Position numbers and translations under genes: made by a program. Source: Porodaedalea pini (lineage: Eukaryota; Basidiomycota; Agaricomycetes; Hymenochaetales; Hymenochaetaceae). Taken from it: 64,000 nt of DNA. Of this stretch, positions 1-64,000 are shown piece by piece (the first letter of the stretch is position 1; each line of letters starts with the position of its first letter). The notes beneath the pieces were generated by a model that saw only the letters and a list, made by a program, of their open reading frames with translations, ran no database searches and had not been told where the DNA came from. Where the stretch lies: positions 229,044-293,043 of the forward strand of contig NBAY01000057.1 in NCBI GenBank assembly GCA_002794775.1, written 5' to 3'.

Positions 1-1077
1 CCTCTTGAACCTTTTGATCAGGACCCATGGCAGTCGAACACAAAATCAGCAGAAAACAGAACACCATCTGAATCTACCGACAATGGAGTGGCACTGCCAA
101 CCAACAGCGACACAACTAGTCTGCTACCTACAATCACCCCTTCTCAATCCCAAACGTCTACTCCTGAATTAGAACTACCGTCTGCTACCCCTTCTATGGC
201 ACTGAACCCACACTTTGATTGACACCAGTCAGCCACACCAGATCCCAACATGAGTCGTCATTTGCAATCTGAAAGTCCTAATCAATCCGATACCCTGAGC
301 ATGCAAGCCAATCCTGGAAGACTCTTCATGCAGGTACCCAGGGGAGACTCGACGTTGTCATCATCCCAGAGACAGAAAGGACCTGAAGAATTTATCGTAA
401 AGGAGTTCAGTCGTGAAAACCACCTTAAGCCAAATGGGTCAAATTTCTATGTGTGGAAGAAGATTCAACAGGTCATCATGACAAGCCATAAGTGGATCGG
501 ACATATCCTTGGGACTATTCCATGCCCGTCGGAAGACAAGGTTGAGGAATTGGAGACCTGGAAGAATGTTGATAGTCTGGCAGTCGAACAATTAGCTCTG
601 AACATGGATCATACTCTCTATGGTGAAATTGTGACTGATGGGAATACTGCTGCTGAGCTATGGAAGTCGATAGATGCATGCTTTGGAAAACACTCTGTAT
701 TGGCCTAGACTACTGCAAATGCCAGACTGGACTCAAAGCACATCCGCTCTGGAGAATCTCTAAAGGATCACATTACCGAGCTTCATCAACTTCATTCTCA
801 ATACCTTAACACTGGAGAGGTTCTCCAGATGTCTGAGTGGCAAACAATTATTCTGAATTCTCTCAAAGATCATGAGCAATGGAGGCAACTCACACTTTAT
901 GGAGACACTATAAGCAATCCGGAAGAACTCATCTCGATGCTTGAACTGAGGGAAGCAAGAGGTTATGCTGCATCAAAGAAACCCAAAGCCGCATTGCAGT
1001 CTCAAACATGTGTACAGTCAAAGTTCAACAGCAGAGGACACACCAAGCAAAGCTATCCAACACCTTGAGGAGACGGT
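1..1077 (+). pseudogene. Copia gag, broken
   Basis: The reading frame is open from the window edge, has a stop near 221, resumes at 250-708, and continues in another stretch at 829-1068. The part at 440-700 has the copia Gag (UBN2-like) pattern of Trp/Tyr-rich helices, with VWKKIQQVI and ELWKSIDACF. The zinc knuckle expected near 1020-1130 is degraded: cysteines are lost around the GHTKQ remnant. The stop at 706-708 interrupts the domain. The protein would form the virus-like particle of the retrotransposon. It is non-functional as it stands. Confidence 0.75.
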
Positions 1078-1185
1078 GTGTTATGCACTAACTGCAAACG
1101 GGGTATTCACACCATTCAGAACTGCTGGGCTCCAGGGGGAGGTGCAGTTCACTGACGCCCTCCATACTACTGAGTACCTGAGGAC

Positions 1186-2592
1186 ATGTTAGACAAGGAA
1201 AGGGAAAACCTCTTGGCTCAAATACAAGCCATAGACAATAAACATACCCGACGGACAGCCATTTCTACCCAACCTCAGGCAACAATCGAGGAGATCCCCA
1301 ATGATGTAGAAACCTATAGCCGACAGAAGGCTCTAGTTGTCACCAGTTGTGAGACCATCAAAGCTGGTAGCTGGTTACTTGACTCTGGAGCGTCATCACA
1401 CATGACCAACAACAGGTCATGTTTCGCAACCTACACAGATATCTGCACAATAGAAATTCAAACCGTTAGGAAGAACCAGTTACTTTGTGCTATTGGAAAG
1501 GGCTCAGTACTCATCCATTTCACACATGGTGGGGCCACATTCAATATTGCAATGGACGGCGTCCTATATGTCCCAGAACTCACTCACAACCTTATATCGC
1601 TGGCCAGGCTCACCAGTTGCGGCATCAAGGTTGTATTTGAAGATGACAAGTGTACATTGTCAAGGGATAGAATCGCGTTTGCTGAAGCGTACACCCTGGA
1701 GAATCAATGGGTGATGAAAATGAGAGTTCAAGGAGAGAACGTGCATATTGTCACAACATGCAAAGACACAGTCAAACCTCTCATTGTGTGGCATCGACAC
1801 TTGGCTCATCTTGGGGAACAATGAGTAAGGGAACTCGAGCATTGCGGCATTGTAACGGGATTATCAATCCAGCAAGAGAGGGAAAGTACAAAGTGCAAGA
1901 TGTGTGTACTGTCTAAGATGACCACAACCTCTGCTGCTTCCTGTGAGCTGCAGGCCATGCATCCAGGTGACATAATCCACTCTGATCTTGAGTTCATCGG
2001 TCACGCATCCTTCACTGGAGCCACCATTTCCCTAAAATTCATTGACGAATTCTCGAACTTCGTATGGTGCCACGCAATCCAATCAAAAGACGCTGAGACT
2101 ATACTTGTCCATTGGAAAACTCTATGCTCAGAGTTCCATACACAACATTCTATTGCTATAAAGGCCCTTCACACAGATAATGGTACTGAATACGTGAACA
2201 ATGCAATGGAGTCCTTCAATAAGGAAAATGGCATACAACACCACCTAACTGTCCCATATCACCATGAAATGAATGGCCGTGCAGAACAAATGAACCGGAC
2301 AGGATCTGATGCAGTTTGCAAAATGCTCCATTTTGCAAACCTCAGTGACATTTATTGGGCCAAAGCATATGATACCTTTACATACATCCATAACAGATGT
2401 GGTACGTCTGCCATCGCTACTAAATTGCCTTTTGAAGTCCTTGTTGGACGGAAACCCGCTGTTGATCATATAAGGATCTTCAGATCAACCACGTACATGT
2501 GAATTGCTCCCAAAAAGCAGAAGAAACTCGATCCAAAATCTGCAAAGTTTATTCTTGTCGGCTATCGCGACGATGCCACTTATTGCTTAATT
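1186..2592 (+). pseudogene. Copia protease, pre-integrase and integrase core, broken and truncated by the palindrome
   Basis: The segment 1186-1824 carries the retropepsin motif LLDSGASSHM, with the catalytic Asp at about 1381, and ends in the GAG-pre-integrase segment (WHRHLAHLG). After a stop at 1822-1824, the zinc-binding His-Cys region continues (CKMCVLSK). The integrase core follows at about 1900-2502, with all three DDE positions visible: SDLEF, HTDNGTEY and the Glu in NGRAEQMNRT. A TGA at 2500-2502 sits where copia elements usually have Arg before IAPKKQ, which fits CGA to TGA. The frame resumes (KFILVGYRDD) until base 2592, where the palindromic element interrupts a Tyr-Cys-Leu-Ile stretch that continues at 16130. 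Confidence 0.85.
2586..2592. repeat. Left target-site duplication of the palindromic element
   Basis: CTTAATT here is repeated at 16130-16136. If the G at 2585 and the G at 16129 are counted, the direct repeat is 8 bp (GCTTAATT). The terminal G at 16129 can belong either to the element or to the duplication, so the length is ambiguous between 7 and 8 bp. Confidence 0.8.
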
Positions 2593-2659
2593 CACTTCAG
2601 GCTACCCTTCTGAGCAGACCAAGTAGGTCTATTTGTACACACAACTAATTGACCATTTA

Positions 2660-2880
2660 GGTATTGAGCCTGGGCGTGCCCAATCTGCTGGGCACTCCCA
2701 GTGGGTGCGGGTTGGGTGTGCCCAATTTTTTTTACTGTGGGAAAGTTGGGTGCACCCAGATCATTTGGGCACTCCCAACTGGGCCTGCCCAGTTTTGGGG
2801 CACACCCAGTGGGAGTGCCCTGGGAGTGCCCAGATATGTCACTGTCACTGACTGTCTGGGGGACTTTTGGGTGCACCCAG
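2660..2880. repeat. Subterminal array A (left) of TGGGCACTCCCA / TGGGTGCACCCA words
   Basis: About a dozen short inverted words of the form TGGG-N4-CCCA occur within 220 bp, starting about 70 bp inside the element end. Such dense subterminal repeats are typical of transposase-binding regions in hAT and CACTA-type elements. That role is inferred here. Confidence 0.75.
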
Positions 2881-3977
2881 TTTTATTTTTTGCTATAAAT
2901 TCTGGGATCATCACAAATGCTGTAATTTTTAGTTTTAGACCCTAAACCTTGGTGTATTTGTTACTATTTAGACTATGAAAAATTGACTGCATGAGTTGAC
3001 CCTTGCTGTGAGCTATGTTAGGGTTGGTAATGATCTAGGATAGAGATTGGTATCATTTTATCTATGATTATGACTGTAATTTATAGCTATATCCTACTGT
3101 TGAGCTCAGATCATCATGGTACATAGTACAAAAGGCTCATGTGACAATCAAAATATGCAAAATGCAGAAAATATATGGAATATATGAGAGACCTATGGTA
3201 TATGTTGTTCAAAATTATAGATAGACTTTACCATATAACATTCAAGACAAAGAATTGAAACAATAAAACAAATTATGTTTGACCTGATGAACTGAAGGAA
3301 ACAGATAGTGGATATGTACAAGTAAACTAGATACTTGTACTGTAGAAATTAAGCAAATAATGATAAGAAAAAAGGATAGAATGAAGAACCAGCTCTTATC
3401 AAATCAAGAACTCAGCTGACTAGCCTTCTTGCAGCAATGATCAAGCTCATTGTTCTAACAGTATATGCTTGTATCACTCTAGATAATAAACAGAGAGGCT
3501 ATGCAAGGGTTGAATAGGGTTCAAGCAGGAACTCAATACCAAGATGGCAGTGCTTGAACCATAAGTTCTAACTAAACTGTGCTCCACTCCTTCTGGAAAC
3601 TGTGCAGTCTGCCATTCTGATCAACAGTGTGTCAAATGACATCTTCCCTACAACATGAGGCCCATCATCTCAGTGCCACTGGTACATATTATGCATCAAC
3701 ATGAACCAATTCATGTCTGCAAACCTATTGGATCCATTTGTGCCTCACTGGGGTAAACCCTATCACTGTACAGCTGCCAGAATATCTGGCTGATTGCCTG
3801 TAGCTGGCACATGTCCCTCCATTCAGTGCATGTTTCATCTTCTCATTCTGGCAGCCCACACTCACATCTGTCCCACCAAATATGACTAAAGAATTTTCAA
3901 GAAGTATACAGGTGTGATCCAACTGTCTGACCTGCAAAAGACTATCTGACTACTGCACGATGTGGATGATCCTATTG

Positions 3978-4312
3978 TTTGGGAGCCCCCAACTGGGAGT
4001 GCCCAATTATCTGGGAGCCCCCAACTGGGAGTGCCCAATTATCTGGGAGCCCCCAACTAGGAGTGCCCAATTATTTGGGAGCCCCCAACTGGGAGCCCCC
4101 AATTATTTAGGAGGCCCCAACTGGGAGCCCCCAACTAGGAGTGCCCAATTATTTGGGAGCCCCCAATTGGGAGTGCCCAATAATTGGAACTGCCCAATTG
4201 GGAGCACCCAATAATTTGGGAGTGCCCAATTGGGAACACCCAATTATTTGGGAGTGCCCAGTTGGGAGTGCCCAGGGAGTGCCCAATATTTGGAAATGCC
4301 CAGTTGGGTCTC
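3978..4312. repeat. Subterminal array B (left), tandem ~32-bp units
   Basis: Roughly ten units alternate TGGGAGCCCCCAACTGGGAG with TGCCCAATTATT, decaying towards 4310. Each unit contains the same GGG/CCC inverted words as array A, so the two arrays are related. Confidence 0.8.
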
Positions 4313-4964
4313 TTTTTTATTCCTGCCCAGGAATCTTTTTTATTTTATTTTTGAAATAGAAATCATTATGTCATGAAAATTAGAATGTGTCTAGAATTGA
4401 AGCCTTGGTGATTCTACAGAGAATTTCTTCATCCTCACCTGTTGCCTCCAGTTTTGCAAGTGTGGCACCAGACTGGCCCTTGGAGATCTCCTATGATGAA
4501 AGTTTTGATGTGATGTATTGTAAGATGGATGCAACTGTCTTACTCTTCACTGGTGATACACAACACTTACTCAGATCAAAATATCCTTCTGTGTATAACA
4601 AATGAATGACTGAGACAGATACAACAGATACAACAAGAGACAGACCCTTCTCCTTGTCCACATGCAGGATGACAACAATCTCTTTCCTTCTGACACAGAT
4701 CAACCTTTGAATCAAATGAGTTCACCTGCAAGAAAGTTCCAAGAATAGAATCATCCCTTCAATGTTGTCACATTCAAGCTGCATACATCATGAATGACAG
4801 TCAGTATTAAGTCGCAATGGCCTCTGACCCAATGCTCAAGCCTGAGTTGGACAAATAGTTTGAATCTGTACTCCATGCGGTACTCCATACACTATTGGTG
4901 CTGTTATTGAAATTGTAGATAATAATAGCTGCATGATGCTGCACTCAGCATCTTGAGCATTGAT

Positions 4965-5762
4965 TCACCAAGCAAGAGTGGCAAGTACAAAAAGCACAGT
5001 GTTGGCTCTTTGAGTAGGACAGGCGTCGGGTCAGTCAACAATGATGTCCTTGACGTAAAGCGGAAAAAAGTAATGTTCATTGTGCACTGAGCGCTGCGTG
5101 CTAATGATCGTGAGAGGTGGACCTGCAAACAAGAACGGCAATGATCCTGGGGGATCAATAGCAGGGCGGCATACTTTGCACGGCTGCACCATCTGGCAGC
5201 ATACCAGCATGCCTGAGCTCTGTTCGCAAACCTTGCCTTCATCTGCGTACGGCCGAATTCCGGACTGTTTGCATCGGGCAAGGGTGGACTCAGGAAGTGC
5301 TTCGCGTCGCGCGCTGCAGATTGTTGGCAACAAACCAAACGCGATCGTTGATTCACCAAGTGAGAGTGGCGAGTACGACAGGCATAGTGTCGGTTTTTTG
5401 AGCGGAACGGGCATCGGTCAGACGACAATGGTGTCTGTGACGCAAGCATGGAAGAAAGGAATGTTTGCTGTGCACTGAGAGCCGCAATGACCGCGAGAGG
5501 TGGAGCAACAAACGAGAATGGCAACGATCCTGGGGATCGATAGTGGGGCAGCACGCTCCGCACGGCCGCATCACCTGGCAGCGTCGCAGCACGTCTGAGG
5601 TACTCCGTTTGCCATCCCTGCCTTCGTCTGCGTGCGGCCAGACTTCAGACTTGCGCCTGCATCTGACAAGGGCGGACTCGGGAAGTGCCTCGCGTTGTGC
5701 ACTGCAGAAACCGGAGACGATCCAAATGCGATCGTACCCTCGCTTTTCGCGTGTTGCATGAT
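4965..5762. repeat. Tandem duplication of ~390 bp (left arm)
   Basis: Two diverged direct copies (about 4965-5357 and 5357-5762) share landmarks such as TGAGAGTGGC, CAGAT/CAGAC-ATTG and GATCGTT/GATCATT-GCC. Neither has a long, conserved frame that I recognise. The source may be another captured host fragment. A mirror copy lies in the right arm. Confidence 0.65.
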
Positions 5763-6131
5763 GCCCGAGTTCTCTCCCCATGGTGGCACCGCGCTCTTGA
5801 CGATCCAGAGACGCCACCCAAGCGCATCGCCCAGTGCACGTTCGCAGTGTCCAACCTCCCACGGTAGGAGACCGGAGAGCTTTTCCCATGCTCGATTCGA
5901 ATAGCATCGATCCTGTAAGAATTTAAATACCAGAATGAGTGCGGCGAGGAGAGTGCGGCGAGGGAAGAGGTGGCAGCGGTGTGAGCGGGTTTGCCGGAAT
6001 CTTACGACGCTCGTCGTTAGACTGCCTTTGAATCTGCATCTGTTGAGTTAATGGAAGCGAAGCATCCATCGGGAGGACTGTCGACACACACGATGCGACC
6101 TATTCGACATCGGTTCCGTTGGAAGACCGCA

Positions 6132-6486
6132 GAGGTTGGATGTGTCCAAAGAGGTATTCGCCTGACTCCCGTGCCTCTCCTCTCCTCCACGAGCTCCGAC
6201 GCTTCCTCCCGCACCACTTCGATGTAGCAGAGCGCCGACTGCAGGACGCTGCATCTCGTGCGTGAACGGCGGAGAACACCCTGTGCGAATGTTTTGATCG
6301 GAACGAGATCCTTCTCGGACACAACGATTGCGTCGCGTTCGCCGAAGTGCTCGATGAGAAAGACGGATAGGAAAACGGCTGACGTCGATGTTGAAGCGTG
6401 TGGAGTGTCGGCGGGGGCAGAAGGAAGGGGCGAGGAATGCGTCGTAGGTGAACAGGGCGAGGGAAGTTGAACCGCTCGACATTTTC
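6132..6486 (-). pseudogene. Captured PCL/Pho85-type cyclin fragment, outer copy (left arm)
   Basis: The minus-strand frame has [21 protein letters not shown] and [17 protein letters not shown]. This resembles the N-terminal part of basidiomycete PCL-type cyclins, where a cyclin_N helix reads close to VLQTALCYLE. It is a fragment only, with no start and an altered C-terminal end. It is a direct duplicate of 7487-7806. Confidence 0.6.
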
Positions 6487-7442
6487 GGTAGACGCCTTGC
6501 TCGGTGTTGAAGTCGTGAGGTCAATGATCAGGTCGTAATACTGAGGTTTCTCCATGAAGATTGCGTCGGTCGTGCATGCGATCCAGCCACGTCCCGTCTT
6601 GCTTTCGCGTTCGAGGCGCTGCAAGTTGCTTAGTGTCACCATGCCGAGTACTGACGGGCTTTCTGGAGATGGCTCGTCCTTGCTCGGCGCTCCAAAAAGC
6701 CCTTGTATTGGCGTCCCGAGTGCATGGCCTCTGGACGCCATATGGTGCTCGCGACAGAGGTCTGATGCGATCCATGCGAGCACACCTGCAACTTCAACCG
6801 GCGGGAGCGTGAAGATCAGGATGCGTCGGCGTGAGAGCACAAATTTGTAGAGCGAAAGCGACGATTGGACGCATAATTCTGCACAGGGCGTCAGAGCAAG
6901 TAGAATAAAAACAGAAACAGACGTACGCCATCGAGCTCGTCGCTCCAGCTAGACCATAAGTCTGCAGATGCCTTCTCGTCCACCCTGTGTGACTCAAACC
7001 ACATGCGCGCGGGGGCGAAGTCCGCCTCCGTCAAGTCCCCCGCAGCACCCAGCCCCAACAAATCTTCGTCACCTTCCTGCTCCCGAGCATCCGCTTCTGC
7101 GTAGATCCCATCCGCCAGAGCACGTAGCGCAGCGACGTGTAGCCACGGCCGCGGGCGAGGGGCGGTCTTGAGGAGGATACCGAGCGACGCCAGCCTAAAC
7201 CCGCGATGCGCCTGAGCACGCGTTGGTCGTCGTCGAAAGACGGCGAGCCCACTACGGGCGCCATGTGAGAGATATACAGGGTCACGCTCTACGAGCTGAA
7301 GTCCACTTGGGAGCACGCTGAACTCGACGCCGTCGAGGCTGAGGTTGTCATCGGCCTTCGACGCCCAGTCGATGACATTTCCCTTCGTAGGGTGGAATGA
7401 GGCGTGGAATATTGCGACTGGCAGACTGTCCATTGACATCAG
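6487..7442 (-). pseudogene. Captured LCHN/DENN-domain gene fragment with its intron (left arm)
   Basis: This is the mirror of 11280-12235, where details are given. The minus-strand frame shows FHPTKGNVIDW, GLAVFRRRPT, LLSRRRILIFTLPPVEVAG and GWIACTTDAIF, in LCHN/DENND11-like order, with a spliceosomal-type intron of 48 bp. Confidence 0.6.
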
Positions 7443-7486
7443 TTCCGTCGGAAGGCCGCAAGGTTGGATGTGTCCTAAGAGGTATT

Positions 7487-7806
7487 CGCCCTTGACTCCC
7501 GTGCCTCTCCTCTCCTCCACGAGCTCCGACGCTTCCTACCGCACCACTTCGATGTAGCAGAGCGCCGACTGCAGGATGCTGCATCTCGTGCGTGAACGGT
7601 GGAGAACCCCTTGTGCGAATGTTTTGATCGGAACGAGATCCTTCTCGGACACAACGGTTGCGTCGCGTTCGCCGAAGTGCTCGGTGAGAAAGGCGGATGG
7701 GAAAACGGCTGACGTCGATGTTGAAGCGTGTGGAGCGTCGGCGGGAGCAGAAGGAAGAGGCGAGGAATGCGTTCAAGGTGAACAGGGCGAGGGAAGTTGA
7801 ACCGCT
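7487..7806 (-). pseudogene. Captured PCL/Pho85-type cyclin fragment, inner copy (left arm)
   Basis: About 95% identical by eye to 6132-6486 and in the same orientation, with a TAG stop replacing a Glu codon after the IEVVR segment. Together the two copies flank the DENN fragment as direct repeats. Confidence 0.6.
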
Positions 7807-8196
7807 CGACGATTTCGGTAGATGTCGCCAGTCCCTCCCTGCCTGACAATGACGAGAGAGAGAACGGCGACGTCGCGACCGATGATGCAGCCACGGACCG
7901 GCTTGCACTTTCTCGCCGGTGCGGCAGAGACGGTAGCAAGAGTGACCAGCAGAAAGGAGAAGGCGAACGGTTGGGAATGAGTACACCCTGCTTCATCGGG
8001 AAGTCCTGCTCGTCGTTTCCGCCAGAGAAGCGAAAGACGTAGCCTCTGAACTCATCACCGAGCGAGTCACCAGGGATGCCTGGGACATCTTCTTGCCGTG
8101 GAAGATGCGGTAACGACGCTCATCGTCGATGTCGATCGTCTTTTGCTGGCCCATCGCCGGGTCAGTGATGTCAAAACTTCATGGACGGTGGTGTCT
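7807..8196 (-). pseudogene. Captured ribosomal protein S6 (eS6) fragment (left arm)
   Basis: This is the mirror of 10526-10915. The frames show [38 protein letters not shown] and [13 protein letters not shown], as in eS6, broken by at least two small indels. It ends abruptly where the cyclin fragment begins. Confidence 0.85.
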
Positions 8197-8371
8197 TGCA
8201 GAGCTCGTCGTGTTCTGCCCCTTCAGGCAAGCAAAAAAAAATGCTGAAAAGTAATATTTAGTGTATTCAAATAGTTTTCATGAATTTGTTTTTGCTTACC
8301 TTGAGTGTGTGGCCGGTGGGACACCTGAGCTCGTTGTTGAAGGTGAAGACGAAACGACACGAACAACGACG

Positions 8372-8576
8372 ACGCGTCGGTTGTATTGCCTGATTTGGCC
8401 GATCGACGCGTCTCAAACAAGTAATCAAAGCATTCCGTGATCTTCGGATATCTTGAAGGTCTCAGCTGTCGGCCTCAAAACATTTCTACGGACGCGTTTA
8501 AAAATACAAAAAAATATGGAATAGTTTTAGAATGTATTTATCTCTAGAATAGCCAAGAACTACGCGTCCAACGCGT
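8372..8576. other. Cluster of five ACGCGT hexamers (left arm)
   Basis: ACGCGT occurs at 8372, 8406, 8492, 8562 and 8571 (hexamer starts). The word is the MluI cell-cycle box of fungal MBF, but here it may be chance or a structural motif. The mirror cluster is at 10146-10350. Confidence 0.5.
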
Positions 8577-9300
8577 TTTTTTATGGTGTCATAAATACAA
8601 CAGCAATCCTCACATGTAGCACTAGGCCTCCAGAGGCATACACCAAAGTAAAATATGTTCTGAAAGGCCTGACACCTATTCTGTCATGAAGTAAGTATTA
8701 CACTATGTATGTATGCAAGGGTTCAAGCCAATCAGACAAGAATTGACTTCATAATAGAGAAGGAGGTGACTTCATGAGATCTCCTGAATCTGAGTGTTTT
8801 GCATATCCTGTTCCCATTTTTTACTTTGATGGCACATAAAATATTGGGCATATCCTTAATAGATAGTTCTATGTTTCTGTAAATTTACAAGTTTCCAGCC
8901 TCAGTGGTTGGAGCTGGGTGAATTGCACAACATCGAAAATCATGGGTTTAAGAAGTTCAGAGAAAGTACAGATGGGTGACAAAAGTGACCGTGATTGTGG
9001 GTTTTACCTGTATTTTGATAGTTTCTCAGTCAAATTTTGTCCGTTTTCCTTGAAAAAAATTGAGCACAATTTGGCATACATACCTGATGTCCCTGTGAAA
9101 TATTATTGCAATCAGAGATAAAATGAGTCAGTGGTGAGGGAAACAGAGGCGAGAGGGCATGTCTCATTTCAGTACCTTTTCAGGGCAAATTTTGGTGCTT
9201 TTCCCCTTCTGTAGCTAGAACAACAGAGAGATGAGCCCTGAAAATTTACATGGATATAATATAGTATATTTTATACCTGATATGATGTTTTAAGATTTTT

Positions 9301-9421
9301 TGAAGGTGTTTGTGGCAAGTTATTGGCCATGGATTTGAAATCTCTCAAAATCTGCCTGTTTTCAGGCTATATGCATGTCCATCCTCAATACACTATATGC
9401 CAGCACACGTAGAATGCCCCT
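9301..9421. other. Unique spacer between the palindrome arms
   Basis: This is the only part of the element not present twice. It is 121 bp and non-coding, and contains no inverted repeat of note. It would form the loop if the arms paired. Confidence 0.9.
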
Positions 9422-10145
9422 AAAAATCTTAAAAAATCATATCAGGTATAAAATATACTATATTATATCCATGTAAATTTTCAGGGCTCATCTCTCTGTT
9501 GTTCTAGCTACAGAAGGGGAAAAGCACCAAAATTTGCCCTGAAAAGGTACTGAAATGAGACATGCCCTCTCGCCTCTGTTTCCCTCACCACTGACTCATT
9601 TTATCTCTGATTGCAATAATATTTCACAGGGACATCAGGTATGTATGCCAAATTGTGCTCAATTTTTTTCAAGGAAAACGGACAAAATTTGACTGAGAAA
9701 CTATCAAAATACAGGTAAAACCCACAATCACGGTCACTTTTGTCACCCATCTGTACTTTCTCTGAACTTCTTAAACCCATGATTTTCGATGTTGTGCAAT
9801 TCACCCAGCTCCAACCACTGAGGCTGGAAACTTGTAAATTTACAGAAACATAGAACTATCTATTAAGGATATGCCCAATATTTTATGTGCCATCAAAGTA
9901 AAAAATGGGAACAGGATATGCAAAACACTCAGATTCAGGAGATCTCATGAAGTCACCTCCTTCTCTATTATGAAGTCAATTCTTGTCTGATTGGCTTGAA
10001 CCCTTGCATACATACATAGTGTAATACTTACTTCATGACAGAATAGGTGTCAGGCCTTTCAGAACATATTTTACTTTGGTGTATGCCTCTGGAGGCCTAG
10101 TGCTACATGTGAGGATTGCTGTTGTATTTATGACACCATAAAAAA

Positions 10146-10350
10146 ACGCGTTGGACGCGTAGTTCTTGGCTATTCTAGAGATAAATACATTCTAAAACTA
10201 TTCCATATTTTTTTGTATTTTTAAACGCGTCCGTAGAAATGTTTTGAGGCCGACAGCTGAGACCTTCAAGATATCCGAAGATCACGGAATGCTTTGATTA
10301 CTTGTTTGAGACGCGTCGATCGGCCAAATCAGGCAATACAACCGACGCGT
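10146..10350. other. Cluster of five ACGCGT hexamers (right arm)
   Basis: Mirror of 8372-8576. It lies just upstream of the S6 fragment in the outward reading direction. Confidence 0.5.
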
Positions 10351-10525
10351 CGTCGTTGTTCGTGTCGTTTCGTCTTCACCTTCAACAACGAGCTCAGGTG
10401 TCCCACCGGCCACACACTCAAGGTAAGCAAAAACAAATTCATGAAAACTATTTGAATACACTAAATATTACTTTTCAGCATTTTTTTTTGCTTGCCTGAA
10501 GGGGCAGAACACGACGAGCTCTGCA

Positions 10526-10915
10526 AGACACCACCGTCCATGAAGTTTTGACATCACTGACCCGGCGATGGGCCAGCAAAAGACGATCGACATCGACGAT
10601 GAGCGTCGTTACCGCATCTTCCACGGCAAGAAGATGTCCCAGGCATCCCTGGTGACTCGCTCGGTGATGAGTTCAGAGGCTACGTCTTTCGCTTCTCTGG
10701 CGGAAACGACGAGCAGGACTTCCCGATGAAGCAGGGTGTACTCATTCCCAACCGTTCGCCTTCTCCTTTCTGCTGGTCACTCTTGCTACCGTCTCTGCCG
10801 CACCGGCGAGAAAGTGCAAGCCGGTCCGTGGCTGCATCATCGGTCGCGACGTCGCCGTTCTCTCTCTCGTCATTGTCAGGCAGGGAGGGACTGGCGACAT
10901 CTACCGAAATCGTCG
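10526..10915 (+). pseudogene. Captured ribosomal protein S6 (eS6) fragment (right arm)
   Basis: The eS6 protein is a 40S ribosomal subunit component, and I recognise its N-terminal half. From 10568 the frame reads [17 protein letters not shown]. After a small deletion near 10645 it continues in another frame with [15 protein letters not shown] and [12 protein letters not shown]. An extra pair of bases near 10762 moves it again to [19 protein letters not shown], and the last part ([19 protein letters not shown]) is visible in a further frame. The fragment stops at a junction (TACCGAAATCGTCGAGCGG) that also precedes the second cyclin copy. It has no complete start and cannot make S6. An intron-like GTAAGC...TTTTCAG stretch lies just upstream (10422-10478), so the source was probably genomic DNA rather than cDNA. 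Confidence 0.85.
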
Positions 10916-11235
10916 AGCGGTTCAACTTCCCTCGCCCTGTTCACCTTGAACGCATTCCTCGCCTCTTCCTTCTGCTCCCGCCGACGCTCCACACGCTTCA
11001 ACATCGACGTCAGCCGTTTTCCCATCCGCCTTTCTCACCGAGCACTTCGGCGAACGCGACGCAACCGTTGTGTCCGAGAAGGATCTCGTTCCGATCAAAA
11101 CATTCGCACAAGGGGTTCTCCACCGTTCACGCACGAGATGCAGCATCCTGCAGTCGGCGCTCTGCTACATCGAAGTGGTGCGGTAGGAAGCGTCGGAGCT
11201 CGTGGAGGAGAGGAGAGGCACGGGAGTCAAGGGCG
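10916..11235 (+). pseudogene. Captured PCL/Pho85-type cyclin fragment, inner copy (right arm)
   Basis: The third plus-strand frame reads [30 protein letters not shown] and [18 protein letters not shown]. This fits the N-terminal region of fungal PCL cyclins, regulators of the Pho85 kinase. A TAG follows directly. It matches 12236-12590 closely, so this is one of two direct copies. The family call rests on remembered patterns, not on a search. Confidence 0.6.
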
Positions 11236-11279
11236 AATACCTCTTAGGACACATCCAACCTTGCGGCCTTCCGACGGAA

Positions 11280-12235
11280 CTGATGTCAATGGACAGTCTG
11301 CCAGTCGCAATATTCCACGCCTCATTCCACCCTACGAAGGGAAATGTCATCGACTGGGCGTCGAAGGCCGATGACAACCTCAGCCTCGACGGCGTCGAGT
11401 TCAGCGTGCTCCCAAGTGGACTTCAGCTCGTAGAGCGTGACCCTGTATATCTCTCACATGGCGCCCGTAGTGGGCTCGCCGTCTTTCGACGACGACCAAC
11501 GCGTGCTCAGGCGCATCGCGGGTTTAGGCTGGCGTCGCTCGGTATCCTCCTCAAGACCGCCCCTCGCCCGCGGCCGTGGCTACACGTCGCTGCGCTACGT
11601 GCTCTGGCGGATGGGATCTACGCAGAAGCGGATGCTCGGGAGCAGGAAGGTGACGAAGATTTGTTGGGGCTGGGTGCTGCGGGGGACTTGACGGAGGCGG
11701 ACTTCGCCCCCGCGCGCATGTGGTTTGAGTCACACAGGGTGGACGAGAAGGCATCTGCAGACTTATGGTCTAGCTGGAGCGACGAGCTCGATGGCGTACG
11801 TCTGTTTCTGTTTTTATTCTACTTGCTCTGACGCCCTGTGCAGAATTATGCGTCCAATCGTCGCTTTCGCTCTACAAATTTGTGCTCTCACGCCGACGCA
11901 TCCTGATCTTCACGCTCCCGCCGGTTGAAGTTGCAGGTGTGCTCGCATGGATCGCATCAGACCTCTGTCGCGAGCACCATATGGCGTCCAGAGGCCATGC
12001 ACTCGGGACGCCAATACAAGGGCTTTTTGGAGCGCCGAGCAAGGACGAGCCATCTCCAGAAAGCCCGTCAGTACTCGGCATGGTGACACTAAGCAACTTG
12101 CAGCGCCTCGAACGCGAAAGCAAGACGGGACGTGGCTGGATCGCATGCACGACCGACGCAATCTTCATGGAGAAACCTCAGTATTACGACCTGATCATTG
12201 ACCTCACGACTTCAACACCGAGCAAGGCGTCTACC
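11280..12235 (+). pseudogene. Captured LCHN/DENN-domain gene fragment with intron (right arm)
   Basis: Exonic sequence from 11282 reads IFHASFHPTKGNVIDW, GVEFSVLPSG and GLAVFRRRPTRAQAHRG, and continues to about 11797. A 48-bp intron (GTACGT...GTGCAG, 11796-11843) is followed by LLSRRRILIFTLPPVEVAG, ASDLCREHH, GWIACTTDAIFMEKPQYYD and LIIDLT. This order (longin-like start, then the R-R-I-L-x-F-x-P-P-V motif, then ACTTxxIF) fits LCHN/DENND11-type DENN proteins, putative Rab GEFs. The fragment is remarkably clean compared with the others. The mirror copy is at 6487-7442. Confidence 0.6.
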
Positions 12236-12590
12236 GAAAATGTCGAGCGGTTCAACTTCCCTCGCCCTGTTCACCTACGACGCATTCCTCGCCCCTTCCT
12301 TCTGCCCCCGCCGACACTCCACACGCTTCAACATCGACGTCAGCCGTTTTCCTATCCGTCTTTCTCATCGAGCACTTCGGCGAACGCGACGCAATCGTTG
12401 TGTCCGAGAAGGATCTCGTTCCGATCAAAACATTCGCACAGGGTGTTCTCCGCCGTTCACGCACGAGATGCAGCGTCCTGCAGTCGGCGCTCTGCTACAT
12501 CGAAGTGGTGCGGGAGGAAGCGTCGGAGCTCGTGGAGGAGAGGAGAGGCACGGGAGTCAGGCGAATACCTCTTTGGACACATCCAACCTC
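12236..12590 (+). pseudogene. Captured PCL/Pho85-type cyclin fragment, outer copy (right arm)
   Basis: The frame reads [18 protein letters not shown] and [19 protein letters not shown] and extends slightly further than the inner copy. Both copies begin with the same TCTACCGAAA-TCGAGCGGTTCAAC junction sequence, so the DENN fragment sits between direct repeats. Confidence 0.6.
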
Positions 12591-12959
12591 TGCGGTCTTC
12601 CAACGGAACCGATGTCGAATAGGTCGCATCGTGTGTGTCGACAGTCCTCCCGATGGATGCTTCGCTTCCATTAACTCAACAGATGCAGATTCAAAGGCAG
12701 TCTAACGACGAGCGTCGTAAGATTCCGGCAAACCCGCTCACACCGCTGCCACCTCTTCCCTCGCCGCACTCTCCTCGCCGCACTCATTCTGGTATTTAAA
12801 TTCTTACAGGATCGATGCTATTCGAATCGAGCATGGGAAAAGCTCTCCGGTCTCCTACCGTGGGAGGTTGGACACTGCGAACGTGCACTGGGCGATGCGC
12901 TTGGGTGGCGTCTCTGGATCGTCAAGAGCGCGGTGCCACCATGGGGAGAGAACTCGGGC

Positions 12960-13757
12960 ATCATGCAACACGCGAAAAGCGAGGGTACGATCGCATTTGG
13001 ATCGTCTCCGGTTTCTGCAGTGCACAACGCGAGGCACTTCCCGAGTCCGCCCTTGTCAGATGCAGGCGCAAGTCTGAAGTCTGGCCGCACGCAGACGAAG
13101 GCAGGGATGGCAAACGGAGTACCTCAGACGTGCTGCGACGCTGCCAGGTGATGCGGCCGTGCGGAGCGTGCTGCCCCACTATCGATCCCCAGGATCGTTG
13201 CCATTCTCGTTTGTTGCTCCACCTCTCGCGGTCATTGCGGCTCTCAGTGCACAGCAAACATTCCTTTCTTCCATGCTTGCGTCACAGACACCATTGTCGT
13301 CTGACCGATGCCCGTTCCGCTCAAAAAACCGACACTATGCCTGTCGTACTCGCCACTCTCACTTGGTGAATCAACGATCGCGTTTGGTTTGTTGCCAACA
13401 ATCTGCAGCGCGCGACGCGAAGCACTTCCTGAGTCCACCCTTGCCCGATGCAAACAGTCCGGAATTCGGCCGTACGCAGATGAAGGCAAGGTTTGCGAAC
13501 AGAGCTCAGGCATGCTGGTATGCTGCCAGATGGTGCAGCCGTGCAAAGTATGCCGCCCTGCTATTGATCCCCCAGGATCATTGCCGTTCTTGTTTGCAGG
13601 TCCACCTCTCACGATCATTAGCACGCAGCGCTCAGTGCACAATGAACATTACTTTTTTCCGCTTTACGTCAAGGACATCATTGTTGACTGACCCGACGCC
13701 TGTCCTACTCAAAGAGCCAACACTGTGCTTTTTGTACTTGCCACTCTTGCTTGGTGA
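12960..13757. repeat. Tandem duplication of ~390 bp (right arm)
   Basis: Mirror of 4965-5762. The copies are about 12960-13365 and 13365-13757. An upstream frame (about 12815-12960) has Trp-rich short matches (for example LGWRLWIVK) that look like captured coding sequence, but I cannot name it. Confidence 0.65.
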
Positions 13758-14409
13758 ATCAATGCTCAAGATGCTGAGTGCAGCATCATGCAGCTATTAT
13801 TATCTACAATTTCAATAACAGCACCAATAGTGTATGGAGTACCGCATGGAGTACAGATTCAAACTATTTGTCCAACTCAGGCTTGAGCATTGGGTCAGAG
13901 GCCATTGCGACTTAATACTGACTGTCATTCATGATGTATGCAGCTTGAATGTGACAACATTGAAGGGATGATTCTATTCTTGGAACTTTCTTGCAGGTGA
14001 ACTCATTTGATTCAAAGGTTGATCTGTGTCAGAAGGAAAGAGATTGTTGTCATCCTGCATGTGGACAAGGAGAAGGGTCTGTCTCTTGTTGTATCTGTTG
14101 TATCTGTCTCAGTCATTCATTTGTTATACACAGAAGGATATTTTGATCTGAGTAAGTGTTGTGTATCACCAGTGAAGAGTAAGACAGTTGCATCCATCTT
14201 ACAATACATCACATCAAAACTTTCATCATAGGAGATCTCCAAGGGCCAGTCTGGTGCCACACTTGCAAAACTGGAGGCAACAGGTGAGGATGAAGAAATT
14301 CTCTGTAGAATCACCAAGGCTTCAATTCTAGACACATTCTAATTTTCATGACATAATGATTTCTATTTCAAAAATAAAATAAAAAAGATTCCTGGGCAGG
14401 AATAAAAAA

Positions 14410-14744
14410 GAGACCCAACTGGGCATTTCCAAATATTGGGCACTCCCTGGGCACTCCCAACTGGGCACTCCCAAATAATTGGGTGTTCCCAATTGGGCAC
14501 TCCCAAATTATTGGGTGCTCCCAATTGGGCAGTTCCAATTATTGGGCACTCCCAATTGGGGGCTCCCAAATAATTGGGCACTCCTAGTTGGGGGCTCCCA
14601 GTTGGGGCCTCCTAAATAATTGGGGGCTCCCAGTTGGGGGCTCCCAAATAATTGGGCACTCCTAGTTGGGGGCTCCCAGATAATTGGGCACTCCCAGTTG
14701 GGGGCTCCCAGATAATTGGGCACTCCCAGTTGGGGGCTCCCAAA
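14410..14744. repeat. Subterminal array B (right)
   Basis: Mirror of 3978-4312, with the same ~32-bp units of GGG/CCC inverted words. Confidence 0.8.
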
Positions 14745-15841
14745 CAATAGGATCATCCACATCGTGCAGTAGTCAGATAGTCTTTTGCAGGTCAGACAGT
14801 TGGATCACACCTGTATACTTCTTGAAAATTCTTTAGTCATATTTGGTGGGACAGATGTGAGTGTGGGCTGCCAGAATGAGAAGATGAAACATGCACTGAA
14901 TGGAGGGACATGTGCCAGCTACAGGCAATCAGCCAGATATTCTGGCAGCTGTACAGTGATAGGGTTTACCCCAGTGAGGCACAAATGGATCCAATAGGTT
15001 TGCAGACATGAATTGGTTCATGTTGATGCATAATATGTACCAGTGGCACTGAGATGATGGGCCTCATGTTGTAGGGAAGATGTCATTTGACACACTGTTG
15101 ATCAGAATGGCAGACTGCACAGTTTCCAGAAGGAGTGGAGCACAGTTTAGTTAGAACTTATGGTTCAAGCACTGCCATCTTGGTATTGAGTTCCTGCTTG
15201 AACCCTATTCAACCCTTGCATAGCCTCTCTGTTTATTATCTAGAGTGATACAAGCATATACTGTTAGAACAATGAGCTTGATCATTGCTGCAAGAAGGCT
15301 AGTCAGCTGAGTTCTTGATTTGATAAGAGCTGGTTCTTCATTCTATCCTTTTTTCTTATCATTATTTGCTTAATTTCTACAGTACAAGTATCTAGTTTAC
15401 TTGTACATATCCACTATCTGTTTCCTTCAGTTCATCAGGTCAAACATAATTTGTTTTATTGTTTCAATTCTTTGTCTTGAATGTTATATGGTAAAGTCTA
15501 TCTATAATTTTGAACAACATATACCATAAGTCTCTCATATATTCCATATATTTTCTGCATTTTGCATATTTTGATTGTCACATGAGCCTTTTGTACTATG
15601 TACCATGATGATCTGAGCTCAACAGTAGGATATAGCTATAAATTACAGTCATAATCATAGATAAAATGATACCAATCTCTATCCTAGATCATTACCAACC
15701 CTAACATAGCTCACAGCAAGGGTCAACTCATGCAGTCAATTTTTCATAGTCTAAATAGTAACAAATACACCAAGGTTTAGGGTCTAAAACTAAAAATTAC
15801 AGCATTTGTGATGATCCCAGAATTTATAGCAAAAAATAAAA

Positions 15842-16062
15842 CTGGGTGCACCCAAAAGTCCCCCAGACAGTCAGTGACAGTGACATATCTGGGCACTCCC
15901 AGGGCACTCCCACTGGGTGTGCCCCAAAACTGGGCAGGCCCAGTTGGGAGTGCCCAAATGATCTGGGTGCACCCAACTTTCCCACAGTAAAAAAAATTGG
16001 GCACACCCAACCCGCACCCACTGGGAGTGCCCAGCAGATTGGGCACGCCCAGGCTCAATACC
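15842..16062. repeat. Subterminal array A (right)
   Basis: Mirror of 2660-2880. The words TGGGCACTCCCA, TGGGTGCACCCA and relatives lie within about 290 bp of the right end. Confidence 0.75.
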
Positions 16063-16129
16063 TAAATGGTCAATTAGTTGTGTGTACAAATAGACCTACT
16101 TGGTCTGCTCAGAAGGGTAGCCTGAAGTG

Positions 16130-16136
16130 CTTAATT
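16130..16136. repeat. Right target-site duplication of the palindromic element
   Basis: CTTAATT matches 2586-2592. Removing the element plus one copy restores a continuous copia frame (Tyr-Cys-Leu-Ile-Asp-Arg-Asp). Confidence 0.85.
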
Positions 16137-17276
16137 GACAGAGATACGAGAAAGATTCAATACTCTCGTGAGATAATTTTCAATGATTCTAAGAACTTCC
16201 AGATTCCTGATCAACCGGAAGACATACTAGAGAATGCTCCGTCTACACACCACAATACACCCATGGTTCTTCACCACTCCAAATGTCTACAACAACAACA
16301 TGTCAACTTATCAACAGAACGATGTGTTATAGCAGGGATATTTCTGCCACACAGCTCCAAAGAGGCACTTCACTCCCACCACTTGATGGAGTGGCACAAA
16401 GCTATGGTATACAAAGTCAGCAAACTCACAGAAATAGATTGTTGAGAAGTTGTCAAACACCCCAGCAACCAACACGTCATCCATGACATGTGGATTTTCA
16501 ACATAAAGGAGGAGGCTGATGGGTCCCTTGATTATAGAGCATGATGGGTGGCTCATGGGGACTTACAGATCCCAGGACTAGAGTTTGACGAAACTTTTGC
16601 CACATCTGGAGACTTCATTGCTGCAAAAGTTGTCACTGTGCTTAGTTCGCACCCGCACGGTCACCTAGTCACTATTGACATCAACTCTGCATACCTTCAC
16701 AGCCCTCTGTCAGAACCCAACCTTGTTGTTGACTACCCACCTGGCTTCTCTGTCAAAGGCTTCAATAGGCCTTGCTGTCTTCTCAAACGTGCTCTCTATG
16801 GACTTCGCCAAGGTGCTCGGGCATGGTCAATACACTTCAACAGCAAGCTTTTGGTCCTTGGCTACAAACACTGCATGTCTGCCCCTAGTGTCTATGCCCG
16901 ATCAGACGTCGAGGGGGAGTCAATAATTGCGACACATGTTGATGACTGCATGGCTTACTGCATTTCGACGTCTGACAAGCGCGACACCGAAGCAGACAGG
17001 TTTAAATCTGAAATAGGCTCCCATTTCCAATTCAAGGAGAAGGATGCACAAAAGCGAGCTAATCTACTGGGTATGACCATGTTCTATAATGAATCCAAAG
17101 GTTACGTCAAACTGTCTATTACACTCAAGATTGAATGTGCTCTAGACAAGTACAATCTCAAGGGTGCCTCGTCTTACCGGACACCGATGGCAAGGGACGC
17201 GCTCACTCTATTTGATAAAGACACCTTGCAGCCACCCGATAACCCACCGTGGCCCTATGCGCAACTGGTTGGGGAA
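16130..17276 (+). pseudogene. Copia integrase-RT linker and reverse transcriptase, broken, truncated by the Gypsy insertion
   Basis: The frame DRDTRKIQYSREIIFND continues the pre-palindrome copia sequence. A TGA at about 16442 and another at about 16543 (where the family has Arg in YKARWVA) interrupt it. The RT core runs from about 16548 to 17276: VTIDINSAYLHSPL, the LLKRALYGLRQGARAW box and the catalytic HVDDC box are all present. The frame reaches YAQLVGELL and is then cut by the Gypsy LTR at 17282. The enzyme would copy copia RNA into DNA. It cannot be made intact here. Confidence 0.9.
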
Positions 17277-17281
17277 CTGCT
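17277..17281. repeat. Left CTGCT target duplication of the Gypsy element
   Basis: CTGCT here matches 23559-23563. Five bp is the usual LTR-retrotransposon duplication. Confidence 0.9.
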
Positions 17282-17706
17282 TGTTAGGCGGGAGTCTGGG
17301 AGACGACTCGGACTGGGCAGGCCTCAGCTGACTGTCGTCTGGGATGTGTTATACTCGAGTGTAGACTCGGGACACGCTCACTCAGGCTAGGTCATCGCGG
17401 AGGTAAGAGGATTAATACAAGTCTAAACTAATACAAGGGGGACGAGTCTCACCTAGGTCGTCGCGGAGGTAAGAGGAAAAGCAGAACAAGGAGTTCATGC
17501 GATTCCTGAGACCTTATATAGCGACGACCGTGAGACTATATTACCTAACATTACATAACGAGTGGGAATGGAACAAATGAAGGTCATGTGAAGGGAGTGT
17601 GGGAAGTGATTGGAAAGATGATTAAAGATAATAAGAAAGAGCGGTTAAAAGGAAAGGAAAAAGGGAAAGGGGAAATAAAGAAAGGGTGAAAGTTCGAGTT
17701 CTGACA
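17282..17706 (-). repeat. Gypsy 3' LTR
   Basis: 425 bp. On the minus strand it starts TGTCAGAACTCG and ends CGCCTAACA. It differs from 23134-23558 at nine bases, all transitions and all at CpG-derived sites. Confidence 0.95.
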
Positions 17707-18960
17707 TTACCCCCCCCTCAAGGTTGGGCGTCCCGACCAACCAAGATTGTGGTCGTCTGACTCAGTGTCGATGAAGCGTGGGCAAAGTCGTTGGCGAGGA
17801 ATTTCGAGTTTTCGAGGGGCGCCGGGGTGTTTTCGATAGAATTCAGTGATCGCCTCCTTTGCGTTCTCGCCAAAGTCCATCTCGGGCTGCCACATCGGTT
17901 CGTTGTAGCCAACCCACTTGACGAGGTATTGTAGCTTCCCTCGGTGCAGACGCGAGTCTATGACTTCCTCGATCTCGTACTCTTCCTCGTTGTCGACGAT
18001 GTCAGGTGGCAGCGGCAGCTGTTGTTTCTGACTTTTGAAGGACAGTTCAACTGCGGGTTTCAGCAGGGCCTCATTGAAGACCGGGTGGACCTTTTTCCAT
18101 CGCTTTGGGAGCTTGAGCTTGTATGCGCTCGCTCCCACCTTGTCGACGATCTCGAAGGGACCATACCACTTGTCCGCTAGCTTCTTCGTCGGTGAGTCTG
18201 TACTGATGTTTTGCCCATCGAGGAAAATCTTGTCTCCAGCCTTGTACTCCACTGAAGCCCCTGCTGTCCGGTCGTGGTAGCGCTTCATGTCCTCTGCTGC
18301 CTTGACCAGATTGTCCTTTGCTACACGGTGAGTCTCCTTGATGTGCTTCGCGAATTCTTCCGCCGACATGTTGGCAGAGGAAGTTCTTACGGTGTCGAAG
18401 CTCTTAGGGTGACGTCCGGTGTTCGCGTAGAAGGGTGACATTTTCGTCGCCGAGTGTTCGCGGTTATTGTAAGCGAACTCTGCGAGAGGGAGCCAGTCTT
18501 TCCAGTCTGATTGCCAATGGTTAACGAAGAGTCGGAGATACTGTTCGAGCTCTTGGTTGACACGTTCCGTCTGACCATCCGTTTGTGGGTGGTACGCGGT
18601 TGACGGGTTGCCTTCGATGTGTAGGAGATTGTACAGCTCCTTCATCATCGACGCATCGAACTGCGTGCCTCGGTCATGGATGATCTTCTTTGGTAGGCCA
18701 TGAAGACGGAAGACGTGGTCGTGGTATAACTGAGCCATACCTTCCGCTGACAATTTCATCATTGTCGGGATCACATGCATCTGCTTCGAGAACCTGTCTA
18801 CAAAGACGCAGATCGTGTTGTGTCCCTTGGAGTCCGGGAGCTCTCCGATTAGGTCGACCGTGATGATTTCCCAAGGACCTTCAGGGACTGCGTTTGGGTG
18901 AAGCGGCCTCGACCTCGACGTTCTTAAGGCTTTCATCCGTTGACAGCGGTCGCATCCTCA
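17707..18960 (-). pseudogene. Gypsy integrase with C-terminal chromodomain
   Basis: After two TGA codons at about 18950-18970, in the zinc-finger region where CGA Arg codons are expected, the frame is open to 17707. The retroviral integrase core shows TVDLIGELPD, HDRGTQFDA and the DDE Glu in TDGQTERVNQELE. The C-terminal end has YEIEEVIDSR and LQYLVKWVGY, a chromodomain that in chromoviruses targets insertion to marked chromatin. The usual W-E-P motif reads WQP here. The stop is at the polypurine tract next to the LTR. Confidence 0.9.
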
Positions 18961-18969
18961 GACATACGC

Positions 18970-19797
18970 TCAGACATTGGAGAACATTGATGCCCACCAG
19001 AAATCGCGACGGACGAGCTCTACTGTCTTCGATGCTCCCGGATGACCGGCGAGTACCGAGTCATGGCACTCTCGTAACACGGCCTCCTTCATTGTCGACG
19101 GAACGTATATCTTGCCTTTCATCTGCCACAACCCGTCGACTTCTGTCATGTTCGTCGGCCTCTCCGATTCGTCCTGCGCCCTCTGCGCTTCACCCACTCG
19201 TTCCACCACCTCATCATGCGATGTTCGCACTACCCCATGGTTCAGCCACTTGTCCTTGATGAACACAATGCTGTCATTGTCATCCTTGCCCTGATCATAG
19301 CCCACCTTGCATGACAGCAAGTCGGCTTTGCCCATCGTCTTCCCTGACTTGTGTTCGAGGTGGAAGTCGAATTCTTTGAGTTCAGTTCGCCAGCGAGCTT
19401 GACGATAGCTCAGCTTCTGCGCTGACCTGAAGTAGGTGAGGTTGGCATGGTCGGACCAGATTTCGATTTTGTGGCGAGCGCCAAGGAGGTACTGCCGCCA
19501 CTCCTTGAGCACTGAAATGATTGCGAGCATCTCTTTGTCGTAGATCTCGTAGTTTCGTTCTGCTGGTTCGAGCGCCTCTGATCTGTAGGCGATCACCCTC
19601 CACTTTCCTTCCTGCTTCTGCAACAACACGCCGCCGAGTGCAAAGTTTGACGAGTCCGCCTCTACGCAGAAAGGGCCTTCGTCGTTGGCGATGGCTAGGA
19701 CTGGAGGTGAGCAGAGACGTCATCTCAGCTCCTCGAATGCTTCCTGCTGTTCGGTCTCCCATACCCAGTCCTTCTTGCCTGTTAGCGACGTCAACGG
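18970..19797 (-). pseudogene. Gypsy RNase H and integrase zinc finger
   Basis: The open frame 19629-18970 reads GGVLLQKQEGKWRVIAY, NYEIYDKEMLAII and the HANLTYF motif of Ty3/gypsy RNase H. It then has the H-H-C-C start of integrase (ECHDSVLAGHPGASKT). Upstream, the linker to RT is interrupted by TGA codons at about 19799 and 19722. The catalytic Cys/Arg position near LLSCKV is Cys where relatives have Arg (CGC to TGC). Confidence 0.85.
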
Positions 19798-21324
19798 TCA
19801 GACCACCTTGCTGTAGTCCTTAATAAACCGTCTCAGCCAGTTTCCCATGCCGAGGAACTGTTGCAGCTCCTTGAGGTTTCGTGGGACAGGCCAGTTCGCT
19901 ATCGCGTCCGTCTTCGCCAGGTCAGCCCTGATTTCGCCGTTGCCAATGATATGACCGAGGTACTTGACGACTTTGGCATCGAATTCGCACTTCTCCGGCT
20001 TCAGGTACAGGCCATTTTCTCGGAGGATCTGGAGTACGCGCCTCGACGTGTCGATATGCTCCTCTATGGTTTCTGAGAGGATTAGGATGTCGTTGAGGTA
20101 TACGATGATCAGGTTGGCATAGATCAGGTCCTTGAAGATATGGTTGACAAAAGCCTGGAACGTGGCCGGCGCATTGCAAAGGCCAAAGAACATGACCGTT
20201 GGTTCGAAGAGGCCCATGTTCGTGCGAAACGCTGCCTTCCATTCGTCACCCTCACGGATCCGGATATTGTAGTACCCCCAGCAAAGGTCAAGCTTAGTGA
20301 TGTACTTCGCTTTCTTGACCTTGTCGACGAGTTCGTCGATGAGAGGAAGGGGATACTTGTTCTTGATCGTACTGTCATTGAGTTTACGGTAATCCTGGAT
20401 CGGGCGTAACGATTTGTCAGCTTTCTTAATGAAGAAGAAAGGTGACGCCATGGGTGATATTGATCGTCGGATGCGACCAGACTTCAAGTTTTCATCGAGG
20501 AAGTCCTTGAGTGACTGTTGCTCCGTCGGCGTGAGCGGGTAGATCTTACAGTCACTCGGTTTGAAGTCGGGCTTCAAGTCAATGACGTGATCCCAGGGTT
20601 GGTGTTCAGGCAGCTTTTTGAAGCCTTTTTCGCTGAAAACGTCGGCATAGTCATTGAGGTACGTGGGCCAGGACGCCTTGTCCATTCGCGTCTCACTCAC
20701 CCTCCTCATCTGTTCCACCACCTCCTTTACCTTGCCTAGGTCTTCCACCGGCTCCCCCTCGATCGCACATTCCTCTGGACAACGAGTGAATTCAATCGAA
20801 CCCATTTTCCAGTCGACCTCAGGGTTATGACGTCGAAGCCAGTTGTGTCCCAAGAATATGTTTGATGATGCTAGGGACATTACCGCAAGGACAATCCTTT
20901 CCTTGTGGTGGCCGATCATGAGCTTGACTTCGACGTACTCTTCAATCAAACCAGCCTCGTTGTGCGTGCCGTCGGCATTGAGCACTGCGAGGGGTCGGAT
21001 GTAACATTTCGTTTCCAACCCATACCGTTCGATGAACCTCACGTCGATGCACGATCCTGTACACCCTGAGTCCACAAGAGCGTGTGCGTCCACCTCTCTC
21101 ACTTCGCCCGCTACGCTTTGTCCGACGTTCAGGAGAAGGTCCAGCTGGCGTCCACCAGTTCCTCTCATGAACAGCTGTTCATACTCCTCGTCTTTATTCA
21201 CACCGGTGGGGACTTCGTAATTGGAAAAACCATCGACGTCGTTTGCATCTATGTATTGTACAGACAGTTGGTTATATTTTAGCGAATCCAGATTCGAAGT
21301 CCCTTGTTCTTCTTGGTCAGTCAC
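19798..21324 (-). pseudogene. Gypsy protease and reverse transcriptase, RT active site mutated
   Basis: This 508-residue frame has the retropepsin box ALVDSGCTGSCID near residue 86 and RT boxes ITKLDLCWGYYNIRI, GLCNAPATFQAFVN and VYLNDILIL. The last one is the YxDD catalytic box, but its first Asp is Asn (AAC instead of GAC in a CTCGAC context), which should abolish polymerisation. The frame ends at a TGA (19798-19800) where CGA Arg is expected. Relative to gag the frame is shifted by -1 and overlaps it. Confidence 0.9.
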
Positions 21325-21332
21325 CCCGATGA

Positions 21333-22808
21333 CTACACCTGACCCTTCGCAAAACCCTGCGAGTCGATGACCTCTTCATCAACGTCTTCTTCCTCCACAT
21401 AGTCCTCCACAGTCGACCTTCGAGTGTCTACGACTTCCTCGAATGCCAATTCCTTCATTGCGCCGAGCTCGTCGGCGAGGATACGACGTTCGCCTGGCGC
21501 CATCAGTTCCAGCATGCGCTGGATGATCGGTTTCCCCTGCGGGCACTTGCTCTTAAAGTGGTCCAGCCCGCCGCAAATCCAGCATGCGCGTCGACGTTGC
21601 GCCTCGTTCATCGAGACGTCCATTGGCTGACCCGCACCTCCAAAGGTAACGCCAGTCGCATCGCGCTTGTCGACGTGGGGGGCTGCGAATGAACGGCGGA
21701 TGGGCGGCGCCTGCTGGACCTGTGGGCGTGCGGGAGGTAGTGCATGGCCTCGTTGGATGGCGCAAATCTGCTGTTCGCCACGATCGATTTTGACGGTCTT
21801 CTTTTTCCAGTCTTCGTACTTCGTTGGGACCGGCGTCGACCTCAGTACTCCACGGACTACTTCGATGTTCATTGCGCGCTTTAGGCGATCGCAGATGACA
21901 CCCTCGTCTGTTAGCTCCGCTGCTTTGATGACTACGTCGAGGTCTTGGAAGAATTCGTCGGCTGAGAGGTCCTTCTGGGTCTTTTCTCGGAACTTCTTCA
22001 ACGCCTTCTCCTTTCTGTTCGGGTCATCGAAGGATGCATCCAGTCGTTCCTGGAACCTCGTCCAGCTATCCGTGAAGCTCACAACGCCATTCGTCGTGAA
22101 CTCTTGAACGTAATTCTGCACCCACGTCGACGCGTTGCCGCCCTTGAGATAGGAGAGTGCGACGTAGATCTTGCTCGACGATGAGGGGTACCTCGTGGGG
22201 TTCGCCGATACAAAGAGTAGAACTTCGCGCTTGAAGTTGAGGTAATCGTCACCGCCAGCAAATTTGCGTGGCCGGGCAACGTCAATGTTGGGGGGCGGAG
22301 CATTCGAGGTTTGCGCAGCGGGGGCATTCGCCGCTTGTTAAGTGAAGGCTGCAGCGATTAACGCTGCAAGCTCTCGTTGTTGTTGTTGAGTAAAACCCGT
22401 AGATGTCGACATTGTTGGTGTGGGCGTGCGGGACAAATGTTCGGGAGGTGTCGGTGGTGATGAGTCTCTACGGGGCGTACGATAACCTCCTGGTTCGCTT
22501 GGGAGGATGACCGACGATGTTGTGACCGTCGGTGATGATGGCGCACGTTGAGTTCTAGGCGCCCACCGAACTCGTTGAGCTTGTTCGTTAGTCAAGTACC
22601 AAGTGTGTCTGAGGTCGCTCCACCAGAGGTCGTGGGTGACGTTCTCGCTGTCGGTTACGACGTACGAAGCGCGGTCAGGGTCAAACCGCGACGATGAGGG
22701 TAGCACCCGCTGTTGTTCCTCTGTGAGATCTATTTTGACTAGACTGGGGGGGAACAGGGATGGGCTGCGAGTTAGATACAGGGTTACGCCAACGTTGAAT
22801 GGGTTCAT
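21333..22808 (-). pseudogene. Gypsy gag with one in-frame stop
   Basis: The first part (22808-22338) ends in AALIAAAFT-stop. The frame continues without shift as QAANAPAAQ, through the capsid-like region (FKREVLLFVS, DSWTRFQERLD) and the CCHC knuckle CWICGGLDHFKSKC, to an acidic tail. The stop is TAA in place of an expected CAA. It encodes the particle protein. Confidence 0.85.
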
Positions 22809-23133
22809 CGGCGAAGTTGATGATGAGGCGGTAGGAGCCGAGCGAGATCACGAATGAGATTGTTGTCGAGGCTTGTACTCGTCTGGTCACCCACGTCCAC
22901 GTCAGGTGCGTGCTCCACCAGAGGCTAATCCGGAGAGCCAGGGTCGGGAAAGGTTGGTTGGAGTGATTACATAATACACGAATGTCCGAAAACGTCCGGG
23001 CAGGGTTGAGGGTTGTCATTTAGGGGGTTTACACGTCAGGTCCTTCAAGGGGAGTGCTCCTCTAGACCGAGTGAGGGCGAGTCGACAGCGACGACGTACG
23101 CTGGGGATGAGCCTGGGTGGGGTTCTGCTTTTA

Positions 23134-23558
23134 TGTTAGGCGGGAGTCTGGGAGACGACTCGGACTGGGCAGGCCTCGGCTGACTGTCATCTGGGACATG
23201 TTATACTCGAGCGTAGACTCGGGACACGCTCACTCAGGCTAGGTCGTCGCGGAGGTAAGAGGATTAATACAAGTCTAAACTAATACAAGGGGGACGAGTC
23301 TCACCTAGGTCGTCGCGGAGGTAAGAGGAAAAGCAGAACAAGGAGTTCATGCGATTCCTGAGACCTTATATAGCGACGACCGTGAGACTATATTACCTAA
23401 CATTACATAATGAGCGGGAATGGAACAAATGAAGGTCATGTGAAGGGAGCGTGGGAAGTGATTGGAAAGATGATTAAAGATAATAAGAAAGAGCGGTTAA
23501 AAGGAAAGGAAAAAGGGAAAGGGGAAATAAAGAAAGGGTGAAAGTTCGAGTTCTGACA
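23134..23558 (-). repeat. Gypsy 5' LTR
   Basis: 425 bp, about 98% identical to 17282-17706. The internal region begins at 23133 on the minus strand (TAAAAGCAGAACCC), the expected primer-binding position. I could not assign a tRNA. Confidence 0.95.
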
Positions 23559-23563
23559 CTGCT
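23559..23563. repeat. Right CTGCT target duplication of the Gypsy element
   Basis: Matches 17277-17281. The copia RT sequence (LLWIANV) resumes here. Confidence 0.9.
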
Positions 23564-24196
23564 CTGGATTGCTAATGTACTTTGTGTTGACATTGCATTC
23601 ACAGTCAACATTCTTGCCCGATACATGCAGAAACCCAAACAAATCCACTGGGAAGCAGCTAAGAGAGTACTACGCTACCTTGGTGGGACTAAAGACCTTG
23701 GGATTGTATATTGTGCAGGGGGGATCAACACCCAACCGCGTACTCTGATTCTGACTGGGCTGGAGATTTGTCTGACAGGAAGTCAGTGGCCGGCCATGTC
23801 TTCATGTTCAATAATGGGCCTATAGCATGGAAATCACGAAAGCAGATGGTTGTGGCAAAATCTACCACTGAAGCTGAGTACTTGGCCGTATCATCTTGCG
23901 CACATGAAGCAATTTGGTTCTGCCATTTCTTCCAGGAGATCAACTGGCCATTCCATGACCAACCTATTGTAATTCATGTCGACAATCAAGCCGCAATACA
24001 AATGACAGAGAATCCAGTCTATCTTTCCAAGACTAAGCACATTGATATCCTGGCACATCACATTTGCGACAAAGTGGAAAAGGGATGCATATGTCTTTCT
24101 CATGTTGAAGGCGTCAACAACCCAGCGGACATCCTTACCAAACCTCTATCCCCCACTGCTCATGAGAAATGCGTCAAACTTCTCAAACTCGCTTGA
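23559..24196 (+). pseudogene. Copia RT end and RNase H, with one frameshift
   Basis: WIANVLCVDIAFTVNILARY and AKRVLRYLGGTKDLGI continue the copia polyprotein. A frameshift in a G-run near 23720 moves it to the frame of the RNase H: YSDSDWAGDLSDRKSV, VAKSTTEAEYLAV, HVDNQAAIQM, KTKHIDILAHH and NPADILTKPL. All usual copia RNase H boxes are kept. The stop is at 24194-24196. Confidence 0.9.
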
Positions 24197-24289
24197 TTTT
24201 TATTCTGCGCATCACTATCCCATCCTTTTTTATTAATATTTCCCTTTCCATTTTCTACTTCCGTCCATACACATTGCGATGAGGGGGGG

Positions 24290-24562
24290 TGTTGAGAGTC
24301 AAGGATCGACATCGCTCCTTTCCCGACTCCGTAGATCTTATGCCAGCCGCTTCATACTATTCCGAACCAGACCAGTGCGTATAAAGGACGCAACACTTCC
24401 CAATAGCCACCTCAGTCCTGTACCAATATTACAACTGAGGTGAGCTTTCCAATGCACAGTATTACCTTCCTATTTTCTTATGACTATTATGTAGATACAT
24501 TACACACAGGTATACATACATGAGTCCTGTACCAATACTACGACTGAGATACATTACACACA
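24290..24562 (+). repeat. Copia 3' LTR (3' end approximate)
   Basis: It begins TGTTGAGAGTC directly after the polypurine run GAGGGGGG. GTATAAAGGAC near 24378 could be its TATA box. Two small internal direct repeats (GTCCTGTACCAATA and GATACATTACACACAG) lie in its second half. The end is placed at the second ...ACACACA and cannot be proven without the 5' LTR. Confidence 0.55.
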
Positions 24563-24584
24563 GTTCCGAAAAATAATCATAATG

Positions 24585-26178
24585 CGACCCACTCGTTTCG
24601 CTTCAGCCCCGTTGCTGAAACTGCTGATCCAAGCTCGGAGAAACTGTATACCTCCATCGTGACTACACAATACTTCAATGTGGCGCTCGCGACTGTCCTG
24701 ATTTACAGTTCAAGTACGTCACATGTCCTTGCAAGCAATACATCGACTGATTTAACTCCCCAAGTCATTACAATGGGCAATGAGGTAAATAGCTCCTGCC
24801 TTATCATTCCGTTCAATAATCCAGAATATTGCATTGACAGGTTAAATACTTCTGGGTATGCTCTCACTATTGTTTGAATGATCAGCCGGACAAGCTAAGT
24901 GAGGTACCGAAGTCGAGGCCTTTCAACTCCATCAGTCTGATTTACTTCACGGTAAGCTCCTTCGGGTCCCAAAACAAGTCAGATTCACATGCTGCTATGG
25001 GAGTAGAATCGCTACATCGGTTTGCTTGGGGCTATTTCCAATGTAGTCTGTAAGAGACCGCATTTAACTAGCTGAAGCGGACAACTCTGCTTAAATAGTT
25101 TATCATTCTATCAGTTAACGAATTCGGAGAGAGGCTTGTAAGGCAAGTAACGAAATAAAGGCCTGCAATGATGATACCTGACTGTCTGAGCATCCTTCAT
25201 ATCTAGCTGTAGGTCCAAGTCATTGGCCATATATGTCCTCTACTGACTTGCAAGTTAGGTTTGGCTGCGAGATGGACTACTGCTGTGGCCAGTGGGTGGT
25301 TCGATGTTATCATTTGAAATTGTCACTTATCAAGTTGATAGACTTGGCCGTCGTCATCTTAATTGACTGTAAGAAAATTACTCCCATTTATTGTGACTGT
25401 CTATGATTATAACACAAACACAGACATCCTCCTCATTCGAGTCTTGGCACTTTATTATCAAGGTGTGTATCTCTTTTCTTAACAAGTAGCTACTGCCTGA
25501 GCTGATACAGATAGGAAATTGACTATATGCCTCAAGTCTCTCTTTGGCTTGGAAGCAGCTTCTTGCCTTGGCATGCTCGTTTATGGCTATTTGTTCGAAG
25601 GCAGTAAGATTCTCGAATACGCCAACATGTATCGTCACTGAATATGCCTCTTAGTTGCCATCGGTATTCTTGCAAATGGAAACACGATTTGCACGTTACA
25701 CAGAAGCCTTCCGCAATTAGTGGGCATAGCCTCTTGGTGAATACATTGCCTCATGCTGCAGCTTTTACTGATTCTAGACAGGTGTATACCGATGGCATAT
25801 GGACTAATCTTGCTGTACAAGGCTACAGAGTACTGGAAGTTGTCAGCCGGGTTCAAAGGCTTTAACCTGGTTAGGATTCTTATCCAAGATCAAATCATTT
25901 TCTACTTTTTGTAAGCACTCTGTTTATAGTATATGACTGGTCACCGATTTATCATTGCACACAGCGTTATTTTCTGTTCTATTCTAAAGATATCATACAA
26001 TCGCATATTTAACGACAATCGCTTCGCATCGGAACTCCTCAATGCGGCTGGAAGTCCTACGCTTCTCTGTGTTCTTGGTGGCCACCTTCTTATCCATTTG
26101 AAGGAGGCTGCTGATATGGGATTTAATGAAGGGACAAGCTACAGGTTGAGAAGCGTGAGTTCCATGGAGTTTTCCTGA
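24585..26178 (+). pseudogene. Broken DUF6533-type membrane protein gene
   Basis: The first exon reads THSFRFSPVAETADPSSEKL then VTTQYFNVALATVLIYSS with a GTACGT donor, as in the homologous fragment at 35490-35686. There the start is ATG, but here it is GTG. Later pieces include VILRVLALYYQG, AASCLGMLVYGYLFEGS and, at the end, SPTLLCVLGGHLLIHLKEAAD. This last box is very similar to the C-terminal end of the 40174-41865 gene. Several stops lie between (for example near 25480, 25640 and 25735). The family is a fungal multi-pass membrane protein of unknown function that is expanded in Agaricomycetes. Confidence 0.6.
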
Positions 26179-29047
26179 AGGCAAGCCATATTTGTTTTGG
26201 AGCTGCGAGCATCTGGCTTATTTGAGATCCAAATTGGTCATGTAGCACGACGGTAAACCGAGTTCAGCAAGAATCGTTAGAAATCTGTCTCTTGTTCTCA
26301 CGTGGAGCCTGGAGCTCTCATATTTTAATTCGAGGATCCGAGTCCTTGCCTGGCTCAATTTGCTTACGTATAATTGTATCAGCAAAACAAACACTAACAC
26401 GATTCAATCGTGAAAGACTCGACTCTTTCACTGCAGTGTCTCGCGGAAAAAGCAAGAGCTCGCAATTTTCCTTCTGCTAATCTCACTTTGGTCTATGATG
26501 CTTACGGTTGATGCGAGACATGACGGTGATGATTTTATCGCGTGCGACGAACGCGGCGGATGAGTGCTAGGCCTGGTACTGTGATACCGCCATTGATGAG
26601 TACTTGTTCTTGTTTCTTCAAGATACGGGCTAGAAATTTGACGTTCTTGCAATTCAGTGTCCTGATAGAGGGCACCTCTGAAAACCTTTGAGCTCTGCTG
26701 GTCGGTCTGGGAAAAGGCGGAATTGGTCTTTTCTTGCTGTAGTACCTTTGTTCCCCTAGGACGGCACTGCTCTAATCACTTTCTTAACTCTGCTCGCCTC
26801 CGGACACCGCCTCTACCTCTCGGATCCGATTATATCAAGTCCGACATTCTACGGTGCGGTGCAACACACGCCCTGAAACGAACAATGCTTCGATCCGGCG
26901 TTTAAGGAACTACGACCGTCCGCTCGCATCCAACGCAAGTAGCATGAGAAGTCGGGCTGGCTCTGTCTCTGCCCCTGATTAGGTACGGAATGTTAGTCTC
27001 TATTTCATGTCCGAAGCCGGCGAGATCGGGTATTGCGAGTCATGGCGGTGGCTGCCTTCTCTTATCTGTGTCTTGTTCGAGAGGTTATTACGGAACGAAG
27101 CGAAATTCGATCCGCTCAGAACTTGGGATAAGGATGAGGGTCAGGATCCTTTCTTGCGAGCGCTCGGAAACTTAGTTCCGGGGCGCGACCGAGGTCGGAG
27201 GAAGGACGGCGCCTTCCAGCAAGCTTGGAGCTGATGCCGAGCCTTCGACGGTGGACGATGTGCATATCATTCTTACGTCTGCTTCTGAGTCAGGCTCGTC
27301 GCGAGCACTGGAAGAGGCGCGGGTGGTGCCCTGTTTCTGGCGGCTTTACGTTATGGAAGAGTTTTTCCTCAAGGTAAATAATGTCTGTGAATGCGAGTAA
27401 TTCAAATCTATCTCTAGCGCTATTTCCGGTGCGTGCGGGTGTACGTGTTCTCCCCAGTTCGGTAATTAGATTCTGTGAGTATTGCTTACCTCTAGCGATA
27501 CTCGAGACGTCGTTTCTAGGATTTATGGGTACGGTCTTTATCGGTGATTTATCTAAGACCTAACGCCGCAGATGAATTTAGACCAGGCACACCTTTCGTG
27601 CGCGGACTCATGTACTACTCGTGGTCTCCTCGCGGTGATAATACCTAGCTAGCCGTGTCTTCACTAGCTTCCTTGTAATTCATAATTGAGTAGGTTTGAA
27701 GATCCCGAATCCAGTGTGGCCTAAACCGGTTGTAGAAACTCGTTTGAGCTCGACAAGTATTAGTCGACATGCGGATATACTTAAAAACGTCATGTTGGTT
27801 GGGGTGCTTATTGCAATGGCATGATATTATGAATTTGTTTGATACATGGATAGTGACGCTATTGCGAGGGAGACTTGTGGCGTCGTGTAAGGTAAGCTTC
27901 CGACGCCTCTCGGAAGTTGTAGATGCGCCTCCGTCTGCCAAGTGCCGAGTGTCCAAATTAGATGCATACGCTTATGTCGAGGGGCCTGGGCTTGAGGATT
28001 CCTCCTGATCCGTGTAAATCCACGTCTCTGGTCGGAAATTCGGGTCGTGAGGAGGAAGTGTGGACGTATATTGGACGTGACGGGAGCAGGGGCGTGGTAA
28101 GTCGAGATTATGGTCTAAATCGGATTGATGATGGGGCGTGTTGCTGATGGTGAGCCCAAAGGCGTCACTCTAACTGTGGTTTATCGATGGCGTTGTACGC
28201 CACCAGCGGTAGTTTGCAGGTTGAGCGCTGACGATAGTGTGGTGTCAAATTTGACGAATCTATTGACAATGGACTGTGTAATTTGCTTGCTGAGCAGGAT
28301 GACTGCGATGGCGTGCCGAGCGTGCATGAGCGGACATACGTTGGGGGTAATGATAACCCCGACGAGGGAACTCTGGGCAAGACGAATTTGAGATGGTTTG
28401 AACATAGATTGGGGCTTGAATCTTGGAGCATCTGGAGAAATTGGATTTGCGAAAAAAAGGGGGAGATGCGGGTTTATGTCGTGAGCCAAGAGAGAGGAAT
28501 GGAGGCGCAGAGATAAGCTGGTCTCATATTCATTTCGAGATTTCTTGTCAGATTTTTGTCTTGCTCATGCTTGGATCAAATGATTGAGGTGGCATGAGAG
28601 ACAGAGGCAGGTCTCACTGGCAGTCGTGTGTGTCTGAGTCGCCAATACGTTGGCCAGCGTCTTGACTCCATGGGGGTTTAAGGTGCAGTTTGCGGGATGA
28701 GCGGTGGTTGGGACTTGAATGCTGTCCATTCTGATATAAAATTTGCTGATTGAGTGGGGAAGACAAAAGCAGCGCGGAATGTTTGGATCTGATTGGTCTC
28801 CTTTCTGTTACTTGATTGGCGTTTCCTTTTCTGGACTATGTCGGGAGTAAACCTCGAGACTACGAAGACTGAGAGCGATATAAATTCGACATAGTACTTG
28901 TCTGCTACTCAATTGAAGCCTTGTGATATGTTTTATTTTACTTTTCATTACTGTGAATTTTAATTAATTAACTGGAATGCACTGGCGAATGAAACAGCAA
29001 ACAATAGCTGGAGACGGACTAGGAGGATGACATAATTCGCGCTGCCC
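26179..29047. other. Gene-poor stretch
   Basis: I recognise no gene, tRNA or repeat here. The longest frames are under 110 codons and lack family resemblance. A frame at 27007-27234 (EIGYCESWRWLPSLICVLFE...) is not repetitive and might be a degraded gene piece, but I cannot support it. Confidence 0.5.
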
Positions 29048-29050
29048 GCT

Positions 29051-29056
29051 TATAAT
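29051..29056 (+). promoter_or_regulatory. Possible TATA box of the HMG-CoA reductase gene
   Basis: TATAAT lies 122-127 bp upstream of the ATG at 29178, in a T/A island within GC-rich sequence. The distance suits a fungal promoter with a short leader. Confidence 0.35.
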
Positions 29057-29177
29057 TGCGCGACTTTTCTCGCGTCTCCACTGAAATTTCCCCAACCTCC
29101 CCACACGCCTTCGCCGTCAAGCACTACAGCGCCGTCGCCGTTCTCAACAACGAGCAGACGCAAAACAGACAGCGAAG

Positions 29178-32100
29178 ATGCGTGCCCTCCTGCGCCCGCT
29201 GGCGTCCCGCGCAGCGCGCAACCCCATTGAGGTCATCGTGCTCGGCTTCATTGCTGCAACGCTGGCCTACTTCCATGTCCTTGCTGCCATTCGCGAGTCG
29301 ACCTTTCTTTCACCGGCTATCCCAACTTCTCTGCGGCCTGCCCACGCTCTGTTACGCGATGCGCAGTGGGCGGCCGTCCCTGAGAGTGTATGGTCCGCAA
29401 GCGGGAATGAGGAACGCATGGAGCTCCAGCAAGTCGTATTCGGTCTCGACTCAAGTATAAGGCGGAGGAAGGCATTTGGAGACAACGAAGTCACATTTGG
29501 GGACCAGCAGCTGAAGGACGCCTTGCAGAACACAACGACGCGCCTCGCGCAGAACGCCGCTGTACACTTCCTCAGCGCTGGCGAACGCTCCGCAACTCTC
29601 ACGCTTGCTCTGCCTTCATCATCTGCACGCGATGCACTCGTTTCCTCTCTCAAGCGAGGGCTTCCGTATGATGGTGGTGCACGGTTCGTACTCGAGGCCG
29701 CGCCGACCGCACCGGAGCTCCTGCAGCATGGTCGCTGGGCTGCGTACGCCCTGCGCGCTCTCGTCACACGCTTCTCTGAGCTCGCACGTGCGGCGGACTC
29801 ACTGGATATCCTGCTCGTACTGGCCGGCTATATCCTCATGCACATCACGTTCTTCCGCCTCATCGTCTCCGCGCGTGCGCTTGGATCGCACTTTTGGCTT
29901 GCGGCGGCGATCTTCACGAGCAGCACGCTGGCCTTCGTGCTGGCGTTGCCCGTGGCTTTGCATGCGGGTGTGCCTGTCGACCCTGTACTGCTGACTGAGG
30001 CGCTGCCGTTCCTTGTATGCACAGTGGGATTCGACAAGCCTCTCCGCCTTGCGCGTGCTGTGTTCACTCACGAGCATCTCTTTGCACCGGCTCCCTCTTC
30101 CTCTGTCGCGCCACTCTCTTCAGATGGCACACTTACTCCTACCGGCCGCGCACATACACGGCCTTCGCCACCTGTTATGAAACCTGCTCATCAGGTACTG
30201 CTTGAAGCGCTTGATCGCGTAGGCAATGTACTACTGAGGGACTACGCACTCGAGATTTTTGTTCTTGTCGTCGGAGCGAGCTCGAAGGTCGGAGGACTCC
30301 GAGAAATGTGCGCCTTTGCGGCGATTATTCTGGCCTTAGATTGCTTGAGCGGTGTGACGTTCTATGTTGCAGTCATGGGCGTCATGATCGAGGTGAGTTT
30401 TAATTTTGTCAATTTCTTTTCTTGCATGTTTCTTCCCTCCGTGGCGTTCTTTACATCTCTCTTTTGATCCTTGGATGATGGATCGGTGTCATTTACGTTG
30501 CGGTCTCCGGCTCCGCCGCAATCATATGCCGAGTCATATTGCCGTCGCCATCGGGCGTCCGACGCCTCTATCTTTATTCATCACAAACATATGCTCGTAT
30601 CAAACCGCGCCTCTATCACCATTCTTGTTTCATTATTGCTTTTTTTTATCTCTGCATTTCGTTTCGTCTCATTAAAAAAACTCACTTTGCATCCCAACTC
30701 TTCGGCTCGCTTTCGTTCGCGTCGCCGGCTTCTCACCCTTTGTCTCTTTCCCCTTGTTCCTTCTTCCTCTGCATTTTAATCATCCTCGCTTCTATCTCGA
30801 GCATTGGCGATCTGCACGCGCGACTTATTGTGCATCGCTATTGTGCCCTTTCCATTCTTTGGCTTCGATTTTCGCTTTCGACTTAAAGTTTCATTTGCGC
30901 GTTATTGTGTATGGGGGACCGCGTCGCGACGCGGGTTCCTTGTTCTCGGCTTCACGTGACGGCGACTCGTCTTCTGCTTCATCTCTTCTATCCCTTCCTT
31001 CCTCGAGCTCCGTCCCAATTCAGTCACGTATGCGCCGTTGGCTTCCTTGCATCACAAAGAGCCCTGTCGGAACGCACGTTTCTTTTGACTTTTTAACTTA
31101 TTTCCGTTTCTTTTCTATACAATCACACTTCCGTTCACTTGCTTTTTGTTACTGCTCCTAATTATCTCATCCCTGATGCTGACGTACTATTTCTCCATGT
31201 CAGGTAAAGCGCATTAAGTACAGGCGCGCCTCCGCCTCTGCAGCTTCGACGGTTGCAAGTACCGCGCCGTCGCGATCAAGTTCGCGCCTCGGCTCTCCGA
31301 CGCGCAAGCCGCTCAAGTCCTTGCCGTCCCTGCCTAGCCTAGGATCGATGTCGAAGCTCGTTGGTCTTTCGAACTTGAGTACCGTCCAGAATGGACAGGA
31401 GACGGTAGCGATGCCCATGATGGGCGTGTCGCGTCCGCCGAGCGCGATGAGGAGGCGGAGCTCGCTTGTGAGCGCGGAGGAGAAACGCGCGAGAGAGGTG
31501 AGGGAGAGGGAGGTGAGGCAAGGACAGGGACAAGATCCGGTAGCGAGGCTGAAGTTACTTGTTGTGAGTTACTTCTTTTTTGTTCTGCGATGCTGGGATG
31601 AGTGCTGACGATAGTATACCCAGATCGTCTCGTTTGTCACGTTACATGTTCTCAACCTCTGCACGACGCTCACTCCGGCTACTGCGCTTGCTCGGATCAA
31701 CACTGCTGGCGCGCTGCACTTTGGAGAACCAGCGCTCGGTGGAGCGAGGAAAGTGGACGTCGCTGGCCCGCAAGTAGCGGGTGCCCTTGATCGTCTTGCA
31801 GCAGTATGGCTTTCGTCTCCATCTGCTTCTTCGTTGGAGAACGCGACTGCGGCGCAAGTTCATGCTCAGCCGCCCGACCTCTTGGTACAAATTAGCCCTC
31901 CGCTCTACGTCCATGTCTCCCCGCGCTCGAAGACTTCTAGCCATTCTCATTCCAATGCGTCTCCGAGCCTCAGCGCGTCGCAAGCGCAGAAGGAGCGGGA
32001 TGCGCAGAATGGACAGTGGGAGGCTTTCCTGTCCGGGTGGACCCGCCTCGTGGGCGACCCCGTTCTCTCGAAGTCGATCTCCCTGTCACTTGTACTATCA

Positions 32101-34319
32101 CTTGCGTTGAACGCGGTCCTGCTACGGGGCATTGCGGCCGGTGCGGCGGGGCAGGCGTTGGCGGCTGGTTTGGCGAGTGTGGTCCCTGGTGTCAGGTTCA
32201 GCGCGGCGAACTTGGGAGTCGTGAAGGAAGAGAGAGATGAAGAATCGGAGGAGGAGAGGGTGAGCGGCGATAGCGATGAGATGGAGCGGAGGATGGGGCG
32301 CCCGCATGAGCAGCGCAAGAAACCGATGTTCGGCTTCGGCGGTAATCTCGCGCCAATTAAGACGACGTTGGCAAACTCCCGCTCAGAGGTGAATGGCGTA
32401 AAAGCTTACAGTGGTGAGCGACCTCGGACCCCGGCTGTTCCTGCTCCGGAGCCAGCGCCAGCTTCAACCACGCAGGCTCCTGTCGCGCTAACAGCGATCC
32501 CGCCACCCCGACTTGTTCGTCCACACCCAATCCGTCCCGAAGCGAACAACGCGCTCGCGCTTGATCTCGTCGATCGCAAGCTCGAGGAAGTGTCCGGTAT
32601 CACTGATACGAGAGCGCAAGTCCTGAAAGGGAGGATGTGCGCCCCTTTGACGAATGTTTGGAGATATTCGAGAATGGTCCGCGCCCCGTGCAGGAGAGCA
32701 TGAAGCTCTTGAACGACGAGGAAGTTGTGATGCTGAGCCAGGCGGGAAAGATTCAGGCGTATGCACTCGAGAAGATGCTCGGCGATTTTGAAAGGGCTGT
32801 CAAGATTCGAAGGGCTTTGATCTGTAAGTCTTCTTTTGAATTGTTTGACTTGGACGACTATTGATGAAGGCTATTCTTAGCGCGTGCATCGAAAACAAAG
32901 ACTCTTGAGCACTCGGAGGTACCGATGAAAGGTTACGCTTACGAGCGCGTCTTCGGTGCTTGCTGCGAGAATGTCGTCGGCTACATTCCCCTTCCACTCG
33001 GTATTGCCGGCCCACTGAATGTCGATGGCGAGGCGTTCCCGGTACCGATGGCCACCGCGGAGGGTACACTCGTCGCGTCCACTTCACGCGGATGCAAGGC
33101 GCTCAACGCCGGTGGGGGAGTCACGACTGTTCTCACCCAGGATGCAATGACTCGCGGCCCTGCAATCGATTTCCCTTGCATGCGCGAAGCGGCCGAAGCG
33201 AAGGCATGGATTGAGAGCGAGGACGGTGCGGAACGCCTGCGCGATGCATTTGAGACCACGAGTCGGTTTGCGAAACTGAAGGGGATGAAGTGCGCGCTGG
33301 CGGGGCGGACGCTGTTTATTCGATTTGCTACGAGCACGGGCGACGCAATGGGCATGAACATGATCAGCAAGGGCACGGAGGCGGCCCTCGACGTGCTGCG
33401 TCAGGAGTTTCCACAGATGCTCGTGCTTGCACTTTCGGGGAATTACTGCACGGACAAGAAGCCCGCTGCAATCAACTGGATTGAAGGTCGTGGCAAGAGT
33501 GTCGTCGCGGAGGCTGTCATCCCCGGCAAGGTTGTTCAGAGCGTACTCAAGACCACCGTCAAAGACTTGTGCAATCTGAACATCAAGAAGAACTTGATCG
33601 GAAGCGCAATGGCTGGTAGTATTGGCGGCTTCAATGCCCATGCGGCGAACATCCTCACGGCAATCTTCCTTGCCACTGGGCAGGATCCTGCTCAGAATGT
33701 GGAGAGCTCAAATTGCATGACACTCATGGAACCGACCAGCGATGGCGTAGACCTTCGCATGTCCGTCACGATGCCCTCTATCGAAGTTGGCACAGTTGGC
33801 GGTGGCACTATCCTTGCTCCGCAGGGTGCGGTCCTTGAGATGCTCGGTCTTCGCGGCGCACACCGTTCACAACCCGGTGCCAACGCTCAGCGCCTCGCCC
33901 GTCTCGTCGCCGCCGCCGTCATGGCCGGTGAACTATCCCTCCTCTCTGCACTAGCGGCTGGCCATCTCATCAAGGCACACATGGCGCACAACCGTTCAAC
34001 TATCAACACTCCCGTCGCAAGTCGGCCAGTCACGCCAGGACCTGGTGATACCTCGGAAAAGAGGGAAGTTCCCGTGCCAGCGACACCCGCACCAGAGGCG
34101 CTCGGTATCTCGACTCCGCTTATGCCTTACTCCGGTGTACATACGCCCGCTCCATCCCGCGCTATACGGGCGGCTGCGGTGGAGGAAGGGCTGAGCCGCA
34201 CGGAGAGCGAAGCGAGCCTCCCGGCTTACTCGCTATCAGAAGTGCCTGCGCCCACGAGTGGTGAGAGTAACGTCGAGTCTGAGCCTGAGCCAGACATGAA
34301 GGCGGAGGCCAAGGATTAG
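29178..34319 (+). CDS. HMG1: HMG-CoA reductase (apparent frameshift near 32618)
   Basis: It reduces HMG-CoA to mevalonate, the committed step of ergosterol and isoprenoid synthesis, and sits in the ER membrane. Exons: 29178-30392, 31204-31563, 31624-32823 and 32881-34319. The N-terminal half has about eight hydrophobic segments with a sterol-sensing-like region (about residues 345-405). A variable Ser/Pro-rich linker follows. The catalytic half shows [37 protein letters not shown], the Glu of [22 protein letters not shown], the Asp of [13 protein letters not shown] and the His of HMAHNRST, so all four catalytic residues are present. The first intron is 811 bp, long for this genome. Between linker and catalytic half the frame shifts by one base (CGCAAGTCC near 32615-32622). 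An extra base would join the two frames as ...[16 protein letters not shown] sequencing indel is likelier than a true lesion. A Ser/Pro-rich tail of about 110 residues follows the catalytic domain. Confidence 0.93.
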
Positions 34320-34900
34320 ACGTGCACTCCGTTGGGTTGGACATGATTTTCTTTTCGTCATTCATCTCTTGTATGTGACTTGACCACCTTTCTAGAGCGC
34401 CGTGCCTTCTTAGGTCTCGCGCCGTGTTTGCCATTTGCTATGCCCTCTCCCATTCCATCCTTCCTTCCATCATCCTTGCACAAATCAGTCTGCCACGGAA
34501 AGTTCCTAATATCCTTATTTTATGCTCAATACTCACCCTCGACAATCAACTAACTCGGCGTTTCTGAACCCATTCATGAATTCTTTGGCATTCGACTTCA
34601 AATCTTCGACCTTCTGTGATTGCCAACCATCGCATCGCTGACGATGCTTTAACTTTACCATTGAATGTATATACGTACTTATCATTTTTGCTGTCTCGTC
34701 TGTCTGGACGCGCATTGCAGGATAGCATATTAGAATAGTTGTATTCAATATAATTGAGTACCGGGTCTTCTGATTGGAATCGGACGGGCGGAAAGCGAGA
34801 ACAGCGAGTAGAAAGAGTCAAAGACATCGCTGTAAGATGTGAAAGCAAGTTGTTTCTCCGAGCTACATATAGTCTCGTCCTTTCTCTATGGCGTACTGAC
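34320..34900. other. 3' region of HMG1 and intergenic sequence
   Basis: I see no gene here. Short frames on the minus strand lack any family feature. Confidence 0.5.
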
Positions 34901-35352
34901 CTGGAAAGCGATATTCAATGCAGAACGGCTGCGCAGCTTGTCCATCGCGGCTTTGAAGTCCCTCAGCGGAAATACATCTAGTACCTACAATCGGACACAA
35001 GTGACAACTATTAGTATCGAACTTTGACAGCAATCGAGAGGCTCACTATTCCCTTTACGTTGACTTTGCCCGAGTCGAGATAAGTAACGGCGCGAGGGAA
35101 GCAATGCGCCTGAGCGACTCGGAAGGTGTCGATAATCTGCGTAATACTGTATAAATTATAAAAGTGCACAACGTGTCGGCTAATGCTGTTGAGTAGGATA
35201 TATGTCGTGCTTGCCTGCATTTTGTTCACAAATATCTTGGATAGAGGCCGGTGGACGCTGGCGCTGCTTGTGTACAGACCGTACGGCATGAGTACCCCCC
35301 TTCGTCGAACATAATTGATTGACTCGTTAGCAAGCTTCTCGGAACCTGTCAC
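34901..35352 (-). pseudogene. Truncated copy of the zinc alcohol dehydrogenase gene
   Basis: The frame GSEKLANESINYVRR, VLMPYGLYT, VHRPLSKIF, then after an intron-like gap [19 protein letters not shown] and VLDVFPLRDFKAAMDKLRSR, matches the last four exons of the intact gene at 38088-39722. The GC-type intron donor (CAG|GCAAGC) is at the same place. Nothing matches the zinc-binding N-terminal half, so it cannot be an active enzyme. Confidence 0.8.
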
Positions 35353-35489
35353 CCCGACCTATCCAACCTCTAACGGAGAGAAAGGAAGAAGAAAGTAAAA
35401 GTTCATACGACGACGTCGACTCCTCCTTGTCCAAAGTAATTACTTAAAAAATGAAAACTTCTTTCAGTCGACATATCTTTGCAAAGTCA

Positions 35490-35686
35490 AGTCACGTACA
35501 GGAATTGTAGACCAAGACAGTTGCAAGCGCCACACTAAAGTATTGTTGTGTTGTCATCTCAGAGACAAGTAGCTTCACTATACTTGGATCGGTAGATTCA
35601 GCATTTGATCTACTATGAACCAAGGAAGTCGCATTATTGTTAAGCAGTACAGTCAACATAGTTGAAGGTCTAACAAGTTTGGTCAC
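35490..35686 (-). pseudogene. First-exon fragment of a DUF6533-type gene
   Basis: NAESTDPSIVKLLVSEMTTQ then QYFSVALATVLVYNSC with a GTACGT donor matches the start of the broken gene at 24585-26178. TTATAAAAAG about 150 bp upstream could be its TATA box. No downstream exons follow. Instead the truncated dehydrogenase copy comes next on the same strand. Confidence 0.6.
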
Positions 35687-36169
35687 GACGACAAGAGAGC
35701 TCGTACCTTTTTATAAGTAGCACGGATGGGGAGGCGCTGAGGTGAGTCACTTGGTCCATGTGCATTGCAAACACTTCCATCAGATTCTCTGACAAATGAC
35801 GTGGAGACGGAGAGATGAGCTCGAGGAACAAATTTATTCTGGGTCAGTGTCGAAGCGCAGACGCCGTATAGAGATAGAGATTCTTCTGACCAGGATCTAC
35901 TTATAACAAGTATTTCAACTCTCGATCAACCATAATATAGAGATATCACCATACGAATCAAGGACATCATAATTCAGGAAGCGAAGCATTTGGATAGAAT
36001 GATACGATCTGCACCAAAGACAGAGACCATCAGTGATACAACTTTCGATGCAGAGAAAACTTCAACACTCGAAGAACTATATGTGTCCTGCATGAAATAG
36101 CATACAAAGACATAGGTAAGGGAATAGTAGCTCTCTTGTTGATTAAATGGACTCACCAGCAGTGACTGC

Positions 36170-37044
36170 GTTACAGCCATTTTCATAAGTCCTGCGACAC
36201 GTGCATGTCATGTGAAATGAGCCGCGGCTGAGCCGAAATGTCGAAAAATTAGAATGAATGCCTATTTTCTCTGTGAATTCTGCACAGCACCTGCTCATTA
36301 AGTACTCAAAAAAAAGGCACGGTTCTCAGGAGCAGAAATATGTAAAATATGTAAAATATGGAGCAATACATTGACTGTGTAGGCAGTTGGAGATCAAACA
36401 AGTGCAGCTGGTCTGTTCTCTCACACATTTCCACCGAGATTCAAAAATTATGGCTCCCCTACATCTACCTATAAAATTCTTTCCTGTGTCTGTAAATTAA
36501 GTATATGACTATACCAACATCTCCTGCAAGTTTGAAGCCAATCCATTCAGTATTCATGGTGCAGCAGCAAGATTTGTGTTCTACTCTGCAAGACCTGTTG
36601 TGAGAAAAGGAGGGTGGAAAGAGCTTGAAGTGGAACACAAATCTTGCTGCTGCACCATGAATACTGAATGGATTGGCTTCAAACTTGCAGGAGATGTTGG
36701 TATAGTCATATACTTAATTTACAGACACAGGAAAGAATTTTATAGGTAGATGTAGGGGAGCCATAATTTTTGAATCTCGGTGGAAATGTGTGAGAGAACA
36801 GACCAGCTGCACTTGTTTGATCTCCAACTGCCTACACAGTCAATGTATTGCTCCATATTTTACATATTTTACATATTTCTGCTCCTGAGAACCGTGCCTT
36901 TTTTTTGAGTACTTAATGAGCAGGTGCTGTGCAGAATTCACAGAGAAAATAGGCATTCATTCTAATTTTTCGACATTTCGGCTCAGCCGCGGCTCATTTC
37001 ACATGACATGCACGTGTCGCAGGACTTATGAAAATGGCTGTAAC
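36170..37044. mobile_element. 875-bp foldback element (second palindrome)
   Basis: Arms 36170-36581 and 36633-37044 (412 bp each) are reverse complements (position x pairs with 73214-x) around a 51-bp spacer. The ends read GTTACAGCC / GGCTGTAAC. The flanks share TGC (36167-36169 and 37045-37047), a 3-bp target duplication. With the AC inside the right end, a 5-bp ACTGC is possible. It is AT-rich and non-coding, as expected for a MITE or foldback element. It is much smaller than the 2593-16129 palindrome and shares no sequence that I can see with it. Confidence 0.85.
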
Positions 37045-37047
37045 TGC

Positions 37048-38087
37048 ACGGAATAGAACAAACAGCCATGCATTGGCTGAGGTAGCCTCTCGATTCTTGT
37101 GTACCAAACAATTGAGTGAGCCACAGCAAATTTTCATACAGTTGAGAAGCGCGCCGAGGTGGCAACAGAGAGTGAGCTCACGGCGCCCTGAGAGTACGCA
37201 AGATAAGGCGCTATAGGGAGTCACAATGAGTGCGGTGGGGGACGATCTGAGGGATCTAGTACGAGCGGCTCAGGCGGAGAAAGAAAGTTACGTTGCGAGA
37301 TGGATAAAAGAGATGAAAGTAGGTAGCGCGGCGGGATCAAAGTGAGCACGGTGAGCATGACCAATAATGCACCCAAAATTATTACATTGGCATGAAATGA
37401 AAGGTACAAATCACCGCTTCTGTTAAAATTTCTGCACCAATTTCTGGTAGCCTCAGGTGTCTGTCCTGCAACTCCAGACAAACTCAACTAGAAATTCCAT
37501 GTCCAATAGAATCTCAGTACAATAAAGCATGACAAACGGGAATGCAGCATGAACGAACGTGGACAAGGGAATTGGCGCGTCAACTGAGACAGATAATGGA
37601 CGTTGCTGGTGATCTAGCCATATGGTGTGCCCAATTTGGACTTACTTTAGATCTCAATGATCTCAATGGGCTCATATACAAGATCCTGATATAACCATGA
37701 TCAGTCACAAGGAGGAAAGATGTACACGGATGTGAGATCTGTAAGAGGCTTCAATGTGTGGTCTTGATCCCGAATAGTATGAGTGAGCAATACCTTGTGT
37801 ATCCGTTGGGAAGCAGCAGCAGCAGCGTGCGCAGCAATAGGTCATCAAACAGAATATACAGTTCATCGAGTATCATGTGCAACGATTCACTTTCGTGTCC
37901 ACTCATTCTCCTCGCGCAATTCTGCATGTCTAACTGGTTGTCCTCCAGGCGTGCATGTAAGGGGTGGCCACGAGTTGTTGTGCTACTGAACCAAACAACT
38001 GAGGTAAGCAAATTGACGATCATCGATCTTGATCGTCGCTTTCTCAGAATCTCAGTTCTCTCACCTTCACTTCTGCTTTTCTTGAAG
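37048..38087. other. Intergenic, upstream of the alcohol dehydrogenase
   Basis: No gene is recognised. The frame at 37751-38116 on the minus strand overlaps the promoter and start of the dehydrogenase gene and has no family pattern. Confidence 0.5.
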
Positions 38088-39722
38088 ATGTCAATGAATG
38101 CACTCCGATATGACAAGGTTGTTCCCTCAGCTTGGGTATGAACTAAAATAACAAGTGCTAAATGTCGAAAGATGTGGATTTCTCATCACAGCCACGAAGT
38201 TTCCAAATCGTACAGGTTCCCATCCCTCAGATCGGTAACGATGATGTTCTAGTGAAGGGTGAGTCGTAACAAATCTAAGAAATATGATCTCTGTCTTTTT
38301 ACTCAAAACGTGATATTCTATCTCCCTTCAAACGTCAGTAAGCTACTGCGGTGCGTTCTCATCAGTCCGAAACAATTCGCTTTGTTCGATAAGAATAAAG
38401 TCATGATGTATGCTGAGCTCAGGCGTCTGCGGAACTGATGCACATATACATGAAGGCGAATTCATCGCGAAGTTTCCAGTAAGGTCCAGGTCGTAAATCA
38501 TGTATCGAAGCGTTAACTTATCTAGTGATCATAGCTTGTTCCTGGCCATGAAGTCGTCGGAGTCGTCACCAAAGTCGGCAAGAATGTCAAAAGTTTTGTG
38601 GAAGGTGATAGATGCGTCGCGGATAACAGTGCATCGGTAGGCATGGAGACTCAGTTTCATTAAACTGAATCTGCGAACTAATTGTGATCCGTTTTGTTAG
38701 TGCGGCAGCTGCTTCTATTGCCGTCGCGGGAAAGACCTCCTATGTGAGGACTTCGCAAGTAAAGGCTGCACAATGGATGGCGGCTTTGCAGAATATGTCT
38801 TTTTGTATGTAGGCAATGTGCCCTCACACCTTCGTACATCTCGGACTCATACCTCTTACAGCCACGAAAGCAAAGTCTACAAATTTAGCCACCTCTCTGA
38901 CGCTGAAGCGACACTCGTCGAGCCTGCAGCCTGCGCCGTCCACGGGCTCGATCAGCTGCGTGTCGCGCTCCCTGCTGGCGCCTCTGGGCTCGAGATTCTC
39001 TTACTTGGTGCAGGACCCACAGGTCTCATTCTGGCGCAGCTTCTCCGCCTCAACGGTGCGGCGCGAGTCGTTGTGGCAGCGAACGAGGGTCCAAAGACGC
39101 GCATCGCGAAGGAGATCAGCGCTGCAGACGAGATCGTAGAGCTTAATCGACAAGCACCGGAAGGACAGTGGAAGAAGCTGAAGGAGGATAATCCTTATGG
39201 CTTTGATGTCGTCGTACGTGTCGCGGTTTATTGACTGCCATCGTCGAGTTCTTTTCCGACTCGTAATGATACATTATAGATCGAAGCGACAGGTGTGGAG
39301 AAGCTTGCGAACGACTCAATTAACTACGTCCGGAGGGGCGAGATTCTCATGATGTATGGCGTGTACGACAACAATGCTCAGGTGCATTGGCCACCATCTA
39401 AGATCTTCGGCGACGAAATAAAAGCAAGTCAAGTGCTTCGCAAACGCCTGCTCCTGCGTTTCTAATTTTAACTTGGAATTACAGATCATTGGCTCTTTCG
39501 CGCAAACCTACTGCTTCCCGCGCGCAGTGGCTTACCTCGACTCTGGGAAGGTTAACGTCAAAGGAATGGTAAGTGCCTGCCGTTTTCCCTTAAGCTATAT
39601 CAGCGGCTTATTGACACACCTTCCGTTACCAGGTTACGGACATATTCGCATTGGAGGACTTCCAGCAGGCTCTAGACAAGATGCGCAGCCGTGATGCAAT
39701 GAAGATTGCAATAAGGCCTTGA
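38088..39722 (+). CDS. Zinc-dependent medium-chain alcohol/polyol dehydrogenase
   Basis: It should oxidise an alcohol or polyol with NAD(P)+, and resembles arabinitol/sorbitol-type MDR dehydrogenases. Ten exons: 38088-38135, 38192-38258, 38339-38350, 38423-38478, 38535-38636, 38701-38804, 38862-39213, 39280-39423, 39485-39568 and 39633-39722. The catalytic zinc site shows YCGVCGTD and PGHEVVGVV. The structural zinc lobe shows [15 protein letters not shown] with its four cysteines. The Rossmann fold has [13 protein letters not shown]. The total is about 350 residues, usual for the family. Exon 3 is only 12 bp. The eighth intron uses a GC donor (AAA|GCAAGT). It converges on the DUF6533-type gene. 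A truncated paralogue lies at 34901-35352. The substrate cannot be told from sequence. Confidence 0.88.
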
Positions 39723-40173
39723 TTTACGTGACAATAAAGGAGTGATATATCAGAATTCATTCCCTTTACGGTTGAATGAACTTTTTTCAGCGGTACAAAA
39801 TTAAGTGAAAGTCCGTGACTAGGACTGTAGCAGAGTCAAAATCCTGCAACTGCTTCGGCTCAATATCTGAATACCGTCTAGCAAACTCCGGGAATCAACT
39901 GCTGCCGTGAAGTGAAAAGTCAGCATAAGAAGAGCTTTGTCCGACCCTGCTTGTCTGTTTTGAGGATAAATGGCAATTTCACAGCGGCCTCACCAAGGCC
40001 AGCACCACCGGCGACCGTCTAGATTTCTAACGGAGAGACTATCATAAAAATTAAACGCCATATCCACCATACAGAACTAGCTATCAGCGACAGGTAATAT
40101 AAATACGCTGCTGAACTGAGCCTACAATAAAATAAATAAGAAGGGAAATTGTTTGGGAGGTCTCTGGGACGCA
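39723..40173. other. Intergenic between convergent genes
   Basis: 3' flanks of the dehydrogenase and the DUF6533-type gene. No feature is recognised. Confidence 0.5.
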
Positions 40174-41865
40174 TCAGCTGAAACGCACGTCGCTAATGGT
40201 GATGGTTCCACGGTCGGTACTGCCGTTGGCACTCCTTTCGGCCGCTTCCTTCAAATTAAACAGCAGGTGGCTGCCAAGGACACATGGGAGTGAGGCATTG
40301 GCGAATCCGGAGACCACGGCTTGGAAGCTACTGTCATCGATCCAGTAGACGGTGATACTTGCAATACCGCAAGCCATTACACTGTGAAACCCGTAAGTAT
40401 GGCTCTTACAAAAGCAAAGACGGCTTCGAACATACATGATGAAGTATATCACTTGGTCCCGCAGGAGAATGAAAGCCAGTTTGAATCTGCTGAGCTCTCT
40501 GAGAGAACCCCAGTACGTGATCGTCTTGTGAGTCGCCACGGAAAGCAAAACAAGCTCGAATATCAGAGGCAAAATCCTGTCGAAGCATGATTCATATCGA
40601 AAATGATTAAGGAAGTCACTTCTCAAGGCTCACCAATAAGCTGTCGCTGCTTGTTTATCGAAGACACCACGAATCCCGCAGTAAACTTGATCAAGCACTC
40701 GTTCATTCCCCGCTGGAAAGGAGCACGTAAGTCTGCAAGCAAAGTCGAAGGGTACTTGATGATTTACGATTGTATTTGACTTCGATATGGAGCAGAAGAC
40801 CAAATGATGCGATGCTTTCTGCCGCGAAGAGCGCCATGAGAGATCGAGCCAGCTTTTTATCTGAATGAAGTGAGAAGATCATTAGATCAATATCAATAAT
40901 AACACGTCAGAGCTAGGCTTACCGCCCGGGCAGAGCGCAAGGACTCTCATTAAGAGAATGCCTTCGGACCGTGTTAAATGGGTATTAGTTCTCAATGAGG
41001 CAATTTGGACTCACAGTCGATCAATACGATTCCGAACCATCCTGAAATGAGGTTGAGTATGTGCTTTAGTAGTTTTATAAATCAGCTTCATTGACTATTC
41101 ACCCGCGATCTGGTGAGACCATGCTCCAAACGCGCCTAAAAAAATGCTATTTAGGTCTGTAAAATCGCAGCAACAATTTCATAAATACAACTGTAGAGCC
41201 ATTGGTGCCGATCAGTAAATTTATATTTTTGATTCTTTTGTATAGCTCACAAAACAGTGTCCGTAGTTGCGTGGTCAGCGAAGGGAACTGGAAAAGGAAG
41301 ACGAGCAGAAGTAAGTCCCTTTGAGTTCAAAGAAAAGTAGGGAAACTCGAAGCTCACGATGGGCGTTTAAGAAGTACATTGTGTTTATTGCTGCAGCGTT
41401 AAACCCGATATAGCGGTTCTGCAAAAGAGACCCTGATGGGTACTGTAGTTTTATGAAGTCTCTCGAGCCTCACCAGGAAGAAAACCCAAGTTGAGAAGTG
41501 GCCATGAGTTTTCTGTACGATTCGATTCCAAAAAGATCAATGCTTCTCCAAATCATGAAAGAAATCGATCCTAACCCAGAAGAAGTGAATCTAGAACAGA
41601 CTACGTTAGGGTAACTCAGGTGGAACAAGCGTCTCTCACTCACTTCTTTGTCTATTGTCGTTACTATGAAACAAACGTCAGCCATCATGAAGTCTAGGGC
41701 TATCAAAGGGGACTGACTAATATCATAAGTGAGCAGGCACGTAGCTGCCATTCCGAAGTACGAGGCTAGTTCATCGCCCCACTCGAAGGTGACCGCCGGT
41801 GATTGTGTTGTATCCATGACGGAGGTATCGGAGAGACCACTGATGACAGAAATTGCAGCAGCCAT
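40174..41865 (-). CDS. DUF6533-like multi-pass membrane protein
   Basis: Function unknown. The start exon reads WGDELASYFGMAATCLLTYD, and a short intron leads to TTIDKE, the usual L-x-Y-D...T-x-D-x-E opening of DUF6533 proteins. Further exons include NRYIGFNAAAINTMYFLNAH and, near the end, LPLIFELVLLSVATHKTI, LAFILLRDQVIYFIM and SLPCVLGSHLLFNLKEAAE. Several hydrophobic helices are implied. Exact exon limits between 41640 and 40640 are uncertain, and I could not place every internal exon without frame breaks, so decay is possible. Related broken copies occur at 24585-26178 and 35490-35686. Confidence 0.65.
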
Positions 41866-42993
41866 TGAATAACGACGAATAGTGAAGAACGATTAGTCTG
41901 AATTAGCAGACACGGGAGGTTGAAAGAGGGGCCTCGCGGTAAAGAGCAGTCAGGCTGTCTGTACATCTCATATAGGCAGGGAGTATGAAGTTATTGATGC
42001 CAGCACTTCACAACGTTCCTGTTCCGCGGCTGATTCGACCTCACGGCTGTCGAGAGGAGAACTTCGAGAAGAGACAGCATTGCTATTTAAGCAGCGGGAT
42101 TTCACGCAGCGTGCAAGATCCAATCACATTCGAAGGCAGGTTAGACACTTCACCTTCCCATTTTGATAGTTGCAAGAGGCAAAGATCTGAAACGCTCAAG
42201 CTATTAGGGTTTGCATCTGATAGAAAATGATGGAAAATGATTCACAAGGACTCATAAAGTGAGGCCAAGGAACGAGACAAGTGAAATGTCCACTTGCGCT
42301 TTCACATACGATGAAGCAGGTTATATATTGGTTTCTATGTTAGTTGAAGCAATGAGCGCAAAGAGCTGAAGCAGCTAATAGAGATCCCTTCTTGCGTTAT
42401 CCCGAGAATGACGGAGATGTGAAGAAAGGAAGAAACGACCGTATGCAATTGGCCAGCTCGTCCGTCTGCAAATAGGCAATTCTGTGATGCATCACAGCGA
42501 TAATAAGGACAATTTCCGCGGCGACTGTAAAGATGTTCAAGGAACGTCGAAGGAAGATTGCAAGATGCACTGAACCCGCATAGAGCCAGGTACCTGGGTA
42601 GAACTAGATGACGACAGCGAGGCACACATACGCAAAGGGGGCCTAGCCAGGACAGACATCCCGCTTCGTGGCGCTGGTCCTTTGATTTAGAATGGCAGTG
42701 TCGCTGACAAAACAGAGAATGGAACAAGCAGCAATCAATGCGCCTTAGAAAAGTGGATAAACAAGAACGATAAGGTTAGACTTTAACTCTAACTTACTGT
42801 CGGCGTCGAGAATAAACTTAGATGTTGAGTCCCTGTAGCAAGTGCACATTTCGGGTCGATCGATTACACCGGAAGGAGTTGCCTGATAGTACAACGGACA
42901 GCAAGCATACCATATTTATTTAATGCATGGAGGACATGGCATATGCGTGTGTACGGGTAGAGGTAGAAAGGGGACAACAATACGAAGGAGAGA
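41866..42993. other. Intergenic stretch
   Basis: No gene is recognised. A 130-codon minus-strand frame at 42335-42727 has no family resemblance and no clear splice structure. Confidence 0.5.
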
Positions 42994-43603
42994 TCACTGC
43001 AAGTAACGCGTTGAGCACGGCGAATGGCTTTTTAATAATAATAAGACGAGACGTACGAATGTGAGAGCGGCACCCTTCGTCTTCTTGTCTCCACCGAGCT
43101 CGAAGCTGATCGGAACACACATGTCAGCGAATAAACACCAATGCCGCAACTAAACGAAGCCACGCACTGCTTGCAGCGCTTCAGTGGGAGCTGCGCCTTG
43201 TATTTACAGACGGTGCACTCCAGACGCAGGACGACCTTCTTTGTCGTCTTTGCCTTCTTGTGGAAGACGGGCTTGGTCTGACCACCGTAACCGGACTGCT
43301 TTCGGTCGTAACGGCGCTTGCCCTGGGCGAAGAGCGAAGCTTTTCCGGTCTTGTACTGCGTCACTTTGTGGGGACTGCATCATGTAGACAATGTTAAGAA
43401 AGGTTGAGCGAGAAAATAATGATAAAAACGTACGTGTGCTTCCTGCACGTCTTGCCCTTGCAGTCTGAGAATACACTTTAAGTTAACATCACTCGATCGG
43501 TCGTCCAGCTAGCAAACTCACAAGTCCTGCGTGTCCTACAGATTCGGTCAGAGCACGTCCGGAATAGCGTACAGTCATATACTCACTTCGGGATGTTGAC
43601 CAT
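42994..43603 (-). CDS. RPL42: 60S ribosomal protein eL42 (L44/L36a)
   Basis: This is a zinc-binding protein of the large-subunit E site. Exons run from the ATG at 43601-43603 as [21 protein letters not shown], then [50 protein letters not shown] and [16 protein letters not shown]. Two CxxC-type pairs bind zinc. The residue in TKPVFH matches yeast Pro56, whose change to Gln or Leu gives cycloheximide resistance in other fungi. Pro predicts sensitivity. There are five introns in about 106 codons. The last intron separates the final Phe codon from the TGA stop (42994-42996), so the last coding exon holds only the stop. High intron density is usual for basidiomycete ribosomal protein genes. Confidence 0.93.
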
Positions 43604-45554
43604 TTTGTCTTGAGTTCTTGAGAGGACTGACGATGGCGGTGAGCACGAGCAGCAACGGGGACGGGGAAAACTGTACAGCAGTTCTCACGCTTCTCGGAAA
43701 GACATGCACGTGGTGCAAACGCGTCGCGACACTGGCACTGTGGCAGTGGCACCCCCGTCACTAACAAAGTCCTCAACTCAGAACATTCACTTACGCCTAC
43801 GGTGCTCAGTAATATTTATCCGCCGCAATAATTGTGCTGGCTCTTTTATGAGCGTACGCTATTTCTAATCTCAAGCGGTTGCCATCCTCTTGGCTATTCA
43901 TGTCTTTCTAATGCTTTGACTCGGAAACGTCTCTTCTTTTGGCCTTTAGAGAAACTTAGGTCTCAAATGTTTCATGCATTCGAGAGATTTCGGCCCTTCT
44001 CACGAGCCTGCGATATGACGCTGTGCGGTTGGCGTACGAATGTGATCTACTAGATGCGAGTCGGCGCTTCCTCCTCAATACGACATCCTGCGGGAAGTCG
44101 CTCAAATCCTGGATAGAATGTCAATCTAACAAAGCAATCTCAACTCGACTACTAGCATTGGCTACAGCGAGGCACCGAGAGGAAAATGGAATGTAAGCAC
44201 ATATAATACTTTTACTCAGCCACGGTGTTCTCGGTCCAGTGTCTTGGGTTTTCCCAATCTTCCATTGCCCTTGTTCCCTCGATATCGCCCGTTTTGGCGG
44301 ACCTCACATACATGGAGGTCTCACCGTATTTACTTATATCATGTATGTGATGCTATCATCATAGCCACCTCCATCTACTCCACTGTTTCACACGCCATGG
44401 CTTTCTCACCGACTGACACGGGTTTTAGACATATCCCACAACATATGCCCACCTAGCGGGACATCGCGCAGGCTGGATGGTACCTTTCTCAACTGCTGCC
44501 TCTCACGCTCGGGCGCGAATGCACTTTTCGGTAGTAATGTTTCATCTAAATAGCCATGGTTGTGTCTTCACGCGACAAACGCGGTACAGCGTCTAGCGTT
44601 AGAGTCGAGCGTCATCCGACAGGACACGCCGATGCTGAACGTGCGAGTTGCCGCAGATTTTCAGGTCCAGGACGTTTCATTAACACTTGTCGACAGCCAA
44701 TTTAAAGCAGATCAGGGTAAATGCTCGCTTATCTATGATTCCCAGGTATATTCGTCACGACGTTCAAAATCAAGTTGCTTTTCTCACTTACACGGAGGCC
44801 CGAACTGATCATAGTAGGCGGTCCGAGGTGAGAAATGCATAAAATTAAAAGAACAGAATATAGCATATGTCTATTTTGTTAGCCGACGACTAGGGAGACA
44901 GCTTCTTTCATTTGACTTTTCTAGATTTCTTGCGCAGTTTATTCTCCCTGGGCGTGAAATCAAGGGTGACGTTCGCCACTTGTTCAACTTACCTTCTGGA
45001 GCAGCTTGGTTTTCGCTATCGTCTTGGTCTTCGCTATCGTACACTCGGCTCCGTCGCTTCGGGATTCACACATACAGTAACTGGCGAACATGACGTTAGG
45101 TCACCGCTCAATATATGTGCATCGCTCTCGCGAGAGTTCGTAGCGTCTCTCGCGCTCGACCGGCCGCCGCTAGCGATTTTCACACGCAGTGCAGTCTGAA
45201 AGGTAACGAAGCAGGCCGATCAGAGCGTACCTCTGTGAAGCGCGCGCTGTATGCCGCTGACTCTGAACGAGGTTTGTGCTGCGGGGCTTGATTCGCGTGG
45301 AAGATGCGCTGCCGGTTTACGATCTGCGTGCGATGCGAGTGGCTGGAGGCGCGGCTGAGGATGGTTCCATCGATGAGAACGACCGTAGTCGGCAAGACAT
45401 ACGGATCCGTCTTGATATGTTGTTCTCAGCTTTTCTGTGAAGATTTCAGGCGGGTGGAAATGATTTAAAAGCAGCACAGACTGGCTATTTTTCTCTGTAC
45501 TCGATATAGAGCCTTTCCTTCTCGTTCAAGATCATTTGGTATTTCCTCATAGCA
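43604..45554. other. Intergenic stretch with the peroxidase promoter
   Basis: No gene is recognised. TTTAAAAG at 45465-45472, about 85 bp upstream of the peroxidase ATG, is a possible TATA box. I see no clear metal-response element. Confidence 0.45.
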
Positions 45555-46841
45555 ATGTTCAAGCTCGCTGTTGCTGTCATCGCTCTTGCGACGGCTGCCA
45601 GCGCCGCCAACTACAAGCGTGTTACCTGCCCGGACGGCGTCAATACTGCAACGAACGAAGCCGTACGCAGCTTACTCTCTTCCTTATCTTTGGCATTGGA
45701 AGCTGATTATCTGTCACCTCATCGCAGTGTTGCGTGTTCTTCGCCCTCCGCGACGACCTTCAGAACAATCTCTTCGACAACGAGTGTGGCGAAGACGTGC
45801 ATGAGACCCTCCGGCTCACGTTCCACGACGCCATCGGCTTCTCCTCTTCCGGCGCACTGAGCGGTGGAGGCGCGGACGGCTCCATCATAATCTTCTCGGA
45901 CACCGAACTCGCGTTTGCCGCGAACGCAGGTGTCGACGATGGCGTGAACGCGCTCGCGCCGTTCCTGCAGAATCACAGCGTTACTGCGGGTGACCTCATC
46001 CAGTTCGCGGGCGCGGTTGGGACGACGAACTGCCCTGGTGCACCGAAACTGACGTTTCTTGCCGGCCGTGCGAACGCAACTGCTCCTGCGTCCGACGGAA
46101 CGGTCCCCCAGCCCCAGGATAGCGCGGACAGCATCCTGTCGCGCATGTCCGATGCGGGTATCTCAAATGCGCAAGTCATTCATTTGCTTGCGAGTCACAG
46201 CATTGCGCGCTCGGACACGCTTGTTCCGAACCATACTGCCGTCCCGTTCGATACGACGCCGTTCACTTTCGACCCGCAGATCTTCCTTGAGGTGCTATTG
46301 AAGGGCACTGGCGTTCCATTCGGCGTGAATAACACGAATGGCGCGGAGGTTGACTCACCTCTCCCTGATGAAGGCGAGATGCGCCTGCAGTCAGACTTTG
46401 TGCTGTCGCGCGACTCGCGCACGGCTTGCGAGTGGCAGTCTATGGTTGGTGAGTACAGATCGTGAACATGTAGTTGCAAGATAACTGGACGAATCCTGGT
46501 ATCAGCCGACCAGAGCTTGATGATGAGCAACTTCCAGTCCGCGATGGCCGTGATGTCTGTCATCGGCTTCGACAGCAGCACGCTTGTCGATTGCACGGAG
46601 GTGATCCCGGACCCTATCGCACCCGTCGGAACCGCTGCAGTGTAAGTTGGACATTCTACCAAGCAAATGCAATATGATTTCTTACGTTGGCTCTTTTAGC
46701 TTCCCTGCTGGTACGAGCACGGACGACGTCGAACAGGCGTGCTCGTCGGCATTCCCTTCGCTGTCTGCTGATAGCGGCGCGGCGACGCAGATTCCTGCGT
46801 GCCCTGATGGCGATCTTAACATTAATGACTGCCCGTCTTAA
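45555..46841 (+). CDS. Secreted class II (lignin-type) peroxidase, atypical Mn site
   Basis: This is an extracellular haem peroxidase of the fungal lignin-modifying family. Exons: 45555-45662, 45728-46448, 46506-46641 and 46700-46841. A signal peptide ([17 protein letters not shown]) precedes mature [10 protein letters not shown]. Haem-site residues are present: distal Arg and His in RLTFHDAIG, proximal His in LLASHSIAR. Calcium-site residues of [10 protein letters not shown] are kept. The Mn2+ site of MnP uses two Glu and one Asp. Here both Glu (in CGEDVHETL) are kept, but the position of the Asp (D179 in Phanerochaete MnP) is Val in SDTLVPNH. The position of the catalytic surface Trp of lignin and versatile peroxidases (before LLASH) is His. 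The C-terminal end is short (ends [15 protein letters not shown]), as in short MnPs. It is best called a generic or atypical MnP. Its substrate range is uncertain. Confidence 0.92.
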
Positions 46842-47647
46842 ATGTTGTTCATTTTCACTGGGTCACCTTTCCTTTTCCTATTTTTGTGACTGATCATTCC
46901 TTTGCGTGTATGTAACTGGATCGTGGTCAGCTTATCATAGAGGGCAATTTATCTTTTACAGTGTAGTATGTGTACTTTGTTCTCCCACTTGTAAATTGAT
47001 AATTATAGATCTATTACTTCTCCTGTTCCTCTCAAACTGTGTGTGCGTGTATGCTTGTGAAGTAAGAACTCTCTGAAATTTCAGAGGCAAACTATGCACC
47101 AGAAAAAGATTTAAAAAAGTAAATGAGAAATCAAGGTGTTTATAACGGAGGACAGCACTTTGTACACTGCTGCTGAGGCAATGTAACGCGTAACGGTCTG
47201 CCTGCCACCCATATACTGTAGAGCGCCTAACTTACAAGAATAAATCAAGTCATAACACTCACATGAAGTGTATGCTGAATTTTTTGAAGAATTCAGGAGC
47301 AGAATTGAGCAAGAAAAGGCTGGTGTACAAACAGTGAGGCCATAAATAATGCGTTTTTGGACATTACTTACTAGTAAACCATCATGAATGCTGGGAGCCC
47401 TGGGCCTCGCAACATGACCTCGTTTCCTCAATGCTGCTCTCTTATAAAAATACGGACTTTGCGGTGCTCTGCTGCGTTGAAGCACGTGAGGGGCACGTTA
47501 AAGGGTCTTTACAATCTGCTATCTACTACTAATAGCCCTCCAACCGCTACGGAAACGAAACATACAAAGACAAACTACGTAGTGCGCAGGGCATGGGATG
47601 GGTTGTCATGAATGGGGAGTGTGCAGTGTGTAAGATGAGGGTAGTAA
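46842..47647. other. Intergenic, including the probable 3' end of the LINE
   Basis: The peroxidase 3' flank and then about 200 bp that may be LINE 3' UTR (minus strand). I could not find a poly(A) or simple-repeat tail to mark the LINE end. Confidence 0.45.
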
Positions 47648-50600
47648 CTAAAGGTCAAAAGAGGGTGGTAAGTCTGACAAAAGAGGCATACTGTCCGGCG
47701 GGCGACGGAAGGAAAAGTAAGTGAATTTTAGGAGTAAAAGAAAGTTATTTGGGCGGAACCAATCTGCAAATTCTAAAGGTAGGGAACGTTGACGAAAAAG
47801 GCCTTTTCGAACAAGGGAAAAGAAAGGGCAACAATTGAGAATATGGTGGACATCATGTTTGATGCACGATGGGTCCGGACAATGGGGTTTGAGGTTTTGG
47901 TCATGCAGGTCAAGCACGTTTAGCATTAAGCTAGCGGCACGGGAAAGAACTGAGCGTTGTATCTTTTTCCTTGGGGAAAGCTTCAGAAACGGACGGAGGG
48001 ATCGCGTAGGATATAGAATAAACGAGGATGGCTCGAGGACTGAGCGGTGTCCACAAAGGTGTATGATCTTGGCTTTCCAGTCTCGTAGGAGATCGAGCTG
48101 TACTTGCGCATTCAGATTGGGCAGAGAATCTGGGATGGTCTCGCGATCGGGTTTGGTAGCGGCGTCTTTTGCAAGTTTATCGGCTTTAGAGTTGCCGAGG
48201 ACTCCCCTATGGGATGGGAGCCACTGGATCGAGATGTGAGAAGCCTCATGATGGAGTGCAAGAAAAATGCCACAAAGACGGCGGAACGTTATGATGAATT
48301 CCGCGTGTCGAGTGTCGTTAGAGAAGATGAGTTCGACACAATTGAGTGAGTCCGTAACGATATGGATATGGATCGGTGTGAAGCATTTCGCCAAGAGGAG
48401 GGAGATACGACGCATGGCTGCAATGAGCGCTTCCTGCTCCTCAAACAAGATGCTCGAGCAAGAGTGCACTGCTGAAGAAAAGACAGCAAGTTCTTTGTGA
48501 TCATGCATAATAGCGAATCCGTGGCTGCCGTTATAGGAACCGTCGGCATCAGGTATGATGGAGCCATCTGTGAAAATGAAATATTGATACGGAGGAGGGT
48601 GTAAAAAGAATGAATTGAAATTTCATATAGCACGGTCGCATTGAGTCACTGGAGGAATAGGGGTCATAATAAGACGTGCATGAATTTGAGTGAAGGTGGG
48701 GTATGAAATTGATTTCGGGATTTTAACGTTCGGAAGATGGGACAATATTAGATATTGCCCTGGAGCAGGATTGTGTTTCGAATGGGAAAAGTATAATAGT
48801 AAGAAACGTTGCGAAAGAGAATGAATAAAGAGAGGAAGTGGAGGGCATGATAAGAAGGATTCTGCAACAGCCGGATTCATGCTTTTCTGGAAAATACAAT
48901 GGAAAAAACAGTTCTGGGTTGGTTGAAGATGAGTTGAAATAAGCGAAGAATCGGGAAAAAGAACGGTGCCGTAAATGGCTACGGAACGAATCAATCCAAA
49001 GTATAAAAGTCTGGCGTACTGGAAATAAGCGCCGTTAGACCGATGAAACAGAAACGAACACTGATGAAGTGTGGATAGCGCCTTGTTGGCTCGGGCTTTG
49101 AAATGAAGACTGGGTGAAAGATCATAAGAAAAGATTACACCTAACCAAGATAGGTGGCGTGAAGGTGGTATAACGCGGTTATTGGGTAGGGATAAGACTG
49201 TGTTCGAAGAAGATGGGGAGTCGTTCAAAAAGGATTGAAATGTATTAGCCGCTACCCGGGGGTGCAGGAGGATATGAAGTAGTTTGATGGTGTCCGGATC
49301 AATGGAAAGGCCAAGGGTTTGGAATTGAAGGGAGAGAAATTGAAATTGATTACGAAGACGAACCAAATTGGTTTGAATGCTGAGAGAACGCGAATAAAGG
49401 AGATGGTCGTCCATGTATGCAAGGAGAGGGCGGTGTGGTCCAAAACGAGAGTTGTAAGCTATAATGGCATCTGATGCCACGAAAACTGAAATAAGGGGAG
49501 ACAATGGCGATCCTTGAGGGACGCCTCAGTTGGGTTTGATAAAAGGGGCGGAAAAGAAGTTGTTGAAATGAAAAGAGATTGGTCTGTCCCTAAGCCAGAC
49601 TGAAAGAACGTGGACTAGGTTCAGGTGGACATTAGAAAGGATAAGTTTGTTAAGAAGACGATTATGAGAAATGTTGTCGAAAAACCCTTGAATGTCTACG
49701 GTAAGAATGGAAGTGATAAGATATCGATGGTTGCGTGCGACACCTCTGAAATGGTCGCTACCACTGAGAATAAAAGGTTGGGTTAGGATGGTAGAAAGTA
49801 GTTCGTAACAAGCAGTGAGCGATGAATGATGTTTCCTACACCCGTGTTGGGCTTTGGGTAGAAGGTTGTTGGTTTCAAAAAAAGGTTGTAAGAAATTGAA
49901 GAGAACGCGTTCGAAAAGTTTACCAATAGTGTCAACGAGGGTAATGGGCCGATAGGCCCTTGGAACGGAAAAGTCAGAGCGCTTAGGCTTTGGGATGAAG
50001 GTAACGAGTGAAGTTTTAAAAGATAAAGGGAAATGACCGATTTGAAGGCATAATGAAAAAAGGTCAACAAAAAATTGTCCGCGGTGTTCGATAAGTAACG
50101 CGAGGTGTTTATATGAGATGTGGCTATTGCCAGGGCTTGTTTCCTGATTGATACCTCAGAGCGCGTCGTGTATGTCGCTCATGGTAAGTGGTCTGAAATC
50201 ACGGAGGGCTGAGAGCGGAATGACCTCCAGTGTAGACATTAAGGAAGGGAAGAATGTCTCGTGGAAAAGAGACACCTTGTCATCTTCGGTAAGTGTGAAA
50301 AGACCGTTGTTCATATGCAGGGCCCTGATAGGGGAGCGGCGGCGAGCAGTACCCAGATATTGATTACGCCAGACAGATCGAGTGTCAGATTGCTGAAGAC
50401 GAGCGCCAAAAAAGGCATTTTTGGCTCGGGTGAGTTCGATGTCAAGGCTTTTCCGCGAATCAGGGTTGGGGTTACGACAATGTGCGTGATAGAGTCTAGA
50501 ACACGATTTGGACCACCAAGCGTTGGGGCTGAAATACGAGCGCGGTTTCCGTTTGTTAAGAAAGGTAGAAGCGAAACTTGAAAAGGAAGATTGGAATGAA

Positions 50601-51474
50601 AAAAGGAGGTCGTCCAGCGCCTTAGGTGTATGAATGTTTGTTAGAGAGAAGGGGAAATGATTAGATTCGCAAAATTCCGCAACAAAGGCGGGTAAGTCTT
50701 GGGAGCGAATTGATCGAAGGGCAGGTTGTGGGCTAGAAAGTATTGTATCCATGTTAAACGAAAAATTAAGTGGGCGGTGATCAGATGAAATGTCAAGGAA
50801 TGGATTAGAAATGGTAGTATGGTCCAAGAGATAAGGGGAGAAGTCGTCTGACGCAATGACGAGATCAATAATGGATTTGACATTGGAAGAACGATTGAAA
50901 TAAGTGTGTTGGTTTGGGGGGTTGCAAACGACTAGGCCATTATCATTGATCCAGTCAACGAAGGTGCTAGATGCCAAAAAGAAGGTAGATTGGGCCATGA
51001 AAGACCAGATATCTGAATGTCGGTTGAAATCCCCAGTAAAAATGTTAGAGGGAAAGTGCAATGAAGGGAAGGGGTTTTCGAACTCATGAAGACTGGGGAA
51101 TTATAAATGTTCCACAATAACAGAGGGGACGAGTCTTCTCGGGAAATGGAAATGACGCAAATATTGGGGGAAGGAGTGTTGGGATCATACAACGAGATGC
51201 GATGAATGATGAGAGGATGCACCAAAGTGCAGCAGCGCGGTTTAGATGGAGAAGAGGGTCTGAAGACGGTGTAAGGACCGGTGTAGCGAGGATGAAAAAT
51301 GCTTGAGCCTAAAGGGGATGTTTTAGATGGAATTATCGAAGAGATGACTGGAATTTCCTGAAAGCAGATAATGTCAGGCGTAAAGTTTGTGGTGGAGAAG
51401 GAGCGTAATAGGTAATCAAAGGTGGGTGCCGAATTACGAATGTTAAAAGAAAATACAGAAATATTGTCAGTCAT
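47648..51474 (-). pseudogene. LINE ORF2: endonuclease, reverse transcriptase, RNase H
   Basis: The endonuclease starts at 51474 (ISVFSFNIRNS, DIICFQEIPV). A frameshift near 51040 moves it on to TGDFNRHSDIW and SSDHRPLNF. After a TGA near 50155, the RT follows: AYRPITLVDTIGKLFERVL, KAQHGCRKHHSS, GVPQGSPLSP (preceded by a TGA) and the catalytic AYMDDHLLYS. Another TGA near 48625 precedes RNase H, with FTDGS, the Glu in EEQEALIAA, VTDSLNC and HRGVLGNSKADKLAK all kept. The end has CPDPSCIKHDVHHILNCC, the usual C-terminal finger. At least four lesions make it inactive. Confidence 0.88.
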
Positions 51475-51480
51475 AAAAAA

Positions 51481-53719
51481 TTAAAAAGGGGATCGATAAT
51501 TACGACAAGCTGGACACTCCGATGATCTGGCGCTGTGGTTACCCTGGCAGTTGATGCAGTGGGCGAAATGATCACACTGGAGGTTGTTGGATGCTATACA
51601 TGGAGCACATTTAGCAACATGTACGGCTGTCTGGTGAGGTTCGGAGCAAATCGCGCATCGCGCGACTGAGCGACATTTCGCTGCGGTGTGTCCCAAGCGA
51701 TGGCAGTTATCGCATTGGTTGATCGTAGGGCGGGCTTTCATCTCTTCGAGGCGGCAGATGACTCCAAAAATGGGGACTGATCTGTTGTTATGTAAGAAGA
51801 AATGGTCAAAACAAAGGCGAGAGTCATCCTTGATTATGACCGAGACATTGCAGTAGTCTCGTTGGTTGAGATGTTCAATGGATGACATGAAATGAGGTGG
51901 GAACATGAACTCGTATCCTTCAAATTGAGGAAGGGCAGAGATTTCGTCCTGTAAATCTTTTTCTGAGTAGAGGAGGTTAATGTCTTTGTCGAAGACTGGG
52001 ATGCCCGGGATAACCATCTTAAACTGAGGCGAAGGTGTGAATGCTCTTGCTCCAGAAATGTTAATGATACGGTTGAGTTGGGTGACAAGGGCGCTGTACT
52101 GGGTGTCAAAGTCAGAACGGATATTAGTAAAAGCAATTAGGAGGTTGCTGTTAGATGTGTATTCGACGTTGAGGATGACGAGGTGTTTAAACAGTGGGTT
52201 GCCTTTCAGGCCCACGCGGACCAAATTTTTAACAGAAATGGGAGTAGGGCGAACCGCAAGGTCGCCTGGGAGCGAAAAGAAGACGTGTCGGACATTACGA
52301 ACTCGAGTGTTCACTGATCCGTTAGATCGGTTGATTGGAACGGTAGATATTTCCCCTTGGGGGTTCTGTTCCGTGGCTCGTATGACTTTGGTAGGGGTGG
52401 TTTTAGGTTTCTTTTGGGCGGCTTTGGCGTATGAAACAGTGGTGAAACCATCTTGGTCGACTCCAACTCCTTCAACCAGTGGGTAGTAGATTGAAGTTTG
52501 TGATCCTCGGGGCGCGTTATGTGCTGAGTGGGCGTAACCGTCTGGTGCAATGATGGTGCCCTCCGTAGTCATTCGGTAGCCCGAGCCCAGAATACGGGTT
52601 TTAGCAATGGCAGCTGCATAATCGGATTTTCCATTCTTTGGAGTCTGGACTCGTTGTTTGAATATAGGGCCGGGAGGTGGGAATTTGGGGTCGTGAACGA
52701 AACGGACCCCAATAGGGTCAGGAAGAATCTTTTGCTGTTTGTTAGTGTTAGTATTGTTCGAAACAACTGGTCGAATTGTAGAAGCCGGAACGTCAGGAAG
52801 CTGTTTTTTGATGGTTTGGGTTTTTTCTGAAATAGAAGTTACCACTGCAGAAAGATGTTGAATGGACTGTGACATAGCGTGCATCGTATCCGTAATCTCT
52901 TGGTCACGGATAGTCTGGCTGTTGACATAAATATTTTCGAAGACATGCTTGAAAGACAGTGAGTGAATGCGGTATGTAGAATGAAAAGCTTCCAGACTCT
53001 CGTTAGCGGAGTTCTGGCGAGCGGTCTCGTCGTCGAGAGAATTGGATTCTTTGATCCAGGAAACCAAGTTGGAACCAATGTTGGCGAGGATAGATCCAGC
53101 ACGAACGGGATCGTCATACCAGGCCTTATCCGACGACCACGTGGGTTGGGTAATGAGCGTGTTAATCGTATTGATTGTGTCCTTAGTAAGCTTGGCAAAT
53201 GCGAGGTTGACCTTTTCGGCGATAGCCGGGTCCTCCAATTCATCGATATCGATATCGATCATGTCGTTGTCGACCTGCGGGGCCTGACTGAAATGCTCGT
53301 CCGGAATGTACAGATCATCGTCCATAGCATCGTTGTCAATGCGGGCGGGGGGCGGGATTGACTTATGTTCCTCTTCAGAGTTTGAGCGTTTAAGTGTGTT
53401 TTGCGACTCGATATCGGGTGTAGGGGGAGGTCTCCCTGTTTACGAAGTTTGGCGGCATGTTCGTCCGCCTCGATGTCGGGTGACCACTTGGCCCGGTTTT
53501 CCTTTACTGTCTCGCATACGGCGTCGTTGTGGTTGTAGGTCTTGTCGCGACCACAAACGGCACATAACTTGTCGGTCCCGCTAACACACTGGCGACTGTG
53601 AAAGGGGAGATCCTGTTTACACTCCTCACACTTGGTGGGGTCCTTGGGATTAACAAGGGAACGGAGAGACTTGGTCTTGTGAAGGAGGCTTTTGCCCTGG
53701 TTAACATTTTGTTATCCAT
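51481..53719 (-). pseudogene. LINE ORF1 (gag-like, zinc fingers), with a frameshift
   Basis: The frame from 53325 to 51481 (614 codons) ends in CCHC-type knuckles: CDNCHRLGHTAAKC, CAICSEPHQTAVHVAKC and CINCQGNHSARSSEC. Coding sequence continues upstream of 53325 as NTLKRSNSEEEHKSIPPPA. After a one-base shift in a C-run near 53425 it runs on in another frame with CEECKQDLPFHSRQC and CAVCGRDKTYNHNDAVC. The true N-terminus therefore had its own zinc fingers and started near 53711. ORF1 would bind LINE RNA. Confidence 0.8.
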
Positions 53720-54108
53720 GGCAGAGAGAGTACGCGAAAGGCTGAGTGCAAGATTTTCCCACGGTCGATGATGATGGTAGGAAAGGTTAAAGGGTCGGGC
53801 ATATGCATGGCTGCGGCCGGAGAGTTAGGACAACACGAGGCGATTTCAACAATCATGACTCTCTACTGCTATAAAAAAGGTGAAATGGCTGCCCTTTTTC
53901 CAACCTCAACATTTACCCGGGCCATGCAGGCCTTTTCTCTAGAGGCTGTACGTCCGTGCTTGATCCACGAGTATCTTTACTCGCTGTGGGGCCAGCGTCT
54001 GCTCACGCCTCGAGCTTTGGAGCCCTCGTATACATAAGGCGCTCTGCGGTCTGTTTGGCAAACATCCCATCTTCGACTCTTGCACTTTGATCTGTTGTTG
54101 AAGATATA
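53720..54108. other. Intergenic: LINE 5' flank and GH16 promoter
   Basis: No gene. TATACATAAGG near 54030 is a possible promoter element of the GH16 gene. Confidence 0.4.
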
Positions 54109-55567
54109 ATGCGGAATATCTGGACCTTTACGGTGTTGGCGGCACTCGCAACTTTGGAGGTCTGCAGCGCGTATGAGATGGTGCGTGAATATGCGGGCTC
54201 CTCGTTCTTCGACGGGTGGGACTTCTATGGGTCGTGGGACAACTTGACCCTTGGTGCGTACTACTTTTTTTTAAGGCGACTGTAGTTTCTCATCTGTCAA
54301 GTCTAGGCGACGTCTGGTGGCTTGACGAGCAGGATGCAGCCCAGCAAGGCCTGGCGTACGTCAATGGCGCAGGAAATGCCATTATCAAGGTAGACAACAC
54401 GAGCAACGTCCCGTTCAACCAGAAGCGCAACACCGTGCGGATAACGACGACCGATTCGTACAACTACGGAAGTCTGTGGGTCATCGACCTGTTGCATTTG
54501 CCATTCGGCTGTTCGGTGAGTAAATTATATATATATATTAGTTGATTCTTTCGCTGAGTAGTCTCGATGTACAGGTCTGGCCTGCGTTCTGGACTAAAGG
54601 TCCGCTATGGCCGAATGACGGCGAGATCGATATCATCGAGGCCGTCAATCTCATGAGCGCGAATCAGATGGCGTTACACACTACATACGGCTGCTTCCAC
54701 ACCACGCCGTCCGGCCAGATCGGCCAATCCGCAGGGCTCGGGGTGGGCAATGTTGGTGGTACGGGGCTGAACTCGGACGGCGAGAACGCTGAGGACTGCT
54801 CGACGGGTGCGGGGTGCACGGTCACGGAGACGAAGACGGGGAGCTTTGGAAGCACGTTTGCGGAGAATGGAGGCGGCGTTTGGGCGACGCAGTTTGATAT
54901 TGCGGGGATTTAGTACGTTGTTGGTGTCCTTGCTGATCCTCTGTTTCTCTTCTAATTGCATGTTTAGTATCTGGTACTGGCCCCGTTCGCAGATCCCTGC
55001 TTCAATCCAACAGTCGACATCGACGTCCTCCCTCGACTTGTCGGACTGGGGTTCTCCATCCGCTAGCTACCCGAACACTTCGTGCACTTTTGAGGACTTC
55101 TTCACCCCGCAGCAGCTCATCATCGATATCACGCTGTGCGGCGACTGGTAAGCCTCGTTTGCGATCACATCTCGAGACGCGATGCTGAGCTATGCTAGGG
55201 CTGGCGTCGGGGCTGTATACAACGCAACGTGCGCGAACTCAGGCCCGACCGGTATTTGCGTGAGCTCTCGTCTTCTCTCCCTAGCTTTTGTGACACTTGA
55301 CTGACTTGATACTAACTGCAAAAGTACAATGACAACGTCGTGGGCGACGGCTCCAACTACGACGACGCGTACTTCGAGATCAGCCACGTGCGCGCGTACA
55401 CGACCGCCCCGGGCCTTGTCGCGGCTACCGCGGCCTTCGACTCGTCGCCATCCGCCGAGACCGTCGGCTCGAGCAGCGCGGCACGTTCATGGCGCGCCGA
55501 GTGGGCCGTTTGTGCATGGGTATCTGTTATGCTGTGTACGCTGCTTGGTGCTTTGGCTGTTCTGTAA
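54109..55567 (+). CDS. GH16 endo-beta-1,3(4)-glucanase (laminarinase-like), membrane or GPI anchored
   Basis: It should cleave beta-1,3 or mixed beta-1,3/1,4 glucan in the cell wall or substrate. Exons: 54109-54253, 54307-54515, 54575-54912, 54968-55147, 55199-55259 and 55325-55567. A signal peptide (MRNIWTFTVLAALATLEVCS) is followed by the GH16 jelly-roll region. The catalytic E-x-D-x-x-E box is intact in NDGEIDIIEAVN. Trp-rich substrate-cleft residues (VWPAFWTKGPLWP, YIWYWPRSQIP) and ALHTTYGC fit fungal Lam16A relatives. A Ser-rich spacer and hydrophobic C-terminal segment (VCAWVSVMLCTLLGALAVL) suggest a membrane or GPI anchor. It is not in an obvious cluster. Confidence 0.92.
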
Positions 55568-56008
55568 AAAATCGACTGTGCTTTTTTTGACGCTTTGGGG
55601 TGTTTATCTCCTGTCGCTTTTTTTTTTTTTGCTGTGCTACTCCTATCTTGCTCTGGTTTTCGCCGTCTTAATGCTTCGCAAAGTATATACGTATACACGT
55701 ATCACTCGTTCACTCTCTATTCTCTATCTGTTTATGATTGACGATTTGATTACGAGGTCAATGACGAATGATGATTGTATGTATGGGCGTTCTGTACTTT
55801 ATCTCTTATGTGGCACTAGACGGAATATATTGGTCTTTGTTGTTGGTCATATACTGAAATTTTGTATTAGGATGACTGCATATTCATCTGTTCACGAATA
55901 AATCTGCGAGGCCAGAATTGATGGACAGTCACTTGTGGTTTCGATGAGATTCTAGTTTATCATCTCCATCCGAGCTATATTTGTGTCATGCAGAAGACTA
56001 AATCATGG
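55568..56008. other. Intergenic between convergent genes
   Basis: T-rich 3' flank of GH16. It includes a run of 14 Ts near 55618. No gene. Confidence 0.5.
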
Positions 56009-59000
56009 TCATACAGAAGTGCACAGTTCGGTACGAAGAGCACGTAGCGAGGCAGCTACATCTGCGACGACGTCAGAGCCATTCCGACTTTGCGCAGCAT
56101 CACTCGCGTCTTCGTCCTTCTCTCCTGGTCTATGACTGTTCCTGGCCACCCTACTCGTTAGCGAGGCGTACAGCGTGGAGAATTCGTCGATGTTCGCGAT
56201 CAAGGTGTCTAGTTTTTGGCGTGCTGAGTCGGGAGAGCCCGGAAGATCGTCGATGATCGAGTGAGCAGGAGAAGTTGTGCCCGAGCTATCTGGACTGTGG
56301 AGCTGAAGCAATAGGAGTCCAACGAGTACTGCAAGGTGTCCGCGTAAGAAATGAAGGTCTGGAGCCTGGAAGAAATTGCTCCAGTATTAGAATTGAGATG
56401 ATACTCGACTCATTGACACTTACCATTTCATCGTCCTCGCCCTTGAGGAACGAGATGTACATGTTGACCAGACCTGAAACAGCGCTTATGCTGTTGTTGC
56501 AGCGACACCCCCATAGACACGATCTTTGCCCTTCACATGCTACGTCGAACACTATGAAATGAAGGCTTCAGCAAATGGAGGAAGTGAATGCGCTGTTTGT
56601 TCTGAATACATACTAATATTCTGTAGTGTGTACACCAAGTTATCTCGCTCCTGCAATAAATTCGTCAAAAGCGCGAGCGCCAGACATAAGTGATCCATTG
56701 AAGACGTTTGTGTGTCCTGCGCCGTAACACCGACCGCTAGTTTCTTAGCGTTCGAGTCGAGGACGGAACAGTGAGATGTCATAATCAAGCGAACGATCGT
56801 AGGAAGTGTGTACGGATCTGCTGCGACAGCATCCGTCCAGGTCGAGCTCCCGTTTGAGAGGTTAATGAGAATACGGAAAGCGAGTTCGGAGCATCGTGTA
56901 GCTGTAAGCGTGCCTCAGCAAGACTCGAGACAAATGTAAATCACGGAGCCAACCTTGCGCGCGGAGAGCATCTGACAGTTTATCCTGATTTATAATGTCA
57001 GCAACGACAAGCAACGCCACAAGCCCGTTCGGCAGCGCTCGATATCGCTGACGCAGACCCGTCTTCGACAAGCTTGGCGCACTCCCAAGGGCCTCTGCCT
57101 CGATGAGGTACAAGTCCAAAATGGCCAGACAGTTGTATATGTGCTCGAAGCAAAGTTTCTCATGACCAGCGGAGGACTGCGCGGCGTCAGTGAAAAGCGC
57201 CAGGCCGGATTTATAGGCCGCTAAACGGCTGCAGACGCTGGCGAGATCTCCGGCCACGCTGTCCAATATGACGGTCAGATGTGGAAATGCCAGTGAAGGC
57301 GCAGATGAGAGCGAGCAGGATAGGAGAAGGCGGGTAGACGGCTAAGGAGAAACTAAAGTTAGATAGTCCAAATAGATGAAGGGCTTACCTTAGACTCACC
57401 TGGCATTCCTCATGTACGATGTCTGTTTTCAGACACATGATAGCGCGTAACCGATTCAGCTATAGCCACTATCAGTAAGACACCTGAAGAGTGTTCGTTC
57501 TGCGCACCGTCATTGTTTCCGCCCTGCTAAGTCTCATTTTGTCATTAGGTCCTGCTGATACTATCGGATCATTTGCTGCGTGCGTGACCATGAGCCGAAC
57601 GATCGTCTCAACAAAGTCTTCTTTGCTTGCCAGCAAAGATACGTCTCGGGGATCTTCTGATGCCAAAGACACAAAGCAGCACAAAATCGGGTCAAGGACC
57701 TTTGGGAATGTCCACCAGCAAGTCAGCACCGAATTAAGGAACGACATGCATGTCACAGTACCTTGTCACCGTTACCAGCCCCGGCGTCGCGCAACCGATC
57801 CCAAATTTCCAATATGAGACCCGCAGTCTTCGTCTTCCGCCAGAATTCTTGAACGCTTAACCTCGACACAATATCGAAAGCGGAGCTTCTGCGGACACTG
57901 AGAGCTCCAAGTGGCTCAAGGCCTTCGAATAGGTATCCCACTTCATCGCGAAAGCGTCTCGACTCGCCTTTGGAACGCAGATCCGTGATGGAAGATAGAG
58001 GATTATAAAGTGACAGGCCTTCTCCGGTGGATTCAACGTCACCCGAGTCGACATTGATGCCCTCTGAGTTGTCTACGCCATAACGCTTCCTTAATTCGGC
58101 ATAGCTATCCCTCAGATATTCCTCGTCATCTTCGTCCAATGTATTCTCCTTCATCCCTGGTTCACCGGTGCGCGTAATGAGAGCATTTGCCGGCAATGCA
58201 ACCAGGAAGGAGCGAGACTTCCCCGCGTACGTGCGACCGTTGCTTGCGCCCTCCCGCTGAGGCTGCTGCACGCCAGATTTGACAGGGCTTCGAGATAGAT
58301 CTCGAGGAAGTTGTTGGTCGAGTGCCCTTGATGGAGATCTATCTTCCCGAAATGAGATAGCCGTCTGTCCGGGAATGACAAAAGACTGGGACTTGGGTGT
58401 TAGTCTCGACATCCTGGAGGGTGAAGATTCTATCGAACTCTCAGTGCGCGAGCGTGAAAGCATCTTTTTTGTGATTCCAGGCTTTCCTGAAGAGTTCTGA
58501 CTCCAGTTTTGTTGCGAATGCGTTCTCCTCTGAGGTGACGCGGCTTCAAATATGCCTGACAAATCTTTGGGTTTCTTAGGTGTCGTGAGGTGTGAAGTTG
58601 ATGATTCGCTTGCAGCTAATAAGAGCGATTAATATTTATAGGCTTTCGGAAGAAACTTGCTCTCACAAGGCGACACGTCTCGAAGTATAGCTGGCAGAGA
58701 GGATGTGTGGCTTATGTTGTCAAGGAGTTTCCCGTTCACAGCTTTCCCCTTGCCCTTGTCAGGGGGAATATGATCCTGTAAGAGACTGGTTCTGAACAGA
58801 TCAGTCACAGAGAGTAGTAATTGCTTACTCCTTTTGAGCTATTTTCATGAGTCGGAGAGGATGGCGCGGTTGGCAATTCAGGGGAACCTAACAAAGTCTG
58901 TATTAATTGAAAGAAATAAACCGTTTATGAGCGTAACGTGCGATTCGACCCTCGACTGCCGGGCTTTGAGCGTGACGGGGACCTCCTTGGCGGTGTAACT

Positions 59001-59197
59001 AGATTCTCCTGCCCATTCATATCGATAGAAGCTCTGAGTAGTGTCCTACGTTTCCTGGGTCGTTCTTCCTCGTCAGACAGTCGGCTTGAAGATGCGATTC
59101 TGCCACTGGAGCCAGGAGAAGGCGAGGTTAAGCCAGCGGCATTCTTCACTGACTGTCGCCTGCTGTATGTTCGTACGGGTCGTGCCGACGAGCTCAT
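56009..59197 (-). CDS. WAPL: WAPL/Rad61 family cohesin-release protein
   Basis: WAPL opens the cohesin ring and controls sister-chromatid cohesion in the nucleus. The start chosen is the ATG at 59195-59197 (MSSSARPVRTYSRRQSVKN). A longer frame reaching 59347 would cover most of the promoter shared with BIR1. The N-terminal half is Ser/Arg/Pro-rich. The WAPL domain begins around 58150 with EEYLRDSYAELRKRYGVD, ESRRFRDEVGYLFEGL and RRSSAFDIVSRL, and continues through helical repeats (SLASEDPRDVSLLASKEDF, ALPNGLVALLVVADIIN, LALALLTNLLQERDN, VSGLVNMYISFLKGEDDE) in later exons. The last exon is 56311-56009. Many short introns interrupt it, and exact limits were not worked out. The gene name is assigned from these repeats. 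Confidence 0.8.
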
Positions 59198-59290
59198 TTT
59201 AAATTCCTGGTCAGTGCGGCGGTCGATGGTTGTCGAGGACAAGCTTAAGGCGCGATGCGTCACGGCCACACGCTTCAAGTCACTCACCCG

Positions 59291-59296
59291 ACGCGT
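59291..59296. promoter_or_regulatory. MluI cell-cycle box (ACGCGT) in the WAPL-BIR1 promoter
   Basis: ACGCGT lies in the 176-bp space between the two start codons. It is the binding word of the fungal MBF factor, which drives G1/S genes. Both neighbours act in chromosome segregation, so shared control is plausible. The site is seen; its use is inferred. Confidence 0.5.
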
Positions 59297-59373
59297 CTTG
59301 TTCAACGTCGACAACGTGACTTTCAACTTGTCCACAACGACACCCACCTCTCTGACCCGTCCTCGACAGCATT

Positions 59374-61448
59374 ATGGAGACTTTCGATGGTCGACTGCGC
59401 TCTTTCAACAAGCCCAAGTCCAAATCTTCGAGCAAGTCGTCTTCAAGTCGAGCGTGGCCGCATCCAGAATCCTTTGTCGCAAACCCCAAGTCGCTCGCTG
59501 AGGCTGGTTTCTTCTTCAAGCCGAGCAAGGACGAGCCCGATAACGTACGATGCTTCATCTGCAAGAAGGAACTTGGCGGCTGGGATGAATATGACAATCC
59601 ATTCGAAATTCATGTCAACAAGTGCCCTAAGTGTCCATGGGCGATCGCGCGTTGCTCACTCGAATTTGACGTCGATTCGGACGGAAAGTGCGTATTAAGG
59701 AATAAGAGTCTACCGAACATACCCCTTATATATGTTTGAAGCTTTTTGCTCAAAGATTCTGCACGTCTGCCGTCGAACAAGGTGCTGGAGAAGGCGAGGG
59801 CGGATACGTTTGGCGGAAGGAAGTGGTGGCCTCATGACTCAGTAAAGAACCATGGTGCGACGTCCAAGAAGGTAAGCCCAGTCAATAGCTCTAATAAATA
59901 TATGCCAACTTATACCGCGACAGATGGCCAAAGCGGGCTTTGTCTACACCCCTCAGGTCGAAGGTGACGACACTGCAACGTGCTTCTATTGTGATCTCTC
60001 GCTTTCTGGATGGGATGCGGAAGACGACCCAACGTACGTCCGAATTTTCAACAATAAGCACGCCGATGAGCGTTGAACATACTTTTGCAGAGAAGAACAC
60101 AGTAAACGTGTCGAGCGGTCGGGCAGACCATGTCCATTTTTCCAGGCCACTGAGCGACCGAAATCTCAAGCAAGTTCCAAATCAACAAGAAGCACTTCTA
60201 GACAGTCTCGCGCACCGAAACAGGCGGCTATACCATCGGAGGAGGAGGAGCCTGTAGCAGTGAAGGCACCAGGGAAGAAGGGGAAGCAGAAACCGCGTGA
60301 AACTGGCAAGCACACCTTGTTATATTAACTCTACATTAAATGTCAATTAATATCTTTGCGCAGCTGCGTCCTCTACTACGTCTGCCGGTCTTAAAAAATC
60401 GATGAAACCGCCATCCATTCCGGATGCGGGTGAAGAAAGCGAGGAGCTTGAGGAGGACGATGATCCGTCACTGAAAGTCAAACCTGCTCCAGCCCCTCGA
60501 AAATCGTCCAGAAAACCTGCGTCAAAAAAGTCAAAGCCTGCATCCAAGAGCACCGGGAAAGGCAAGCAGCGTATGACTGCACTCGAGGAGGAAGGTGAAG
60601 GGAGCGGCGATGAACTCGACGCGAAACCAGCGCGGTCGCGGAGCAGGTCAGAAAAGGGGAAAGATAAGGAAAGGGACAATGAGAAAGAGAAAGAGAACGA
60701 CAAACCGCCTTCCAACGTTGACGGAAGAATCGCTAAGGCATACGAAGATTTTACAGTAGACATCAACGCGGCGGAAGGGAAGCGCAAGGGTAGGGGAAAG
60801 GGGGAGGAAAGACAAGATGCTTCGCGAAGTCGCTCGCGCTCAAGACCGAAGCCTCACCCCACTGACACGGACGCGTCGAGCAAGTCCGCCTTGGAGGATT
60901 CGCAATCGAGACCGCTGTTGCGCGCTGCGTCTCGCTCGCGGATTCCTGAAATTGCTGAAGCCGAAGATGAGATGGAGACTGAGGAAGATGCGACTGTGCC
61001 GAATCAGCCGCCCTTCCCTGCTCCCACTTCGTCGTCAGACTTCAAAATCGCACCTTTGAAGGCCGTAAAGCAGCCTGTTGCTGAAAGCAGAGGCAGGCCG
61101 CCATCGCCCTCGCCCTCGCCTGCTCCGGCCTTGCTTCCACGCCTTGCCACACCTGAGGATCAAATCATCCGTCTCGGACCATCGAAAGTGAATGCCGATA
61201 CAGCAGACTTCCGGACCTCGCTCCATGTACCCTCATCACCAGCAGATCTGTTCCTGCCACCTCTGGCGAACGCCCCGATCCCGACCGTGGCAGCGCTGAC
61301 TGATGTAGAGCGAGCGATGACAGTCGAGCAATGGATCCGGCACGAGATGGTGGCGCAGTATGAGAGGCTGAAGGAAGACGGGGAGAGGAGGATACGGGCG
61401 TTCCTTGAGCGAGCAGAAGAGATGAGGAAGCAGATTGAGGCTCTTTGA
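59374..61448 (+). CDS. BIR1: BIR1/survivin-type chromosomal passenger protein, two BIR domains
   Basis: It is a component of the Aurora kinase (chromosomal passenger) complex at centromeres. Exons: 59374-59687, 59742-59871, 59924-60033, 60091-60296 and 60364-61448. BIR 1 has CFICKKELGGWDEYDNP, the zinc His in IHVNKC and the final Cys in PKC, in exact C-x2-C-x16-H-x6-C spacing. BIR 2 (MAKAGFVYTP, CFYCDLSLSGWD, EEHSKR) keeps C-x2-C-x16-H, but its next Cys is 11 residues after the His. A long charged Ser/Arg/Lys-rich region follows. The C-terminal end is a conserved helix (VEQWIRHEMVAQYERLK, RIRAFLERAEEMRKQIE), expected to join the INCENP/borealin bundle. It is divergent from WAPL. Confidence 0.9.
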
Positions 61449-61864
61449 GAGTACAGTTTTCGATGTCTTCATGGACATACGCGTTGCGTCGCGGATAGGA
61501 TAATGTCATGCGTACATGTATGTACGTGCGAATTATAGCGACATTTGATTACAGTACTTCGCGACGGGAGTGATCCAGTTCAGGCAGAGTCAGAAACCGT
61601 TTGCTATATACCGCTTACAGTGCGGGACACAGCGTATGATATTGAAATGGCATCCTGGGGTGCAACTGAAGTCGTCGAGCGCGTTCCGACGCATGTGGGA
61701 TTTGGGGGGTCCGGTACCGCAGATGAAGGTCACGGCATCAAGAGCCTGGTAGATAGTTCGATGGCATGATCGCCACCGCCAGGTTGTGCTCCAAAACTGA
61801 TTGACTATCTTTAGATTGAAGTGGCCGGCGTTGAGAGACTCGCAAATAATGCTACCGACTTCGC
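61449..61864. other. Intergenic, convergent 3' flanks
   Basis: A 74-codon plus-strand frame (61545-61769) has no family resemblance. No other feature is recognised. Confidence 0.45.
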
Positions 61865-62563
61865 CTAGTTCTCTATCGAGGTGTTAATCGCATCTGCGTG
61901 CCTTCCGCAATGAACCTTGTGGGCGAAAACATGTTTCACATCCAGCGGATAACCACCCTCTGACGCCGCGCCGCCATTCTTGACGCTTGAGAGGATAGCC
62001 GCAAATTCCGGGTCGTTTTCGTTGTAGTTGGGTCCGACCACTCTCCAACTATCCTGTATACCGTCCTGTGCATTGTGTGGTCGTTTATTCGGATAGTTGG
62101 ACTCTGTTCTGGAATAGACAGGTAACCTCCAGGGGTTAGTAGACGCCTCCCGGTTCTTCTGCTGAAGCTCCTTCCTACTACTTTCAGTCTCCCATCTCGC
62201 ACACTCTTTCTCAACCTCCTGAGATGCGTATTCCGCAAGCTTGCAGAGGAAAAAGTAGCACTGCACGAAACCTGGAAAGATGTTCAGATAAAATACGTAG
62301 TGCGTACGATTTACAACCTTCTCGAAAGAAATCAACAGAGATAGGAAAGCGTCATGAAATCGACTCATGATTCTGTTGTGACGCCACACAGAGACATAAT
62401 TCGCTAACGTTGAACCGACTAGAGTTGCGCCGAAGATCGGACTGTCTTCAAAGCCTAATGCCCGACGTTGATGCTGAGCGGAAGAGAATTCCAGTGTAAG
62501 CTGGCGGGCACAGCTGCCGTCGTCCATCTCCTCCGAGGTCGTTTCAAAAATGAAAGTAACCAC
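61865..62563 (-). CDS. Unrecognised protein, probably spliced
   Basis: A 232-codon open frame without a family I can name. The part DSPIFGATLVGSTLANYVSVW looks like the start of a folded domain. FVQCYFFLCKLAEYASQEVE follows and then a Gln/Arg-rich linker with NPWRLPVY. The tail DPEFAAILSSVKN, YPLDVKHVFAHKVH reads like a compact conserved end. The pattern reminds me of orphan families expanded in Agaricomycetes. The stretch SRFHDAFLSLLISFEKVVNRTHYVFYLNIFPG may be an intron read through. Confidence 0.5.
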   Translation of the reverse strand: MVTFIFETTSEEMDDGSCARQLTLEFSSAQHQRRALGFEDSPIFGATLVGSTLANYVSVWRHNRIMSRFHDAFLSLLISFEKVVNRTHYVFYLNIFPGFVQCYFFLCKLAEYASQEVEKECARWETESSRKELQQKNREASTNPWRLPVYSRTESNYPNKRPHNAQDGIQDSWRVVGPNYNENDPEFAAILSSVKNGGAASEGGYPLDVKHVFAHKVHCGRHADAINTSIEN

Positions 62564-62655
62564 AGAAAATCCTGCATGTATATTGTTGGAGAACGGGAAG
62601 ACGTGTCAATTGTCTAAAGCTTGTAGAGAATCAAGCCAGTCGAAAGGCAAACTCA

Positions 62656-62667
62656 GGCCCCGTTCGG
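62656..62667 (+). repeat. Possible left end of a PIF/Harbinger-like element
   Basis: GGCCCCGTTCGG resembles the GGGCC(T/C)GTT(T/C)GG-type ends of PIF/Harbinger elements, and it lies 280 bp upstream of a Myb/SANT-like gene of the type those elements carry. The other end would be outside the window, so this is only a suggestion. Confidence 0.3.
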
Positions 62668-62936
62668 ACATCGCCACTTTTGGCCCGGCCTCCCGCAAAA
62701 TTTGAAGGCCGAGTCTTTCCCCACGATTTCCGGAGACCACGTGCATGATTTGCGCCTGGTAACCATGGCTCGGTCTTTATTTTTTGTCACTCGCGTTACT
62801 ATCTAGTTTATGTAATTATTTTTCATGCTTTTGTGAGCGGCCATTGCATGCCTGCCTCTGCATCCAACTCTTGTGCGTGCCAACTGCAACCCCATAGGCC
62901 CTACAGAGGCCTGCTCTCAACTCTTGTGGCTCAGCA

Positions 62937-63340
62937 ATGTCTGGCAAGAAGAAGGACAAGTCTGACACCAGCGAGCATGTCACGTGGACACCTGCAGAGG
63001 ACGGAGTTCTCGTGAGAGTCCTCCAAGAAGAACGAGCGGCCGGGCACCAATCTGGCTCAGGATTCAAGAAGGTGTCATGGACACGTGCAGCAGAAGTTCT
63101 GGAGAAGGAAGGCAGCCACATTGGTGGGAGGAAAACTGCAGAAAAATGCAAGGACCATTTTCATAATGTACCTTTGCATTTCTTTTTTACATTTATCTCT
63201 TCTAATTAGTTTTTTAGATGAAGGCAAACTGGAAGTCATGCAATAAGGCACGCAGCTTCTCTGGCTTTGGCTGGGACCCAGCCAAGAAGATCCCGCTAGG
63301 ATCAAGTGAAGCTGACTGGCAGGCATTGATTGCGGTGTAG
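62937..63340 (+). CDS. Myb/SANT-like DNA-binding protein
   Basis: Exons 62937-63167 and 63218-63340. The protein (about 117 residues) reads VTWTPAEDGVLVRVLQEE, SGSGFKKVSWTRAAEVLEKE, KTAEKCKDHF, then MKANWKSCNKARSFSGFGWD and EADWQALIA. This is the Myb_DNA-bind_3 trihelix-like pattern with its Trp spacing and the SGFGWD motif, found in PIF/Harbinger-associated proteins and in fungal repeat families. It probably binds DNA. No nuclease gene is visible before the window ends. Confidence 0.8.
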
Positions 63341-63479
63341 CGCTCGATTCGCGCTTAGGCGTCAGCCGTCCCAGCATACCACCCGCTTTATTTATTATTA
63401 TATACAGATACAAACCCCATAAACACAGTCAAGCACTTCGTTTCATCACTGTCTATCTTACACTTCGCATTTCACACGC

Positions 63480-63720
63480 TCGAATGGTCACACTCGGCCA
63501 TTCGAGCGTCAATATACCTTCGAATCTTTCATATGATCCATTAGTAACCTCATACATACGTTCAAATACTTTCATACACCCATTCGAACACTCATACCAC
63601 GTCCTATTCACACTCGAACGCTTCATTTCCTGTATATTCATTCCGTATCCCACTATATGCGCGCTCGAGCACTCTTTCCACTTCGTATCCACTCGTTCGA
63701 ACGCTTATAGCGCAGCCGGA
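63480..63720. repeat. Degenerate tandem repeat of TTCGAA-CACTC-type words
   Basis: Spaced words such as CACTCGAACGCTTC, CATTCGAACACTC and CCTTCGAATCTTTC recur every 25-30 bp. The units are too diverged to be a recent array. No gene is recognised from 63341 to 64000. Confidence 0.5.
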
Positions 63721-64000
63721 TTACGCGGTTGGGCTCAGGGAACGCATCGGGTTCCATCATGGGTCGCTCGGACGATTCCCGGGCCGTCGACGTTGAATGT
63801 ATCACGCTCGAACGACCGGATTCCGTCGTTCGCCGCATTCTCCATGGGGCTCGAGCGTTATTTATCATCGTCTATCACTTCCAGGGTGCGTATTCGTCGC
63901 CATCACGCCCGAGGAACATTCGAGGACGTTCGAATGGAGTTGTTGGATGCACACATGATAAGTTTCTCGGGTTTCATTGGTCTTTTTATTGATGTCGAAC

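Follow-up and report, generated by a model that had tools for sequence, protein, structure and literature searches.

A 13,537-bp transposon of Porodaedalea pini, at positions 2593-16129 of the window (the whole 64,000-nucleotide stretch that was analysed), is read as a non-autonomous KDZ (Kyakuja-Dileera-Zisupton) element whose inverted repeats have grown until they meet mid-element and whose arms are renewed by copying of one arm, a reading to which we assign a probability of about 0.7. The KDZ superfamily is already known and the palindromic architecture is an extreme new variant of it.

Architecture and insertion site of the 13.5-kb element

Self-BLAST of the window returned the element as an inverted match to itself, and the 6.7-kb span of this match dismisses chance as an explanation. 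The two arms align ungapped over 6,708 nt each. Self-BLAST, translation of the flanks and Pfam analysis confirmed a near-perfect palindromic transposon with a target-site duplication (TSD) inside a copia element, as well as the 121-bp spacer between facing arms, all of which the sequence-only reading had proposed; its claim that the arms differ at one base has to be corrected to two, at positions 3193 (C/T) and 9287 (G/T). The features of the element and its flanks are as follows.

1825-2502, + strand: copia integrase part, left of the insertion (PF00665, rve)
2586-2592, no strand: left TSD copy, CTTAATT (sequence; TSD table over 45 elements)
2593-9300, + strand: left arm, starting with CACTTCAGGCTACCC (self-BLAST, arm comparison)
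3979-4293, + strand: subterminal array of ~32-bp units (TGGGAGCCCCCAACTGGGAGTGCCCAATTATC), left arm (repeat family D1)
6106-6492, + strand: 0.39-kb direct duplication in the arm, partner at 7435-7822, 94% (self-comparison)
6496-6855, - strand: DENND11 fragment, C-terminal part, left arm (PF09804; C57:235539-235898)
7098-7412, - strand: DENND11 fragment, N-terminal part, left arm (PF09804)
7964-8077, - strand: RPS6 fragment, left arm (PF01092)
8969-9754, no strand: nested inverted-repeat element with ends CAGATGGGTGAC, TA at 8967-8968 and 9755-9756, at the exact palindrome centre
9301-9421, no strand: spacer, 121 bp, asymmetric, belonging to the nested central element
9422-16129, - strand: right arm, mirror of the left arm with 2 mismatches in 6,708
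10645-10758, + strand: mirrored RPS6 fragment, right arm (PF01092 genome search)
11310-11624, + strand: mirrored DENND11 fragment, N-terminal part, right arm (genome comparison)
11867-12226, + strand: mirrored DENND11 fragment, C-terminal part, right arm (genome comparison)
14429-14743, - strand: mirror of the subterminal array, right arm (repeat family D1 and mirror coordinates)
16130-16136, no strand: right TSD copy, CTTAATT (sequence; TSD table over 45 elements)
16545-17390, + strand: copia reverse transcriptase part, right of the insertion (PF07727, RVT_2)

The integrase domain on the left, the reverse transcriptase domain on the right and the translations of the two flanks, done separately (left ...RDDATYCLI, right LIDRDTRKIQY...), show that a single break, accompanied by a 7-bp duplication, interrupts the copia frame. 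Further upstream, the left flank also contains an in-frame stop. The subterminal array is a candidate transposase-binding region. The outer 1.7 kb was also considered as a separate small transposon, which was rejected as no second terminus was seen at its inner end. Very long inverted repeats, internal tandem repeats and little unique middle give the element a foldback-type organization, and its 13,537 bp set it apart from MITEs, described as usually short (under 600 bp) and non-coding (PMC3573991).

Mirrored reads from hairpins or missing adapters could in principle have produced such a structure during assembly, and the contigs C162, C63, C133 and C168 do begin or end inside an element, as expected for palindromes that are hard to assemble. 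Nevertheless, we consider the chance of an artefact negligible: the 13.5-kb element lies between unique flanks with a TSD copy on either side, divergent RPS6 pairs occur in 43 of 45 elements on many contigs, relatives have an asymmetric centre in common, and the arms of C66 are unequal in array length, which mirrored reads would not give. The argument against a hairpin artefact made from the sequence thus holds, with dozens more copies showing the same architecture between other flanks, mostly with a TSD of their own.

A family of mirrored elements and its KDZ connection

Searching the 53.3-Mb assembly to which the window belongs for further arm ends, as the sequence-only reading had suggested, yielded many copies: the terminus CACTTCAGGCTACCC (≤1 mismatch) gave 121 genome matches compared with 3 for the reversed control pattern. 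The palindrome is not a single case but one of about 50 such elements. Forty-five elements of 10.7-35.1 kb could be paired with both CACTTCAGG-type termini. Exact TSDs of 7-8 bp flank 30 elements, 1 has a 6-bp TSD and 3 have 7-bp TSDs with a single mismatch; in this TSD table of paired elements, the remaining 11 of 45 have none. One search with an arm interior as query found it in both orientations in 19 other elements, and a second query, taken from C37, did so in 14 elements including C37 itself. In this second search the interior appeared in a single orientation in four contigs (C129, C179, C119 and C3), two of which, C119 and C3, nonetheless have the RPS6 pair, and in C141 the arms are unlike each other. 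All non-autonomous copies read whole are palindromic along their full length, and in 3 of 4 palindromes read whole, arms of 6-7 kb differ by 1-2 bases. C37-type copies are 97-100% alike across 5 kb, while subfamilies differ in cargo and diverge by ~20%.

The cargo consists of host-gene fragments with fuller copies elsewhere in the genome, as in Pack-type elements: the host DENND11 gene is located at C80:42660-43625 and host RPS6, a full-profile match, at C81:91618-91995. Mirrored RPS6 fragments are present in 43 of the 45 paired elements and are centred within 100 bp in 31, these 31 copies spanning 12.5-17.0 kb. Retro-capture of the cargo was rejected based on a probable intron, judged by eye, retained beside the RPS6 piece.

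The only two elements without the mirrored RPS6 fragment, C28 and C2, are also the two in which a KDZ transposase domain was detected (PF18758; E 2.4e-60 in an open frame of C28), and both have the same 15-bp terminus and 8-bp TSDs. C28 has terminal inverted repeats (TIRs) of 4.0 kb, and its end regions have ~1.5 kb in common with the 13.5-kb element at 90-95%; the likeness is limited to the outer ~1.6 kb, the interior being different. Ten C28 reading frames were scanned, of which one contains the KDZ domain, one gave a match below the cut-off and eight gave nothing, with no TET/JBP gene among them. TSDs of 7-8 bp, CA...TG ends and the KDZ domain in C28 and C2, which have the same terminus, together point to a non-autonomous KDZ element, and the 13.5-kb element is best read as one with captured fragments of DENND11 and RPS6. 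From the common ends and TSDs alone, we infer that it may be mobilized in trans by a C28- or C2-type KDZ transposase.

A CACTA element, suggested by the CACT start, was rejected given the 7-8 bp TSD and the KDZ domain; CACTA TSDs are 3 bp long. The Drosophila Foldback (FB) family, which has an FB/Mutator-type transposase and 9-bp TSDs, was rejected based on TSD length and the KDZ domain of the partner elements. Among KDZ transposons, Kyakuja families as described by Kojima have 7-bp TSDs, CA..TG ends and no TIRs, and Zisupton TSDs are 8 bp (PMC12730594), while Cryptococcus KDZ1-3 are given as about 9-11 kb with TSDs of 4-8 bp and TIRs of 139-241 bp (PMC12810828). The elements described here resemble these fungal systems in the KDZ domain of C28 and C2, the CA...TG termini and the 7-8 bp TSDs, but differ in that even the transposase-bearing C28 has TIRs of 4.0 kb. 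The family is not assigned to the Kyakuja lineage in particular, as long TIRs are found in 5 of 5 elements read whole.

Concerted arms, new centres and their possible origin

The arms evolve in concert. Comparison of C29b and C37, which represent two subfamilies and whose own arms differ at one base each, revealed 1,269 mirrored and only 2 unmirrored differences over 5,461 columns; between the 13.5-kb element and C66, 60 differences are mirrored and 3 unmirrored (4,918 columns). The nearest of all arms is an element's own partner arm in 15 of 17 elements tested, and across the outer 1,515 bp the two arms differ at ≤4 bases in 13 of 17. The C69 outer-3.1-kb comparison (139 mismatches/3,044) was left out because it ran into a nested insertion, and the C1 inner-arm figure (1 mismatch/3,001 aligned, 904 gap columns) was not relied on, the arm ends being unequal.

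Relatives have a common centre of ~340 bp, which, taken from C69, was found in 40 of 40 scored within-family matches (52 candidates); direct reading of the 13.5-kb copy and of C162 showed different centres. In the 13.5-kb copy the nested element stands in its place. This 786-bp nested element is a second, independent palindromic element with six further near-full-length genome copies (95-96%), and mirrored arm sequence lies immediately outside both of its TA ends. C162 also lacks the common centre and turns round at a 5-bp stem with a 6-nt loop (CAACG-ACGATG-CGTTG), a spot at which the arms of C29b and C37 carry CAACGACGACGCGTTG. The new centres of the 13.5-kb element and C162 look like the outcome of fold-back copying of one arm, the alternative being gene conversion combined with deletion of the centre.

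We propose that the element would move in trans through a cut-and-paste mechanism, with the putative KDZ transposase of C28- or C2-like elements acting on its CACTTCAGG ends and subterminal repeats. Arm identity would be renewed by copying one arm onto the other, most likely through fold-back (template-switch) synthesis at an inverted repeat, which would be the nested, now central palindromic element in the 13.5-kb copy and the 5-bp stem with its 6-nt loop in C162. Copying on an excised or otherwise TIR-bounded molecule would stop at the TIR, and this would account for a mirror that reaches precisely to the termini but leaves out the flanks. In its strongest form, which we regard as rather unlikely, the transposon would be self-mirroring, its second half regenerated from the first via a linear intermediate, hairpin-capped or fold-back, that the TIRs delimit.

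It is possible, though still on the unlikely side, that an ancestral palindrome has been kept symmetric by in-place gene conversion between its arms, with new centres arising as hairpin-tip deletions and no fold-back copying. A single common centre in all 40 scored matches, despite differing cargo and the ~20% divergence of subfamilies, fits this. Moreover, in DNA that is palindromic to begin with, a short inverted repeat of one arm recurs as a direct repeat when the two arms are compared, so that microhomology-mediated deletion would give an identical C162 junction, equally expected from its 5-bp microhomology; the centre of the 13.5-kb element could follow from conversion of the nested element and subsequent recombination of its two copies. 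However, the nested element must then first have reached both arms before its copies recombined, or a deletion must have ended at the exact mirror base, whereas fold-back reaches this centre in one step, and the ≤4 outer-arm differences in 13 of 17 elements also weigh against conversion. A young burst, in which the copies of each subfamily descend from one palindromic master and arms are identical through youth alone, appears improbable. The 97-100% likeness of C37-type copies and the single arm difference in C29b and C37 would agree with it, but the masters must have gained the 1,269 mirrored against 2 unmirrored differences, which youth of the copies leaves unexplained, and the arms of the 13.5-kb element differ at 1 in 1,515 bases, far under the 1.5% separating them from the nearest other arm tested.

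Relation to other long-inverted-repeat systems and implications

Galileo, a P-superfamily element of Drosophila, is similar in its foldback-like non-autonomous copies of two TIRs, inward-extended TIRs, internal tandem repeats and chimeric copies flanked by different 7-bp sequences, its longest reported TIRs measuring about 1.26 kb, with the two being 95.2% alike in the copy concerned (PMC3573991); it differs from the present family, which has 6-7 kb arms with 1-2 differences in 3 of 4, mirrored host genes and another transposase family. The Mutator/Foldback element Tm1 of root-knot nematodes likewise has variable-length composite TIRs, MITE-like copies and rare transposase-bearing copies, with TIR pairs averaging 93.15% identity, a 9-bp TSD and one element of 1,080 bp (PMC3169594). 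Pack-MULEs also combine long TIRs with gene fragments (PMC3310237), but here the fragments sit within the repeats and hence occur twice each, in mirror image. Inverted junctions at short inverted repeats are described both for fold-back inverted duplications, with a loop spacer (PMC3907307), and for ODIRA hairpin-capped fragments, which end in native telomeres (PMC10766183); these are chromosomal events, whereas here the mirror halts exactly where the transposon ends, and it is repeated across a mobile family. Among the matches listed from the open-licence literature, no title or abstract opening described a KDZ family that is palindromic over its whole length.

Instability is expected of palindromes of kilobase length, but about 50 mirrored elements persist in this genome as a mobile family. 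Their arms are comparable, their cargo has diverged and their centres are of three kinds, which makes them a natural series of palindromes in which formation, resistance to breakage and symmetry can be studied in a eukaryote. If self-mirroring were true, a complete mobile element could be rebuilt from one surviving arm, and a fragment captured by one arm would automatically be doubled in mirror image. The family also shows gene capture with mirror doubling of the fragment, which, more speculatively, may be a source of hairpin RNA directed against RPS6 and DENND11.

Structure and insertion site of the palindromic element

The element at C57:231636-245172 (C numbers denote contigs of this genome, with a and b for two elements on one contig) was resolved by self-comparison into two arms separated by 121 nt. 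Window coordinates are as follows.

2586-2592, target site duplication (TSD) CTTAATT, left copy
2593-9300, left arm, 6,708 nt
9422-16129, right arm, 6,708 nt
16130-16136, TSD CTTAATT, right copy

The palindrome and the duplication inside a copia element described in the sequence-only reading are thus borne out, and the copia reading frame runs on across the insertion (...YCLI / LIDRDT..., flanks translated separately). However, the arms differ at 2 of 6,708 positions (3193 and 9287) and not at one base.

The window also contains the following features.

17265-23558, - strand, LTR retrotransposon of Gypsy type; its 446-bp repeats are 96% identical, and it has chromo and reverse-transcriptase domains
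29085-34319, host gene for HMG-CoA reductase, including a sterol-sensing domain
36170-37044, a further palindrome of 875 bp unrelated to the first, 95.6% self-complementary (BLAST), with TTACAGCCATTTTCATAAG at its ends; this is probably one more small inverted-repeat element
45707-46465, gene for a heme peroxidase (PF00141), as would be in keeping with a basidiomycete that decays wood or litter
47648-53439, - strand, LINE-like element whose neighbouring frames encode RNase H, reverse transcriptase and endonuclease domains

Distribution of the family and its target sites

Searching the 53.3 Mb assembly (201 contigs) for the same terminus, as the sequence-only reading had proposed, revealed many further copies: CACTTCAGGCTACCC with at most one mismatch matched 121 times, against 3 for the reversed control pattern. 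Pairing by eye of 100 of the 121 matches and all 20 matches of a one-base variant, with the left terminus of C120 taken from a separate search, gave at least 45 elements with both termini among the matches listed. Their lengths run from 10.7 to 35.1 kb (median 14.6 kb), and together they make up 1.3% of the assembly (0.71 Mb). Read over their full length, C66, C29b and C37 are palindromes; C28 is not. Two arm-interior searches, which scored the best candidates only and therefore give lower bounds (the first omitted even the window's own copy), returned 19 mirrored pairs (C69, C162, C66, C133, C1, C42, C56, two in C14, C70, C35, C40, C120, C54, C83, C65, C24, C122 and C44) and, with a query from C37, 14 (C37, C65, C105, C51, C125, C116, C86, C49, C112, C24, C147, C25, C46 and the outer C50 element); the second search found C129, C179, C119 and C3 in single orientation only. 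At C50:61983-97119, a palindromic element (82633-95945) is nested within the right arm of another, and the arms at C141:44743-50723 come from different subfamilies, 95% and 87% identical to the window's element.

Exact TSDs of 7-8 bp flank 30 of the 45 elements; in one the duplication is 6 bp, in three it is 7 bp with a single mismatch, and comparison of both flanks found none in 11. Among 101 ends compared, flanks of different records cross-match in four cases over 7-8 bp and in two over 6 bp. The right flank of C24b equals the left flank of C65b over 8 bp, each lacking its own TSD, a pattern that may have arisen by recombination between two copies. C85 and C63 (7-bp match) look like two ends of one element split over contigs, and the C65a/C105 and C120/C168 matches resemble duplicated or allelic flanks.

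In known fungal KDZ elements, TSDs are 4-8 bp long and terminal inverted repeats (TIRs) measure 139-241 bp or are absent (PMC12810828, PMC12730594). Search listings of open-licence papers showed no KDZ family described as a palindrome from end to end. Among the nearest in form are the foldback-like families Galileo, with TIRs up to about 1.26 kb, and Tm1, with TIR pairs 93% alike on average.

Concerted arms, differing centres and possible mechanisms

Arms match their own partners closely, with 1 mismatch in 6,259 positions in C29b, 1 in 7,145 in C37, 13 in 4,948 in C66 and 3 in the 2,559 bp of C162 that could be aligned. Eleven of the 13 in C66, and both its internal gaps (32 and 224 bp), fall at alignment positions 1486-1843, a subterminal repeat array. 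In four-arm alignments, leaving out gap columns, variable columns between the window's element and C66 are mirrored in 60 cases and unmirrored in 3 (of 4,918), and between C29b and C37 in 1,269 and 2 (of 5,461). When the outer 1,515 bp were compared in 17 of the 45 elements, the closest counterpart among all arms was the element's own other arm in 15. In the exceptions, C19 and C40, all 20 and 17 of 21 mismatches respectively fall past position 1,320, at the array, whose unit register differs there.

Three centres were compared. All 40 scored matches to the 306-bp C69 centre (best 40 of 52 candidates) fall within the family, at 93-100%. The centre of the window's element shares with it only the 20-bp arm ends and consists of an inverted-repeat element of 786 bp, of which the genome has six more nearly full-length copies elsewhere (95-96%); TA borders it on each side, the mirrored arm starts beyond, and in relatives the arm passes from the same place into the common centre. 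The C162 centre shares nothing with that of C69; the C162 arms turn round at CAACG-ACGATG-CGTTG, and at this point of the arm C29b and C37 have CAACGACGACGCGTTG.

Fold-back synthesis at an inverted repeat would create both new centres in one step, together with perfect arms. Human and yeast DNA both provide documented cases of inverted duplication at short inverted repeats (PMC3907307, PMC10766183). Since chromosomal fold-back would mirror the flank too, the fact that the mirror ends at the termini suggests either fold-back on a TIR-bounded molecule, e.g. an excised element, or resolution by recombination within the long TIR. Arm conversion combined with centre deletion would give the same sequences in more steps than fold-back; judged from one genome, either may have operated.

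Captured cargo and transposase-bearing elements

Arm frames of the window's element match DENND11 (two parts) and RPS6 in a profile search; the host DENND11 gene lies at C80:42660-43625, and RPS6 is matched over the full profile at C81:91618-91995. DENND11 pieces occur in mirror image in the window's element, C69 and C162 and also, unmirrored, in C141. RPS6 pieces form at least 50 divergent pairs plus 7 single matches (107 of 113 rows used; best 150 of 193 candidates scored). Such a pair lies inside 43 of the 45 elements, centred within 100 bp in 31 and exactly in 11 of these; among the off-centre cases are C69, one arm of which carries an insertion, and the outer C50 element, within which another element lies. 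This mostly centred presence points to an RPS6 exon that was probably captured once, early, and mirrored ever since.

The KDZ transposase domain (PF18758) has 77 genome matches, two of them within the 45 elements.

C28:19200-19916, KDZ domain on an open frame (E 2.4e-60)
C2:524049-524513, KDZ domain

C28 is 22.1 kb long, with an 8-bp TSD and 4.0-kb TIRs that differ at 8 of 3,962 aligned positions, and its end regions are 90-95% like those of the window's element over about 1.5 kb. To a second C28 frame (L073:3135-3830), about 35 other stretches of the genome are related at 68-69%. A 6.35-kb C28 stretch aligns with C2 at 81% for almost all of its length; elsewhere, no match exceeds about 0.8 kb among the best 40 of 88 candidates scored. 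Among the 45, only C28 and C2 lack the mirrored RPS6 fragment, and the natural reading is of two transposase-bearing types together with a large set of non-autonomous palindromes.
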